Position numbers and translations under genes: made by a program. From an uncultured Eubacteriales bacterium (GTDB lineage: Bacteria > Bacillota > Clostridia > Christensenellales > CAG-1252): a stretch of 46,653 bases of DNA. The DNA is taken from positions 1 through 46,653 of the forward strand of contig CADBTQ010000027.1 of NCBI GenBank assembly GCA_902797685.1. The letters are read 5' to 3'. The notes under the pieces are model-generated. The model saw nothing but the letters and a program-made list of their open reading frames with translations, searched no databases and was not told the origin of the DNA. Positions 1 to 46,653 of the stretch are shown one piece after another (position 1 is the first letter of the stretch; each line of letters opens with the position of its first letter).

Positions 1-1
1 A

Positions 2-1873
2 GATCCTTCCTCAATCGCCTACGGCCATCCCGAGTACGTCAACACCAACACCTACTTCTACCAAGGCGGCTACTACGTGCTGACCGTCAAGGTCGGCTCC
101 CGTTTGGGCGGCTATCAGGAAGTGGATATGTTGCTCAACGTGGCGGATCGTACCATCAAGAGCGTGAGCGGCAAGACCTACACCCAAGACGGATTGTTCG
201 TGCAAGAGATCACGCCTTACGGCGCAAGCGGCGCTACCGCCACGCCTTCGGGCAAGATCACCGTCGTCTACGACGAAAAGGACGCTTCGGGCAACTACTT
301 GACCGGAGAACTCAACGTCTTGTGGTCTTACGCCAACATCAACTACCACTACCTCGGCAACGCGTCGGACGCTTACGTCTTGATCGGTAACGCGCAGGGC
401 GGCTATCAAACGATCCCCGTCCACATCGTGGTCAACGCCATGATCGCCGACAAGCGGTTGGAAGGCGCTACCGCCAACGTGGCTTTGGACGACGACGGTC
501 AACCCTTCGCTTACAATCCCTACGTTGCCGAAGGCACCACGCCCAAGAAGGTCAAGGTGTACTTCAACGGCAATCCCAACTCCGCCATCATCTTTGACGT
601 GGATCCCGAATCCTTCCGTCTCAAGAGCACGGAGATGGATTACACCACCGCCTACGTGGACGCTTCGGTGCGCGTGGGCAACAACCGTAGCGGTTATCAA
701 TGGGTGGACGTCCGCATCCCGATGGCGGACACCGCGATCAAGGATACCTTGGTCAAGACGGTGACGGTCAATCCGTACACCAACCCCTTGACTTGGGACG
801 AGCAAGGTCTGCTGTATTTGGGCGGTCAACCCTTGACGGTGGACGCGCACATCGGTCAAAGCGCCGAGTTGGTCAGCCTGCAAGCGGTCTTGGCGGAAGA
901 GTTCAGCTACGATTACCACGGCAAGGATACCGTCCGTCTCGCCATCAAGTTGGGCAACGAATTGGGCGGCTATCAAACGACGACCGCTTCGGGCGACGGC
1001 ATCTACTTGTTCGTCAAAGTCCAACAAGAACTGGTCGAGCAAGTGGACGTGGACAACTACTGGTTGGATCTGGTCGTGGACGGTCGCGTCAACCCGTACG
1101 AGATGCCCCAAGTCGAAGGCGAGTCCATCAAGGCGACCGTGTCGGGTCAACAACTCGATCTGACGGTCAAAGCGGTGCAATACCTCGATACCTTGGGCAA
1201 CGTCCTCGATACTTTGGGGTATCAAGGCAACCGCAACGTCAAGGTGCGCTTGCTCGTCGGTAACGAAGTGGGCGGTTACCAACCCGTGATCGTCACTTCG
1301 GGCAATAGAGATCTCGTGCTCAGCCTTGCCGACGTCCGCGTGGATATGACCGATCCCGCCTTTACTTCGCAACTGGCGGCTTGGGTGGATCCCTACGACT
1401 ACAGCTTGCCCACTTCCGTCAGTTGGGGCGGTTACGACTACGCCTTGTCCTTCGTGAAAGCGGACGGCACTTCGTTCGGCGACAAGGATATCGGCTATGC
1501 GGGCGGCAACTATCAACTGATCGCGAGATTGGGCAACGCCCTGGGCGGCTATCAAGAGTATCGATACACCTTGCACGTGAGTCAAAAGGTGATCGTCTCC
1601 ACCGACCTCGGCACCGTGACGGTCGATCCCATCTCGGGACAACTGGTCTTGCCCGCAGGCAGCGTGCACGCGACCTTCCTCGACGGTCAGGTCGCCACCT
1701 TCGATATGGCGGCGTACACCGTGGCTATCCGCGACGCGGGCAGCAAGTTCGTCTTCGCTTCCACTCGCGTGGGCGGTAAAGACGGTTGGGACCTCGCGGG
1801 CGTCGACCTTGACCTCGCCGGCGGCGTGTACACGGCTACCGCTTATATCGGTAACGAATTGGGCGGCTATCAA
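2..1873 (+). repeat. Seven in-frame LGGYQ-signature protein repeats
   Basis: The signature occurs at 104-118 (LGGYQ), 395-409 (QGGYQ), 686-700 (RSGYQ), 962-976 (LGGYQ), 1268-1282 (VGGYQ), 1541-1555 (LGGYQ) and 1859-1873 (LGGYQ). Spacings are 291, 291, 276, 306, 273 and 318 bases, all multiples of three. Most copies are preceded by a V/I/L-G-N or L-G-N strand. The first copy begins within 30 codons of the window edge, so more copies probably lie upstream. Confidence 0.9.
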
Positions 1874-3970
1874 CCCGTGGCGGTCACCGTCAAAGTGGAG
1901 AGCAAGTTGATCGACCAAAGCAAGTCCTTGCGCTACGTGGTGTCGAGAGACGGCAACAAGGTCAACTTGGCGACTTTGACCGACAGCGTGGTCGGTTTCG
2001 GCGAGTTCTTCCTGCTGCCCAAGGATCTGTGGGTGCCCATGCAAGACGGCACCACATTGCAAGTGTCGGTCGACTGGAACGAGTTGAGCTACCAAGAGGG
2101 CGGCGTCAAACGTACTTTGGTCGGTTGGACGATGCAAGACTTGTACGCTTTGGGCGAAGGCACCTATACCGTAAGCGCCGACGTCTACGGACAAAAGGTC
2201 TCCACCAAGATCGTGTTGACCGCTTCCCGCGTGGTGGAGGGCGACTCGTTCGCGACTTACTACTCGGTCAAGCGCGGTAGCAACTTCGCGCTACCCACCA
2301 CCATCACCCAACAAGTGGCGGTACTGTCCGACGGCGGTACGACCGAGACGGTGTACAAGACCTTCGACGTCAGTTGGAACCGCAAGGTGTCCATGTCGGT
2401 CGAAGACAGTTACACCTTGACCGCGACCATTCGCGGCGGGCAAGTGACTTGGACCAAGACGGTCAAATTGGTCGTTTACACCGCCAACATCGTGTCGGCT
2501 TCGGGTGTGGTCGATCACGACGATACCGTCACGGTGGGTACCGTTATCGACGCGGCGTACCTACCCGAGGTGATCGTTGCCGTCATGTACGGTACCGACA
2601 GTTACAACGCCACGCTCAAAGCGGCTTGGATCCCCGTGAGCAAGGTGACGAGAGGCGGGGTCGAGACCCTCTACGGCGAACAAGAACCCAACCACTTCGG
2701 CATCCTCGTGACCGACGTGGGTAGCCGCTACCTGTTTGAGGCGGTCATCTACAACAAGGAGGGCGAAGTCATCACCAACCAAGGCGAACCCATCCGCGTC
2801 GAACTGACCGTGGTAGATAGCGACGAGTCGGTGGCGGGCAAGATCGCCTTTAATACCAACGCCCAAGACGAGGACGGCGCCGAGTACATTCGCTTGACCT
2901 ATCGCGACTACGACGACTTCGTGCCCTATCGTCTGTTGGACGGTGGCATCGAGATCTTCCGCGTGGCGTATATCGCTCAAGACGGCACCGAGTACGTGCA
3001 GACGTTGTCGGGCGGCGTGTTGGTCGGCGACCAAGCGCCCGTGGACGTGGGCGAATACGTCCTGCGCCTGTACACCCGCTTCGTGGGCAGCACGGATACC
3101 GAGGGCAAGACCATCGACGTCAAGTACGTCATCGAGCCCAAGGATATCTCGGATCGCATCATCATCGCCAACACCAACCATCGTTACGACGGCTTCGGGC
3201 AAGAGATCACCGCTTACGTGTCGGGACAACTTGCCAACGTGATCGTCGAGTACTTGGTGGGCGGCGAGTGGACCGCGACCGCGCCTTCGGACGTGGGCAG
3301 CTACCAAGTCAAGGTGACCATCTCTTCTTCCAACTACAAGGGCGAAGCGAGAGCGCAACTGGATATCGTCGAAGTGATGTACGTGTACTTCCACTCGGTG
3401 GACGGCACGGTGTCCTCGGCGGTGTCGGTGGGCGACGGATGGTTCCTGCCCAACGCGACCGTGACCGCTCGTACCATTGCGGGCGAGGGTTACAGCGGCG
3501 TGTGGTACTGCGTGGCATACGTGGACGGTGTGGAGACCCGCAAGATGATCCGCTTGACGTCGAGGATGTCTTTGGATAACTGCGTGTTCAACACCGAGAC
3601 CGATCACTACGAACTCCACCTGTACGAGGCGCGCATCACCTTGTCGGTGGATACCTCGGTCGATCAATCCACTCTCCACGCCGGCGTATTGACCTTCTGT
3701 TACGGCAAGGTGTACGGCGCCGACGCTTACGGCGAAGGGGAGATCGACCTCAACCTGTTCGGCAAGATCACCGTTCAGTACTACCGAGACGACGTCTTGG
3801 TGCGTACCGAACTGTCCTTGCGCGATCAAAACAGCCAAGGCGACTACTACCTCAGGGTACAAAAGCCTTACGGCGAAAGCCTGTCTCAAGGCACCTATCG
3901 GGTGCAGATGACGGTGGAAGCCGGCAACATCAAGGTGGACGCCGAGCCGTTCACCTTGACGGTCGCCTGA
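2..3970 (+). CDS. Large secreted Ig-like repeat protein with LGGYQ-signature repeats (5' truncated)
   Basis: The reading frame is open from base 2 to the TGA at 3968-3970, so the N-terminus lies outside the window; the GTG at 77 is only an internal codon. The first half is a tandem array of beta-rich repeats of about 91-106 residues, each ending in a GN-x-LGGYQ-type signature (seven visible copies, about 104 to 1873). The second half lacks that signature and contains other Ig/MBG-like segments. One, near 3180-3370, reads HRYDGFGQ...DVGSYQVKVTI, typical of MBG-type domains of gut Clostridia surface proteins. There is no C-terminal LPXTG motif or membrane helix; the protein ends in a beta strand (EPFTLTVA). 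The role is probably extracellular or adhesive, inferred from architecture only. It lies 103 bp upstream of the giant lipoprotein gene and may be co-transcribed with it. Confidence 0.8.
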   Translation, partial: DPSSIAYGHPEYVNTNTYFYQGGYYVLTVKVGSRLGGYQEVDMLLNVADRTIKSVSGKTYTQDGLFVQEITPYGASGATATPSGKITVVYDEKDASGNYLTGELNVLWSYANINYHYLGNASDAYVLIGNAQGGYQTIPVHIVVNAMIADKRLEGATANVALDDDGQPFAYNPYVAEGTTPKKVKVYFNGNPNSAIIFDVDPESFRLKSTEMDYTTAYVDASVRVGNNRSGYQWVDVRIPMADTAIKDTLVKTVTVNPYTNPLTWDEQGLLYLGGQPLTVDAHIGQSAELVSLQAVLAEEFSYDYHGKDTVRLAIKLGNELGGYQTTTASGDGIYLFVKVQQELVEQVDVDNYWLDLVVDGRVNPYEMPQVEGESIKATVSGQQLDLTVKAVQYLDTLGNVLDTLGYQGNRNVKVRLLVGNEVGGYQPVIVTSGNRDLVLSLADVRVDMTDPAFTSQLAAWVDPYDYSLPTSVSWGGYDYALSFVKADGTSFGDKDIGYAGGNYQLIARLGNALGGYQEYRYTLHVSQKVIVSTDLGTVTVDPISGQLVLPAGSVHATFLDGQVATFDMAAYTVAIRDAGSKFVFASTRVGGKDGWDLAGVDLDLAGGVYTATAYIGNELGGYQPVAVTVKVESKLIDQSKSLRYVVSRDGNKVNLATLTDSVVGFGEFFLLPKDLWVPMQDGTTLQVSVDWNELSYQEGGVKRTLVGWTMQDLYALGEGTYTVSADVYGQKVSTKIVLTASRVVEGDSFATYYSVKRGSNFALPTTITQQVAVLSDGGTTETVYKTFDVSWNRKVSMSVEDSYTLTATIRGGQVTWTKTVKLVVYTANIVSASGVVDHDDTVTVGTVIDAAYLPEVIVAVMYGTDSYNATLKAAWIPVSKVTRGGVETLYGEQEPNHFGILVTDVGSRYLFEAVIYNKEGEVITNQGEPIRVELTVVDSDESVAGKIAFNTNAQDEDGAEYIRLTYRDYDDFVPYRLLDGGIEIFRVAYIAQDGTEYVQTLSGGVLVGDQAPVDVGEYVLRLYTRFVGSTDTEGKTIDVKYVIEPKDISDRIIIANTNHRYDGFGQEITAYVSGQLANVIVEYLVGGEWTATAPSDVGSYQVKVTISSSNYKGEARAQLDIVEVMYVYFHSVDGTVSSAVSVGDGWFLPNATVTARTIAGEGYSGVWYCVAYVDGVETRKMIRLTSRMSLDNCVFNTETDHYELHLYEARITLSVDTSVDQSTLHAGVLTFCYGKVYGADAYGEGEIDLNLFGKITVQYYRDDVLVRTELSLRDQNSQGDYYLRVQKPYGESLSQGTYRVQMTVEAGNIKVDAEPFTLTVA

Positions 3971-3975
3971 TCTAA

Positions 3976-4045
3976 CGGGCGCTTGTCGCCCGCAACGAAG
4001 ACTACACTATTCGTGTTTAGATAGATGTCCCCAAGGGACTTGACA
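3976..4045 (+). other. Intergenic hairpins between the two giant genes
   Basis: The 103-bp gap holds a 6-bp hairpin (CGGGCG/CGCCCG, 3976-3992) and a 5-bp hairpin (GTCCC-CAA-GGGAC, 4027-4039). Neither is followed by a T tract, so they are not convincing intrinsic terminators. A TTGACA at 4040-4045 has no usable -10 at the correct distance. Read-through from the upstream gene is therefore plausible. Confidence 0.35.
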
Positions 4046-4073
4046 GCTTAGGATAATCTGATAGGAGAAGATT

Positions 4074-7000
4074 ATGAAAACTCGAACTATTCAACTCAAA
4101 GTAATCGTGGTACTCGTGGCAATGCTCACCGCATTGGCACTATGCTTGACGGCTTGCGCGCCCGACTCCTCTCTCGAAGCGAAGAGCGCGAGCGTGACGC
4201 TGATCGAGCGTAACGCCTTAGCGAGCGGCGAAAACGTCGTCAAGTACGACACCGCTTCGTCCGTGCCGACCGAGCGCCACGGCAACTATTATTTGGTGCG
4301 CACCGTCCAACAGATGCGCTACGTTTTGACCACCGAGGACAGCAATCAATATCTGTTGATGAACGACTTCGTGGTGGAAGACGGATCGTGGGCAAGTCAC
4401 AACAGCGATGCCCCGCGTACCTTTACCCTAAGCGGCAAAGGGTACGACTCGTCTTGGAACGAGACGGGCGCCAACCACACTTTGACCTTCCGCCCCAACG
4501 CCTCGGATACGACGGTCAAGTCCACCTCCGCATACGGCGGCTTGTTCGGCGTGTTCGACGGGGTACTGCAAGATCTGACCTACAAGTTCGAGGGCAGATT
4601 GGAGTGTGATCTGAACGCCGCGGGCGTGGGCACCGCCTACTACGGCAGCTTGGCGGGCGTGTTGTCGGGCACGATCCAAAATTGTACCGTCTCCTACTCG
4701 GGTACGATTTCGGCGTACGGCAACGCGAACGGCAAAACCGTCTATGCGGGCGGTATCGCCGGTCAGATGAAGGGCGCGACCCTTACCGATACGATCGTTT
4801 ACATAGGCGGCGCGGTGTACGCCCGCAATATGGTCAAAGACGACGACTCGACCAGCAAAAACTGCAAAAACTACGCGGGCGGCTTGGCGGGCTTGATGTC
4901 GGACAGCGGGACTTCCGCCGCCCGTCCCACCACCTTGTCGGGCTGCGACGTCAGCATGGCGGGCAGCATTTATGCCAACGATCTCGGCGCCGTCAGCGGC
5001 TTTGGTCAAACCATTTACGTCACCGGACAAAACGGGGCGGGTTACTACTTCGTGTCCGGCGGTTTGGCGGGCGAAGCGGGAAGCGCCGCACTGAGCAACA
5101 ACAAGATCAAATTGACGGGTCGCGTGTATTCTACGGGCGGCACTTATTCGTCGGTGGACGGGGGCGCCGCGGGCGGCTTGTTCGGCTTGACTTCGTCGGG
5201 CGCTACCCTCTCCATTCAAAACAACGTGTTTACGTTGGGCATGACCGTCCGATGCGAAAACCAACGCGCCGAAGGTTTGGGCGGGGGCAAACACCCCGGC
5301 AATACCGTCCTCGGCGGTCTCATCGGTCGTATGCTCGGCTCCGCTACGGCAAGCGGTCTCAAAGGCAACGCTTTCTATTATCAAGCCAATCTCGCGGTGT
5401 CCGCTTCGGACAACGCCGACGGCAAGGATTTCTACGGCTACGTGGTGGGCGTGGGCAACAACTTCGGCTCCTTCAACGGAGGCAACAACTGGTTTGTTTA
5501 TCGCGGGGGCGCCGATAGCGACACGGGTTACGTCACCGATATCCCCACGCGCCAGACGTCCGACTCTTCGGGCAACGAATCCAACAACACCTGCGGCAAT
5601 TTGGGCAGACTGCTCGTGTACGGAGGCGGCGAAGTAGAGGTGTCCGTCAATCAAGTGACCAATCGTTTGGTGTTTGAAGCCAAACAACAATATTCGCCCT
5701 TCTATCGTTGGCTCACCAACATGGGCGGCAACGTGGCGTTGACCAACGCTTCCGAGGTGAGCGGATCGACGTTTAGTCCCTCCAGCACCACGGGCGTGCT
5801 GTACGCCGTGTTTTTGACCCGTGAGATCGACGACAGCGGCAAGTACGTCCAATGGACGGAAGAGATGCGGTCGGGTCTCAACTTCTCTTGGAATACCGTC
5901 AGTTTGACCGCCGACGTCACCGTGACCAAAGGCGTCAACCTGTTGGATACCTATTCGGGCACCTTCGAGGGCAACGGCCATACCGTGACCTTCGGCAACG
6001 GGGTCGTGATGTACGGCAAGGACGTCAACCAAGACGAAGCGGTCGTGGTCGGTCTGTTTGGTCGTCTCGGCTCGTCGGGCACGGTGCGCAATCTCAACGT
6101 CACGTTCGCGGGCACTCTTTACGGCGGCGACCAAAGCGCTAACAGCACGGACGACAACTATTCGGCTGCCGTGTACATGGGACTGATCGCGGGCGTCAAC
6201 GAAGGTACGATTACCAATATCAACGTGACTTTGTCTCAAGCCGCCAAGCTGGTCGCTTTGGGACGCAACGTCACTTTGGGCGGATTGATCGGACATAATA
6301 AGGGGAGCGTTTCGAACATCGTACTGACCATAGACGGCACTTTGCAATCCAATGCCGAAGTGACGGTCGTCGGCGGTTTGATCGGGTTGCAAGCCGAGCA
6401 ATCGGGCGGCGTGACCTTCGACAAGATCAACGTCGATCTCAGGGGTCAGTTGGTCGCCAGACAGCGCGACAACGCATACCAAGCCGTCAACTGCAAGATG
6501 GGCGGTCTGATCGGCGTTTCGCAAGCGGCGTTGACCTTCAGCAACGTGGCAGTCAACGTCCGCGACGTCTCCAACTTCACGGGCGACGTGTTGACGATGG
6601 GTTGTACCCACAACACCGACGCCTACTCGGGCGAAGACGGTTTGTTGGACGTGGTCAACGAATGGACCATCTCCAACTCGGCTACCAAGATCCCCGAGAT
6701 ATTGGACGCGCTCAACGACGTCAACGTGGCTTTGGCTTCGCAAGTGACCTACCACGAGGTGATGATCGAGCTGACCAACGTGCAGGCAAGAGGCATCCAA
6801 GTGGTCGCTAGCGAAAAGGATCCCTCCTTGAGCGCGCAAAACTACTTTACCAAATACATCAAAAATCCCATTTTGTCCTTAGATAGCGGCGCGCCTTGTT
6901 CCACTTGCTCGGGCAACTGTCACAAGGCGGAATTCGTCGCCAACCACGACGGCTACAATTACGCATTGTCCAATACCTGGGCTTTGGGTACTTTCAAGCA

Positions 7001-10000
7001 ATATCCCGATCGTTCGGCGGATTACTCGACCGAGTTGGGCGTGCGCGCCTTGCCTTACTTCGGTAGCGAGCCGCAATCCACCGCTACCGTTTCGCACCTC
7101 AACTTCATTTTCGTCCGCGACGGCTCGGCGGTCGCTACCATGAACGGGGACGGCTCCTTCGTGTTCAGCGTGCCTTTGGACGACGACAGCCACGTCTTTA
7201 CGGGTTGGTACGTGGATTTCGATCAATCCACTATGGTCAATCCCTCTTACGTGACTACCCAAGTGATCGGCGGTAAGGAGACTTCCTGCTTCGTGCCCGG
7301 CCAGGGGCAGGCGGGCGGCGTGTTCTTCTCGAGCGTTATCTCCAACCTCATCACGACCACTGCCGAACTCGACTATTTGGCGACGACGACCAAAGCGGGG
7401 CAACGCTACGAGGGCGTGATCTTCTCGTTAGGGGCGGATCTGACCTTCAATTCGGCGTTTGTTCCCATCGGCAACAAGACGCACCCCTTCGGCGGCTCGT
7501 TCGACGGCAAACTTCACACCGTCACCTTGGCGGGCGGCTTCGATCTCGATCAAGCGGAGGACGGTTTGGGTCTCTTCGGTTGTTTGGATTCGACCGCTTT
7601 GGTCAAACAACTGACCGTGACGGTATCGGGATCGGTCTCCGCACCCAAAAAGTTCGTCTTCGGCGCGGTTGCCGGTATCAACTACGGTACCATCGGCGAA
7701 GGCCGTCAACAAGACGTGAGCGTCAACGTCTTGGCAAGCGTTTCGGGCGCCAAGTACGTGGGCGGCGCCGTGGGACAAAACTACGGCTTGATCCAAAACC
7801 TCGCCGTGATCGTTGACAACGATTCTATCTTAAGCGCCAACGGTCTGGGCGGGGACGAGACCCTCACCGCCGCCGCCATCGCGGGCGGCGTGGTCGCTCT
7901 CAACGACGGGCTGGGCACCGTGCGCAACGTGCAATTCTCCGCGCCCGTCCACGCCGTACTGATGTACGAAGGCACCGTGATCGCCAATGCCTCCAACGCC
8001 TTGAGTTTGGCGGGCGGTATCGTGGGCGCCAACTACGGCAACGTCTATTCGGGCGTCGCTAACGTGTATATCGAGGACGACAGCAAACGATTGGCTCTGG
8101 CTTTGGGTACGGGCGGTGCGATCCGTCGCGCGGGCATGCTGATCGGTTACAACGGCGATCAATCGGATATCGATTCGCTGTGGGCGGTCTATTCGCTGCC
8201 CACCGCGGGCTTCGTCCTGCCCAGTATGGACGTAGACGGCGCATACGACGCCGATCTCATCGTGGGGCAGGATAGCGCCAAAGCCAATCGTTTGATCCGC
8301 TACGGCTACGGCAATATCGGCACCGATATCTATGCCAATATGGAAGGGCGTCAGCTCAAGGGCGGCAGCATCGTCTTCAATGCGGACAACGACGCCACCA
8401 ACACCCCCTTCTACGGGTTTACGATGACCCTCAAAGGCGGGGAATCGGTCGACAACGCTTCGGGCGAAACGTACAGCCCCCAAGTGTCTACCATCAGCAC
8501 GCAAGGAGTGGAAGGGCAGACCTGTTACGCGGTGTTCGTCGATTCGCAGATCAACAATAAGGAAGAATTATACGCGTTGGCGGCTTTGGTCAACAGCGGT
8601 TTCCAAGCCTACGCCAACTACATCGTCAAATTGACGGGTACCAAATTGCAACTGTTGCCCACCGATCCGGGCTACGCCACCATCGGCGTGGACTATCCCT
8701 TCGTGGGCACCTTCGACAGCAACAACTACGCTATCGAGATCCGTTCGGACGGCGCGAGCTTCTTGCCTTTGTTCGGTATCATTGCCGAGACGTCGGGTAT
8801 CCGCAATTTGGAATTGGATATCAATGCCTCGATGACCGCCACCCGGTCGGTGATCTACGAGGGCGTGGAAGCCTTGGGTATGCTCGCCTGCGTCAACTTG
8901 GGTACCGTCAACGGCGTGCGTTTCACCACCCGTTCGCAAGCGATCGGCTCGGGCGCCGTGGGCGCTTTGGTCGGCTACAACAAAGGTAGTATCAACGGCA
9001 CCACTTCGGTCGTGCTGTACACCGACAACACCGCAGGTATGGATATCGCCGCGGGCGCCAAAGGACAGATTGCCGGCGGCGTCGTGGGTATCAACGCCCA
9101 AGGCGGCGTGATCGGCAGCGACATGGTCGCGGGCGTATCCATTACCGTATATAACGGCACCGTGCAAGCTTTCGTCGAGGGCGAACAAGCGGCGGGTGCT
9201 ATCACCGGTATCAACTACGGCAAAGTATTGGGCGTGGTCGTCGAGGACAACGGTCGTCTCTCTTCCGCGGGGGACGTCGGCTTGGTCGCGGGTATCAACC
9301 GCGGGGAAGTGGGCGCCGCCACCGTGACGGCGACTTCCACCGCCACCTTCGGTGGCTCGTCCTATCCCGCCCATCTCGGCGGCGTGGTCGGCACCAACGA
9401 AGCGGGCGCGACCGTGGGCGTGACGTCGTCCACCATCCGCGTGAATTGGCAAGCCGCCCATTCGCAAGCGGACGGTGTGTTCGGCGGTATCGTGGCGACC
9501 AACGACGGGTTGGTTCAAAACACGGGCGTCAATCTTACCGCATCGGTCGGCGCGGGGTTAGTCGGCGGACTGGTAGGCGAGCAGGGACTTCGCTCGGTCT
9601 TGTCCTCTGAGGTCACGTTGGGACAAAACGCCACCCTCACCGGTACCACCCATGCGGGCGGCTTGGTCGGCAAACTCGTCGGCACCGTCGCAAGATCTGC
9701 CGCCAACCTCTACGGTGTCGTCGCTTCAAGCGGGCTTGGCGGCGGTATGGTAGGCGAAAGTCTGACGGGTGCCACCGTGGACAGTTGTTATGCGGTGCTT
9801 AGCAACGATCTGAGCGCTTTGGGCTCCGCCAAAGTGGGTTTGGCTATCGGCAGATCCGCTTCGTCCGACGTGGGCGTCAACAGCTGGGCGGTCGCGTCCA
9901 ACCGTATCCGCACCTTGGCTTCGCCCTCTCAGGACAGTTACGGCTTTAACGTACTCAAGATCGTCGGCAACGCCACGGTCATTCCTTCGTTTGTGGAGAA

Positions 10001-13000
10001 GGGTAACGACCAAGTGGGCATCCGCATGACGGCGGGCGTGATCTCGGGCATGAGCATGAAGTGGTATCAGGATATCTCCACGCTCGAGAGCGACGGTTAC
10101 ACCTCGGCGGTGTACGATTGCCAAGCGGATTGGACTAACAAGCTCTATCACGTTTGCTACTACGATCTGGAGATCGATACCGCAAGCGAGTTTTACAATC
10201 TGTATTTGTCTATCAACGCGGCGGACCTTTTCAACGGGGTCATGTTCCGCCTCAATTCGGATATCGTGATCGAGGGGCAAATGTTGCAACCCATCGGCAC
10301 CAAGGTCAATCCCTTTACGGGTATCTTCGAGGGCGGCTATCACACCGTCACCTTGGGTGAGGGTAGCGGCATTGCCGGCACCGATTACAGCGGCTTGTTC
10401 GGCTATATTGCCAAAGAGGCTGTGGTGCGCAACTTTATCCTGGACGTCAAAGAGAACGTGTTGTTGGGTTCCACCTGTCAATACGTGGGCGGTCTTGCGG
10501 GTCGTATCGACGGCATGGTAGACAGCGTGGCGGTCCACATGGGCAGCGATCCCGCTTCCAAACTGAGCGGCGCCAAAGTGGGCGGTCTTGCGGGCTTGGT
10601 CGGCGATGACGCGCGCTTCGTCAATACCTGGGTGGTCGTCTACAACGGCGGCGCTTCCAAGGTGGGCGAAGGGACTTCGGACGTCAACTGCTTGGGCGTA
10701 CTCGGCTCGGGCAAAGTCCAACTGACGATGGACGAGACCGCGCTTAACGCGGGCAACGTGCAATTCGTCGTCAACGTGACCGACGGACTGTCCTACTTCG
10801 ACGCTTGGTACACCGACATCTCCACCGCCACCACCTTTGCCCAATCGGGCGGCGCGGGGGCGTTGGGTACGTATACTCCCGTCGGCACGGTCAGCGGCAC
10901 GCCCGCTTTCGTGTGGTATAGACCGTTGTCCACCCTCAAGGGCAGCAATTTCACCCTCTCCTTTATCGGATTGGTGATCCGCGACGCGGAGGACTTCGTC
11001 AACTTCGCCAACAACATCAATACCTACGGCGATCAAGGCGCCAAGTTCACTTTGGATCTCGGGTATCAAGCCAGCGGCGCGCCCCAGACCGAGTTGGTCG
11101 TCGACCTCACCGAGTTTGCGCCTATCGGCAATCGCAAACATCCCTTTACGGGTACGTTCGACGGCACGGTGCCTTACGCTTTGGCTTCGTCTCGTGCGTA
11201 CACTTTGATCGTTAAGGGCAATCTTACCAAAGAAGACAACGCATTCGCCGCCGAGGGCTTGGCGGACTATTGCGGTCTGTTTGGCAACGTGGGCGAGGGC
11301 GCTCTCATTCAAAACCTCGTGATCCGCGCCGACTCCAAGGCGATCAGCGAGGACTATCAAGGGCAAACGATCGGCTTTAACGGCAGTATGTACACCGGCT
11401 TCGTCGCGTCTTATCTCGCAGGTACGTTGCGCAACGTCGTCGCCGTGCTGGACGCGGGCACCCGCATCGTCAACATCCACGACGACGCCTTGGGCGGTAT
11501 GATCGGCGTGATGAGCGACACGGCAGTGTGCAACAACGCTTGGTTGATCCTGCCCGAAAACAGCACCTATCACTCGGTGGGCGGTTTGGTCAAGGATAAG
11601 GTCGTACCTTATCAACAGATCGCTACCGATTACCCCTCGACCAAGTTGCCCTCGGTGATGTATCTGTGCGGCGACGGTATCTTGGGCGTGACTTACGTCT
11701 ACAACCGTTCGAGCAATCCCGCCCAAAACGTGGACGAGTTGCAGTTCAGTTTGACTTCGGTGTCGGGCGGCGCGCCCGCTTACGGATTTGTGGACGGTAC
11801 TTTGACCGATCCCACTCCCGTCTCCCGCTTTGTTTCCAAGGCGGACGAAGACGCGGCGGGCAAGGACTATTTGGCGATTTTCCTCAACCCCGCTATCTCC
11901 TCTTACGAGGACTTGGTGGCGCTATCGGATATGCTCAACGATCAAGGTCGTTCCTACTTGGGCGTGATCTTCTATCTGACCCAAAATATCACGATCAGCG
12001 GAGTGGATTGGACGCCTATCGGCGGCAACGTGGAGACGGGCGGAGGGGAATACCGCAAGGTGCCCTTTATCGGCGCGTTTGACGGTCAGGGCTACACGAT
12101 CACTTTCGCTCGCGACGTGACTTGTTCCGCTCCTTACGCGGGTCTCTTCGGTCTTTTGTCGTCTACCGCTCGTATCAGCAATCTGTACGTGGATACCCAA
12201 GCGACCTTTGGCGATTACAATACCGAATACGCGGGCGTGATCGCAGGGCTTGACCTTGGCGCCAGCTTGACCAACGTGATCGTGCGCTTTGGCAAAAACG
12301 CCTCTCTCGTCGCCGAGATCGACACGGGTAGAGTCGCGGTCAACGACGCGCTCTTGTACGACTTGGACGGCAACGTCACCAACTACGACACGGTCAACAA
12401 AGGCGTCAACGTGTGGGTGCTCAACTACAACAGCCGTTACAACGTGACCCAAAACCAAAAGGAAAAAGCCTTCTTCGACACCGTGGGCACCACTTGGCAG
12501 GGCGCTTTCAACGGCGGCGCCAACGTGGTCACCGTGGTCGCGGCGGGCGAGATGGAGATCGCGTTCGTGTTCGACGGATCGCGCAAGGTGGTAGGCGTGC
12601 GCCTGACCAACCCCCAAGGAGATTCCAACCCCATCAAAGAGTGGTACTCGGTGGAGGAGGGCGGCAACGTGTCTTACGACAACGGCAATTCGTACACGCC
12701 CGCCTACGACAGCTATGGCAAAGTGCTGTACGCCAGTTACTTGCAGGACGAGATCGGCAATTTGGAAGACTTGTTGGCGTTGGCTATCGACAACAACGAC
12801 GGTTACGACTTGTACGGTCTTACCTTCCGTTTGACCGCCGACGTGGTGATCGATCGTCCCTACCAAGCCATCGGCAACGAGAGCACGCCGTTTAGCGCAA
12901 CGTTCGACGGCGCCTTCCACACCCTCACCTTGGCTAAGGACGTGGTCGTGGACGGCTTGTATGCGGGTATCTTCGGCTACTTGGGCGATACCGGCTTGGT

Positions 13001-16000
13001 GCAAAACCTCAAAATGGACGTCAAAGGCACTTTGGGCGTCACCACGTACGTAGAGAGCGAGATCCAAGCGGGCAAGCGCAATACCGCCTACGCGGGCGCC
13101 GTCGCGTACAACTTAGGCAAACTCTCTTCGGTCATCATCGATATGACCCAAGCGACCATTCGCGCCGAGGAGATGAGCGGCTTTGCGTTCGGTTACGACG
13201 CGATGAACTACGCCGACAATACTTGGGTCATCTTCAATGCCAACAACGTCTACCCCTTGGTGGGTAGAGTGGCGGGCGGTGTCTCCAGCACGGTCAACTC
13301 CATGCAGATCGTGGGCGTGGGCAGCGTCAAGAGCGAGTTCTACTTCGACGAGATCGAAGGAGTGCAGACCCACTTCGTGCGTATGTTCAACGATACCGGA
13401 CTGATCGGCGGCAACACCTACGCCGTCAAGGGTTGGTACAGCGATTTCAGCCGCGATTATCAACTGTCCAAGTCCCTCAAAGTGACCGCTTTGGAAAGCG
13501 AAGTCACGGCGGGCACCAACGGTAGTTATTTGGCGGCCGACAGTTTGATCAACCGTCGCTTCGAAGTGGTCATCATGACGACTTTGATCCGCACGCAAGC
13601 CGAACTGCTGTCCATCGCCGACGACGTCAACAAAGGCGGCTATACCTTCAAAAACACCGTGTTTACTTTGGGCGCGGACATCGTGATCGACGATCCCGCC
13701 TTTACCTCCATCGGTAGCGAAGCCACCCCCTTCGAGGGCAGCTTCGTGGGTAGTTTCAACGGCACCTATTATCAACTGGTCATGAACCGCTACTCGGTCA
13801 ACGAGGATATGTCCCAAAACGACGAGGGCGTCGCCCTGTTCGGTGTGATGGCGGGTACTTTGACCGACTTGACCTTGCAAGTGAGACGCTCCTTCCACCA
13901 AGGTCAATCCACGATCGGCTGTTTGACCAACATCAACCGAGGGTTGATCGAAAACTGCTTGGTGGTCGTCCATGACGGCGTGACCGTAGACGGCGCTATC
14001 GTGGGCGGTATCGCGGGACAAAACGGCGGCTCCATCGTCAATAGTATCGTGCGCGTACGGAAGGGAGCGCTGCTTACCGCACTGTTTGCGGCGGGCGGCT
14101 TGGTCGGTCAAAACGAAGGGATCGTAACGGGATCCACCGGCGGCAGCACGGGTCAAAACGTGGTGTGGGGCGGCGTACGTTACGGTGCGTTCGGTTTTGA
14201 CGGCACCGAAACGCTGCAAGGCGTGATCGCTTCGGTCCTAATGGAAGGCAAGATCGAGGTGACGGGTACCGTCGGCGGCAATATGGGCGTCGGCGGCGCG
14301 ATCGGTACCTCTCAAAACAGAGGCAACGTTCAACGAGTCACCGTGCGTTTGGCGCCGGGCTCCAAGATCACTTCGGACAACTCTCAAGCGGCTTTGGGCG
14401 GCTTGGTCGGACGTTCGACGGGCATCATCGCCAACTGTATCGTTTCGGTGGACGGCGTGCTCGATGGCAACGTCGCCATGTCGGACAAAGCGGGGCAGGG
14501 CCACGATTACGTGGGCTACTTCGGCGGCAATATCCAAGGCACGGTCGCCAACTCTTGGTTGGTCGTTCCCGTTCCCTCCGATTACAAGACGGTGGGCAAC
14601 GGCAGCGCGGTCAACGTGTTACAAGTGTCGGGCGGCGGCAGTATCGACAGCTACTTGGATAGCGACAACAACATCATCTTTACCAATCTCAACACCCAAG
14701 GCGCCGAGCTGGACGGCTGGTACGTGGGTAGCGGTACCGCTATCCCCGCCAACGTGGGTAACGTGGACGGCGACAGTTTCCTGCCCTCGTCCTTGATCAC
14801 GGGCTGGACGGTCAACGTCATCTTTATCAACACCAACATCACCACGGTGGAGGACCTCAACCGCATGGCGCAGACGGTCAACGCCGGTTTGTTCGCCCCC
14901 AACTTGGTGTTCTACTTGCAAGCCGACTTGATCATCAACGCCGACGATCCTCTCTTTGCCGCCATCGGCAATATGGACAACGGCTTTAAGCACAACTTCT
15001 ACGGTTTGGGACACACCATCACCTTCCAAGGGGACGGCGCGATGCCCACGGGCGAATGGATGGGCTTGTTCGGCTACGTGACCGCCAGCGCGACCATCAA
15101 CGATCTGCACGTCATCATTACGGGCGCTAACGGCAGCGCCGCCAGCGTTATCGGCGGTCTTGCCGCCGTCAACAACGGTCGTATCGAGAATTGCTCGGTG
15201 CAACTGGGCAACGACCAGTCCACCGCCGTTTTGCGCGGCGTACAGGTGGGCGGTATGGTGGGCTCCAACGGCTCCACCGCGCGTATCGTGGGCGGCGAGT
15301 TCCACAACTACGGTATGCTGCAAGGCTTGGGCGTGGACAACCGCAACGTGTTCGTGGGCGGCGTCGTGGGTACCAACGCGGGTCGTATCGACTCGGTCAG
15401 GGTCACTCATACCATCTCCCACACCCAATACAACGTGCAAGCGACCTTTGAGTCCAACAGCTGGACGGGCACCGCTTATGCGGGCGGCGTCAGCGGCAAC
15501 AACACGGGCGAGATCAATCGCGTGCTTGTCAACTTAGAGGGCGCGGTCCTCTCCGCCAACAGCAACGTGATCGCCTACGCGGGCGGCGTCGTGGGCAGCA
15601 ACACGGGTATCGTCGATTCGGCGTTCGTGTCCGTTGCCAAAGATAGAGCGGGCAACCGCACGTCTATCTCGGTCAACCGCGGCGACGCGGGCGGTATCGC
15701 GGGTATCAACAACCAAGGCTTGCGCAACAGCATGATCGAGATCTTTGCCGACAACGGCTCGGTGGGCGACAGCGCCGTGGGCGGCGAGGGCAACAACGCC
15801 TTTGCCGACAACGTGTGGGTCTACAACGACAACTTCAATCTCAACTCGACTTCGAGCGAGATCAACAACATGACCTACTTGTCCTTGGGCGGCACGCCCA
15901 GCGTGGTGCACAACGATCCCGTGGAGATCTATACCACCGGTTATATCGTCTTTGACGCGGTCATCGACGCGGAGATGGGTCTCAGCGTGTATGCGGACGC

Positions 16001-19000
16001 TCACGTCAAGGGCGGCAAACCCGCTTTCCACAGCGTGCTACTGGACGACGTGATTCTCTACGAAGAGGGCGCTTTGCGTCTGCTTCCCGTCCGCGGAACG
16101 AGCGACGTGGAAGGCACTCGCGGCATTTGGGCGCGCGCCGAGATCAGGCGTAGCTTTGCCGACGAGACCGAACTCAAAGCGCTTGCCAAAGCGGTCCGCC
16201 TCAACGGACAGATCATCAAAGACTCGTCGAGTGGCGAGACCTACGGGTTGGCGGGCGACGTGGTCGTGACCGGCTCCTTTGCCCCGATCGGCACTTTGTC
16301 CAATCCCTTCGTCGCCACCTTCTCGGGCAACTTCCACGAGGTGGTATTCAGCGAGGGCGTATCCTTTGATAGCGGCGCGGCTCTATTCGGCGAAGTCGGC
16401 GCAAGCGGCGCGATCAAACAATTGGTCGTCCGTCATCAGGCGTCTCTGACCGACTCCAACTCGGCGGGCGTCGTGTTGCGCAACCGCGGCGTATTGTCCA
16501 ACCTGGTCGTGTACGCCGACGAGGGCGTTACCCTTGCCAACAGCGTGTATCGTTCCAGCGAGCGCGAGGGGGACAACTTGTGGCTCATCAGCCGTTCGGA
16601 AGTGTCGTTGGGCACTCCCGACGTCAAGATCATCGTGGTACACGGAGAGGGCGACGTGGTGATCGCCAACGCCTCTCAAGCGCTTGCCGGCAACGAGGGG
16701 TTGACTTTCGCTCCCGCCGTTTGGTCGGAAGTGGAGGAGTACACCACCTTTGCCGGTTGGACCCAAGACAATCGTATCTTGGAGCGCGAATCCTACGCCA
16801 ACAACAACTTTACCACCGTGGGTAAGACGGGCGAGTCCAACTACACCGCCGAGTTCTTGAGCACCCGACTGGGTACCCAAGCCCAGATGGCGGTGCTGCT
16901 CACTCTGCTTGGGATGGAATACAACGCCGCCAACGTTCAATTCGATATGGTGGCGGACATCGACTTCGATCTTAGCGCTTATCCTCAAGATATGCAGACG
17001 ATGGAGTCCTTCCGCGGCTTGTTGGACGGACACTTCTACACCTTGCGGCTCCAAAACGCCAACACCCAAGCGGTGTTCGGCACCATGCGAGCGGGCTTTA
17101 TCCGCAATTTGGTCATCGATATCCGCCCGCTTGCCGACGACGTATTCTTGTGGGAAGACTTGTCGACGGCGACTTTGCAAAACGTCATCGTCAAGGCGTC
17201 CCGCTTGGACGAAAGATTGGCGGATTCGCACAACGTGTCCCTCAATATGACTTCGGTCTACGTGTTGACGGATAGCTTGGCGACCGTGGAAGATCTGGAT
17301 CAATACGTGACCGACAAAGTCGGCGTCATTTATACCACCCAACCCGATCTGGTCGGCTTCGAATCGGTGGGCGGTTACGCGCACGCCGTGGGCGGTGAAG
17401 ACGACACCCACTTCTTCGTGGGTTGGCTCGTCGGCTCCGCTTCCCGTGCGGGTACTTCGGTCGAGTTGAGGGGCGAGACGGGCGAAAACCGTATCTACAC
17501 CGCCAAGTATCTATCCTCGACCATCGCCAGCGCGCAAAACTTCGAGGATATGCGCCAAGCGGTGGAAAACGGCTTCGATTTTGCCGGTAAGACCCTTATC
17601 TTGGGAGCCGATCTCGAACTCAACTCGGCGACCGTCTCCGCTCCCTTCAGGGCGACATTCAAGGGCAACGGTTACAAGATCAACTGGCTCGGCTCTAACG
17701 CCGTGTTCGGGTCTTTCCAAGGCAAATTGGAGGGGATGTTGCTGATCGCGCCTCAAGCGCCCTTCGCCAATGCGAGCGTGGGCGGGGTCATTAAGGACAG
17801 CGTTTTGGTGACTTCCTCCTACCAAGCCGAGGGCAATTTCTCCTTCGACAACGCTTGGGTGGTCGGTAGTCGTCCCGAGGCGGCGGGTCTCAACGCCATC
17901 GCCTGCGATCTCAACGCCATCGAGGTGGTTGGATTGTCCTTAGCGGACGAGATCGCTTTGACGGTCAGACCCATCGACCCCAACTTCTATCTCTTGTGGA
18001 CGGACGGCGAGGACAAAGTCGTCGTCAACGATCGCTACGACAGCGTGGTGCTCAAGGGCACCGGCTCGGTCTTGGGCGTCAAGGCGTCCAACGAAGTTTC
18101 CGACAACTTGGATATGGAGTGCTACGGCATCGCTACCGCGCACGGATACCAAGGCGTGGTCAAATTGACCGCGGACATCGCTTTGGGCAAGGCGTACCTG
18201 CCTTTGACCCGTTACGTCGCGCTCGACGGTCAACGTCACACCATTACCATCCTCGACGACGACATGGTGCTCATGCAAAACATCACCAACTTGTACAGCT
18301 CGGTGAGAGATCTGCGCATCGTGGTCAAAGCGGGCGTCAACCGCTTTACCGTCAACAAGTCCGCAAGAGGCAAACTCATCAACGTGGTCGTGGATTACGA
18401 AGGGGACGCCACTATCGACTTCGGCGGCAGCACCGCTCGCGCCGATTACGAAAACGTTTGGTTGTTGCACAACTATCCCACCGGCACCGACTCTGAGATG
18501 GGCTCGGCGTACATTTATCCCGAATCCGTCAACGTCCTGCGCTACTGGGGCGGCAAGATCGCCGTCACCTTCGTGGAGTCGGACGCCGCTATGTGCCGCT
18601 TTACCGCGGTGGCGGACGAAGGGTACACCTTCTTCAGTTACTACGGCAGCCGTACCCAATCGGACGAGACCATCTCCGCTTCCCAAGTGGAAGGCGACCG
18701 CATCCAAGCCAAGTTCATCAAGCAAAACATCGATTCCAAGGCGGATTGGTACAATTTGGTGGGCGCTATGCAGGACGCGCACGGCGACGGTATCGGACGC
18801 ACCTTCTATCTGTCGGGAGACTTGGAGTTCGACGACTCTATGGCGGCATTGAGCGGCTTTGCGGGTACTTTGGACGGACAGGGCAACAGTATCGTGATCA
18901 CCGCCGCTATCTCGCATCCTTTGTGGACGCTCAAAGAGAGCGGAACGATCCGCAACTTGGCGGTGGAGATCAAGGTCGCGCCCGCGACTCCCATCACTTG

Positions 19001-22000
19001 GTTCGATCAAGCCAACACCTCCACTCATACCTACTATGACAACGCCTGGTTGGTCAGCTACGTGGGTGAGGTGGCGCATACCGAAGGCGGCAGTATCACC
19101 ATCGTTGACAACGGCGTGGGACAAGGCGGCTTTACGGTCGACTACGATCAACAAGGCTTCGTGTTCGTCCCCGCCAACGAGTCCGAATACAAACTGCACA
19201 CCTTGGTCAACAAAGAGACGAGCGCCGTCACGGACGCCGAAAGATGGGATATGCACCTCTCCATGGGTGACTATCTCGCCAATTTCGACAACTGCTATTC
19301 CATTACCATCGTGTACGAAGGCGTGGATAGCGCGGCGGTCAAACCCGTCATCAATATCGACAAACCCAACCTGTGGAGCGACGACACCTCGTCCAATATC
19401 GAGGCGGTGTTGACCGAGGGCTACCTATTCTTAGGCTTTACTTACGACGCCAACCCGGCGATCATCCCCGGTGACAACTGCATGAAGTTGAGCGTGGACG
19501 CGGGGCTGTTGACTTCCAGCGTGACTCTGACCGCTCGTTACGTGTCTTTGTCTTCCGATTGGACGGGCATGACCTACGGCGATATGAGTCCCGCCCAACT
19601 CAACGACTACCTCACCTTGTCCGACGAGGTGTGGGCGGCAATGGGTATGAGCGGCTTGACCGACTCTACAGGCGCTTACCAAGTGACCCGTTCCATCTTG
19701 CGTAACGGCGACACCCTCGAGGTGGATCCCGCGACCAAGATGCCCGTGCACGCAGGCAACTACAACGTGGTGTTCGAGATCGTCAACAAGGCGGACTACA
19801 AGCAAGTGGGCGTCAGCGTCAACCTGGTGTTTACCATCAGCAAAAAGACCCTCTACTTTGAGTCGATCACCCTCTCCGAGCGCAACTACGACTCCACGGC
19901 GGACGCTCGCGCTTTGAGCTTGGTGATGGGCGGTTTGACCGAAGGGGATCAGATGTATCAAGCTTATCTCAATACCGATCACGTGTATTTGCAATACTTC
20001 GACTCCGCTTTGGGCACCGTGACCGCCAACGCCGGCACGTGGAACTTGATCGTGAGAGAGGATTCGTATTTGGATTGCGACAGCGACCTGTTCTACTTCC
20101 AATACGATTACGATCTGCCCATGGACGGGGTGTTGTATCAGTACGTCAAGCGCAACGGCGTGCCCGTGGCGACCACGCCTTTCGAGCGCACCATCAACAA
20201 GCAAGTGCTCAACTTGACCGTCAATACCGTCACCGTTTCCTTCCTCGACCAGTTCGGCAAAGTGGAAGACGGCGTCCTCATGCCGTTTGACATCAGCAGC
20301 GTGCTGCAATCGGCTTGCACTTACGATCAATCGGGCTTGAGCGAGGAAGACAAAGCCATCATCGCCAAGGCGAAACTGTTGTTGGTGTCGGGCGATAGCA
20401 TCGTCTACGAAAACGGCGAGTACGCGTATCGTTACAACCTGCGCCACGTGGGCAACTACGACATCTTGCCCAACCGCGAAGCTTTGCAAAACTACGAGCC
20501 TCGTATCAGCGAGCGCACCGCGTTGTTCTGCATCCAACAGGGCAAAGTGGCGGTCAGAGTGGTCGACACCGAGATGCAATACGGCAACCGACTGTCTCAA
20601 CTCAACTACCGCTACTTCCGCGCGGACGGTGTGAGCGAGGAGGAGATCATGTGGGACGAGGCGCACTTCGACCTCTACGTCGGGGCGTTTGCCAACGTGT
20701 CCACCTTCGCCGACTTTGCCGCCTATTCGGCATTGGATATCCGTCCTATCTGCGCGGTAGTCGAAGGAGAGGACATGGACGAATCCACCCTGACTTTGGG
20801 TACCTACCAAGTCAAGTATGCGGTGGGGACGACCGACTCTGCTTTGGCGTCCTATGAGGGGTACGAGCCCGACTATCAACACGGCTTGTATATCGCCGTA
20901 AGCGACCCCGCTTTGGTGGTGGTGCCCCGCGTGGCGACTTACCGTTTGACGACCGGTTCCAGCAAAGAGTTCGGCGCTGCCGACACGGCTTTGGGCGGTC
21001 GTATTGTCGAGGGCGGTATTGCCAACGGCGACAGACTGGTGTTTGAACGTCAAGCGGGCGAATTGGTCGGCGAGTACGACGTGTCGGTCAAGGTGTTCCA
21101 CGAAGACGTGGACGTCAGCGACAACTACGCTCTCACTCCCGAGAGGGAATACAAGTACTACGTGGTCGCTCGTACCGTGTACGTCAAGCGTGTGGGCAAC
21201 AACGTGTTCCACTACGGCGACGACGCCATTGCCGATATGCCTTACGGTTTGTCCGTCTCGGACGAAGTGCTCTCCAATATCACCAAAGCGTTGGGCGTCA
21301 GCTCGCTGTCGGCGGTCTTCCGTATCAAGATCGGTTACTTCGGCGACATCCACTCGGTGGGCGAGTACAGAGACATCACTCTCTCTCCCGATATGCGCGC
21401 CGCTCGCGTTTCGGACGAGGTGTACCAAAACGCTTTGGCAGGTATCCACTTTGTGTTGGATCAAACCAGCAATCGTTATACGATCGTACCGCAGACTTTG
21501 ACCGTGCAAGCGCCCGACCACAGCCGTGATTACGACGGCACGGCGGAACTGAGCGGTATCGGACGCAACGACGTCGTCGTCAGCGGTTGGATCAACGACG
21601 CCGACCGCCGCAGACTGGAAGTGTACGTGGATGGCTGGCAGAGCGATATCCGCGCCGAAGCGGGTATCTACACCTACACGCCTATCGGTATGGCGGTCAC
21701 CCTCAAAGCGGGCGTGACCGATACCAGCTTGCTCGCCAACTACACGGTGGGACGGGTCATTTCGGGCCGTTATACCATCAACCGTTTGGCGGTCAACGTG
21801 TCGGTGTCCGTGGGCAGTTACGACTCGGACGGCACCTTCTTGCCTGCCGAAGACGCCGAAGTCATCTTTGGCGATCCCAATTTGGCTTGGTACTTCGAGG
21901 TGACCGATATGCCCGGTTACTTGGGCGAGTTGATGGAGATCTTCTACGAAAAAGAGGATACCAGCGACTATGCGATCAGCGAGTACATCAAGGAGATCTT

Positions 22001-22724
22001 GTCCTTGCGCGCTTACGACGTATTCTCTCTGCCCGCAGGGCACGTCATCGGCTCGGATAACGGCGGCAGAATGGAAGACGTCTATTGCCAAAACAGCAAT
22101 TTGTCCATCCGCTTCGATATGCCCGACCAGGTGGAAGTCACCGAGGTGCAGATCATCATCGACAACATCCGCTTAATTTCCGCTTCCCAATACGCTACCC
22201 CCACCGTTTCCTTTACGGTCAGGGCGCTCAAAGAGGACTACAGCGGGGACAGCCGCGTGATGTTGGAACTCAAAAACTACCTGACGCAATCCTCGTTCGA
22301 GGGGATCAAAGTGGGACAGATCGTCGCGCTCAATCCCGCGGTCAGCGTGCAATTCGTGGAGCGCGTCCAGTTGGGCGACGGCAGTTTCTCCTACAGCTTG
22401 GTGCCCTACGTGTCCGACAACGGGACGATGTACGAGTACAGGCAAGACGAGGACAACAAGATCATGTACGCTATTTGGCAGGGCGAAGAGGTCCGATCGG
22501 ACGAGGTGATGACCGCCAACGTCGAGATCGAGCCCACCTTCTGGGAGTCTTTGAGCGACAAACTGCAATCCAATATCCCGCTGGTGGCGGGCGTGTTGGG
22601 CGGCGCCTTGGTGTTGGGCGTTGGCGGCGGCGTGCTCGGTTGGGCGCTCACTCGCCGTAGAAAGATCAAAAACGCCGCCAAAGCGGCAAGGAAGCAAAAC
22701 GAGATCGCTTCCAAACGCAAATAG
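4074..22724 (+). CDS. Giant 6,216-residue modular surface lipoprotein
   Basis: The ATG at 4074 follows an AGGAGA ribosome binding site. The signal peptide ends in a lipobox (LCLTAC, Cys28), predicting a lipidated N-terminus. The body consists of about fifteen modules: a strand reading roughly PIGN-x-x-x-PF-x-G-x-FDG followed by GLFG and an RNL strand, typically followed by GG-(L/I)-x-G ladder repeats resembling GLUG/beta-helix repeats. Several modules are joined by InlB-like GWY/GW segments. The C-terminal ~1,100 residues hold MBG/YDG-like domains (NYDST, RDYDGTAEL). A membrane helix (GVLGGALVLGVGGGVLGWAL) and a tail beginning RRRKIK follow. No LPXTG motif is seen. A function in adhesion or as a surface stalk is inferred. 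The frame is unbroken over 18.6 kb, arguing that it is maintained. Confidence 0.88.
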   Translation: MKTRTIQLKVIVVLVAMLTALALCLTACAPDSSLEAKSASVTLIERNALASGENVVKYDTASSVPTERHGNYYLVRTVQQMRYVLTTEDSNQYLLMNDFVVEDGSWASHNSDAPRTFTLSGKGYDSSWNETGANHTLTFRPNASDTTVKSTSAYGGLFGVFDGVLQDLTYKFEGRLECDLNAAGVGTAYYGSLAGVLSGTIQNCTVSYSGTISAYGNANGKTVYAGGIAGQMKGATLTDTIVYIGGAVYARNMVKDDDSTSKNCKNYAGGLAGLMSDSGTSAARPTTLSGCDVSMAGSIYANDLGAVSGFGQTIYVTGQNGAGYYFVSGGLAGEAGSAALSNNKIKLTGRVYSTGGTYSSVDGGAAGGLFGLTSSGATLSIQNNVFTLGMTVRCENQRAEGLGGGKHPGNTVLGGLIGRMLGSATASGLKGNAFYYQANLAVSASDNADGKDFYGYVVGVGNNFGSFNGGNNWFVYRGGADSDTGYVTDIPTRQTSDSSGNESNNTCGNLGRLLVYGGGEVEVSVNQVTNRLVFEAKQQYSPFYRWLTNMGGNVALTNASEVSGSTFSPSSTTGVLYAVFLTREIDDSGKYVQWTEEMRSGLNFSWNTVSLTADVTVTKGVNLLDTYSGTFEGNGHTVTFGNGVVMYGKDVNQDEAVVVGLFGRLGSSGTVRNLNVTFAGTLYGGDQSANSTDDNYSAAVYMGLIAGVNEGTITNINVTLSQAAKLVALGRNVTLGGLIGHNKGSVSNIVLTIDGTLQSNAEVTVVGGLIGLQAEQSGGVTFDKINVDLRGQLVARQRDNAYQAVNCKMGGLIGVSQAALTFSNVAVNVRDVSNFTGDVLTMGCTHNTDAYSGEDGLLDVVNEWTISNSATKIPEILDALNDVNVALASQVTYHEVMIELTNVQARGIQVVASEKDPSLSAQNYFTKYIKNPILSLDSGAPCSTCSGNCHKAEFVANHDGYNYALSNTWALGTFKQYPDRSADYSTELGVRALPYFGSEPQSTATVSHLNFIFVRDGSAVATMNGDGSFVFSVPLDDDSHVFTGWYVDFDQSTMVNPSYVTTQVIGGKETSCFVPGQGQAGGVFFSSVISNLITTTAELDYLATTTKAGQRYEGVIFSLGADLTFNSAFVPIGNKTHPFGGSFDGKLHTVTLAGGFDLDQAEDGLGLFGCLDSTALVKQLTVTVSGSVSAPKKFVFGAVAGINYGTIGEGRQQDVSVNVLASVSGAKYVGGAVGQNYGLIQNLAVIVDNDSILSANGLGGDETLTAAAIAGGVVALNDGLGTVRNVQFSAPVHAVLMYEGTVIANASNALSLAGGIVGANYGNVYSGVANVYIEDDSKRLALALGTGGAIRRAGMLIGYNGDQSDIDSLWAVYSLPTAGFVLPSMDVDGAYDADLIVGQDSAKANRLIRYGYGNIGTDIYANMEGRQLKGGSIVFNADNDATNTPFYGFTMTLKGGESVDNASGETYSPQVSTISTQGVEGQTCYAVFVDSQINNKEELYALAALVNSGFQAYANYIVKLTGTKLQLLPTDPGYATIGVDYPFVGTFDSNNYAIEIRSDGASFLPLFGIIAETSGIRNLELDINASMTATRSVIYEGVEALGMLACVNLGTVNGVRFTTRSQAIGSGAVGALVGYNKGSINGTTSVVLYTDNTAGMDIAAGAKGQIAGGVVGINAQGGVIGSDMVAGVSITVYNGTVQAFVEGEQAAGAITGINYGKVLGVVVEDNGRLSSAGDVGLVAGINRGEVGAATVTATSTATFGGSSYPAHLGGVVGTNEAGATVGVTSSTIRVNWQAAHSQADGVFGGIVATNDGLVQNTGVNLTASVGAGLVGGLVGEQGLRSVLSSEVTLGQNATLTGTTHAGGLVGKLVGTVARSAANLYGVVASSGLGGGMVGESLTGATVDSCYAVLSNDLSALGSAKVGLAIGRSASSDVGVNSWAVASNRIRTLASPSQDSYGFNVLKIVGNATVIPSFVEKGNDQVGIRMTAGVISGMSMKWYQDISTLESDGYTSAVYDCQADWTNKLYHVCYYDLEIDTASEFYNLYLSINAADLFNGVMFRLNSDIVIEGQMLQPIGTKVNPFTGIFEGGYHTVTLGEGSGIAGTDYSGLFGYIAKEAVVRNFILDVKENVLLGSTCQYVGGLAGRIDGMVDSVAVHMGSDPASKLSGAKVGGLAGLVGDDARFVNTWVVVYNGGASKVGEGTSDVNCLGVLGSGKVQLTMDETALNAGNVQFVVNVTDGLSYFDAWYTDISTATTFAQSGGAGALGTYTPVGTVSGTPAFVWYRPLSTLKGSNFTLSFIGLVIRDAEDFVNFANNINTYGDQGAKFTLDLGYQASGAPQTELVVDLTEFAPIGNRKHPFTGTFDGTVPYALASSRAYTLIVKGNLTKEDNAFAAEGLADYCGLFGNVGEGALIQNLVIRADSKAISEDYQGQTIGFNGSMYTGFVASYLAGTLRNVVAVLDAGTRIVNIHDDALGGMIGVMSDTAVCNNAWLILPENSTYHSVGGLVKDKVVPYQQIATDYPSTKLPSVMYLCGDGILGVTYVYNRSSNPAQNVDELQFSLTSVSGGAPAYGFVDGTLTDPTPVSRFVSKADEDAAGKDYLAIFLNPAISSYEDLVALSDMLNDQGRSYLGVIFYLTQNITISGVDWTPIGGNVETGGGEYRKVPFIGAFDGQGYTITFARDVTCSAPYAGLFGLLSSTARISNLYVDTQATFGDYNTEYAGVIAGLDLGASLTNVIVRFGKNASLVAEIDTGRVAVNDALLYDLDGNVTNYDTVNKGVNVWVLNYNSRYNVTQNQKEKAFFDTVGTTWQGAFNGGANVVTVVAAGEMEIAFVFDGSRKVVGVRLTNPQGDSNPIKEWYSVEEGGNVSYDNGNSYTPAYDSYGKVLYASYLQDEIGNLEDLLALAIDNNDGYDLYGLTFRLTADVVIDRPYQAIGNESTPFSATFDGAFHTLTLAKDVVVDGLYAGIFGYLGDTGLVQNLKMDVKGTLGVTTYVESEIQAGKRNTAYAGAVAYNLGKLSSVIIDMTQATIRAEEMSGFAFGYDAMNYADNTWVIFNANNVYPLVGRVAGGVSSTVNSMQIVGVGSVKSEFYFDEIEGVQTHFVRMFNDTGLIGGNTYAVKGWYSDFSRDYQLSKSLKVTALESEVTAGTNGSYLAADSLINRRFEVVIMTTLIRTQAELLSIADDVNKGGYTFKNTVFTLGADIVIDDPAFTSIGSEATPFEGSFVGSFNGTYYQLVMNRYSVNEDMSQNDEGVALFGVMAGTLTDLTLQVRRSFHQGQSTIGCLTNINRGLIENCLVVVHDGVTVDGAIVGGIAGQNGGSIVNSIVRVRKGALLTALFAAGGLVGQNEGIVTGSTGGSTGQNVVWGGVRYGAFGFDGTETLQGVIASVLMEGKIEVTGTVGGNMGVGGAIGTSQNRGNVQRVTVRLAPGSKITSDNSQAALGGLVGRSTGIIANCIVSVDGVLDGNVAMSDKAGQGHDYVGYFGGNIQGTVANSWLVVPVPSDYKTVGNGSAVNVLQVSGGGSIDSYLDSDNNIIFTNLNTQGAELDGWYVGSGTAIPANVGNVDGDSFLPSSLITGWTVNVIFINTNITTVEDLNRMAQTVNAGLFAPNLVFYLQADLIINADDPLFAAIGNMDNGFKHNFYGLGHTITFQGDGAMPTGEWMGLFGYVTASATINDLHVIITGANGSAASVIGGLAAVNNGRIENCSVQLGNDQSTAVLRGVQVGGMVGSNGSTARIVGGEFHNYGMLQGLGVDNRNVFVGGVVGTNAGRIDSVRVTHTISHTQYNVQATFESNSWTGTAYAGGVSGNNTGEINRVLVNLEGAVLSANSNVIAYAGGVVGSNTGIVDSAFVSVAKDRAGNRTSISVNRGDAGGIAGINNQGLRNSMIEIFADNGSVGDSAVGGEGNNAFADNVWVYNDNFNLNSTSSEINNMTYLSLGGTPSVVHNDPVEIYTTGYIVFDAVIDAEMGLSVYADAHVKGGKPAFHSVLLDDVILYEEGALRLLPVRGTSDVEGTRGIWARAEIRRSFADETELKALAKAVRLNGQIIKDSSSGETYGLAGDVVVTGSFAPIGTLSNPFVATFSGNFHEVVFSEGVSFDSGAALFGEVGASGAIKQLVVRHQASLTDSNSAGVVLRNRGVLSNLVVYADEGVTLANSVYRSSEREGDNLWLISRSEVSLGTPDVKIIVVHGEGDVVIANASQALAGNEGLTFAPAVWSEVEEYTTFAGWTQDNRILERESYANNNFTTVGKTGESNYTAEFLSTRLGTQAQMAVLLTLLGMEYNAANVQFDMVADIDFDLSAYPQDMQTMESFRGLLDGHFYTLRLQNANTQAVFGTMRAGFIRNLVIDIRPLADDVFLWEDLSTATLQNVIVKASRLDERLADSHNVSLNMTSVYVLTDSLATVEDLDQYVTDKVGVIYTTQPDLVGFESVGGYAHAVGGEDDTHFFVGWLVGSASRAGTSVELRGETGENRIYTAKYLSSTIASAQNFEDMRQAVENGFDFAGKTLILGADLELNSATVSAPFRATFKGNGYKINWLGSNAVFGSFQGKLEGMLLIAPQAPFANASVGGVIKDSVLVTSSYQAEGNFSFDNAWVVGSRPEAAGLNAIACDLNAIEVVGLSLADEIALTVRPIDPNFYLLWTDGEDKVVVNDRYDSVVLKGTGSVLGVKASNEVSDNLDMECYGIATAHGYQGVVKLTADIALGKAYLPLTRYVALDGQRHTITILDDDMVLMQNITNLYSSVRDLRIVVKAGVNRFTVNKSARGKLINVVVDYEGDATIDFGGSTARADYENVWLLHNYPTGTDSEMGSAYIYPESVNVLRYWGGKIAVTFVESDAAMCRFTAVADEGYTFFSYYGSRTQSDETISASQVEGDRIQAKFIKQNIDSKADWYNLVGAMQDAHGDGIGRTFYLSGDLEFDDSMAALSGFAGTLDGQGNSIVITAAISHPLWTLKESGTIRNLAVEIKVAPATPITWFDQANTSTHTYYDNAWLVSYVGEVAHTEGGSITIVDNGVGQGGFTVDYDQQGFVFVPANESEYKLHTLVNKETSAVTDAERWDMHLSMGDYLANFDNCYSITIVYEGVDSAAVKPVINIDKPNLWSDDTSSNIEAVLTEGYLFLGFTYDANPAIIPGDNCMKLSVDAGLLTSSVTLTARYVSLSSDWTGMTYGDMSPAQLNDYLTLSDEVWAAMGMSGLTDSTGAYQVTRSILRNGDTLEVDPATKMPVHAGNYNVVFEIVNKADYKQVGVSVNLVFTISKKTLYFESITLSERNYDSTADARALSLVMGGLTEGDQMYQAYLNTDHVYLQYFDSALGTVTANAGTWNLIVREDSYLDCDSDLFYFQYDYDLPMDGVLYQYVKRNGVPVATTPFERTINKQVLNLTVNTVTVSFLDQFGKVEDGVLMPFDISSVLQSACTYDQSGLSEEDKAIIAKAKLLLVSGDSIVYENGEYAYRYNLRHVGNYDILPNREALQNYEPRISERTALFCIQQGKVAVRVVDTEMQYGNRLSQLNYRYFRADGVSEEEIMWDEAHFDLYVGAFANVSTFADFAAYSALDIRPICAVVEGEDMDESTLTLGTYQVKYAVGTTDSALASYEGYEPDYQHGLYIAVSDPALVVVPRVATYRLTTGSSKEFGAADTALGGRIVEGGIANGDRLVFERQAGELVGEYDVSVKVFHEDVDVSDNYALTPEREYKYYVVARTVYVKRVGNNVFHYGDDAIADMPYGLSVSDEVLSNITKALGVSSLSAVFRIKIGYFGDIHSVGEYRDITLSPDMRAARVSDEVYQNALAGIHFVLDQTSNRYTIVPQTLTVQAPDHSRDYDGTAELSGIGRNDVVVSGWINDADRRRLEVYVDGWQSDIRAEAGIYTYTPIGMAVTLKAGVTDTSLLANYTVGRVISGRYTINRLAVNVSVSVGSYDSDGTFLPAEDAEVIFGDPNLAWYFEVTDMPGYLGELMEIFYEKEDTSDYAISEYIKEILSLRAYDVFSLPAGHVIGSDNGGRMEDVYCQNSNLSIRFDMPDQVEVTEVQIIIDNIRLISASQYATPTVSFTVRALKEDYSGDSRVMLELKNYLTQSSFEGIKVGQIVALNPAVSVQFVERVQLGDGSFSYSLVPYVSDNGTMYEYRQDEDNKIMYAIWQGEEVRSDEVMTANVEIEPTFWESLSDKLQSNIPLVAGVLGGALVLGVGGGVLGWALTRRRKIKNAAKAARKQNEIASKRK
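4420..19000 (+). repeat. About fifteen degenerate beta-helix (GLUG-like) modules in the giant protein
   Basis: Module cores (F-x-G-x-FDG...GLFG...RNL) are centred near 4440, 5950, 7460, 8690, 10290, 11130, 12010, 12870, 13710, 14960, 16280, 17010, 17640, 18200 and 18850. Good examples are FVPIGNKTHPFGGSFDG near 7458, QPIGTKVNPF near 10290 and APIGNRKHPF near 11127. The module-to-module distance is about 1.2-1.6 kb in the first part and only about 0.6-0.7 kb near the end. In the shorter units the intervening GG-x-x-G ladders are mostly missing. Confidence 0.75.
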
Positions 22725-22730
22725 CCAAGA

Positions 22731-22801
22731 CAAGCGGGGGAGACCCCGCTTGCAAGTCGGGCGCAATCGCTCGAATCGTGCCAAACGGCAGACCGTTTGG
22801 C
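22731..22801 (+). other. Two 9-bp perfect hairpins with NAGA-type loops
   Basis: The gap after the giant gene contains CAAGCGGGG-GAGA-CCCCGCTTG (22731-22752) and GCCAAACGG-CAGA-CCGTTTGGC (22780-22801). Both have 9-bp perfect stems with 4-nt loops and neither has a T tract. The second ends just before the AAGGAA ribosome binding site of the next gene. They may be RNA-processing, stabilising or translational-control structures, or weak terminators. Confidence 0.6.
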
Positions 22802-22814
22802 AAAGGAATCGCTT

Positions 22815-23783
22815 ATGAAAAAATTATTGGTTTTTGTCAGTACCATAGTCATCGCTTCGTTTATGCTTCTCAGCGCGTGTTCGCATACCCGCAAGGGAGT
22901 GGATTACGTGCCGTTTGACGAAAACGACAGCGAGTATCACTTCCAAGACCTCTATCCCAATTTGGAAGGGTACGTTCTGCCCGAAGACGGGGACGAGGAA
23001 GCCCTCAAATCGTTGGCGTACAGGCTGTATTCGGTCGCTAACGAACTGGCGCAGAAGTGCCCTCGTCGCGCCGAAGTCAGCGTATGCGACGTCACTACCA
23101 CGGGCGTGGAAGTCATCGAGCAGATCATGGTGATCAAAAACGGGGACGAGTATCTCAAATCCGACTACCAACAGGAAGGCAAGATCATGGGTATCACCGC
23201 CTCGCCTTCGCACGGCAAGTTGACATACGCTCACGTCGATCTCGATCAAGCGTACTATATCAAACTGACCCAAATCGACGACTCGGGCGAGCGGTTTACC
23301 GCCGATTGGAGTGAGGTCGAGGAGCAAAAATGGGTGGACAAACCCTACTTCCATTCTTCGCAAGAGTTGTTGTTCCAAGAGTCGGAGATGTGGGTATTGC
23401 CCGAGACCATCAAGTCGGTCACCATCACTCACGACGACGAAAAGGGCTTTTGGCACATCGAGCAGGAGTTGGACGTGTCCAACCCCAAGACCACCGAGAT
23501 CACCCTCGCCAACTTGCGCGCCAGTAGCGATTCTACCAAAAAAGCCAAATACACTTCGGTCGTGCAGACTATCGAGATCTGGGACAACGGCTTGTTTAAG
23601 TCCTTCGCTTCGGTCGACAAGTGGAACGCGGGCATTTTCGTCAGCAGCGTCATCGACTATCGCTCGTATATCTCGTACAGCGAAAGCGCTTGCGACCTAA
23701 GCAAGATGGATCACTATCCCGCCATCGCCGCCGAGGCGAAAGCCGCCGCCGAGCAAAAGCAAGCGGAAGGACAAGAGGAGTAA
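22815..23783 (+). CDS. Lipoprotein of unknown function linked to a two-component system
   Basis: The start is taken at ATG 22815, with an AAGGAA site upstream and a clean signal peptide directly after it; an in-frame TTG at 22797 would put charged residues before that signal. The lipobox is LLSAC (Cys22), so the mature protein should be a 300-residue extracytoplasmic lipoprotein. I recognise no domain. The mature part alternates strands and acidic loops and ends in an Ala/Glu/Lys-rich helix (AAEAKAAAEQKQAEGQEE). The stop is one base before the response-regulator ATG, and that gene's ribosome binding site lies inside this coding end, so the genes are co-transcribed. A sensory or regulatory partner role for the kinase is an inference from position. 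Confidence 0.75.
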   Translation: MKKLLVFVSTIVIASFMLLSACSHTRKGVDYVPFDENDSEYHFQDLYPNLEGYVLPEDGDEEALKSLAYRLYSVANELAQKCPRRAEVSVCDVTTTGVEVIEQIMVIKNGDEYLKSDYQQEGKIMGITASPSHGKLTYAHVDLDQAYYIKLTQIDDSGERFTADWSEVEEQKWVDKPYFHSSQELLFQESEMWVLPETIKSVTITHDDEKGFWHIEQELDVSNPKTTEITLANLRASSDSTKKAKYTSVVQTIEIWDNGLFKSFASVDKWNAGIFVSSVIDYRSYISYSESACDLSKMDHYPAIAAEAKAAAEQKQAEGQEE

Positions 23784-23784
23784 T

Positions 23785-24468
23785 ATGTTTTGCGTGCTGG
23801 TCGTCGAAGACGACGAAAAACTCAAACAAATGATGTGCGCCACCTTGGAGCGCAGCGGTTACCACGCCATAGGCGCAGGCAGCGCGATCGACGCGATCGA
23901 GGTATTGCACACCACCATGGTGGACGTGGTCGTCAGCGACATCATGATGCCCGTGATGGACGGGTATCAATTCGCCGCCTACATCCGCAAAGAGGACAAC
24001 GATATGCCCATCCTTTTCGTGTCCGCCAAAGATAAGTTGGAAGACAAGCAAAAGGGATTTCGCTTAGGGGTGGACGACTACATGGTCAAACCCATCGACA
24101 TCAACGAGTTGGTGCTAAGGGTGGGGGCTTTGCTTCGCCGCGCTCGTATTGCTACCGAGCATCGTCTTACGGTGGGATCGACCGTGCTCGATTACGACAC
24201 TTTCGAAGTGTCCTACGGGCACAAATCCTTGACTTTGCCCAAAAAAGAGTTCTTGCTCCTGTTCAAATTGCTGTCCTATCCCAACAAGATCTTTACCCGC
24301 AGTCAACTGATGGACGAGTTTTGGGGGTTGGAGAGCGAATCGTTGGAGCGCACGGTGGACGTGCATATCACCCGCATCCGCGACAAACTCAAGGACAACG
24401 ATGACTTCAGTATCGAAACGGTGCGCGGACTGGGCTACAAGGCAGTGAGAAGAGATGAAAGACGATAA
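23785..24468 (+). CDS. OmpR/PhoB-family response regulator
   Basis: This 227-residue protein has an N-terminal receiver domain with an acidic pocket (VVEDDE, residues 6-11) and the phosphoacceptor Asp52 in VVVSDIMMPVMDGYQF. The switch Thr/Ser and Lys are in LFVSAKD. The C-terminal winged-helix DNA-binding domain (about 130-225) shows the family hallmarks LPKKEFLLL, RSQLMDEFWG and TVDVHITRIRDKL. It should bind DNA after phosphorylation by the kinase encoded next. The AGGAG ribosome binding site lies within the end of the lipoprotein gene, and its 3' end overlaps the kinase gene by 14 bases. The target genes are not evident; the neighbouring surface-protein locus is an obvious candidate. Confidence 0.93.
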   Translation: MFCVLVVEDDEKLKQMMCATLERSGYHAIGAGSAIDAIEVLHTTMVDVVVSDIMMPVMDGYQFAAYIRKEDNDMPILFVSAKDKLEDKQKGFRLGVDDYMVKPIDINELVLRVGALLRRARIATEHRLTVGSTVLDYDTFEVSYGHKSLTLPKKEFLLLFKLLSYPNKIFTRSQLMDEFWGLESESLERTVDVHITRIRDKLKDNDDFSIETVRGLGYKAVRRDERR

Positions 24469-25537
24469 CTCAAACAAAAAAAACAAGACCAAAGTCCGTT
24501 CCCCCTATTCGGTCCACGGCAGGTGGATCTATATGGTGTTGGGACTGGGGTTGTTGACCGCCGCCCTGGTGGGCGTGACCGCCGTGGTGTTGACCCGCTT
24601 TTTCGGGGAGAACTTCAACAAGATCGGCTGGACGCCTCTTATCGCGCAGTTGGTGCTATTGGGGGTCGCCATCGTGCTGTTCGCCGTCGTCATGGTGGTG
24701 GGCAGTCGCGGTTTTTTGGCGCCCATCCACCGCATGAGCCAAGCGATGGAAAAGGTGTCCAAGGGGGATTTGAGCGTGCGCGTCAAGGGCGCCAAGGACA
24801 GTACCGAAATGGGAGAGTTGATCGCCCGTTTTAACGCCATGGTGGAGGAGTTGGGTACCATCGAGACCTTGCGTAACGACTTTATCGCCAACGTTTCCCA
24901 CGAGTTCAAGACCCCGCTGACCACCATTCAGGGGTACAGTATGCTGTTGCAGTCGGACGATCTTAGCGACGAGGAGCGCAAACAGTACACCGAGGCGGTG
25001 TTGACCGCCACCAAGCAGTTGACCAATCTGACGACCAACATTCTCAAAATGAGCAAGATCGAAAACCAAAAGGATATCGACTATCAGGAGTTTGCCTTGG
25101 CCGAGCAGATACGGCAGAGCATCTTGATATTGGAGCCCATTTGGAGTGCCAAAAACATCGACTGGGACATTGACTTAGTGGAAGTGTCTATCGTCGCGTG
25201 CGAGGAACTATTGGCGACCGTGTGGAGCAATTTGCTCGGCAACGCCATCAAGTTTTCCAACGACGGGGGCGCGATAAGGGTCAAGTTGACCAAGCAAAAG
25301 GAGTACGTCACGGTGGAAGTGAGCGACCACGGCGTGGGTATGAGCGAGGAGACTTTGCGCCACATCTACGACAAGTTTTACCAAGGGGACGGCAGTCGAG
25401 CGGGCGAGGGCAATGGTTTGGGTTTGGCGCTCGTCAAACGCATCGTGGAGTTGCACCACGGGCAGATCGTCGCCACCTCGCAAGAGGGAGAGGGCTCGAC
25501 CTTCGTCGTCAATATCCCCATCGTCCCGCAAGAATAG
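24455..25537 (+). CDS. HAMP-domain sensor histidine kinase
   Basis: This 360-residue membrane kinase has a basic N-terminus, TM1 at about residues 25-48 and TM2 at about 62-83. A HAMP domain (about 84-137), a HisKA dimerisation domain with phosphoacceptor His149 (NVSHEFKTPLTTIQGY) and a HATPase domain follow. The last contains the N box (NLLGNAIKFS), G1 box (DHGVGMSEE) and G2 box (GNGLGLALVKRIVELHHG). Only about 14 residues separate the two membrane helices, so there is no extracytoplasmic sensor domain. It probably senses through the membrane or through a partner such as the lipoprotein encoded two genes upstream. The start ATG lies within the end of the regulator gene, implying translational coupling. 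Confidence 0.93.
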   Translation: MKDDNSNKKNKTKVRSPYSVHGRWIYMVLGLGLLTAALVGVTAVVLTRFFGENFNKIGWTPLIAQLVLLGVAIVLFAVVMVVGSRGFLAPIHRMSQAMEKVSKGDLSVRVKGAKDSTEMGELIARFNAMVEELGTIETLRNDFIANVSHEFKTPLTTIQGYSMLLQSDDLSDEERKQYTEAVLTATKQLTNLTTNILKMSKIENQKDIDYQEFALAEQIRQSILILEPIWSAKNIDWDIDLVEVSIVACEELLATVWSNLLGNAIKFSNDGGAIRVKLTKQKEYVTVEVSDHGVGMSEETLRHIYDKFYQGDGSRAGEGNGLGLALVKRIVELHHGQIVATSQEGEGSTFVVNIPIVPQE

Positions 25538-25546
25538 TCAAAATAC

Positions 25547-25583
25547 GCAAAGAGGGCGTCGGCAATACCGACGCCCTCTTTGC
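25547..25583. terminator. Bidirectional intrinsic terminator
   Basis: A perfect 16-bp stem (25547-25562 with 25568-25583) with a 5-nt loop (CAATA) lies between the convergent kinase and membrane-protein genes. The left arm starts GCAAAGAGGGCG. The flanking T/A runs are short. Confidence 0.85.
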
Positions 25584-25596
25584 TTCGACCGTGTCG

Positions 25597-26295
25597 TTAT
25601 TCGGTCGGTTTATCCTCGATCGCCACCGTTTGGGTGTAGCGCACGAAGCTTGCCACGATCAACACGTAGCAAATCGTTTTGGGCAACATCAGCATACCCA
25701 AGACGGGGACGGCTCCCGCGCCCACCACCACGGGGATATAAAAGGCAAAGGACAAGGTGATCCAAAGCCACACCGGTCGCAAGGGCTTGATCTCCTTCCT
25801 CTCAACGGCGTACAACACGACGATGACGATACCGAGCAAAAGGAAGGGCACGTTGCGCCCGATCCCCCAAGCCAAAATGCTTCCTCCGTTCGTCCAATCG
25901 TTTTGCGGAAAGGCGCACAAGGCGATACGCAAGATCGCCAGCCCGTATATCCCCATCGTGACCCCGTCCAAGGGCAGGCGATAGGTCTTAACGAACTTGT
26001 CCTTGTCCAAACGGTAGGCTTGGATAAAAACGTGGTAGATCAGCACGTAAAACACGGTCATGGTGATGGACGTGATCAACTTGCCAATGCCGAGATACAG
26101 GGTCAAATCGGCGCTCAAAAAGTACGCCAGTATCCTCGGTACCAAGTGAAACGCGTCGCCAAACCCCAAAGTCAGGGTGGCGATCCCCATCAGTAGTCCC
26201 GCTTTGTCTTTGCGCTTGACGAGTAGCCAAACGCCCAAGACCAACGCGGTCACAAGATACAATACGTCAAACACGCTCTCTCCGTACTTTTGCAT
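25597..26295 (-). CDS. Polytopic membrane protein, unknown function
   Basis: The start is ATG at 26295, preceded at good spacing by GGGAGGAATT; a GTG four codons earlier is less likely because it overlaps that site. The 232-residue product has seven or eight hydrophobic segments. The first is VFDVLYLVTALVLGVWLLV and the second contains a GFGDAFHLVPRI loop with polar residues. It is nearly all membrane, with short basic loops (KRKDK, ERKEIKPLRP). No transporter or enzyme signature is recognisable. It is monocistronic, with its own promoter just upstream, and convergent with the histidine kinase. Confidence 0.75.
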   Translation of the reverse strand: MQKYGESVFDVLYLVTALVLGVWLLVKRKDKAGLLMGIATLTLGFGDAFHLVPRILAYFLSADLTLYLGIGKLITSITMTVFYVLIYHVFIQAYRLDKDKFVKTYRLPLDGVTMGIYGLAILRIALCAFPQNDWTNGGSILAWGIGRNVPFLLLGIVIVVLYAVERKEIKPLRPVWLWITLSFAFYIPVVVGAGAVPVLGMLMLPKTICYVLIVASFVRYTQTVAIEDKPTE

Positions 26296-26314
26296 AATTC
26301 CTCCCACGCATTCT

Positions 26315-26344
26315 ATTATGCTTGCAAAAACCCTTTTTTGTCAA
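26315..26344 (-). promoter_or_regulatory. Sigma-A promoter of the minus-strand membrane protein
   Basis: On the minus strand TTGACA (26344-26339) is followed after 18 bases by CATAAT (26320-26315), about 20 bases upstream of the start codon at 26295. Confidence 0.6.
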
Positions 26345-26365
26345 CAGCAAATGCGCGATCCGCTC

Positions 26366-26394
26366 TTGACGGAGAGGGGGAGCGGTAGTAGAAT
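26366..26394 (+). promoter_or_regulatory. Sigma-A promoter of malQ
   Basis: TTGACG (26366-26371), a 17-base spacer and TAGAAT (26389-26394) lie about 40 bases upstream of the malQ ATG. This promoter is divergent from that of the minus-strand membrane protein. Confidence 0.65.
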
Positions 26395-26435
26395 AAAAGA
26401 GCGGGATCAAGCCCCGCGGGAGGATAACGTTTGGT

Positions 26436-27917
26436 ATGAGTAAGGATAATTTCGGTTTTAAGCACAAAAGCGGCATTTTGATGGCGGTCAGTTCGCTGCC
26501 TTCCCCCTACGGCATCGGGACGATGGGCGAGCCTTGCTACAAGTGGATCGACGCCCTCAAAGAGATGAAACAGACGGTGTGGCAGGTGTTGCCTTTGGGC
26601 CCCACCGCCTATGGCGACAGTCCCTACCAATCCCCTTCCGCCATGGCGGGCAACCCCTACTATATCGATTTGGAAGCCTTGCAAAAGCAAGGACTGTTGA
26701 CGGTGGCGGAACTGCATTCCGCTCGCCATATCACTCCCAAGGTGGACTACGGCTGGCTGTTTGAGACCCGTATCGCCCTTTTGCGTAAGGCGTACGCCCG
26801 CTTCGAGCCTACCGGCACCTACTATCAATTCCGCTTTGCGCACAAGGACTGGCTGTTGGATTACGCCCACTTTATGGCGCTCAAAGTCCAAAACGGCTAC
26901 CGTCCTTGGACCGAATGGAACAAGGAAGAGCGGGACTATCGCCAAGCGCTTGTCCATCGCCAAACACTTACCAAGGAGATCGGGTTTTGGTGTTGGGTGC
27001 AATTCGTATTTTTCGCTCAGTGGAGCAAGGTCAAGCACTACGCGCACAAAAAGGGCGTGCGTATCATCGGCGATATGCCCATCTACGTGGCGTTCGACGG
27101 GGTGGAAGTGTGGTCCCGTCCCGAGGAGTTTTGCTTGGATCAAGACCTCAATCCAACCGTGGTGGCGGGTTGTCCGCCCGACGGTTTTTCGCCCGACGGA
27201 CAGCTGTGGGGCAACCCCATTTACAACTGGAAACGCATGAAGGAGGAAGGCTACCGTTGGTGGATCGACAGGCTCTCGCTTGCGATGAAACTGTACGACA
27301 TCGTGCGTATCGACCACTTCCGCGGGTTTGCCGGCTACTACACCATTCGCTACGGCGAGTCGACCGCCCGCGACGGGTGGTGGAACGAGGGACCGGGTAA
27401 GGACCTGTTCAAAGCGGTCGCTTTGGCGTTGCCCAAAGCCCGCATTATCGCCGAGGACTTGGGCTTTATCACTCCCGACGTGAGGGAACTGTTGGACTAC
27501 ACCGGTTTCCCCGGCATGAAGATACTGCAATTTGCCTTTTTTGAGGAGGACAACGAGTATTTGCCTCGCACGTACACGACCGACAACTGCATCGTGTACA
27601 CCGGCTCGCACGACGCCGATTGCACCCGCTCTTGGGTGGACGGCTTGCAAGGGGAGACCAAGGAGAGATTCAAACGGGAATGCCAACGCCTCAAAGGGGA
27701 GAGCGCCACGCGCGCCCTTATCCGCATGGCGTATGAATCCCGCGCCGATCTGGCGGTCATTCCGTGGCAGGACTATCTGGAATTGACCAACGAAGAGGGG
27801 CGCATGAATACCCCCGCCGTTGCCGAAGGCAACTGGACTTGGCGGGCTCGTCGCACCCCGGGCAAAAAGATGCGCGCCGAAGTGGCGGCGTTGACCAAAG
27901 CCACCCATCGCGCCTAA
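26436..27917 (+). CDS. malQ: 4-alpha-glucanotransferase (amylomaltase), GH77
   Basis: This enzyme transfers alpha-1,4-glucan segments between maltooligosaccharides in the cytoplasm, in maltodextrin or glycogen metabolism. The length of 493 residues is normal for the compact bacterial GH77 form. Hallmarks in order are GDSPYQSPSAMAGNPYYIDL near the N-terminus, IGDMPIYVAFDGVEVW, the nucleophile Asp293 in VRIDHFRGFAGYY, the acid/base Glu340 in IIAEDLGFITPDV and Asp393 in YTGSHDADCTRSW. The usual family motif there is a THD; here it is SHD. The ATG is preceded by GGGAGG. It heads a likely three-gene unit, with the next gene beginning four bases after the stop. Confidence 0.96.
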   Translation: MSKDNFGFKHKSGILMAVSSLPSPYGIGTMGEPCYKWIDALKEMKQTVWQVLPLGPTAYGDSPYQSPSAMAGNPYYIDLEALQKQGLLTVAELHSARHITPKVDYGWLFETRIALLRKAYARFEPTGTYYQFRFAHKDWLLDYAHFMALKVQNGYRPWTEWNKEERDYRQALVHRQTLTKEIGFWCWVQFVFFAQWSKVKHYAHKKGVRIIGDMPIYVAFDGVEVWSRPEEFCLDQDLNPTVVAGCPPDGFSPDGQLWGNPIYNWKRMKEEGYRWWIDRLSLAMKLYDIVRIDHFRGFAGYYTIRYGESTARDGWWNEGPGKDLFKAVALALPKARIIAEDLGFITPDVRELLDYTGFPGMKILQFAFFEEDNEYLPRTYTTDNCIVYTGSHDADCTRSWVDGLQGETKERFKRECQRLKGESATRALIRMAYESRADLAVIPWQDYLELTNEEGRMNTPAVAEGNWTWRARRTPGKKMRAEVAALTKATHRA

Positions 27918-27921
27918 GGCG

Positions 27922-28629
27922 ATGACTAAGGGGCGACTATTGAGATGGATCACGAGCGGGGCGTTCGTTTGCGCCCAGCTCGTTTTGTTTGCGCTGTTCG
28001 TCGCCGAGGACTTCGGCGGGGCGGATCTCGGCAGCAACGAGGGGCTCAAATACGCGATCGTGTGTTTGTCTTTTGCTTTTTCGACCTTGGGTTTCGTCGA
28101 GGGAAAGCGCTCCAAAGCCAAACTGGTCGACGCCACGTTGCTCACCTTGGGTCTTGCTCTTACCGCCGTCAGCGATTGGTTTTTGTTGGTGACGGGCACC
28201 CATTACGAGATCGGCGTCACCATCTTTATTTTGGCGCAACTGTGCCACGCCGCCCGCATTGATCGGGGGAGAGTGTGGCGGATAGTCGCCATGTTCTTGC
28301 GCGTCGTGCTGCCCGCTTTGGGCATCGTCGTCGCCCTCTCTTTGGGCGAGGGGGACGCGCTCATCTTGCTCGTCATCGTGTACTTCGTGCAATTAGTGCT
28401 CAATTTCGGCGAAAACCTCGTCAAATGCTTTGACAAAAATAAGGCGGAGCGCCAAGTCGCCATCCTGTTGTCGGTCGGTTTTTTGCTCTTTATCGGTTGC
28501 GATATCTGCGTGGGATTGTCCAATCTGTTCGACGGAATGGCTAACTCTTTGATTTGGCTGTTTTACGCCCCTTCGCAGGCTTTGATCGCCCTGTCTTGTT
28601 GGAGATCGTATGAAAAATCGCCCGATTGA
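27922..28629 (+). CDS. Multi-pass membrane protein, possibly YhhN/TMEM86 (lysoplasmalogenase)-like
   Basis: This 235-residue protein has seven or eight hydrophobic helices. The segment SDWFLLVTGTHYEIGVTIFI followed by LAQLCHAARI resembles the core motif of the YhhN/TMEM86 family, where an Asp and a His sit in adjacent helices; some members hydrolyse the vinyl ether bond of lysoplasmalogens. The match is by eye and remote, so a different membrane function is possible. It starts four bases after the malQ stop and its end overlaps the next gene by 20 bases, indicating one operon. Confidence 0.5.
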   Translation: MTKGRLLRWITSGAFVCAQLVLFALFVAEDFGGADLGSNEGLKYAIVCLSFAFSTLGFVEGKRSKAKLVDATLLTLGLALTAVSDWFLLVTGTHYEIGVTIFILAQLCHAARIDRGRVWRIVAMFLRVVLPALGIVVALSLGEGDALILLVIVYFVQLVLNFGENLVKCFDKNKAERQVAILLSVGFLLFIGCDICVGLSNLFDGMANSLIWLFYAPSQALIALSCWRSYEKSPD

Positions 28630-29323
28630 CGTCATCGTCGCCATATTGGTCGTATTGTTGATCCCCGTGCTGTTTGTCTCGGCGGGGGCGATCGTACCGT
28701 GCAGCGTCAGGGGGTTTTACTATGCGTGCATCGACCCTTTGCACATCCCCCAAGAGAGCGGTTACACACGGGAAGAGATAGTCGAGGCGTACGACGACGT
28801 GATGGATTATATCTGGAAAGGCGCCGAGTTCAAAACGGGTAAAATGCGGTGGTCGGAAGAAGGCAAAGCTCACTTTGAAGACAGCGCGCCCCTCTTTCGT
28901 ATGCAAGCCGTCTTGCTGGCTGTCTCGGGCTTTTTTCTCCTTGCGTACCTACTGTTGCGCCGACTGGACGTGTTGAGACCCGTGCGGTTCGGCGGGTTGC
29001 CCCCTTCGTCGGTGGGCGGCATACTGACCCTTGCTCTCACCGCTTTCGTGGGGATATTCGCCGCCGTCGATTTCGATAAGCTGTTCGATTTGTTCCACTA
29101 TGTCTTTTTTCCCGGCAAAACCAACTGGGTGTTCAATCCCTACACCGATCAAGTCGTCAATATCCTGCCCGAATTCTTTTTCGCCGTGTGCGCGGGCTAT
29201 ATCGCGGGGGTGATCGTGCTGTTGTCCGTCCTTTCCGTCGCGGTTGGCGCGGTCGTCAAAAAGGTCGAAGCGAAGCGTCGTCCCATCGAGCCCGCCGATT
29301 TGACGGAATCAATATTGAGTTGA
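28610..29323 (+). CDS. DUF1461/TIGR01906-like integral membrane protein
   Basis: This 237-residue protein has a first membrane helix at about residues 7-27 and a long extracytoplasmic segment (about 28-98) containing YTREEIVEAYDDVMDYI and SEEGKAHFEDSAPLF. Three further helices follow. This layout and the S-x-E-x-x-H-x-x-D motif before the second helix match the TIGR01906/DUF1461 family of unknown function. The start overlaps the preceding gene by 20 bases. The C-terminus is basic and cytoplasmic. It ends immediately before a strong terminator, closing the malQ unit. Confidence 0.65.
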   Translation: MKNRPIDVIVAILVVLLIPVLFVSAGAIVPCSVRGFYYACIDPLHIPQESGYTREEIVEAYDDVMDYIWKGAEFKTGKMRWSEEGKAHFEDSAPLFRMQAVLLAVSGFFLLAYLLLRRLDVLRPVRFGGLPPSSVGGILTLALTAFVGIFAAVDFDKLFDLFHYVFFPGKTNWVFNPYTDQVVNILPEFFFAVCAGYIAGVIVLLSVLSVAVGAVVKKVEAKRRPIEPADLTESILS

Positions 29324-29326
29324 CGA

Positions 29327-29364
29327 CAAAAAAGTGTTCCTTTGCCCAAAGGAACACTTTTTTG
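29327..29364. terminator. Bidirectional intrinsic terminator
   Basis: A perfect 17-bp stem (29327-29343 with 29348-29364) has a GCCC loop, with A6 in the left arm and T6 in the right arm. It lies between the convergent malQ unit and the M20 peptidase gene. Confidence 0.92.
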
Positions 29365-29409
29365 ACGAGTTCGACCACAGTCGAAACTCTCACAACGTCT
29401 CAAACGGGT

Positions 29410-30915
29410 TTAGTCCACCGCGTGGCAGGCGTTGTCCATGTAGGTCACGAAAAACCGCACCGCTCTCGCCAATTTGTCGGGGTGGATGCGTTCGTTGATA
29501 CCGTGGAAGCGGCTTTCGTCGTCCCAACCCATCACCACCGGTCCAAAGCGGTAGATACGGTCGCAGATGGGGGCGTAAAAGCGGGAGTCGGTCGCGCCCA
29601 AAAAGACGTACGGAATGACCGTGGTCTCCTCGAAGGTCTGCCGAATACTCTTGGTGAGGGTGTCGAACACCTCGCCGTCACAGCGGCTTTCGGGGGAGGG
29701 CTCGGAGTGGGCGAGCAGGTCGATGCGGACTTGCCCCGTTTTGATGTACTTCTTGAGGATCTTGTTGAGGTGCTTGACCACGTCCTCACTGGTCTCGCCC
29801 GACAGGGTGCGGAAGTTGACGTTGACTTTGACTTCGTTGGCGATGGTGTTGCGCGCGTCCGAGCCCCACAGCACGGTGGTAGCCAGTGTGGTGCGCACCA
29901 AGGCGTTGGTGACGGGGGAGGCTTTGCTCAACACCACCTTGAGCAAGGGCGCAAACACGTCGGCGTTGGCAAGCACGAACTTGAATAGGGGATTGGTCGC
30001 CCCCGACAGGGTGACGAAGGTCTGTTTGAGCAACGGCGTCATCCTTGCTCGCATGGGGTGTTTTTCGATACGGCGTATCACGTCCGCCAATATCCCGTTG
30101 GCGGAAGGATACATGGGGCGAGAGGAGTGTCCGCCCTCTTGGTGTACCACGATCTCCAAGTCGCCCATACCCTTTTCGGTGGCGCCGATGGCGGCGACGT
30201 ATCCTTTGGCAAACAGTTGCTTGCCCTCGATGATGCTGCCGCCCTCGTCCAACACAAACTCCAGTCTTACGCCCTGTTGTTGAAAATAGCGCACGATGTT
30301 GGGCGCGCCGTCCAAACTCTGCCCGGGCTCCTCGTCGTGTCCAAAGCACAGATAGGTGGTGCGCTCGAAGTGCTTGCCGCGGCTGAGCCAATACTCCGCC
30401 CCTTCGAGTACCGCCACAAGGTGGTCTTTCATGTCCAGTGCGCCCCGTCCGTAGATGTAGCCGTCCTCGCCCATCGCGCCGCTAAACGGGGGATAATCCC
30501 ATCCCTTGGCGGGAGCGGGCACCACGTCTTGGTGGGACAAAAAGGCGCAGGGCAGCAAGTCGAAATCGCTCCCTTTGAGACAAAACACCAACGAGTAGCC
30601 CGCAATCACGGTCAACTCCGCCTCTTTCGCCACGTGAGGATAGGTTTTGAGCATCCACTCGCGGAATGCCAAAAACGGCTCGTCCTTGCCCTTATACGCG
30701 TCCACCATGGAGATGGTCTCAAACCGTAGCGCCTCGGACAAATGCTCCCCGATGACCTTTTTGTCCAATTCGGGGTAGTCTATGGGCTCCATCGTGGGTT
30801 GGGACACCGCTTTGGACGCGGCGCGAATGATCAAAGCCATAAGCAGAATGAGGACGATACCGCCCACGGCGATACCGATATATCCGCCGATACCGATTGC
30901 GCTCAAAGTGATCAT
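29410..30915 (-). CDS. Membrane-anchored M20 family metallopeptidase (PM20D1-like)
   Basis: This 501-residue zinc-dependent aminoacylase/carboxypeptidase-type enzyme is preceded by one membrane helix (about residues 8-32). Metal ligands and catalytic residues follow the M20 order: His128 and Asp130 in SHQDVVPAP, bridging Asp161 in YGRGALDMKD, catalytic Glu195 with metal ligand Glu196 in FGHDEEPGQ, and Asp223-Glu224 in VLDEGG. The GGHSSRP dimerisation-domain motif follows, and a late His is in RFHGINERIHPDKL. Long M20 proteins with an N-terminal hydrophobic anchor and FGHDEE are typical of the PM20D1/CPS1 branch. The substrate is unknown, probably peptides or N-acyl amino acids. The ATG has an AGGAGG site, and the gene is monocistronic with its own promoter. 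Confidence 0.9.
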   Translation of the reverse strand: MITLSAIGIGGYIGIAVGGIVLILLMALIIRAASKAVSQPTMEPIDYPELDKKVIGEHLSEALRFETISMVDAYKGKDEPFLAFREWMLKTYPHVAKEAELTVIAGYSLVFCLKGSDFDLLPCAFLSHQDVVPAPAKGWDYPPFSGAMGEDGYIYGRGALDMKDHLVAVLEGAEYWLSRGKHFERTTYLCFGHDEEPGQSLDGAPNIVRYFQQQGVRLEFVLDEGGSIIEGKQLFAKGYVAAIGATEKGMGDLEIVVHQEGGHSSRPMYPSANGILADVIRRIEKHPMRARMTPLLKQTFVTLSGATNPLFKFVLANADVFAPLLKVVLSKASPVTNALVRTTLATTVLWGSDARNTIANEVKVNVNFRTLSGETSEDVVKHLNKILKKYIKTGQVRIDLLAHSEPSPESRCDGEVFDTLTKSIRQTFEETTVIPYVFLGATDSRFYAPICDRIYRFGPVVMGWDDESRFHGINERIHPDKLARAVRFFVTYMDNACHAVD

Positions 30916-30988
30916 GATGTATCCTCCTGTTTTGAGTAATCATAGTTGTCGTTGGCTACCCAAGACGGGCGCGAAAGCGTCCGTTATC

Positions 30989-31017
30989 ATTATAGAATAT
31001 TCTCCCTCTCAATTCAA
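30989..31017 (-). promoter_or_regulatory. Sigma-A promoter of the M20 peptidase gene
   Basis: The minus strand shows TTGAAT (31017-31012), a 17-base spacer and TATAAT (30994-30989), about 75 bases upstream of the start codon. Confidence 0.7.
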
Positions 31018-31100
31018 GCCCGAAAAAACACAAATCTCTTTCTCGTTGGGCGAGATTGCGCTCCGTGACCGCCCCTAGCCACAAAAAATGCAATAATCGG

Positions 31101-31129
31101 TTGACAAGGACGTGTAATTGTGATACGAT
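31101..31129 (+). promoter_or_regulatory. Sigma-A promoter of tRNA-Ser
   Basis: TTGACA (31101-31106), a 17-base spacer and TACGAT (31124-31129) lie about 35 bases before the mature tRNA 5' end. Confidence 0.8.
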
Positions 31130-31164
31130 ACTTATGCGCTTCACGGAGAGATCCGTCTCGGATT

Positions 31165-31256
31165 GCGGAAGTACCCAAGTGGCTCAAGGGGCTCCCCTGC
31201 TAAGGGAGTAGTATGTTAGAAGCGTAGCGTGGGTTCAAATCCCACCTTCCGCGCCA
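31165..31256 (+). tRNA. tRNA-Ser (GCU anticodon)
   Basis: The acceptor stem GCGGAAG pairs with CTTCCGC. The anticodon stem CTCCC/GGGAG carries loop CTGCTAA, with anticodon GCT at 31199-31201. A long class II variable arm and a GTGGG-TTCAAAT-CCCAC T arm follow. Discriminator G and an encoded CCA end the gene. It decodes AGC/AGU serine codons. The terminator begins within the encoded CCA. Confidence 0.97.
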
Positions 31257-31289
31257 AAAAAGGTTGCAGTGGTCTGCAACCTTTTTTGG
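31254..31289 (+). terminator. Intrinsic terminator of tRNA-Ser
   Basis: A 15-bp stem (31254-31268 with 31275-31289) has a GTGGTC loop and a T6 run in its right arm. Its left arm uses the CC of the tRNA's CCA end. Confidence 0.88.
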
Positions 31290-31415
31290 CGCTCTCGTTG
31301 AGATTTGCCCCCACGCCCCGCGTGCTAGACGGCGGGCACACCACTACCTTGGGGGCAGTACCTCTATCCTTGTCCCGCCTATTCCGCTCGTGCTCCCTAT
31401 GGTCGTCCTCGCTTA

Positions 31416-31436
31416 CAAATCCCACCTTCCGCGCCA
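31416..31436 (+). repeat. Duplicate of the tRNA-Ser 3' end (21 nt)
   Basis: Bases 31416-31436 are identical to 31236-31256, which covers half of the T loop through the CCA. The copies are 180 bp apart. The second is also followed at once by a strong hairpin (31437-31480), so the 'tRNA end plus hairpin' layout occurs twice although the hairpin sequences differ. No gene lies between the copies. The arrangement resembles the attachment-site duplication left by elements that integrate at tRNA 3' ends, but a partial tRNA duplication is equally possible. Confidence 0.8.
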
Positions 31437-31480
31437 TGAAAGAATCCACTTTTGTCGGTAGACGAAAGTGGATTCTTTCA
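31437..31480 (+). terminator. Strong hairpin/terminator after the tRNA 3' copy
   Basis: A perfect 16-bp stem (31437-31452 with 31465-31480) carries a 12-nt loop that itself contains GTC/GAC. The right arm reads AAAGTGGATTCTTTCA. It has no extended T run, so termination efficiency is uncertain. Confidence 0.6.
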
Positions 31481-31483
31481 ACT

Positions 31484-31656
31484 AAATCCGTCCAAGCGGA
31501 CGGGAGAAATCCACCGATGGTGGGTGAAATCTGCTGCGCAGGAGAAATCCGCCTAACGGCGGGAAAAGGACGGATTTAATTTCACCGCAAGCAAAGCGCG
31601 CGATTTCAACTGAGGGCATAGCCCGAAGATTTCAACACGGCACAGCCGTGATTTCA
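31484..31656. repeat. Hairpin array 1: short variable hairpins separated by a constant GAAATC/GATTTCA spacer
   Basis: An outer perfect inverted repeat, AAATCCGTCC (31484-31493) and GGACGGATTT (31568-31577), encloses three small hairpins: CCACC-GAT-GGTGG (31511-31523), CTGC-TGC-GCAG (31531-31541) and CCGCC-TAAC-GGCGG (31549-31562). GTCC-AAGC-GGAC (31490-31501) shares the left arm. To the right come a weak CGC...GCG (31586-31598), GGGC-ATA-GCCC (31614-31624) and CACGGC-ACA-GCCGTG (31636-31650). The spacer is AAATC on the left (31484, 31507, 31527, 31545) and its complement ATTTCA on the right (31579, 31603, 31629, 31651), a period of 18-26 bases. The stems are unrelated in sequence; only the spacer is conserved. 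Together with the flanking repeat copy this fills the region 31257-31686, which has no gene. Confidence 0.85.
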
Positions 31657-31686
31657 CAATCATAATCGTCAAATCGGGGGAGAATT

Positions 31687-32037
31687 ATGACTAAGAATAC
31701 GCTGTCTGAGTTATCTATCGACTTTGCTGTCGAAATACTAAAACTATGCGATCATGTTAAAGGTCATTATTCGCTCGTTAATCAGTTAGAGCGTTCCGCA
31801 ACGAGCATTGGCGCCAATATCCGCGAAGCCAATTATGCGCAAAGTAGGGCGGATTTTATCGCAAAATTACAGATCTCTTTGAAAGAGTGTTACGAAACCG
31901 AGTACTGGTTAGAATTGCTGAAAAAGGCGGAACTGTACGACGTTGAAATCGTAACAGACCTTTCGCATACTTGCGGAACTATCCGCAGATTGCTCGTGTC
32001 TTCCCTCAATACCGCCAAAAGCAATCAAAACTCGTGA
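31687..32037 (+). CDS. Four-helix-bundle protein (S23/IVP, Avd-like)
   Basis: This 116-residue, all-helical protein has the signature of the TIGR02436/S23 four-helix-bundle family: VNQLERSATSIGANIREA, then AQSRADFIAKLQISLKECYE, then TEYWLELLKKAEL. Relatives are encoded in 23S rRNA intervening sequences of Leptospira and Coxiella, and the fold is shared with Avd, the accessory protein of diversity-generating retroelements. Members are basic, oligomeric and thought to bind nucleic acid. GGGGGAG precedes the ATG. The gene is visibly richer in A+T and in codons such as TTA and CTA than its neighbours, suggesting transfer. It sits directly after hairpin array 1, and its stop codon is inside its own terminator stem. 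No reverse transcriptase or rRNA is nearby. Confidence 0.9.
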   Translation: MTKNTLSELSIDFAVEILKLCDHVKGHYSLVNQLERSATSIGANIREANYAQSRADFIAKLQISLKECYETEYWLELLKKAELYDVEIVTDLSHTCGTIRRLLVSSLNTAKSNQNS

Positions 32038-32057
32038 TTTGTCGTCACGAGTTTTTT
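32027..32057 (+). terminator. Intrinsic terminator overlapping the four-helix-bundle stop codon
   Basis: The stem AAACTCGTGA/TCACGAGTTT with a 7-nt loop is followed by a T7 run. The left arm contains the last codons and the TGA stop (32035-32037). Confidence 0.85.
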
Positions 32058-32100
32058 TGCAAGCCAAAGGGGAGCGGTTGCCGCAATTTGGCGGCGGATA

Positions 32101-32129
32101 TTGACTTTAGAGAGGGGTTTTGGTATAAT
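32101..32129 (+). promoter_or_regulatory. Sigma-A promoter of the 218-residue protein gene
   Basis: TTGACT (32101-32106), a 17-base spacer and TATAAT (32124-32129) lie about 60 bases before the start codon. This separates the gene transcriptionally from the four-helix-bundle gene. Confidence 0.85.
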
Positions 32130-32189
32130 GTAAACGAAGGGTGACGTTGTCGCTTGCGATAGCGGAGGACGTCCCCAAAGGAGAAGAAT

Positions 32190-32846
32190 ATGGAGTCTGC
32201 ATTGGCGATCAAATTGAAAGAGAGTATCAATATCCGCGTTTACGTTCAAAACGACAACGGTTGGACCAAAGTGCCCGCCAAGATGGCGGACGGCGAGGCG
32301 GAACTCGACCTAAGAGGGTTTGGAAAGGACGCGCGTTTCCATTTGGAATTGAATATGGCGGAGCGGTTTAGGGAGATCGTCGCCGGCAGTATTATGGTCG
32401 GCGGCAGTTGGAAACCCATTCATCACGACGTGGGCTTGGATACCAAGTGGAGCATGAGTTTCGTGGGCAATTTCCTTCTTAAGGAGATCCGCTTTAGCAC
32501 CCAAGACGGCGAGGACATCTCCATCCCCGTGCGCTATATCGGCGAAGAAAAGAAGGAAGAGCAAAAAGAGACTTTGCGCTTGCCCGTGACGGTGCGTACC
32601 GACTACCAGTTGGTCAACGTGATGTGGCAGGCGATGGATTGCGCCGCTTACGACGTGACGGTCTTTGCGGTGGAAGGCGCCGCCAAATACATGGTCGCCA
32701 CCGTGCGCGTGCCCTCTTCGCAACAGTATTTGTGCATCGACAAATTGGCGCACGGCGCCTACTACGTGCGGGTGAGTGCTTTGGACGAAGCCAACGCCGT
32801 GTTGGTGCTTAGCGACAAAGTGCGCTTTGAGATCCCCCGTAGATAA
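32190..32846 (+). CDS. Unknown soluble beta-rich protein, two-part architecture
   Basis: I do not recognise this 218-residue protein. There is no signal peptide or membrane helix. Residues 1-120 look like a mixed domain with MVGGSWKPIHHDVGLDTKW. A charged linker (GEEKKEEQKE) follows, and the C-terminal ~90 residues (VNVMWQAMDCAAYDVTVFAV to VLSDKVRFEI) have the strand pattern of a fibronectin type III-like domain. The ATG has an AAAGGAGAAG site. It has its own promoter and terminator and stands between the two hairpin arrays. That position may be accidental. Confidence 0.65.
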   Translation: MESALAIKLKESINIRVYVQNDNGWTKVPAKMADGEAELDLRGFGKDARFHLELNMAERFREIVAGSIMVGGSWKPIHHDVGLDTKWSMSFVGNFLLKEIRFSTQDGEDISIPVRYIGEEKKEEQKETLRLPVTVRTDYQLVNVMWQAMDCAAYDVTVFAVEGAAKYMVATVRVPSSQQYLCIDKLAHGAYYVRVSALDEANAVLVLSDKVRFEIPRR

Positions 32847-32858
32847 TCGATCGGACCC

Positions 32859-32892
32859 AAAAAGCACCGACCCCGACGGTCGGTGCTTTTTT
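32859..32892 (+). terminator. Intrinsic terminator
   Basis: A 14-bp stem (AAAAAGCACCGACC, 32859-32872, with its complement at 32878 onward) has a CCGAC loop and ends in a T6 run, just after the 218-residue protein gene. Confidence 0.9.
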
Positions 32893-32936
32893 GCTATATG
32901 TGCCGAGGCAAATGCGAGATTTGATACCGAGTAAAG

Positions 32937-33120
32937 TGCGATATATTCGCTCGCTCGTTAGCGACAGGATATCGATCTCCATCCGCTACGTTCCGTAGGA
33001 ATATATCGCATCGGCTTGCCGAATATATCGCAACACAGCCCCCTTGTTTGGCGCAAGGGGGCTGTGTTGTTTCGCAAATTCCCTAAGGGATTATATCGCC
33101 GCGGCGCTTTTTAACGCCGC
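32937..33120. repeat. Hairpin array 2: variable hairpins separated by a constant ATATATCG spacer
   Basis: An outer perfect 13-bp inverted repeat, TGCGATATATTCG (32937-32949) and CGAATATATCGCA (33020-33032), encloses TCGCT-CGTT-AGCGA (32951-32964), CTACG-TTC-CGTAG (32986-32998) and TCGGC-TT-GCCGA (33011-33022). To the right are TCCC-TAA-GGGA (33080-33090) and GCGGCG-N8-CGCCGC (33101-33120), again separated by TATATCGC. A long terminator (33031-33069) interrupts the right part. The architecture copies array 1 (outer inverted repeat, three inner mini-hairpins, two or three outer ones), but the constant spacer and the stems are different. Confidence 0.8.
33031..33069. terminator. Bidirectional 16-bp hairpin terminator
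   Basis: The stem begins CAACACAGCCCCCTTG (33031-33046) and pairs perfectly with 33054-33069; the loop is 7 nt. It lies between the plus-strand 218-residue gene and the minus-strand membrane-protein gene, within hairpin array 2. Confidence 0.75.
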
Positions 33121-33130
33121 AAGAGCGGGG

Positions 33131-33682
33131 TCATTCCCCTTTCTTTTTGAACTTGGCGACTAAGGTGTAGGTCAACAGCGCCACCGAGCCCACGCACAGC
33201 ATGATACCGAAGATCATTTCGCTGTATCCCAAACGGAAGTCTTCCAAGCACAGTTGGCACAGCCCCAACGAAAAGGCGCACGCGCCCGCCACTTCCAGGA
33301 TGGCAAATCGGAGGCCGCCCCCTTGTTTGAGCGAGAAGTAGCAGATCACGCCGTCGATGATCATCAACGCGCCCAAGATGGTGAGCACAAAGGGGATCAA
33401 CAGCACTACCACGGTCGCCAGATCGTGGGTACAAAAGGCGATACCCACCGCGATGATAGCGCCGTTGAGTACGCCCATCGCGCTGATCATGGGGCGGCGG
33501 CTGATGCCGATGATGATGAGATTGATCACCCCGTACACGCACAGGATCACCCCGATGGTGATACTGACCGCGGCGCTGACGTTGACGCAAAACAGTATGC
33601 CCATCGTCAACATGAGTATCGACACGAGGATCTTTTCGACAAACGAGGTCATCGCTTCTTTTTCTTGGATCGAGTTGTTCAT
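33131..33682 (-). CDS. HdeD/DUF308-like six-helix membrane protein
   Basis: This 183-residue protein has six evenly spaced hydrophobic helices in pairs, beginning ILVSILMLTMGILFCVNVSA and including GVILCVYGVINLIIIGI. Each pair has a small Gly-rich turn, the pattern of the DUF308/HdeD family of small membrane proteins of poorly known function. The ATG at 33682 follows GGAGAAAC. It begins 18 bases after the stop of the SGNH hydrolase gene and so is probably the second gene of that operon. The C-terminus is basic (KFKKKGE). Confidence 0.7.
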   Translation of the reverse strand: MNNSIQEKEAMTSFVEKILVSILMLTMGILFCVNVSAAVSITIGVILCVYGVINLIIIGISRRPMISAMGVLNGAIIAVGIAFCTHDLATVVVLLIPFVLTILGALMIIDGVICYFSLKQGGGLRFAILEVAGACAFSLGLCQLCLEDFRLGYSEMIFGIMLCVGSVALLTYTLVAKFKKKGE

Positions 33683-33700
33683 GTGTTTCTCCTTGGTATC

Positions 33701-34357
33701 TTACGCTTTGCGCATTTCGTCAATAATGGGTCTCAAATACTCGCTCACGACCTTGTAGCCTTTCAGATTGGGATGCAATCCGTCGTCCGAGTATTGTTTG
33801 TCAAACTCCTCGTTGCCCGAGGTGAGGTGAGAGTACACGTCCGCGTACACGTACCCCATCGACTCGGTCAACGCTTTGAGCTTGCGATTGATGGACTCGA
33901 TATGTCCGTGCCCGTAGGCGTAGCGGTTGTGGAAAGATACGTTGGACACGGGGTAGACCGATTGCACCAGCACCTTGGTTTGGGGAAGCCGCGTTTTGAT
34001 TTGCGTCAGGATCTGGCGATAGGTGTCGATGACAAAAGTCTCCACGTCGTCGTATCCTTCCTGAAAGTTGTTGGCGCCTCCGTGCAGTACCACGAGGGAG
34101 GGTTGCAAACCAAACACGCTTTCGTCCAGCCTTCCCAAAATGCCCTCGATGGTGTCGCCCGAGATACCGCGATTGGCGGCGTGCAACCCGGGGTAGTAGA
34201 TGTCGAGATTGCAAAAATCGGTGATACTGTCGCCTACGAAGACCACGCCTCCCTTTTTGGCAAAGCGGTTTTCCAGACGGAACGCCGCGCACGAGGTCTT
34301 GTACAGCCGTCTCAAATATACCGAATCCATATTGAATATCTTGTTGAGGTTTTTCAT
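33701..34357 (-). CDS. SGNH/GDSL-family hydrolase
   Basis: This 218-residue cytoplasmic esterase/lipase-type enzyme has block I VVFVGDSITDF with nucleophile Ser44, block II Gly in ANRGISGDTI, block III HGGANNF with Asn97 and block V DDGLHPN with Asp192 and His195. All four SGNH catalytic-site residues are present. There is no signal peptide. The substrate is unknown; relatives include acyl-esterases of carbohydrates and lipids (PAF acetylhydrolase-like). AAAGGAAC precedes the ATG. It is the first gene after a strong promoter that carries an operator palindrome, so expression is probably repressed or conditional. Confidence 0.92.
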   Translation of the reverse strand: MKNLNKIFNMDSVYLRRLYKTSCAAFRLENRFAKKGGVVFVGDSITDFCNLDIYYPGLHAANRGISGDTIEGILGRLDESVFGLQPSLVVLHGGANNFQEGYDDVETFVIDTYRQILTQIKTRLPQTKVLVQSVYPVSNVSFHNRYAYGHGHIESINRKLKALTESMGYVYADVYSHLTSGNEEFDKQYSDDGLHPNLKGYKVVSEYLRPIIDEMRKA

Positions 34358-34378
34358 CTTCGGTTCCTTTCGGGTGGA

Positions 34379-34396
34379 TTTGTCACGAGTGACAAA
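34379..34396. promoter_or_regulatory. Operator palindrome TTTGTCAC-GA-GTGACAAA
   Basis: A perfect 8+8 palindrome covers the expected transcription start, four bases downstream of the -10 box of the SGNH hydrolase promoter. Its position fits a repressor-binding site. No regulator gene adjoins it. Confidence 0.7.
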
Positions 34397-34399
34397 AGT

Positions 34400-34428
34400 A
34401 TTATATAAGCAAAAACCAACCGTGTCAA
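34400..34428 (-). promoter_or_regulatory. Sigma-A promoter of the SGNH hydrolase operon
   Basis: The minus strand reads TTGACA (34428-34423), a 17-base spacer and TATAAT (34405-34400): a full consensus promoter. Confidence 0.9.
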
Positions 34429-34482
34429 TCGTTTATAAGATTATATGCACCCGTTCCCGACGATGGGTAGCGTATTTTGATA

Positions 34483-34510
34483 CAAAAAAGCCCTCGGGAG
34501 TGCCGAGGGC
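34483..34510 (-). terminator. Intrinsic terminator of the helical-protein gene
   Basis: On the minus strand the 8-bp stem GCCCTCGG/CCGAGGGC (with a 5-nt loop) is followed by a T run. It lies 16 bases after the stop of the gene ending at 34526. Confidence 0.85.
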
Positions 34511-34525
34511 GAAGCGGATAGACGA

Positions 34526-35140
34526 TCACAGCCTAGCGCGCAAGGCGGGTAGGGTGTCCAGCATAAAGGTCTGCAGTTCTTTGGTCAGATCCACCAATTC
34601 GCTCGATATGCCCCACGGGCTGTTGACCGCTTTGGTCACCGTGTCGATGCCCATGTTGGTGCCCTTGATCAACTTTTCGGCGATGACCGAGTCGCTGTCC
34701 GAGCCCATCGCGCTCATTTTGATCATGCCCTTTTGAATGGCTTCTTCCACCGAGGCGAAAAAGTCCTCTTTGATGCCGTATTCGCGCATATATTGCGAAA
34801 TGCGGTTGGCGAAGTGCTGGTAGGTGTCCTTGTGACTGACCGCCAACGACTTGAACTCGGGATCGCGGATATACTCTTCCACCACGTCGATGGCTTGCAC
34901 CCCCATCACCGCCGTTTTGACGAGGTCGTGGACCAAGATCTCCTCTTTTTGGTGGCTGACGGGGCCTCTCGATTGTCCGCCGCCGAAGTCCCCTTGGGGG
35001 TGATTGCCCTTGTTGGAGCCTTGGCTGTACTCGTTTTGATTGCCGGATTGCCCCTCGCTCCCGCCGTTTTGGCAGGCGTCTTTGGACGTAAAGTAGTCGG
35101 GGGAGTGGCTTTGGTTTTGCTGATAGGTTTGTTTACTCAT
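34526..35140 (-). CDS. Helical protein with polar low-complexity N-terminus, possibly spore-associated
   Basis: This 204-residue protein has no clear family match. Residues 1-60 are a disordered Gln/Asn/Ser/Gly-rich segment (QGSNKGNHPQGDFGGGQSRG). Residues about 65-200 are predicted helices with the length and spacing of a ferritin-like or four-helix bundle (LVHDLVKTAVMGVQAIDVVE, KDTYQHFANRISQYMREYGI). Small proteins of this build include spore-coat and storage-type proteins in Clostridia, but no CotF or metal-binding signature is clear. AGGAGG precedes the ATG. The upstream sequence CATACTAT resembles a sporulation-sigma -10. Both the function and the sporulation link are inferences. Confidence 0.7.
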   Translation of the reverse strand: MSKQTYQQNQSHSPDYFTSKDACQNGGSEGQSGNQNEYSQGSNKGNHPQGDFGGGQSRGPVSHQKEEILVHDLVKTAVMGVQAIDVVEEYIRDPEFKSLAVSHKDTYQHFANRISQYMREYGIKEDFFASVEEAIQKGMIKMSAMGSDSDSVIAEKLIKGTNMGIDTVTKAVNSPWGISSELVDLTKELQTFMLDTLPALRARL

Positions 35141-35162
35141 AATGCCTCCTTATCGTTTGGGT

Positions 35163-35193
35163 ATAGTATGGACAAAGAGGGGGCGGGATATTC
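35163..35193 (-). promoter_or_regulatory. Possible sigma-E/K-like sporulation promoter
   Basis: On the minus strand GAATATC (35193-35187) is separated by 16 bases from CATACTAT (35170-35163). These resemble the KMATATT and CATACAHT boxes of sporulation sigma-E, though the spacer is slightly long. No good sigma-A promoter is seen before this gene. Confidence 0.3.
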
Positions 35194-35194
35194 A

Positions 35195-35780
35195 ATGGGG
35201 AGCGGGCGCATGAATTGCTCCTTGCGGCAAACGCCCCCACAAAACGTTCGCCTTTGGCTCTGCGTTTTGCGGGGAACCCCTTGATAAGGAAGGCGTGCGC
35301 CTTGGCGATGAGATACCGCCTGACTGTCTATGAAGTCTCGTCATACCGAGGGAGGACAAAGTCCGATTGGAGCGTATCTCATCCATGTAAGTGCCGTCGG
35401 CGCGCTTTACACCCTTTCCGAGTGAATTAGGCACGAGGGAGGAAAGGGCGCAAATCGCTTGCGCTTTGCTCGGAATGACGTTTTGGTGAAGGCAAGCTAA
35501 AAGGGCGAGGTAAAGAACGAAGCACAAACGGCGTCATATCGCAACAGCCATCGTTAGACGCAAAAAAAAAGACGAAACGCCGACAGGCAAAACCATCGAG
35601 GCGTACAGCGAAGCGGTCTATTGCCCGGAGCTTAGCGATGGCGCAAAACGTCTCGATGAGAGGAGCAACCGCCCATAAGGCGCTGCCTTCGCCACGCTTG
35701 GTGAAGGCAAGCTAAAAGGGCGAGCCCAGACGAGTTTAGCCAATTTAACCTTTTTGTTCACCGTCAGCCCCAAATACCAA
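35195..35780. repeat. Interspersed-repeat region without genes (MITE-like remnants)
   Basis: No coding gene is supported in 35141-35895. A 12-nt imperfect inverted repeat, CGTCATACCGAG (35339-35350) and CTCGGAATGACG (35469-35480), frames about 140 bp. A second perfect inverted repeat, GATGAGATAC (35307-35316) and GTATCTCATC (35374-35383), overlaps it. Such CGTCATTCCGAG-type ends are typical of dispersed extragenic repeats in bacteria. A 27-nt direct repeat occurs at 35483-35509 and 35698-35724, 215 bp apart. The remaining sequence up to about 35730 is GC-rich, with scattered short palindromes. Confidence 0.6.
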
Positions 35781-35788
35781 ACAAAAAG

Positions 35789-35821
35789 TTTAGTGTGACT
35801 AAATATATTGAAAAGTTTAGT
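35789..35821. promoter_or_regulatory. TTTAGT-GTG-ACTAAA palindrome and extra TTTAGT half-site
   Basis: The perfect palindrome TTTAGTGTGACTAAA lies at 35789-35803, followed by another AAGTTTAGT at 35813-35821. It is in an AT-rich tract 20-50 bases upstream of the -35 box of the potR operon promoter. It could be an upstream regulator site. Confidence 0.4.
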
Positions 35822-35838
35822 AATATCAAACAAAAAAA

Positions 35839-35867
35839 TTGACAACACCAAACCCTGCCCCTATAAT
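35839..35867 (+). promoter_or_regulatory. Sigma-A promoter of the potR-potABCD operon
   Basis: TTGACA (35839-35844), a 17-base spacer and TATAAT (35862-35867) form a consensus promoter, 28 bases before the regulator ATG. Confidence 0.9.
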
Positions 35868-35882
35868 GTGATTATTATCACA
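35867..35882. promoter_or_regulatory. Operator palindrome TGTGAT-TATT-ATCACA
   Basis: A perfect 6+6 palindrome begins at the last base of the -10 box and covers the transcription start. It is probably the binding site of the XRE-cupin regulator encoded next, giving autoregulation and control of the polyamine operon. Confidence 0.7.
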
Positions 35883-35895
35883 ATGGAGGCAATGT

Positions 35896-36429
35896 ATGGA
35901 TATCGGACCCCGCATCAGGGAGTATCGTTTGCAACGTGGCTTGACCCAAGAGGAATTGGCGTCTCGGTGCGAATTGACCAAAGGTTATATCTCGCAACTC
36001 GAAAACGACCTGTCTTCCCCCTCCATCACTACGCTTATCGACGTCCTCAACGTGTTGGGCGTCACCCCGCAGCAATTTTTTGCCGAGCAGACCGAGGAAA
36101 AGGTAGTCTTTGGCAAAAACGACTTTTTCGAGTCGCAAATGGGAGACGGCAACATCGTGTGGCTGATCCCCAACAGTCAAAAGAACGAGATGGAGCCCAT
36201 CGTCTTGACCCTGCCCGCCGACGGCAAAAGCGATCTGAGATACCCCTTTGAGGGCGAGGAGTTCGGCTACGTGTTGGAAGGCAAGATCTCCATCGAGGTG
36301 GGCGACTACAGTTACAAAGCCAAAAAAGGCGACGCCTTTTATCTATCGGGCGACAAGGAACACCGCATCGTCAATATCGCGGGCAAGGAGAGCAAGATCC
36401 TGTGGGTGACCACCCCCAGCAACTTCTAA
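35896..36429 (+). CDS. potR: XRE-family regulator with C-terminal cupin (PotR/PuuR-like)
   Basis: This 177-residue protein has an N-terminal helix-turn-helix (about residues 5-60, with LTQEELASRCELTKGYISQL) and a C-terminal cupin_2 barrel (about 105-175, with YPFEGEEFGYVLEGKISIEV and FYLSGDKEHRIVNI). This architecture is that of PuuR-type regulators, which bind small ligands such as polyamines. The gene is 24 bases upstream of potA, an arrangement common in Clostridia. ATGGAGGCAATGT supplies the ribosome binding site. It likely represses its own promoter through the palindrome over the -10 box. The symbol is assigned by context. Confidence 0.88.
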   Translation: MDIGPRIREYRLQRGLTQEELASRCELTKGYISQLENDLSSPSITTLIDVLNVLGVTPQQFFAEQTEEKVVFGKNDFFESQMGDGNIVWLIPNSQKNEMEPIVLTLPADGKSDLRYPFEGEEFGYVLEGKISIEVGDYSYKAKKGDAFYLSGDKEHRIVNIAGKESKILWVTTPSNF

Positions 36430-36453
36430 AACACCAAAGATGGAGAGGTACTT

Positions 36454-37977
36454 ATGGCAAACGAAAAAGCACCGTTCGACAAAATCATCGAGATCAACAA
36501 CGTGACTAAGTCTTTCGACGGCAAAGTGGTCGTCAAAGACTTGTCTTTGTCCATCCGACGTGGGCAATTCGTGACTTTGCTCGGTCCTTCGGGTTGCGGC
36601 AAAACGACGCTATTGCGCATGATAGCGGGCTTCGAGACCCCCACCGAGGGGGAGATCTATATCGAAGGGACGCCCATCACGTCCATTCCGCCCTATCGCC
36701 GTCCCGTCAATACGGTGTTTCAGAAGTACGCTCTGTTCCCCCACCTCAACGTGTTCAAAAACATCGCGTTCGGCCTCAAGCTCAAACGCGTCCCCGACCC
36801 CACCAAACCCGCCAAGGTCAAGACGGTCACCGTCAAACGAGACGGGGTCAAGGTCAAGGAACAACAGACGGTGGAAGCCACCCGCAAATACACCAAAGAG
36901 GAGATCGCCGACAAGGTCAACCGCGCCCTCAAATTGGTGGGGTTGGAAGACTACGGCCATCGCGACGTCAATTCCCTCTCGGGCGGTCAACAGCAAAGGG
37001 TCGCCATCGCCCGCGCTATCGTGTGCGAGCCCAAGATCCTGTTGCTTGACGAGCCTTTGGGCGCGCTCGACCTCAAGATGCGCAAAGAGATGCAGTTGGA
37101 ACTCAAAAAGATGCACGACGAGTTGGGCATTACCTTTATCTACGTCACGCACGATCAAGAGGAAGCGTTGACCATGTCCGACGTGGTCGTGGTGATGTCT
37201 AACGGCGTGATCCAGCAAGTCGCCCAACCCAAAAAGATCTACGACGAGCCCCAAAACGCTTTCGTCGCCGACTTTATCGGGGAATCCAACATCCTCACCG
37301 GCGTGATGGAAAAGGACTACCTCATCTCCTTCTTGGGCAAAAAGCTTGCCTGCGTCGATAAGGGATTTGAAAAGAACGAAAAGGTGGACGTCATCGTCCG
37401 CCCCGAGGATATCGTCATCACCAAGGGTTTGGGACAAGGTCAATTCGACGGAGAGGTGGTGTCCACCGTATTTAAGGGCACCTACTACGAGATGGAAGTG
37501 TTGGCGTCGGACTACGAGTTTACGGTGCAATCGCAACTGGAGTTCGTGCCCGGCTCGGCGGTGTCGCTGTCCATCGCACCCGACAGCATCCATATCATGA
37601 AAAAGATGCTCACCGTCAACAAGTACGTGGGCGAAGTTACGGGCGAAAACCTCGTGACCTTCGCGAACGGCGACTTCGAGGTGCCCACCCAAGGATTTGA
37701 GACGGGAGACGAAGTATTGGTCTACGTCCCCTTCAACGCGGTGGAATTGACCGACGACGAAGAGGACGGCGTGATCGGCGCCAACGTGTCCCAAAGCCTG
37801 TACAAAGGTACTTATTACCAAGTGGAAGTGCGTACCGACGGGTACGACGCCTTCTTCGTGGATACCCCCGACGAGTGGGATATGAACGACCGCGTGGGTA
37901 TCAAGGTGGACGGCAGCAAGGTCAAGTTGGAGAAGTACGATCCCCAAGAGGACGAGGAGAAAGCCGATGAAGAATAG
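36454..37977 (+). CDS. potA: Spermidine/putrescine ABC transporter ATPase, enlarged
   Basis: This ATPase energises polyamine import. It has Walker A GPSGCGKTT, the signature LSGGQQQRVAIARAIV, Walker B ILLLDEPLGALD and the switch FIYVTHDQEEAL. At 507 residues it is far longer than typical PotA (about 350-380). Two parts explain this. The first is an insertion of roughly 35-40 basic/Thr-Val-rich residues (about 113-150, with KTVTVKRDGVKVKEQQTVE) between the Q loop and the signature. The second is a repeated C-terminal TOBE-like region: VFKGTYYEMEV in the first copy and LYKGTYYQVEV in the second. The stop overlaps potB by 11 bases. The ATG follows GGAGAGG. Confidence 0.94.
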   Translation: MANEKAPFDKIIEINNVTKSFDGKVVVKDLSLSIRRGQFVTLLGPSGCGKTTLLRMIAGFETPTEGEIYIEGTPITSIPPYRRPVNTVFQKYALFPHLNVFKNIAFGLKLKRVPDPTKPAKVKTVTVKRDGVKVKEQQTVEATRKYTKEEIADKVNRALKLVGLEDYGHRDVNSLSGGQQQRVAIARAIVCEPKILLLDEPLGALDLKMRKEMQLELKKMHDELGITFIYVTHDQEEALTMSDVVVVMSNGVIQQVAQPKKIYDEPQNAFVADFIGESNILTGVMEKDYLISFLGKKLACVDKGFEKNEKVDVIVRPEDIVITKGLGQGQFDGEVVSTVFKGTYYEMEVLASDYEFTVQSQLEFVPGSAVSLSIAPDSIHIMKKMLTVNKYVGEVTGENLVTFANGDFEVPTQGFETGDEVLVYVPFNAVELTDDEEDGVIGANVSQSLYKGTYYQVEVRTDGYDAFFVDTPDEWDMNDRVGIKVDGSKVKLEKYDPQEDEEKADEE

Positions 37978-38785
37978 AAAGCACAAAGCCAAAGTCTTTC
38001 GCCCGACCGCGTTTTCCTTCCCGTATCTTGCGGTGACGGTGGTCTTCGTCATCGTGCCCTTGATACTGGTGTTGGTGTACGCCTTCCGCGGGGACGACGG
38101 CTCGTTTACGTTTGGCAACTTCGCCAAGGTCTTTACCCAAAAGGAGAACTTGATCCAGTTGGGCAGGACGTTGGAGATCGCGGCTTTGTCTACCGCGCTG
38201 TGTTTGCTCCTCGCGTACCCCGTGGCGTATATCTTGGCGAGCAAGCCCTTTAACAAAATGGCGATACTGGCACTGCTATTCATCATTCCCATGTGGATCA
38301 ACTTCATGCTGCGTATCTTCGCCTTGCAATCGGTGCTGACCGCTATCGGTATCCCCAAGAGTTTTTGGGCGGCGACCATCGGCATGGTGTACGACTTTTT
38401 CCCGTATATGTTGTTGCCCATCTACACCGTGATGTCCAAATTGGACAAGAGCTATATCGAAGCGTCCACCGACTTGGGCGCGGATAGCGTGCAGACTTTC
38501 TTCAAAGTGACGTTGCCCCTCTCGCTGCCCGGCGTGATCAGCGGGGTAAGCATGGTGTTCATGCCCATATTCAGCAGTTACGCCATCACCAAGATGATGG
38601 GCGACGCCAAGACCACCGTTATCGGCGCCAAGATCGCCAGTTTGTTCGAAAACCAAAGCTACGGCAATTACGGCTACGGCGCGGCGCTGTCCTTCGTGTT
38701 GTTGGTCATCGTGTTGTTGGTGATGCTGCTTAGCAACTTCCTCACCAACCGCACCCAAAAGGCGCCCAAAGGAGGTGTGGCATGA
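37967..38785 (+). CDS. potB: Spermidine/putrescine ABC transporter permease PotB
   Basis: This 272-residue inner-membrane permease has six predicted helices and an EAA loop (EASTDLGADSVQTFFKVTLP) that contacts the ATPase. The N-terminus is basic and is followed by FSFPYLAVTVVFVIVPLILV. The length is normal for PotB. The start overlaps the end of potA, and its TGA overlaps the potC ATG (ATGA), giving tight translational coupling. Confidence 0.93.
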   Translation: MKNRKHKAKVFRPTAFSFPYLAVTVVFVIVPLILVLVYAFRGDDGSFTFGNFAKVFTQKENLIQLGRTLEIAALSTALCLLLAYPVAYILASKPFNKMAILALLFIIPMWINFMLRIFALQSVLTAIGIPKSFWAATIGMVYDFFPYMLLPIYTVMSKLDKSYIEASTDLGADSVQTFFKVTLPLSLPGVISGVSMVFMPIFSSYAITKMMGDAKTTVIGAKIASLFENQSYGNYGYGAALSFVLLVIVLLVMLLSNFLTNRTQKAPKGGVA

Positions 38786-39624
38786 ACAAGGGTAGAGCCA
38801 AATTGGCGTTGTCTGTCAAGTGGATCGTCTTGATCGCGGTGCTTGCCTTTATCTATTTGCCCCTTTTGATGATCATCGTCTACTCCTTTTCGTCCTCGCC
38901 ATCGGTGGGCGGGGAGTTCGGGCAGTTTACGTTCGGTCTGTATCGCAAACTCTTCCAAAACCGCGATCTGTTGGACGCTACCAAAAACACCCTCGTCATC
39001 GGTCTCGTGTCCGCGCTGTTTTCCACTATTTTGGGTACGACCGCGGCGGTGGGCATCCATTATATGCGCCGCAAGATCCGCGGGGTGGTGGATACCGCCA
39101 GTCAGATCACGGTGGTCAACGCCGAGATCGTCACGGCTATGGCGTTTTTCGTGCTGATGATCTTTTTGCGGGACACCATCAAGTTGCCCGTGCGATTCAG
39201 TTTGACGTGGCTCATCATCACCCATACCGTCATCACCACGCCTTACGTGATCCTCAACGTGTCCCCTCGGCTCAAACAACTCAATCCCAACTTGTTGGAA
39301 GCGAGTATGGACTTGGGCGCGGGACCCATGCGCAGTTTGATCACGGTGATGTTGCCGCAACTGGCGGGCGCGATGGTGTCGGGATTTGCGTTGGCGTTTA
39401 CCTTGTCCTTGGACGACTTCGTGGTGACCAATATCAACTCGTTCGGCAGCAATATCAACACCATTTCCACCTTTATCTATGCGGGTATCCGCAAGAGGGG
39501 TATCCCCGTGGAGATCCGCGCTTTGTCTACCATCATCTTCGTGGTGGTGTTGACGGTGTTGATCGTCTACAACGTGATCAAAAACAAAAAAGCAAAAGAC
39601 GCAGCTAAAAAGCATGCGAAATAA
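38782..39624 (+). CDS. potC: Spermidine/putrescine ABC transporter permease PotC
   Basis: This 280-residue permease pairs with PotB. It shows six helices, with the PotC-typical start IYLPLLMIIVYSF and an EAA loop EASMDLGAGPMRSLITVMLP. SFTLSLDDFVV-like residues (FTLSLDDFVVTNINSFGSN) before the last helix are characteristic of PotC. GGAGG lies just before the ATG, inside potB. The C-terminus is Lys/Ala-rich. Confidence 0.94.
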   Translation: MNKGRAKLALSVKWIVLIAVLAFIYLPLLMIIVYSFSSSPSVGGEFGQFTFGLYRKLFQNRDLLDATKNTLVIGLVSALFSTILGTTAAVGIHYMRRKIRGVVDTASQITVVNAEIVTAMAFFVLMIFLRDTIKLPVRFSLTWLIITHTVITTPYVILNVSPRLKQLNPNLLEASMDLGAGPMRSLITVMLPQLAGAMVSGFALAFTLSLDDFVVTNINSFGSNINTISTFIYAGIRKRGIPVEIRALSTIIFVVVLTVLIVYNVIKNKKAKDAAKKHAK

Positions 39625-39642
39625 CCAATAAGGAGAATAAAG

Positions 39643-40866
39643 ATGAAAAAGATTGTGAGTGTCGTAGTATGTTTGTGCTTGGTCGCGGCAGTGTTCGTCG
39701 GCTTGGTCGGCTGCCAAAACAACCGTGACGAAGTGCTCAAACTGTACATGCCCGGCGAGTATATCGACGAGGAGATCTTTGCGGAATTCGAGTCTTGGTA
39801 TATGGAGCAAACGGGCAAAAAGGTCAAAGTGCAGATCGAGACCTTTGACGCCGTGGAAAACATCCAACTCGCCGTGGAAGCCAATAGATCGGACTACGAT
39901 CTCTTGTGCCCCTCCGATTATATGGTGGAATACCTGATCAAGAACGATCTTCTCAAAAAGGTGGACAAATCCGTGTTGGATATCACCGCTGACGGGCTGT
40001 TCGTTCCCGCGTATTTGGATACCACTCGCGAGTTCGATCCCACGTTGGAATACTCGGTGCCCTATATGTACGGCACTTTGGGCTTGGTGTACGACTACTC
40101 CAAGACGGGCAAACACATCGACAGTTGGGAGTCCTTCTTCGGCTCGGAGTTCACTTCCCGCCGTTCGCTCAAAGACTCCATGCGCGACGCTTACGCCGTG
40201 GCTTGTATCTACAACGCTCGTAACACTCTCTCCGGTTTGACCGGCGCCGCTCAAAAACAAGCGATCCAAGCGGTGTTTGAAGACACCTCAGTCGCTACCG
40301 TCAACGCCGCCAAAGCCGCTTTGCAAGGCGTGATCAACGGTGGCGCGGTGCTGGACGTGGACAACATCAAGTTCGAGATGGCGGCCAATCAACAAGGCGC
40401 TCCCGCCGTGGCTTTGATGTGGTCTTGCGACGCAGGTTACGTCATGAACACCTACGAAGACGCGGACGGCAACGAGCACGAGGGCAACCACAACTTGTGG
40501 TACGTGGTCCCCAAAGAGGGCGGCAACGTGTATATCGACAACTTCGTCATCAGCAAATACGCCAAAAACGAGCAAGCCGCCAACTACTTCCTCAAGTTCC
40601 TCTGCACCAAGGAGATCGCGGTCAAAAACAGCGAATACGCGGGTTGTATCAGCCCCGTTACCGCGGCTTACGAAGAGTTGTTGCAGTACTACACCGAGGA
40701 CGAGGACGAGTTGTTCTCGGAAGAGGACATAGAGAGCGGTTGGAAAGCCATGTTCGTGGAGACCATGTTTCCCTCGCCCGAAACTCTCAACCGTTGCGGC
40801 GTCATGAAAGACTTTGACACTGCCGGCAAGACCCGCGTGGTCGAAATGTGGGGCAACGTGCAATAA
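39643..40866 (+). CDS. potD: Polyamine-binding lipoprotein PotD
   Basis: This 407-residue extracytoplasmic lipoprotein delivers spermidine/putrescine to PotBC. The signal peptide ends in a lipobox (LVGC, Cys24). The PotD/PotF pattern is clear: LKLYMPGEYIDEEIFAEFE, then YDLLCPSDYMVEYLI, VPYMYGTLGLVYDYSKTGKH and a late FVISKYAKNEQAANYFLKFL. AAGGAG precedes the ATG, 18 bases after potC. It is the last gene of the operon, closed by a terminator. Confidence 0.95.
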   Translation: MKKIVSVVVCLCLVAAVFVGLVGCQNNRDEVLKLYMPGEYIDEEIFAEFESWYMEQTGKKVKVQIETFDAVENIQLAVEANRSDYDLLCPSDYMVEYLIKNDLLKKVDKSVLDITADGLFVPAYLDTTREFDPTLEYSVPYMYGTLGLVYDYSKTGKHIDSWESFFGSEFTSRRSLKDSMRDAYAVACIYNARNTLSGLTGAAQKQAIQAVFEDTSVATVNAAKAALQGVINGGAVLDVDNIKFEMAANQQGAPAVALMWSCDAGYVMNTYEDADGNEHEGNHNLWYVVPKEGGNVYIDNFVISKYAKNEQAANYFLKFLCTKEIAVKNSEYAGCISPVTAAYEELLQYYTEDEDELFSEEDIESGWKAMFVETMFPSPETLNRCGVMKDFDTAGKTRVVEMWGNVQ

Positions 40867-40886
40867 ACTATAGGCAAACGACAAAG

Positions 40887-40913
40887 ATCCGCCGAGCAAT
40901 CGGCGGATTTTTG
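40887..40913 (+). terminator. Intrinsic terminator of the pot operon
   Basis: A 9-bp stem (ATCCGCCGA/TCGGCGGAT, 40887-40895 with 40900-40908), a GCAA loop and a T run lie 21 bases after potD. Confidence 0.9.
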
Positions 40914-40926
40914 TTAGCCAAACCCC

Positions 40927-40955
40927 GTGACAGGGGGGACAAGGTGTGGTATGAT
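40927..40955 (+). promoter_or_regulatory. Sigma-A promoter of psuG
   Basis: GTGACA (40927-40932), a 17-base spacer and TATGAT (40950-40955) lie about 32 bases before the psuG ATG. Confidence 0.7.
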
Positions 40956-40987
40956 AGAGGTAACGGCAGTGCCGCAAAGGAGAGAAT

Positions 40988-41899
40988 ATGTTTGGTTTCG
41001 CAGTGGGTCAAGAGGTACGACAAGCGCTAAGAGAGGGCAAACCCGTGGTGGCGTTGGAGTCCACCATCATTTCGCACGGGATGCCTTATCCCCAAAACGT
41101 GGAGACCGCGCTCAAAGTGGAAGCGTTGGTGAGGGAAGGCGGGGCGGTACCCGCTACCGTCGCTATTATCGCCGGCGTGCCCACGGTAGGTATCAGTCCC
41201 CAACAGATCGACCACCTTGGCAAAGAGGGTAGGCGAGTCGCCAAAGCCAGTCGCCGCGACGTGCCTATCTTGGCGGCTAAGGGGTTGGACGGCGCTACCA
41301 CCGTGGCGTCCACCATGCTGATCGCCGCGATGGCGGGGGTCAAACTATTCGCCACGGGCGGTATCGGCGGGGTACATCGCGGCGCGGAGACTACGATGGA
41401 TATTTCCGCCGACTTGGAAGAGTTGGCGACGACACCTGTGACCGTGGTGTGCGCGGGCGCCAAGTCGATACTCGATCTGGGCTTGACGCTCGAGTACTTG
41501 GAGACCAAAGGCGTGCCCGTATTGGGCTATCGCACCGACTGTCTGCCCGCTTTTTATACCAACAAAAGTCCGTTTCCCGTTACTCGTGTGGACGATCCGT
41601 TGGAGATCGCCAAAGCCATCAAAGCCAAGGAAGACTTGGGCTTGCGGGGCGGTATGCTCGTGACCAATCCCATCCCCGAGGAGTATTCGATGGATCCCGA
41701 CTATATCGAGGGGGTCATTCGGCAAGCCCTCGCCGAGTGCGACAAAGAGGGGATCAAAGGCAAGGATACCACTCCGTACCTGCTTAGCAAGATCTGCGAA
41801 TTGACGGGCGGGGAGAGTTTGGAGAGCAATATCCAGTTGGTGTTTAACAACGTGCGTTTGGCTACCCGTATCGCTTGCGAGTTGGAGAAATTGGCATGA
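40988..41899 (+). CDS. psuG: Pseudouridine-5'-phosphate glycosidase
   Basis: This enzyme reversibly cleaves pseudouridine 5'-phosphate to uracil and ribose 5-phosphate in pseudouridine breakdown. The 303-residue length is standard. The active-site segments are present: Glu24 in VALESTIISHGMPYP, the VGIS region near residue 67, GGIGGVHRGAETTMDIS (metal and phosphate site) and the Schiff-base Lys159 in VVCAGAKSILD. AAGGAGAG precedes the ATG. No pseudouridine kinase (psuK) or nucleoside transporter adjoins it; the following gene encodes a membrane protein. The last bases overlap that gene (ATGA). Confidence 0.97.
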   Translation: MFGFAVGQEVRQALREGKPVVALESTIISHGMPYPQNVETALKVEALVREGGAVPATVAIIAGVPTVGISPQQIDHLGKEGRRVAKASRRDVPILAAKGLDGATTVASTMLIAAMAGVKLFATGGIGGVHRGAETTMDISADLEELATTPVTVVCAGAKSILDLGLTLEYLETKGVPVLGYRTDCLPAFYTNKSPFPVTRVDDPLEIAKAIKAKEDLGLRGGMLVTNPIPEEYSMDPDYIEGVIRQALAECDKEGIKGKDTTPYLLSKICELTGGESLESNIQLVFNNVRLATRIACELEKLA

Positions 41900-42537
41900 A
41901 CGGCAAGACCCGCAAACTCATCCTTACCGTGTGTATCGTCGCCGCCCTTATGATCGTGGCGGTAGCGACCGTGTTTGCCGTATTGTTTTTTGCGGTGAAC
42001 GCTCGCGCGTATATCACCGACCGCCAAAACGGCGTGGTCTACGCCTACAACAAAAGGCAGCACGACGCCTTCGTTTCGACGATCGAGTGGGACGGCGGCT
42101 CAACTACGTACGAGCTTGCGTCCACCGTACACGGTCAGCCCGTGAGGGCTTTGGGCGGAAGGCAAGGTTGGGGCAACGCGTCGTCCTTTGCGATAGAGAT
42201 ATCATTAGGCGAGCGATACCCCGATGCGGATAAGTACTGGCTCTACGATCTTGAGTTCTTTCGGCAAGATAGGGCGGAATTGGGAAAGGTCGAATGGGAG
42301 TACATTGATTTTGACATCACCTTGCCCAAGGACCTCGAGGAGATATGGCACGTGGAAAACAGGGCAAGTTCGGCGACGTTTAGGACGGACGAGGGAGTCG
42401 TTACGCACGTCGTCGTCCCCGTCGTACATTTGACCATCGACCCCGCCAATCCCACCTTTTATACCAAGGAGGGCAAGTTGTACCGCCGCTCGAACGATAC
42501 GTTGGTGGAGGATTTCGTGTACGCGCCGCTCGAATAA
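41896..42537 (+). CDS. Single-pass membrane protein of unknown function
   Basis: The start is placed at ATG 41896, overlapping the psuG stop as ATGA; an upstream alternative at 41875 would lie inside psuG. The 213-residue product has a basic N-terminus, one membrane helix (about residues 8-32: ILTVCIVAALMIVAVATVFA) and an extracytoplasmic remainder. The remainder is beta-rich, starting ITDRQNGVVYAYNKRQHDAF. It resembles no named family, although the C-terminal VVHLTIDPANPTFYTKEGKL phrase recalls the edges of leucine-rich BspA-type surface repeats. It is probably co-transcribed with psuG; a functional link is not evident. Confidence 0.7.
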   Translation: MNGKTRKLILTVCIVAALMIVAVATVFAVLFFAVNARAYITDRQNGVVYAYNKRQHDAFVSTIEWDGGSTTYELASTVHGQPVRALGGRQGWGNASSFAIEISLGERYPDADKYWLYDLEFFRQDRAELGKVEWEYIDFDITLPKDLEEIWHVENRASSATFRTDEGVVTHVVVPVVHLTIDPANPTFYTKEGKLYRRSNDTLVEDFVYAPLE

Positions 42538-42589
42538 TTTTCGCTTGGTTGGCGTTTAGTTTTGTATAAACAAACAGCACCTATATACC

Positions 42590-42623
42590 AAAAATGCCTT
42601 CGACGGTAGCCGAAGGCATTTTT
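42590..42623. terminator. Bidirectional intrinsic terminator
   Basis: A 13-bp stem (AAAAATGCCTTCG, 42590-42602, with 42611-42623) and an 8-nt loop lie between convergent genes, with A5 and T5 at the ends. Confidence 0.9.
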
Positions 42624-42656
42624 ACACAAATAGCGTGGGTTTGTCGGAGAATAGCC

Positions 42657-43439
42657 CTATATCAGGCTTTCCAACCAAGTCAGCCGTTCCGCCGCTTGGG
42701 CGATAAACCGTTCTTCCGTCATGCCCTTGTCGTGGTGGGTGGAGTCGATAAACTCCAACGTCATGGGCACGTCGGGATGATCGCGGAACACCATGGGCAT
42801 GAGATATTGCCAATCGAGGTTGCCCTCTAAGGGCATGGCGTGCAGATCGTTGACCCCGTCGTTGTCGTGCATGTGTACGCACTCCAATTTGCCGACGTAG
42901 TAGTGCCATCTCGGGTCGCGGGTGTCATGCGTAAAACAGTTGGTGTGTCCGAAGTCAAAGCAAAACCCGATGTCGTCGATCTCCGAGTAATTGTCGAAGA
43001 AATAGTCGAGGTAGTGGTTATCGCGTGTGTTTTCCATGCACAGTTTGACGCCAAACTCCCTTGCCGCGTGGTGGACCATCTTGATCCGACCCAAACCCAA
43101 ATAGCTGGGCGGGGGCGGGGTGAGCCCACCCGATAGGTGGCACACGACGGTGCGGATGCGATAGCGAGCGGCAAACTTGACCCCCTCGATGAGCGTTTTG
43201 ACGAAATCGTCGCCCGCGTGTCCTTCCAGCCATATGGAGTTGATCCCCTTAAAAGGCAGATGGAGCATATCGACTTTAAGGCCCAAAGACAAAGCGTCTT
43301 CCACCCTCTTTTGGAGAAGGGCGCTGCCGTCGTACATAAAAAAGATGCCCTCGAAGCCGTTGTGCTTCATGGCGACCAGCCGTTCGTGGTCGGACAAGTC
43401 CCTTTGATATCCCGTTTCAAAACTGATGTGCTTTTTCAT
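42657..43439 (-). CDS. Sugar phosphate isomerase/epimerase-like TIM-barrel protein
   Basis: This 260-residue AP-endonuclease-2/xylose-isomerase-like TIM barrel has metal-ligand strands in the usual order: KLCMENT (Glu), FCFDFGHTN (Asp/His), CVHMHDNDG (His) and MTLEFID (Glu). The family isomerises or epimerises sugars and polyols; the substrate cannot be told. The start is MKKHISFETGYQ at 43439. The open frame continues far upstream, but that part covers the neighbouring lipoprotein gene in antisense. No Shine-Dalgarno sequence precedes the ATG, and the -10 box lies only 7 bases from it, suggesting a leaderless mRNA. Confidence 0.85.
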   Translation of the reverse strand: MKKHISFETGYQRDLSDHERLVAMKHNGFEGIFFMYDGSALLQKRVEDALSLGLKVDMLHLPFKGINSIWLEGHAGDDFVKTLIEGVKFAARYRIRTVVCHLSGGLTPPPPSYLGLGRIKMVHHAAREFGVKLCMENTRDNHYLDYFFDNYSEIDDIGFCFDFGHTNCFTHDTRDPRWHYYVGKLECVHMHDNDGVNDLHAMPLEGNLDWQYLMPMVFRDHPDVPMTLEFIDSTHHDKGMTEERFIAQAAERLTWLESLI

Positions 43440-43446
43440 AGTTATA

Positions 43447-43475
43447 GGATAATGCTTTGAGGAAAGGTTTGTCAA
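43447..43475 (-). promoter_or_regulatory. Promoter predicting a leaderless transcript
   Basis: On the minus strand TTGACA (43475-43470), a 17-base spacer and TTATCC (43452-43447) are followed by 7 bases and then the ATG (43439-43437). Transcription would start at or next to the A of the ATG. Confidence 0.6.
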
Positions 43476-43507
43476 ATCAAATCGAACGTAAATCATTTGT
43501 ATAGTTT

Positions 43508-43550
43508 GTTGCCTCGGCAACATACGATACCCCGCATACGGGTATATAAT
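43508..43550 (+). promoter_or_regulatory. Upstream region of the ABC transporter: two hairpins and a TATAAT box
   Basis: GTTGCC-TC-GGCAAC (43508-43521) and ATACCC...GGGTAT (43527-43545) precede a TATAAT (43545-43550), 33 bases before the lipoprotein ATG. No good -35 box is 17 bases upstream, so activation by a regulator is possible. No TPP or other known riboswitch core is visible. Confidence 0.4.
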
Positions 43551-43583
43551 ACGGTAGATACTACTCATCAAAGGAGTTTGACT

Positions 43584-44564
43584 ATGAAAAAAGTATGGAT
43601 CAGTATGTTTGTCGTCGTACTCGCGCTCAGCTTGACTATGGCTTTCGTCGGGTGCAAGCAAAAGGATGCCGGCGCGCCCGCCGAGGCGGGGCAACCCGTC
43701 AAAGTGGTGGTCAAAACCCCCACCGGCGCACCCTCGCTGGCTCTGGGCGCCCTCTTTGCGGGATCCGTCCCCGCCGACGGGTTGACTGTGGAGAGCGAAG
43801 TGACTTCGGGCTCCGCCGTGCAAGCCGCTTTGACTTCGGGCTCCGCCGACTTCGTGATCCTGCCCACCTTTGCGGGCGCGCAGTTGTCCGTCAAGTTGGG
43901 CACCTATCAACTGCTTGCCACCACCAGTTGGGGCAACCTGTTTTTGGTCACCACCGAGACCTCGATCGTTCCTTTGGACGAATGTACCTCGGCTGACGCG
44001 TTCTTGGCGCAGTTGGACGGGATGCACGTGGATACCATCGGCGGCGGCAAGGTGGACGTGGCGCTCAAATATATTTTGGAGCAAGCTAAGGTCGAATGCA
44101 CCATGCAAGCCTATGAGGACGCCACCGCCATCACTCCCTTGCTCAAGAAGGGCACTTCCAAATTGGCGATGCTGGGCGAGCCCGCCGCTACTGCCGCTAC
44201 CAAAGCGGTAGACGGTGCGCGTATCGTTGCCAGAGTCTCCGATCTGTGGAAAGCCGCCACGGGCGCCGATTTCCCCCAAGCGAGCTTGTTCGTGCGCAAA
44301 GCGTTTGCCGCGCAAAATCCCCAAGCGGTCGCTGCTTTCGTCAACGCCGCCCAAGCGTCTATCGCCTATTTCAACGATAGTGCCGCCCACGCCACCGAGG
44401 TCGCCAACAGCTTGTCGCTCAACGGTGCCGTGGTGGGACAATGCTATCCCGATATCGCTCAACAATACGTGTCGGGGATGGACGCCAAAGCCAGTATCGT
44501 CACTTTTTTGAGCGTACTTGGCGTCACCCTTGACGACGAGGCGCAAGCCAAGTTGTTTGCTTGA
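43584..44564 (+). CDS. ABC transporter substrate-binding lipoprotein (NMT1/NitT-TauT type)
   Basis: The start is ATG 43584 with AAGGAG upstream, directly followed by a signal peptide with lipobox FVGC (Cys24); the upstream in-frame extension lacks a ribosome binding site. The 326-residue protein has the two-lobed NMT1/THI5-like pattern: VVVKTPTGAPSLALGALF, ADFVILPTFAGAQLSVKLG and MLGEPAATAATKA. Substrates of this group include sulfonates, nitrate and thiamine pyrimidine precursors. Nothing here decides among them. The stop overlaps the permease ATG by one base (TGATG). Confidence 0.88.
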   Translation: MKKVWISMFVVVLALSLTMAFVGCKQKDAGAPAEAGQPVKVVVKTPTGAPSLALGALFAGSVPADGLTVESEVTSGSAVQAALTSGSADFVILPTFAGAQLSVKLGTYQLLATTSWGNLFLVTTETSIVPLDECTSADAFLAQLDGMHVDTIGGGKVDVALKYILEQAKVECTMQAYEDATAITPLLKKGTSKLAMLGEPAATAATKAVDGARIVARVSDLWKAATGADFPQASLFVRKAFAAQNPQAVAAFVNAAQASIAYFNDSAAHATEVANSLSLNGAVVGQCYPDIAQQYVSGMDAKASIVTFLSVLGVTLDDEAQAKLFA

Positions 44565-45391
44565 TGAAAACCAACCGCGCCAAAAGGAAAGGGGAGACCG
44601 TCAAGTCTCCCTTTTGGACTTTTGTCTCCCGCCACCAAAAGGTGTTGTGGGGGCTTTTGGGCGTGGGCTTGCTTTTGAGCGTTTGGGAGATCGTCGCGGT
44701 CGCAGTCAATTTGGACATCGTTCTCCCTCGCGTCGGGGACGTGGCGGTCGCTTTCGGTCGTCTTTGGACGACTCGAGCCTTTTACGTGGACACGGGGCGC
44801 ACCCTTTTGCGCTGCGCGATCGGGTTTGGCATCGCCTTCGCTTCGGGGCTGGTCCTCGGCGTGTTGGGCGGAGTAGTCAAGCAGGTAAGGCAGGTGTTGC
44901 AACCGCTGGTCGCCCTGTTTCGCGCCGCGCCCACCATGGCGCTGACTTTGCTTTTGATGATTTGGTTTTACACCGACTGGACGCCCGTCGCGGTGGGCTT
45001 TTTGATGGTGTTCCCCGTCATTTTCACCACCGTAGCCGACGCTATCGCCACCGCTCCTCACGATCTGTTGGAGATGGCGCAAGTCTACCGCCTGTCAAGG
45101 TGGGACAAGGTGCGCTTCGTCTATTTTCCGCACGCTTTGCCCATGGTGCTGTCGGCGGCGTCCACCGCCTTTGGGCTCAATATCAAAGCCACCGTCTCCG
45201 CCGAGGTGTTGGCGTACACCGCCCACTCGGTAGGTCTCAATATGTACAACGCCAAAAACGACATCTTGTCGGGGGCGGCGACCTTGTTTGCTTGGCTACT
45301 GGTAGCGGTACTGTTGAGTCTGCTGTTCGGCTGGCTCCTCAAAGGAGTGGAAAAATTGGTGGAGAGGAGGTACATCCATGCTCATCGATAA
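44564..45391 (+). CDS. ABC transporter permease (NitT/TauT/ThiX-like)
   Basis: ATG 44564 is chosen over the adjacent TTG. The 275-residue permease has about six helices, beginning VLWGLLGVGLLLSVWEIVAV, and a BPD/EAA loop EMAQVYRLSRWDKVRFVYFP that docks on the ATPase. SAASTAFGLNIKATVSAEVL is typical of the SsuC/TauC/ThiX branch. The start overlaps the lipoprotein gene by one base, and the end overlaps the ATPase gene by 14 bases. Confidence 0.9.
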   Translation: MKTNRAKRKGETVKSPFWTFVSRHQKVLWGLLGVGLLLSVWEIVAVAVNLDIVLPRVGDVAVAFGRLWTTRAFYVDTGRTLLRCAIGFGIAFASGLVLGVLGGVVKQVRQVLQPLVALFRAAPTMALTLLLMIWFYTDWTPVAVGFLMVFPVIFTTVADAIATAPHDLLEMAQVYRLSRWDKVRFVYFPHALPMVLSAASTAFGLNIKATVSAEVLAYTAHSVGLNMYNAKNDILSGAATLFAWLLVAVLLSLLFGWLLKGVEKLVERRYIHAHR

Positions 45392-46031
45392 ATTGACTTT
45401 CGATTACGGCACCCCTCTGTATCGGGATTTTTCGTTGGATATTCCCGACCACGCCATCACCGCGATCTTAGGCGGTAGCGGTACGGGCAAATCCACCTTG
45501 CTCCATCTCCTTGCGGGGTTGCTTACGCCAAAAGGGGGGCAAGTTCCCAAGGTGGAGTGTTCGTATATGTTCCAAACCCCAAGGCTGCTGCCCACCTTGA
45601 CCGTGCTCGGCAACGTGCAGGCGGTGTTGCCCAAAGGGCAAAAGGACAAGGCGAAAGAGTGGCTGGAGCAAGCCGAAATGGGGGACTACTTGAACTATTA
45701 TCCTCACGAACTGTCGGGAGGCATGGCGACGAGGGTAGCGCTCGCCCGTGCGTTTGCGGTGGAGAAGGACGTGCTGTTGATGGACGAGCCCTTTACGGGA
45801 CTGGATATGGCTTTGTCCGAGCGGCTCAAAAGGGTATTTTCTTCTTTTTGGCAAGCCAACAAGCCGACGACTCTATTGGTGACCCACGATCCCGACCTCG
45901 CCCTCTCGGTCTGTCATCAGGTCGTGGTGTTGGGAGGCAAGCCCGTCGAGACGGTGTATCTGTCAGAAGTGGACGACTCGGGTCGCGATAGGGTGCTATC
46001 CGAGGTCAAACAAGCGCTGCTCACCTTGTGA
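45378..46031 (+). CDS. ABC transporter ATPase (NitT/TauT/ThiZ-like)
   Basis: This 217-residue ATPase has Walker A GGSGTGKST, a Q loop YMFQTPRLLP, the signature LSGGMATRVALARAFA, Walker B VLLMDEPFTGLD and the H switch LLVTHDPD. The signature has Met-Ala-Thr where most have Gln-Arg/Gln. It is compact, lacking any C-terminal regulatory domain. GGAGG lies inside the permease gene. It closes the three-gene importer. Confidence 0.92.
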   Translation: MLIDKLTFDYGTPLYRDFSLDIPDHAITAILGGSGTGKSTLLHLLAGLLTPKGGQVPKVECSYMFQTPRLLPTLTVLGNVQAVLPKGQKDKAKEWLEQAEMGDYLNYYPHELSGGMATRVALARAFAVEKDVLLMDEPFTGLDMALSERLKRVFSSFWQANKPTTLLVTHDPDLALSVCHQVVVLGGKPVETVYLSEVDDSGRDRVLSEVKQALLTL

Positions 46032-46048
46032 TAGGAGCAAAAAAGTAT

Positions 46049-46086
46049 GACTGTCAAGCCAAATGGGGTATTGACAGTCTTTTTTA
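46049..46086 (+). terminator. Intrinsic terminator of the ABC transporter operon
   Basis: A 9-bp stem GACTGTCAA/TTGACAGTC (46049-46057 with 46071-46079), with a 13-nt loop, is followed by a T run. Its right arm contains the -35 box of the next promoter. Confidence 0.75.
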
Positions 46087-46099
46087 CCTATTGTAAAAT
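46071..46099 (+). promoter_or_regulatory. Sigma-A promoter of the MFS transporter gene, overlapping the terminator
   Basis: TTGACA (46071-46076), a 17-base spacer and TAAAAT (46094-46099) lie about 38 bases before the ATG. The -35 box is part of the right arm of the upstream terminator. Confidence 0.75.
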
Positions 46100-46137
46100 A
46101 ATAGTATACTGCGCGAGTATGCGTTAAGGAGGTCAAT

Positions 46138-46653
46138 ATGGAGGAAGAAAAAGCCGTCCAATCGGTCGAAACCGAGGTCGAGCCCGTCCAACCCGACGAG
46201 CCCCAAGCCGAAGCACCCGCCGAAGGGAAGTCCCAAAAAGATTGGAAAAATCTCAAACTCAACTATCCCCAGACCCTCAAAGTGGGCTTGGGTTTTGCCG
46301 TGGTCATGATCTTTTGGCAGGTGTACAATTTCGTGGTACCCCTCCTACTCGAAGACGCGTTTGGATTCAGCAACACCATCCGCAACTTGATCGTGGGTAT
46401 CGCCTCGGCGATGTGTATGATCTTGTTGCCCGTGTTCGGCAAACTGTCCGACCGCTCGGGCAAGACCAAATTGGGCAAGCGTTTCGGTCGCCGCACGCCT
46501 TTTATCGTGATCGGTACCGTCATCACCATCGTGGCGATGATCTTGGTGCCCATCTCGGTGCAATCCCAGTTGCGCAACAGCAACACCGTGCGCACCAACT
46601 ACCAACTCTTCTTCCAAGCCGAGGGCGACGCGCACCTCATCACCACCCAGATC
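46138..46653 (+). CDS. MFS transporter, 3' truncated by the window end
   Basis: The ATG at 46138 follows a full AAGGAGGTCAAT site, and the frame stays open to the last base (172 codons). After an acidic, Pro/Glu-rich cytoplasmic N-terminus (about 1-45) come the first membrane helices (VGLGFAVVMIFWQVYNFVVP and LIVGIASAMCMILLPVFGKL). The MFS loop 2-3 motif SDRSGKTKLGKRFGRR and helix 3 follow. The GKRFGRRTPFI phrase and overall start resemble SLC45/GPH-like sugar transporters. The substrate is unknown. Confidence 0.85.
   Translation, partial: MEEEKAVQSVETEVEPVQPDEPQAEAPAEGKSQKDWKNLKLNYPQTLKVGLGFAVVMIFWQVYNFVVPLLLEDAFGFSNTIRNLIVGIASAMCMILLPVFGKLSDRSGKTKLGKRFGRRTPFIVIGTVITIVAMILVPISVQSQLRNSNTVRTNYQLFFQAEGDAHLITTQI

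Follow-up and report, generated by a model that had tools for sequence, protein, structure and literature searches.

The array of small hairpins at 31484-31656 of the window (the whole 46,653-nt stretch of DNA analysed here) and the S23 gene that follows it probably make up a small selfish mobile unit, a tRNA-targeting, intergenic cousin of the 23S rRNA intervening sequence (IVS). It appears to have landed directly behind tRNA genes many times over in gut bacteria, and has the look of a relative, so far undescribed, of the selfish elements of 23S rRNA. The gene (31687..32037, + strand) encodes a four-helix-bundle protein of 116 aa from the S23/23S_rRNA_IVP family, which scores 88 bits against Pfam PF05635 and 99.9 bits against TIGR02436, and is close by sequence to the solved structures 2rld and 2gsc (XCC0516). 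XCC0516 is a toroidal pentamer, and both the function of S23/IVP proteins and the origin of 23S rRNA IVSs are recorded as unclear (PMC4990558). S23 genes are present in 14/20 genomes of the bacterial family and 57/299 of the phylum; the genome from which the window derives has three, with arrays at all of them. In two further loci (L224, contig C150 of G492, and L225, contig C1 of G478), several S23 genes lie in series on one contig, about 1.3-2.8 kb apart.

The left half of the window array (31488-31562) comprises four hairpins with (T/G)AAATC spacers between them: A (31488-31503, CCGTCC AAGC GGACGG), B (31511-31523, CCACC GAT GGTGG), C (31531-31541, CTGC TGC GCAG) and D (31549-31562, CCGCC TAAC GGCGG). 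The right half (31579-31656) carries the reverse-complement spacer, GATTTCA, at 31602, 31628 and 31650, together with two clear hairpins (31614-31624, GGGC ATA GCCC, and 31636-31650, CACGGC ACA GCCGTG) and a weak one near 31586-31601. A long-range stem can form between arm P (TAAATCCGTCC, 31483-31493), whose last 6 nt double as the 5′ arm of hairpin A, and its partner P′ (GGACGGATTTA, 31568-31578), which therefore competes with hairpin A. The perfect inverted repeat that the sequence-only reading saw enclosing the left three hairpins is present, with a length of 11 bp rather than 10. Between the end of the array and the S23 start codon at 31687 lie 30 bp. Upstream of it is a 20-bp hairpin (31437-31480), at a place where relatives have a tRNA-terminator-like hairpin, GAAAA..TTTTC; it is here that the unit truly starts, so that the extent of 31484-31656 originally given holds for the array and falls short for the unit.

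Folding of 31437-31660 gave z = -8.15 as DNA and -8.37 as RNA, with 0/200 shuffles equally stable, and a generic array detector returned a single array in the 46.6-kb window, the S23-linked one, and none in 10 shuffled windows. The array, with constant spacers and coordinates as first described, is not a product of chance. When an array was defined as a 6-mer in at least 2 copies with its reverse complement in at least 2, at least 5 in total and no more than 300 bp from the gene, one was found at 21/25 S23 genes in the family, 30/45 in the order and 24/50 in the phylum, compared with 13/179 and 12/317 for control ORFs in matching groups of genomes (Fisher p = 4e-16, 3e-16 and 2e-15 for family, order and phylum, respectively), in a comparison where control flanks are coding more often than S23 flanks and the loci are phylogenetically related. 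A further sample of S23 genes had arrays at 70 of 79, against a shuffled expectation of 7.7%. Compared with controls, S23 genes hence show a large excess of arrays of inverted short repeats or hairpins, and the absence of such enrichment, named by the sequence-only reading as an outcome that would refute its proposal, is not what was observed.

The form of the array varies with distance. In the wider phylum it is detectable at only about half of S23 genes, and in more distant Bacillota it consists of plain, hairpin-free repeats of ~7 nt, as in (agtaact)n ORF (agttact)n. The same plan is seen in another phylum, in two Akkermansia-labelled copies (L306 and L318), where the S23 gene lies between the two half-arrays; this placement is shared by two copies of the window's own genome, on contigs C7 and C88. 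The more alike two S23 proteins are, the more alike are their spacers (Mantel r 0.44, 0/2000 permutations), a correlation that linked inheritance alone would also yield, and a single genome holds three spacers, so the spacer follows the protein rather than the genome.

The landing site of the unit in the window is a tRNA-Ser (GCU) gene (31165..31256, + strand; ARAGORN and Rfam tRNA). An exact 21-bp copy of the 3′ end of this gene is found at 31416..31436 (+ strand), and the S23 element proper begins right after it. The ~180 bp between the tRNA-Ser gene and this copy (31257-31436) resemble a separate small insertion. In blastn comparisons of S23 loci at different tRNAs, homology starts about -200 to -260, at the array start, and stops no more than about 25 bp from the S23 stop codon; for two copies within one genome, behind tRNA-Cys (L170) and tRNA-Asp (L174), it ends at 0/+4, although an end at the stop codon may partly reflect fast divergence of non-coding flanks. 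By the extent of this homology, array and gene form one unit of roughly 600 bp. Several duplicate S23 matches (G259, G316, G302 and G376) were discarded as markers of the element ends, being one identical block of more than 3 kb, apparently rRNA operons.

A tRNA gene lies directly upstream, on the same strand, in 24 of the 28 close relatives with enough upstream sequence, usually 220-270 bp from S23. The frequency in more distant S23 sets is 16/44, 10/25, 13/41 and, for the wider phylum, 2/48, against 4/552 for control ORFs. In all, 67 tRNA-linked S23 loci were found, covering 16 tRNA isotypes plus tmRNA, and the order in relatives is tRNA-CCA, the terminator-like hairpin GAAAA..TTTTC, array and S23. 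Neighbouring-gene synteny at the window S23 locus revealed no clean empty site; searching with tRNA-Ser did, as the tRNA-Ser(GCU) genes of three sister species (G014, G016 and G018) are without the element, and that of a fourth (G017) is followed by a decayed S23 element with a different spacer. The unit is thus found at different sites, with the sites of relatives empty, and mobility would account for these patterns. The earlier proposal that array and gene act together as a mobile unit gains from the many tRNA sites, the shared boundaries and the empty sister sites. Strong same-strand linkage to tRNA genes might also be expected if S23 were a vertically inherited partner of tRNA operons, such as a tRNA or ribosome assembly factor, with the array as a processing or termination signal. 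The spread over 16 isotypes plus tmRNA across species, the empty orthologous sites and decayed copy in sister species, and the patchy presence in family genomes all make such an arrangement very improbable.

A second class of tRNA-linked S23 elements, with plain TTCACTATTCACT / AGTGAATAGTGAA repeats, was observed at six loci (L339, L341, L345, L347, L348 and L349). In the first ~115 bp after the tRNA, these loci have the 3′ arm and T-run of the terminator copied between the half-arrays, and this is possibly a copy of the target site.

Part of the window array proved to be recorded already under another name. Positions 31479..31553 (+ strand) match the Gut-1 RNA of Rfam (RF01706) with 53.7 bits, against a gathering threshold of 50. 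The definition of Gut-1 describes a structured noncoding RNA, found in human gut samples only (PMC2864571). It occurs above threshold just before S23 in 10/20 scanned S23 loci, and the window's own genome has 59 Gut-1-like matches in 36 clusters, often in +/- pairs. These matches are paralogues that fall into a small number of element classes, with the spacers GTGATATT, TGATATA, TGAAATC and GCGATAT, and the order of hairpins recurs among them. Tens of array clusters in this genome have no S23 gene. One such gene-less array is situated downstream of rpsR, and none is present between the same convergent genes in G018. Another is at folD (L011/L258), and a sister species is without it; the TGA with which folD ends belongs to the first copy of the spacer in this array (GCAATGATATA), so the inserted array seems to have replaced the original end of the gene.

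At their centres, seven gene-less arrays (L001, L002, L006, L010, L014, L027 and L205) share the same bidirectional-terminator-like hairpin (AAAAAAGATGGTTGG..CCAACCATCTTTTTT). Six other loci (L209, L210, L211, L213, L197 and L202) are large composites, in which a TGAAATC-class array seems to be nested with GTGATATT- and GCGATAT-class arrays, as would be seen if elements inserted into each other.

For the gene-less arrays, the best explanation is that they are non-autonomous, MITE-like relatives of the unit formed by array and S23 gene. Similarly, the Gut-1 'RNA' is best explained as being largely the left half of such arrays. The model matches the left half-array in the window and in relatives; unlike the free noncoding RNA on record, the sequence here is part of an S23 element, is present in many gut Clostridia, and in the window is joined by a right half and a gene. 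Gut-1 could instead be an independent small RNA gene, as its Rfam filing has it, which lies near S23 by happenstance, and its definition as a structured noncoding RNA and the existence of gene-less copies are in keeping with this. Such independence is nevertheless given very little credence, as above-threshold matches precede S23 at half of the scanned loci, homology between loci forms a single block of array plus gene, and the wobble signal of an RNA is absent (see below).

The stems of the array covary. A perfect inverted repeat of 10-14 bp encloses the inner hairpins in 30/32 loci of the window clade (in a few of which the longest repeat found differs from P:P′), whilst repeats of at least 10 bp occur in 8/165 shuffles. 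The span of this stem is mostly 90-98 nt, about 93 nt, and a same-span repeat of at least 10 bp is found in 28/47, 15/26 and 21/43 loci of wider sets. As the 5′ arm is usually common to both, the P:P′ stem and hairpin A are mutually exclusive. Across 25 aligned loci, pairing is kept in 89.5% of cells, compared with 37-48% when partners are slid, and both-side changes are seen in 20/25 pairs; the long-range helix is favoured here by construction, since loci were selected for a long repeat, whereas hairpins B-D were not so selected and have both-side changes in 13/14 pairs. Hairpin A also covaries, with 35 two-sided cells and 1 one-sided cell. The stems, held by the sequence-only reading to be unrelated, are indeed variable, yet between relatives their positions are homologous and their changes compensatory. 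Its description of the element as 'hairpin-diversifying' finds no support, as the clade keeps the number and order of left-half hairpins fixed. That reading did not notice that a tRNA gene serves as the landing site, that the left half matches Gut-1, that copies without the gene exist, or that the long-range stem and hairpin A exclude each other.

Stem changes that are nearly all perfect doubles, in perfect palindromes otherwise free to vary in sequence, are also what self-correcting palindromes would give, where template switching in replication keeps hairpins and P/P′ perfect without selection, and such palindromes accumulate near S23 for reasons that this explanation does not state. As it accounts for neither the constant spacers and fixed ~93-nt span, nor the linkage to a single protein family and the position behind tRNAs, it is judged quite improbable, if marginally less so than the tRNA-operon and independent-RNA proposals above.

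With regard to the level at which the pairing acts, there is no wobble bias in stems on the transcript strand (12 G.T versus 15 A.C in 2067 pairs). Triloops on the outward-running strand of both halves are most often GNA closed by C.G (97 GNA versus 29 TNC of 205), and C-GNA-G loops form unusually stable DNA mini-hairpins. The lack of wobble bias and the loop preference together favour action at the DNA level. The RNA minimum free energy (MFE) structure of 31437-31660 includes the long-range stem, and an RNA role may still apply because RNA folding prefers this stem. The main rival to a mobile unit is that the array is a cis-regulatory RNA leader, reached by read-through from the tRNA promoter and flipping between hairpin A and P:P′, by which binding of S23 would control its own synthesis. 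The location of the window-clade array between tRNA and S23 gene suits this model, as do two mutually exclusive, covarying pairings, the long-range one being that of the RNA MFE. It is harder to reconcile with the tens of array clusters without S23 in the window's genome, with G-U pairs not being in excess over A-C in transcript-strand stems, with the mirror symmetry of the two halves on opposite strands, which extends to the loop preference, and with arrays on both sides of the gene in other copies. An RNA leader is accordingly considered unlikely, if clearly less so than the other alternatives weighed here.

Amongst known systems, the selfish mobile unit comes closest to the 23S rRNA IVS with S23 ORF, which has itself been called a selfish element (PMC4990558). 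Like the IVSs of Coxiella and Leptospira, it combines an S23 ORF with complementary, stem-forming repeats in the transcription unit of a stable RNA. Three S23 genes in this sample (L120, L129 and L130) lie inside 23S rRNA, as recognised by eye, and are classic IVSs, closed by inverted heptamer arrays. The window element differs from these in that it is situated behind tRNA genes and not within 23S rRNA, its repeats are separated by mini-hairpins, and gene-less copies are dispersed. In addition, IVS repeats enclose the ORF, as the inverted arrays do at C7 and C88, whilst both halves precede it in the window. Given the position behind tRNA-Ser, the window element is a relative of the IVS rather than an IVS.

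Other comparisons are more remote. Dispersed palindromes, a gene family dedicated to them and a large number of copies without that gene recall REP and REPIN-RAYT systems, from which the element differs in having constant spacers, variable stems and S23 as the partner; the Y1 transposase (Y1_Tnp, PF01797) has no match in the window's own genome (98% complete), so that REPIN-RAYT identity was rejected. Avd, of diversity-generating retroelements, belongs to the same wider family as S23 and is a four-helix bundle that forms pentamers; the reverse transcriptase domain (RVT_1, PF00078) has no match in this genome either, and such a retroelement was likewise dismissed. A CRISPR array would have unique, non-palindromic segments between its constant repeats; this identity was rejected on the inter-spacer segments of the own genome, 74% of which form a perfect hairpin with a stem of 4 bp or more, compared with 11% when shuffled. 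The original statement that the array is neither CRISPR nor REP is therefore upheld. Heptamer repeats of cyanobacteria and Beggiatoaceae (TAACTGA) have been described with no link to S23 (PMC4679880) and, as known by that description, resemble the plain-repeat S23 elements in being short, intergenic direct repeats of ~7 nt.

How such a unit might operate can be outlined from these features. It would insert directly downstream of tRNA, and sometimes tmRNA, genes, where it would share in the strong transcription of a stable RNA whilst leaving that RNA unharmed. Its front end is palindromic: spacer K in the left half and the reverse complement of K in the right are separated by an apex, and the whole is kept as perfect local hairpins plus the competing long-range stem of 10-14 bp. 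The array is likely a structured end for recognition by the element's own, putatively pentameric S23 protein, which would bind the spacers, the pentamer gripping several copies simultaneously. No transposase, integrase or reverse transcriptase was found within the unit of array and S23 gene, nor was a clear target-site duplication established for it; its ends are approximate. Terminal-repeat-like flanking does not occur in the window clade, since both half-arrays precede the S23 gene. More tentatively, and with rather more doubt than belief, one may envisage a minimal class of mobile element that carries nothing but a small four-helix-bundle protein, assembled as a pentamer, and a hairpin array built as a palindrome. 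Such an element would target tRNA and tmRNA genes at their 3′ ends (or, as IVS, rRNA), would move without known transposase or reverse transcriptase, and would account for IVSs and Gut-1 RNA as well as for many of the heptamer repeats linked to S23.

The S23 protein family and the plan of repeats plus ORF are known already. In the open-access papers searched, none was found linking S23 to tRNA genes, to short repeats or hairpin arrays, or to Gut-1; the targeting of tRNA genes, the hairpin-decorated array and the identity of Gut-1 thus appear to be new. S23/IVP proteins are widespread, and Gut-1, an orphan 'RNA' without known context, gains one in the S23 element. If array and gene are one mobile unit, IVSs, Gut-1 RNA and S23-linked short repeats merge into one system. 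The array would then be the obvious candidate ligand for S23, and a testable substrate, and the mobile elements known to use tRNA 3′ ends would be joined by one that has no integrase-type gene.

Follow-up and report, generated by a model that had tools for sequence, protein, structure and literature searches.

Three described systems resemble the hairpin arrays considered here. In the first, REP/BIME repeats and RAYT (TnpA_REP) together constitute the 'REPtron' (PMC8266576, PMC2817692). The second is the intervening sequence of 23S rRNA, a selfish element of about 430-650 bp in which an open reading frame of the S23p/IVP family lies between mutually pairing flanks; the solved structure of an IVP relative shows four-helix bundles assembled as a pentamer (PMC4990558). 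The third, the Gut-1 RNA, has a consensus of hairpins joined by UGAAAU spacers (RF01706, PMC2864571) and is catalogued among the noncoding RNAs whose role is unknown. The locus treated here, array 2, lies in a window of 46,653 nucleotides (the whole stretch of DNA that was analysed) from an uncultured Eubacteriales bacterium, and is probably a non-autonomous, gene-less copy of a repeat named R1, which would be part of a selfish, REP/REPtron-like DNA system linked to IVP genes.

With the REPtron this system shares dispersed palindromes that carry a short constant tag and alternate in orientation, the clustering of repeats at one associated gene together with their scatter across the genome, and the ties between repeat classes and protein clades. 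It has multi-copy dispersed extragenic palindromes (R1 and a second family, R2) as well as a gene flanked by inverted repeat copies (the element denoted C7), though this gene is IVP, a four-helix bundle (PF05635) that has no known catalytic motif, and not an HUH transposase. The genome has no cognate HUH/Y1 transposase, the tag is a spacer of 7-10 nt (GCGATATAT) instead of GTAG (or CGTC), the stems are not conserved between units and the IVP elements target tRNA 3' ends. The comparison is best taken as one of working plan, not of membership. The 23S rRNA intervening sequences hold a protein of the same family, but the elements described here are located at tRNA or gene 3' ends and not in rRNA, their pairing ends are arrays of small hairpins, and gene-less dispersed copies exist. 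Gut-1 is matched by array 1, the neighbour of array 2 in the window, with 53.7 bits (gathering cut-off 50), but it covers one half of one spacer class, and array 2 gives no match to its covariance model even at E<=1. CRISPR arrays differ in that the variable parts are here palindromic and the constant part is 7-10 nt long. A literature search of partial coverage returned nothing relevant on a spacer-hairpin/IVP system, and earlier descriptions may exist.

Array 2 is one R1 repeat copy of about 270 bp (Table 1). The original prediction, made for 32937-33120, was of a 13-bp perfect inverted repeat, of hairpins within and beyond it and of the spacer ATATATCGCA, and these are all present. It also held that the architecture is that of array 1, which is correct for the general plan. 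However, the 13-bp repeat (32937-32949 and 33020-33032) is not an independent outer stem of the kind that array 1 has but consists mostly of spacer in both orientations (TGCGATATAT plus TCG), and the unit extends further than had been proposed, from about 32859 to 33124. Its left side contains three forward spacers (GCTATAT, TGCGAGAT and TGCGATATAT) and its right side four reverse spacers (ATATATCGCA twice, TTTCGCA and ATATCGCC), and the hairpin kept across copies is TTCC-GTA-GGAA (32991-33001), not CTACG..CGTAG. The two arrays do bracket a four-helix-bundle gene, that of the window IVP (31687-32037), and one other gene (32190-32846), as had been noted. Array 2 carries no IVP open reading frame, whereas the C7 and window IVP elements do. 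The window also holds a giant open reading frame of 6216 codons (4074-22724).

Table 1. Features of array 2 and of the IVP element beside it (positions in the window)
Feature	Position	Strand	Support or remark
tRNA-Ser gene upstream of window IVP element	31165..31253	+	
Duplicated 21-bp tRNA 3' end, directly left of IVP element	31416..31436	+	
Terminator-like hairpin opening the window IVP element	31437..31480	+	
Array 1, hairpins with GAAATC spacers in one orientation and then inverted; Gut-1 (RF01706) is its left half	31479..31660	+	
IVP gene (PF05635, 23S_rRNA_IVP), GAAAT-spacer clade	31687..32037	+	
R1 copy, the whole of array 2	32859..33124	-	76% identity over 276 bp with the C7:86.6-86.9 kb copy, E 6e-50; 11-copy alignment
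Intrinsic-terminator-like hairpin AAAAAGCACCGACC..GGTCGGTGCTTTTT	32859..32891	.	also present in other R1 copies
Degenerate hairpin TGTGCCGAGGCAAAT, then spacer TGCGAGAT	32899..32920	+	compared with R1 copies
Forward spacer TGCGATATAT, left arm of the 13-bp inverted repeat	32937..32946	+	
Centre of array 2; spacer orientation flips here	32947..32990	.	
Hairpin TTCCGTAGGAA, R1-conserved (TTCCTACGGAA on the minus strand)	32991..33001	.	R1 copies aligned
Reverse spacer ATATATCGCA, first copy	33001..33010	-	
Hairpin TCGGCTTGCCGA, nearly invariant in R1	33011..33022	.	R1 alignment
Reverse spacer ATATATCGCA, second copy	33023..33032	-	
Large hairpin CAACACAGCCCCCTTG..CAAGGGGGCTGTGTTG, co-varying between copies	33031..33069	.	
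Hairpin AATTCCCTAAGGGATT with reverse spacers TTTCGCA and ATATCGCC on either side	33070..33100	-	
Terminal hairpin GCGGCGCTTTTTAACGCCGC	33101..33120	.	stop codon of minus-strand gene 33131-33682 lies 11 bp away

A detector with 1000 dinucleotide shuffles as its null was used to look for a self-consistent spacer that recurs between hairpins. Array 1 gives 3-4 units, which 0 of 1000 shuffles reach, but array 2 taken alone is near chance, with one unit for 6-mers (reached by 216 of 1000 shuffles) and two for 5-mers (19 of 1000), so that, judged against shuffled sequence as the original prediction had proposed, array 2 on its own would be open to doubt. The doubt that this raises over array 2 is removed by the R1 copies found across the genome (G000; 1.78 Mb, 95 contigs, 98.3% complete) and by the pattern GCGATAT-N8-30-GCGATAT, which has 61 matches genome-wide against 1 for the reversed pattern. 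GTGATAT arrays (59 matches) and GATTTC arrays (26) are dispersed in the genome as well, each against 1 reversed match, and with these three families the presence of several self-consistent spacers in one genome, a point that the original prediction put up for checking, is confirmed.

Two gene-less families were read from the GCGATAT loci, R1 with at least 11 copies and R2 with at least 8, which have this spacer in common and are mostly located at gene 3' ends. The R1 set is composed of array 2 (minus strand), ten aligned copies and one partial copy. The repeat begins with a terminal hairpin, followed by GCGATAT, AAATCCC..GGGATTT, GCGATAT, AACACAGCCCCC..GGGGGCTGTGTT, GCGATATA, TTCGGCAAGCCGAA, TGCGATATAT and TTCCTACGGAA, after which come the centre, inverted spacers together with additional hairpins, and lastly a GCACCGACC terminator. 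The best-conserved parts of the 11-copy alignment are the near-invariant GCGATAT spacers, and those before the AAATCCC hairpin and after the large hairpin are invariant in 11 of 11 copies; nine base pairs have changed on both sides, and in one R1 copy (L233) the large stem is entirely different. In R2 a terminator at the centre separates a forward array from an inverted one, and at several places composites of about 700 bp combine GTGATAT, R1 and GATTTC parts, with the outer GTGATAT arrays inverted.

With its 76% identity to the C7 copy (E 6e-50), the membership of array 2 in the R1 family is unambiguous. It is linked most closely to the rest of the GCGATATAT repeats and to the C7 IVP element and not to array 1, which is of the GAAAT/Gut-1 class, and the standing of the two arrays around the window IVP gene is probably a coincidence, array 1 going with that IVP and array 2 with the spacer class of another. 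The original prediction of an independent one-off, generated by a local process, is thus not borne out, as array 2 is one member of a dispersed, homologous family of repeats that have both stems and spacers in common, although the architecture does recur with unrelated stems in many species. GCGATAT matches number 3-18 in congeners, and mostly 3-6; the expansion of R1 and R2 is therefore recent and particular to the source species. As to whether the locus is empty in relatives, the answer is partial: congeners lack the array beside orthologous genes, but the orthologues of gene A and gene B are not adjacent there, and these genomes, one per species with no strain-level empty sites, offer no clean empty site for array 2. 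A comparison with MITEs, which are marked by a target-site duplication and by mobilisation through a transposase in trans, likewise found neither a clean empty site nor an element-linked recombinase.

The genome encodes three IVP proteins of the PF05635 four-helix-bundle family, to which 2rld is the nearest solved sequence, and each of the genes has adjoining spacer-hairpin arrays. The C7 IVP has GCGATATAT spacers on both sides in inverted orientation, its flanking arrays being TGCGATATAT and ATATATCGC. A sample of 101 genomes (source and relatives) gave about 70 further IVP matches, and a scan of the collection gave at least 550 IVP relatives, of which 80 loci were read. Two or more units flank IVP in 48 of the 69 loci from relatives and in 69 of the 80 further ones (117 of 149 in total); the corresponding figures are 4 of 414 for shuffles and 4 of 91 for distant flanks. 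On the IVP tree the spacer class changes 14 times, compared with 33 times (minimum 30) in shuffles, and when spacer labels are permuted within genomes 1 of 1000 permutations reaches 14 changes; the spacer therefore goes with the protein and not with the genome. However, such coupling would also be expected if array and gene were simply co-inherited as one unit. Genome G016 has 34 GCGATAT matches, although ATGATAT or GAAG spacers accompany the IVPs sampled from it, and the source genome has 59 GTGATAT matches but no IVP of exactly that spacer, from which it follows that solo arrays can outlive or lack an IVP partner.

Some IVP genes (L038, L042, L048, L073) are flanked by short tandem repeats (such as GAATGCG / CATTCCG, or CACTCTTCACTTTT) with no clear hairpins, which is perhaps a spacer-only variant. 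The Avd protein of diversity-generating retroelements is a distant four-helix-bundle relative of IVP, and at one locus of a relative (L054, G087:C47) a reverse transcriptase is found about 0.5 kb away from a weak PF05635 match, as would be expected of an Avd. The present genome differs in having no reverse transcriptase. Since the Y1 transposase is absent as well (0 matches to PF01797), both enzymes were rejected as candidates acting in trans.

A tRNA gene lies on the same strand within 600 bp upstream in 78 of 118 IVP loci and on the opposite strand in none, with 0 of 128 in the control region, and by class the linkage is 53 of 59 for GAAAT and 4 of 12 for GATAT. In the tRNA-linked form, the CCA end is directly followed by the element's own terminator hairpin, then by the array and then by IVP, a plan to which array 1 conforms. 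In 124 pairs, elements with 75% identity or more over 450 bp or more adjoin different tRNAs and unrelated downstream DNA; such elements therefore move, and in the GAAAT clade IVP elements target tRNA genes. In the window a 21-bp tRNA-Ser 3' end occurs twice, 180 bp apart (31236-31262 and 31416-31442), with the IVP element after the second copy, and this duplication resembles the att scars of a tRNA-integrating element that was later lost.

In 30 loci (L102, L103, L118, L123, L126, L141, L172 and others) the stop codon of IVP shares an ATGA with the start of a downstream gene that differs between loci, and homology between the elements ceases there. The genes found after it encode GNAT, NUDIX, a WapI-like immunity protein, a pyrophosphatase and unknowns, as if the IVP element carried exchangeable cargo. 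At L030, a C-terminal remnant of an IVP of another clade is located 457 bp past the IVP stop and is followed by a second cargo gene, which is 97% identical to the cargo of L107 from another species. An integron-like cassette array was considered and rejected as a general plan, as a search of all loci found an IVP remnant after cargo in L030 only. At the tRNA-Thr site of genus g3 (L179-L187) the array lineages of sister species have at least three different spacers at one site, and all stages from array plus IVP down to a single hairpin are found; a comparison of filled and empty alleles at this site met several array lineages and decay states and no simple empty allele.

When hairpins are read in spacer orientation, the loops are T..C in 171 of 340 and G..A in 11 of 340, a polarity that the two inverted halves share, and a C-G closing pair is found in 289 of 340, these being counts that pool related loci. 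The polarity of the loop goes with the spacer and not with the transcript, and the opposite strand has c(GNA)g or c(GNNA)g loops. GNA and GNNA loops form exceptionally stable DNA mini-hairpins (PMC4686876). A transcript of the whole array would have both loop types and an oriented DNA unit is therefore the simpler reading, so that loop polarity favours a DNA over an RNA function. UUCG-type RNA tetraloops are ruled out, since not one occurs among 213 GAAAT-class hairpins. Solo arrays obey the T..C rule less strictly (14 of 50, 6 of 28 and 0 of 12), and the trend is kept, more weakly, only in the GCGATAT and GTGATAT classes.

It is unlikely, on this evidence, that the arrays are structured RNAs comparable to the Gut-1 sRNA, or 3'-UTR structures for transcript stability or termination, in which case R1 and R2, placed behind stop codons, would be multi-hairpin terminators that have been domesticated, and IVP an RNA-binding partner. 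The Gut-1 score of array 1 above the cut-off, the compensatory stem changes, the position of R1 and R2 at gene 3' ends with terminators inside them and the presence of IVP homologues in 23S rRNA intervening sequences (PMC4990558) would all agree with such a role. However, DNA hairpins predict covariation equally, a terminator opens the tRNA-linked element so that transcription of the array is not assured, and the loop polarity flips with spacer orientation inside one would-be transcript. Rather more improbable is the idea that the arrays are neutral by-products, an old repeat having been spread by generic recombination and its stems kept perfect, as they mutate, through template switching at replication (quasi-palindrome correction), while IVP would play no part. 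Stems that vary freely yet remain palindromic would be expected in this case, as would the tandem duplication of units observed at L037; GNA loops would nucleate single-strand hairpins, and the element was found to contain no recombinase. It is at odds with spacers that are conserved and tied to the IVP clade, with IVP elements that home to tRNA 3' ends in fixed orientation, and with the recurrent inversion of spacers around the IVP gene. A strict REP/BIME identity for array 2, with the HUH transposase RAYT as its mover, was already disfavoured and is very hard to credit: dispersed, intergenic, palindromic and orientation-paired repeats around an associated gene would fit it, but the genome is without PF01797 at 98.3% completeness and the palindromes have no GTAG tag beside them.

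The preferred reading of array 2 as a gene-less R1 copy within an IVP-linked system suggests the following mechanism. The autonomous element would consist of the IVP gene and arrays of constant spacer plus variable hairpin, located upstream or on both sides with their halves inverted, and solo copies would have a terminator or nothing between the halves in place of the gene. IVP is proposed to read its clade-specific spacer together with the C-G-closed GNA/GNNA DNA mini-hairpin on single-stranded or extruded DNA, and this recognition would allow copying or movement of the unit in cis as well as in trans, possibly via single-stranded DNA, to gene and tRNA-gene 3' ends. Array 2, with its GCGATATAT spacer, would be served by the C7 IVP rather than by the neighbouring one, a partnership in trans suggested by the common spacer, the one link between the two. 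A more tentative proposal, which we regard as possible rather than probable, is that these elements represent a previously undescribed class of bacterial mobile DNA, in which a nuclease-less, pentameric IVP would specify by clade the spacer and GNA-loop mini-hairpin and drive the insertion of arrays at tRNA or gene 3' ends with exchangeable cargo, gene-less arrays such as array 2 spreading in trans.

Although IVP/S23 proteins have been on record for decades, no function had been assigned to them, and the Gut-1 RNA has had orphan status since about 2010; the present analysis connects the two. IVP thereby gains a candidate DNA target with clade-specific spacers, and tRNA 3' ends are recognised as insertion sites of IVP elements. 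Gut Clostridia may maintain a REP-like economy of autonomous and gene-less repeats, seemingly without a known transposase.
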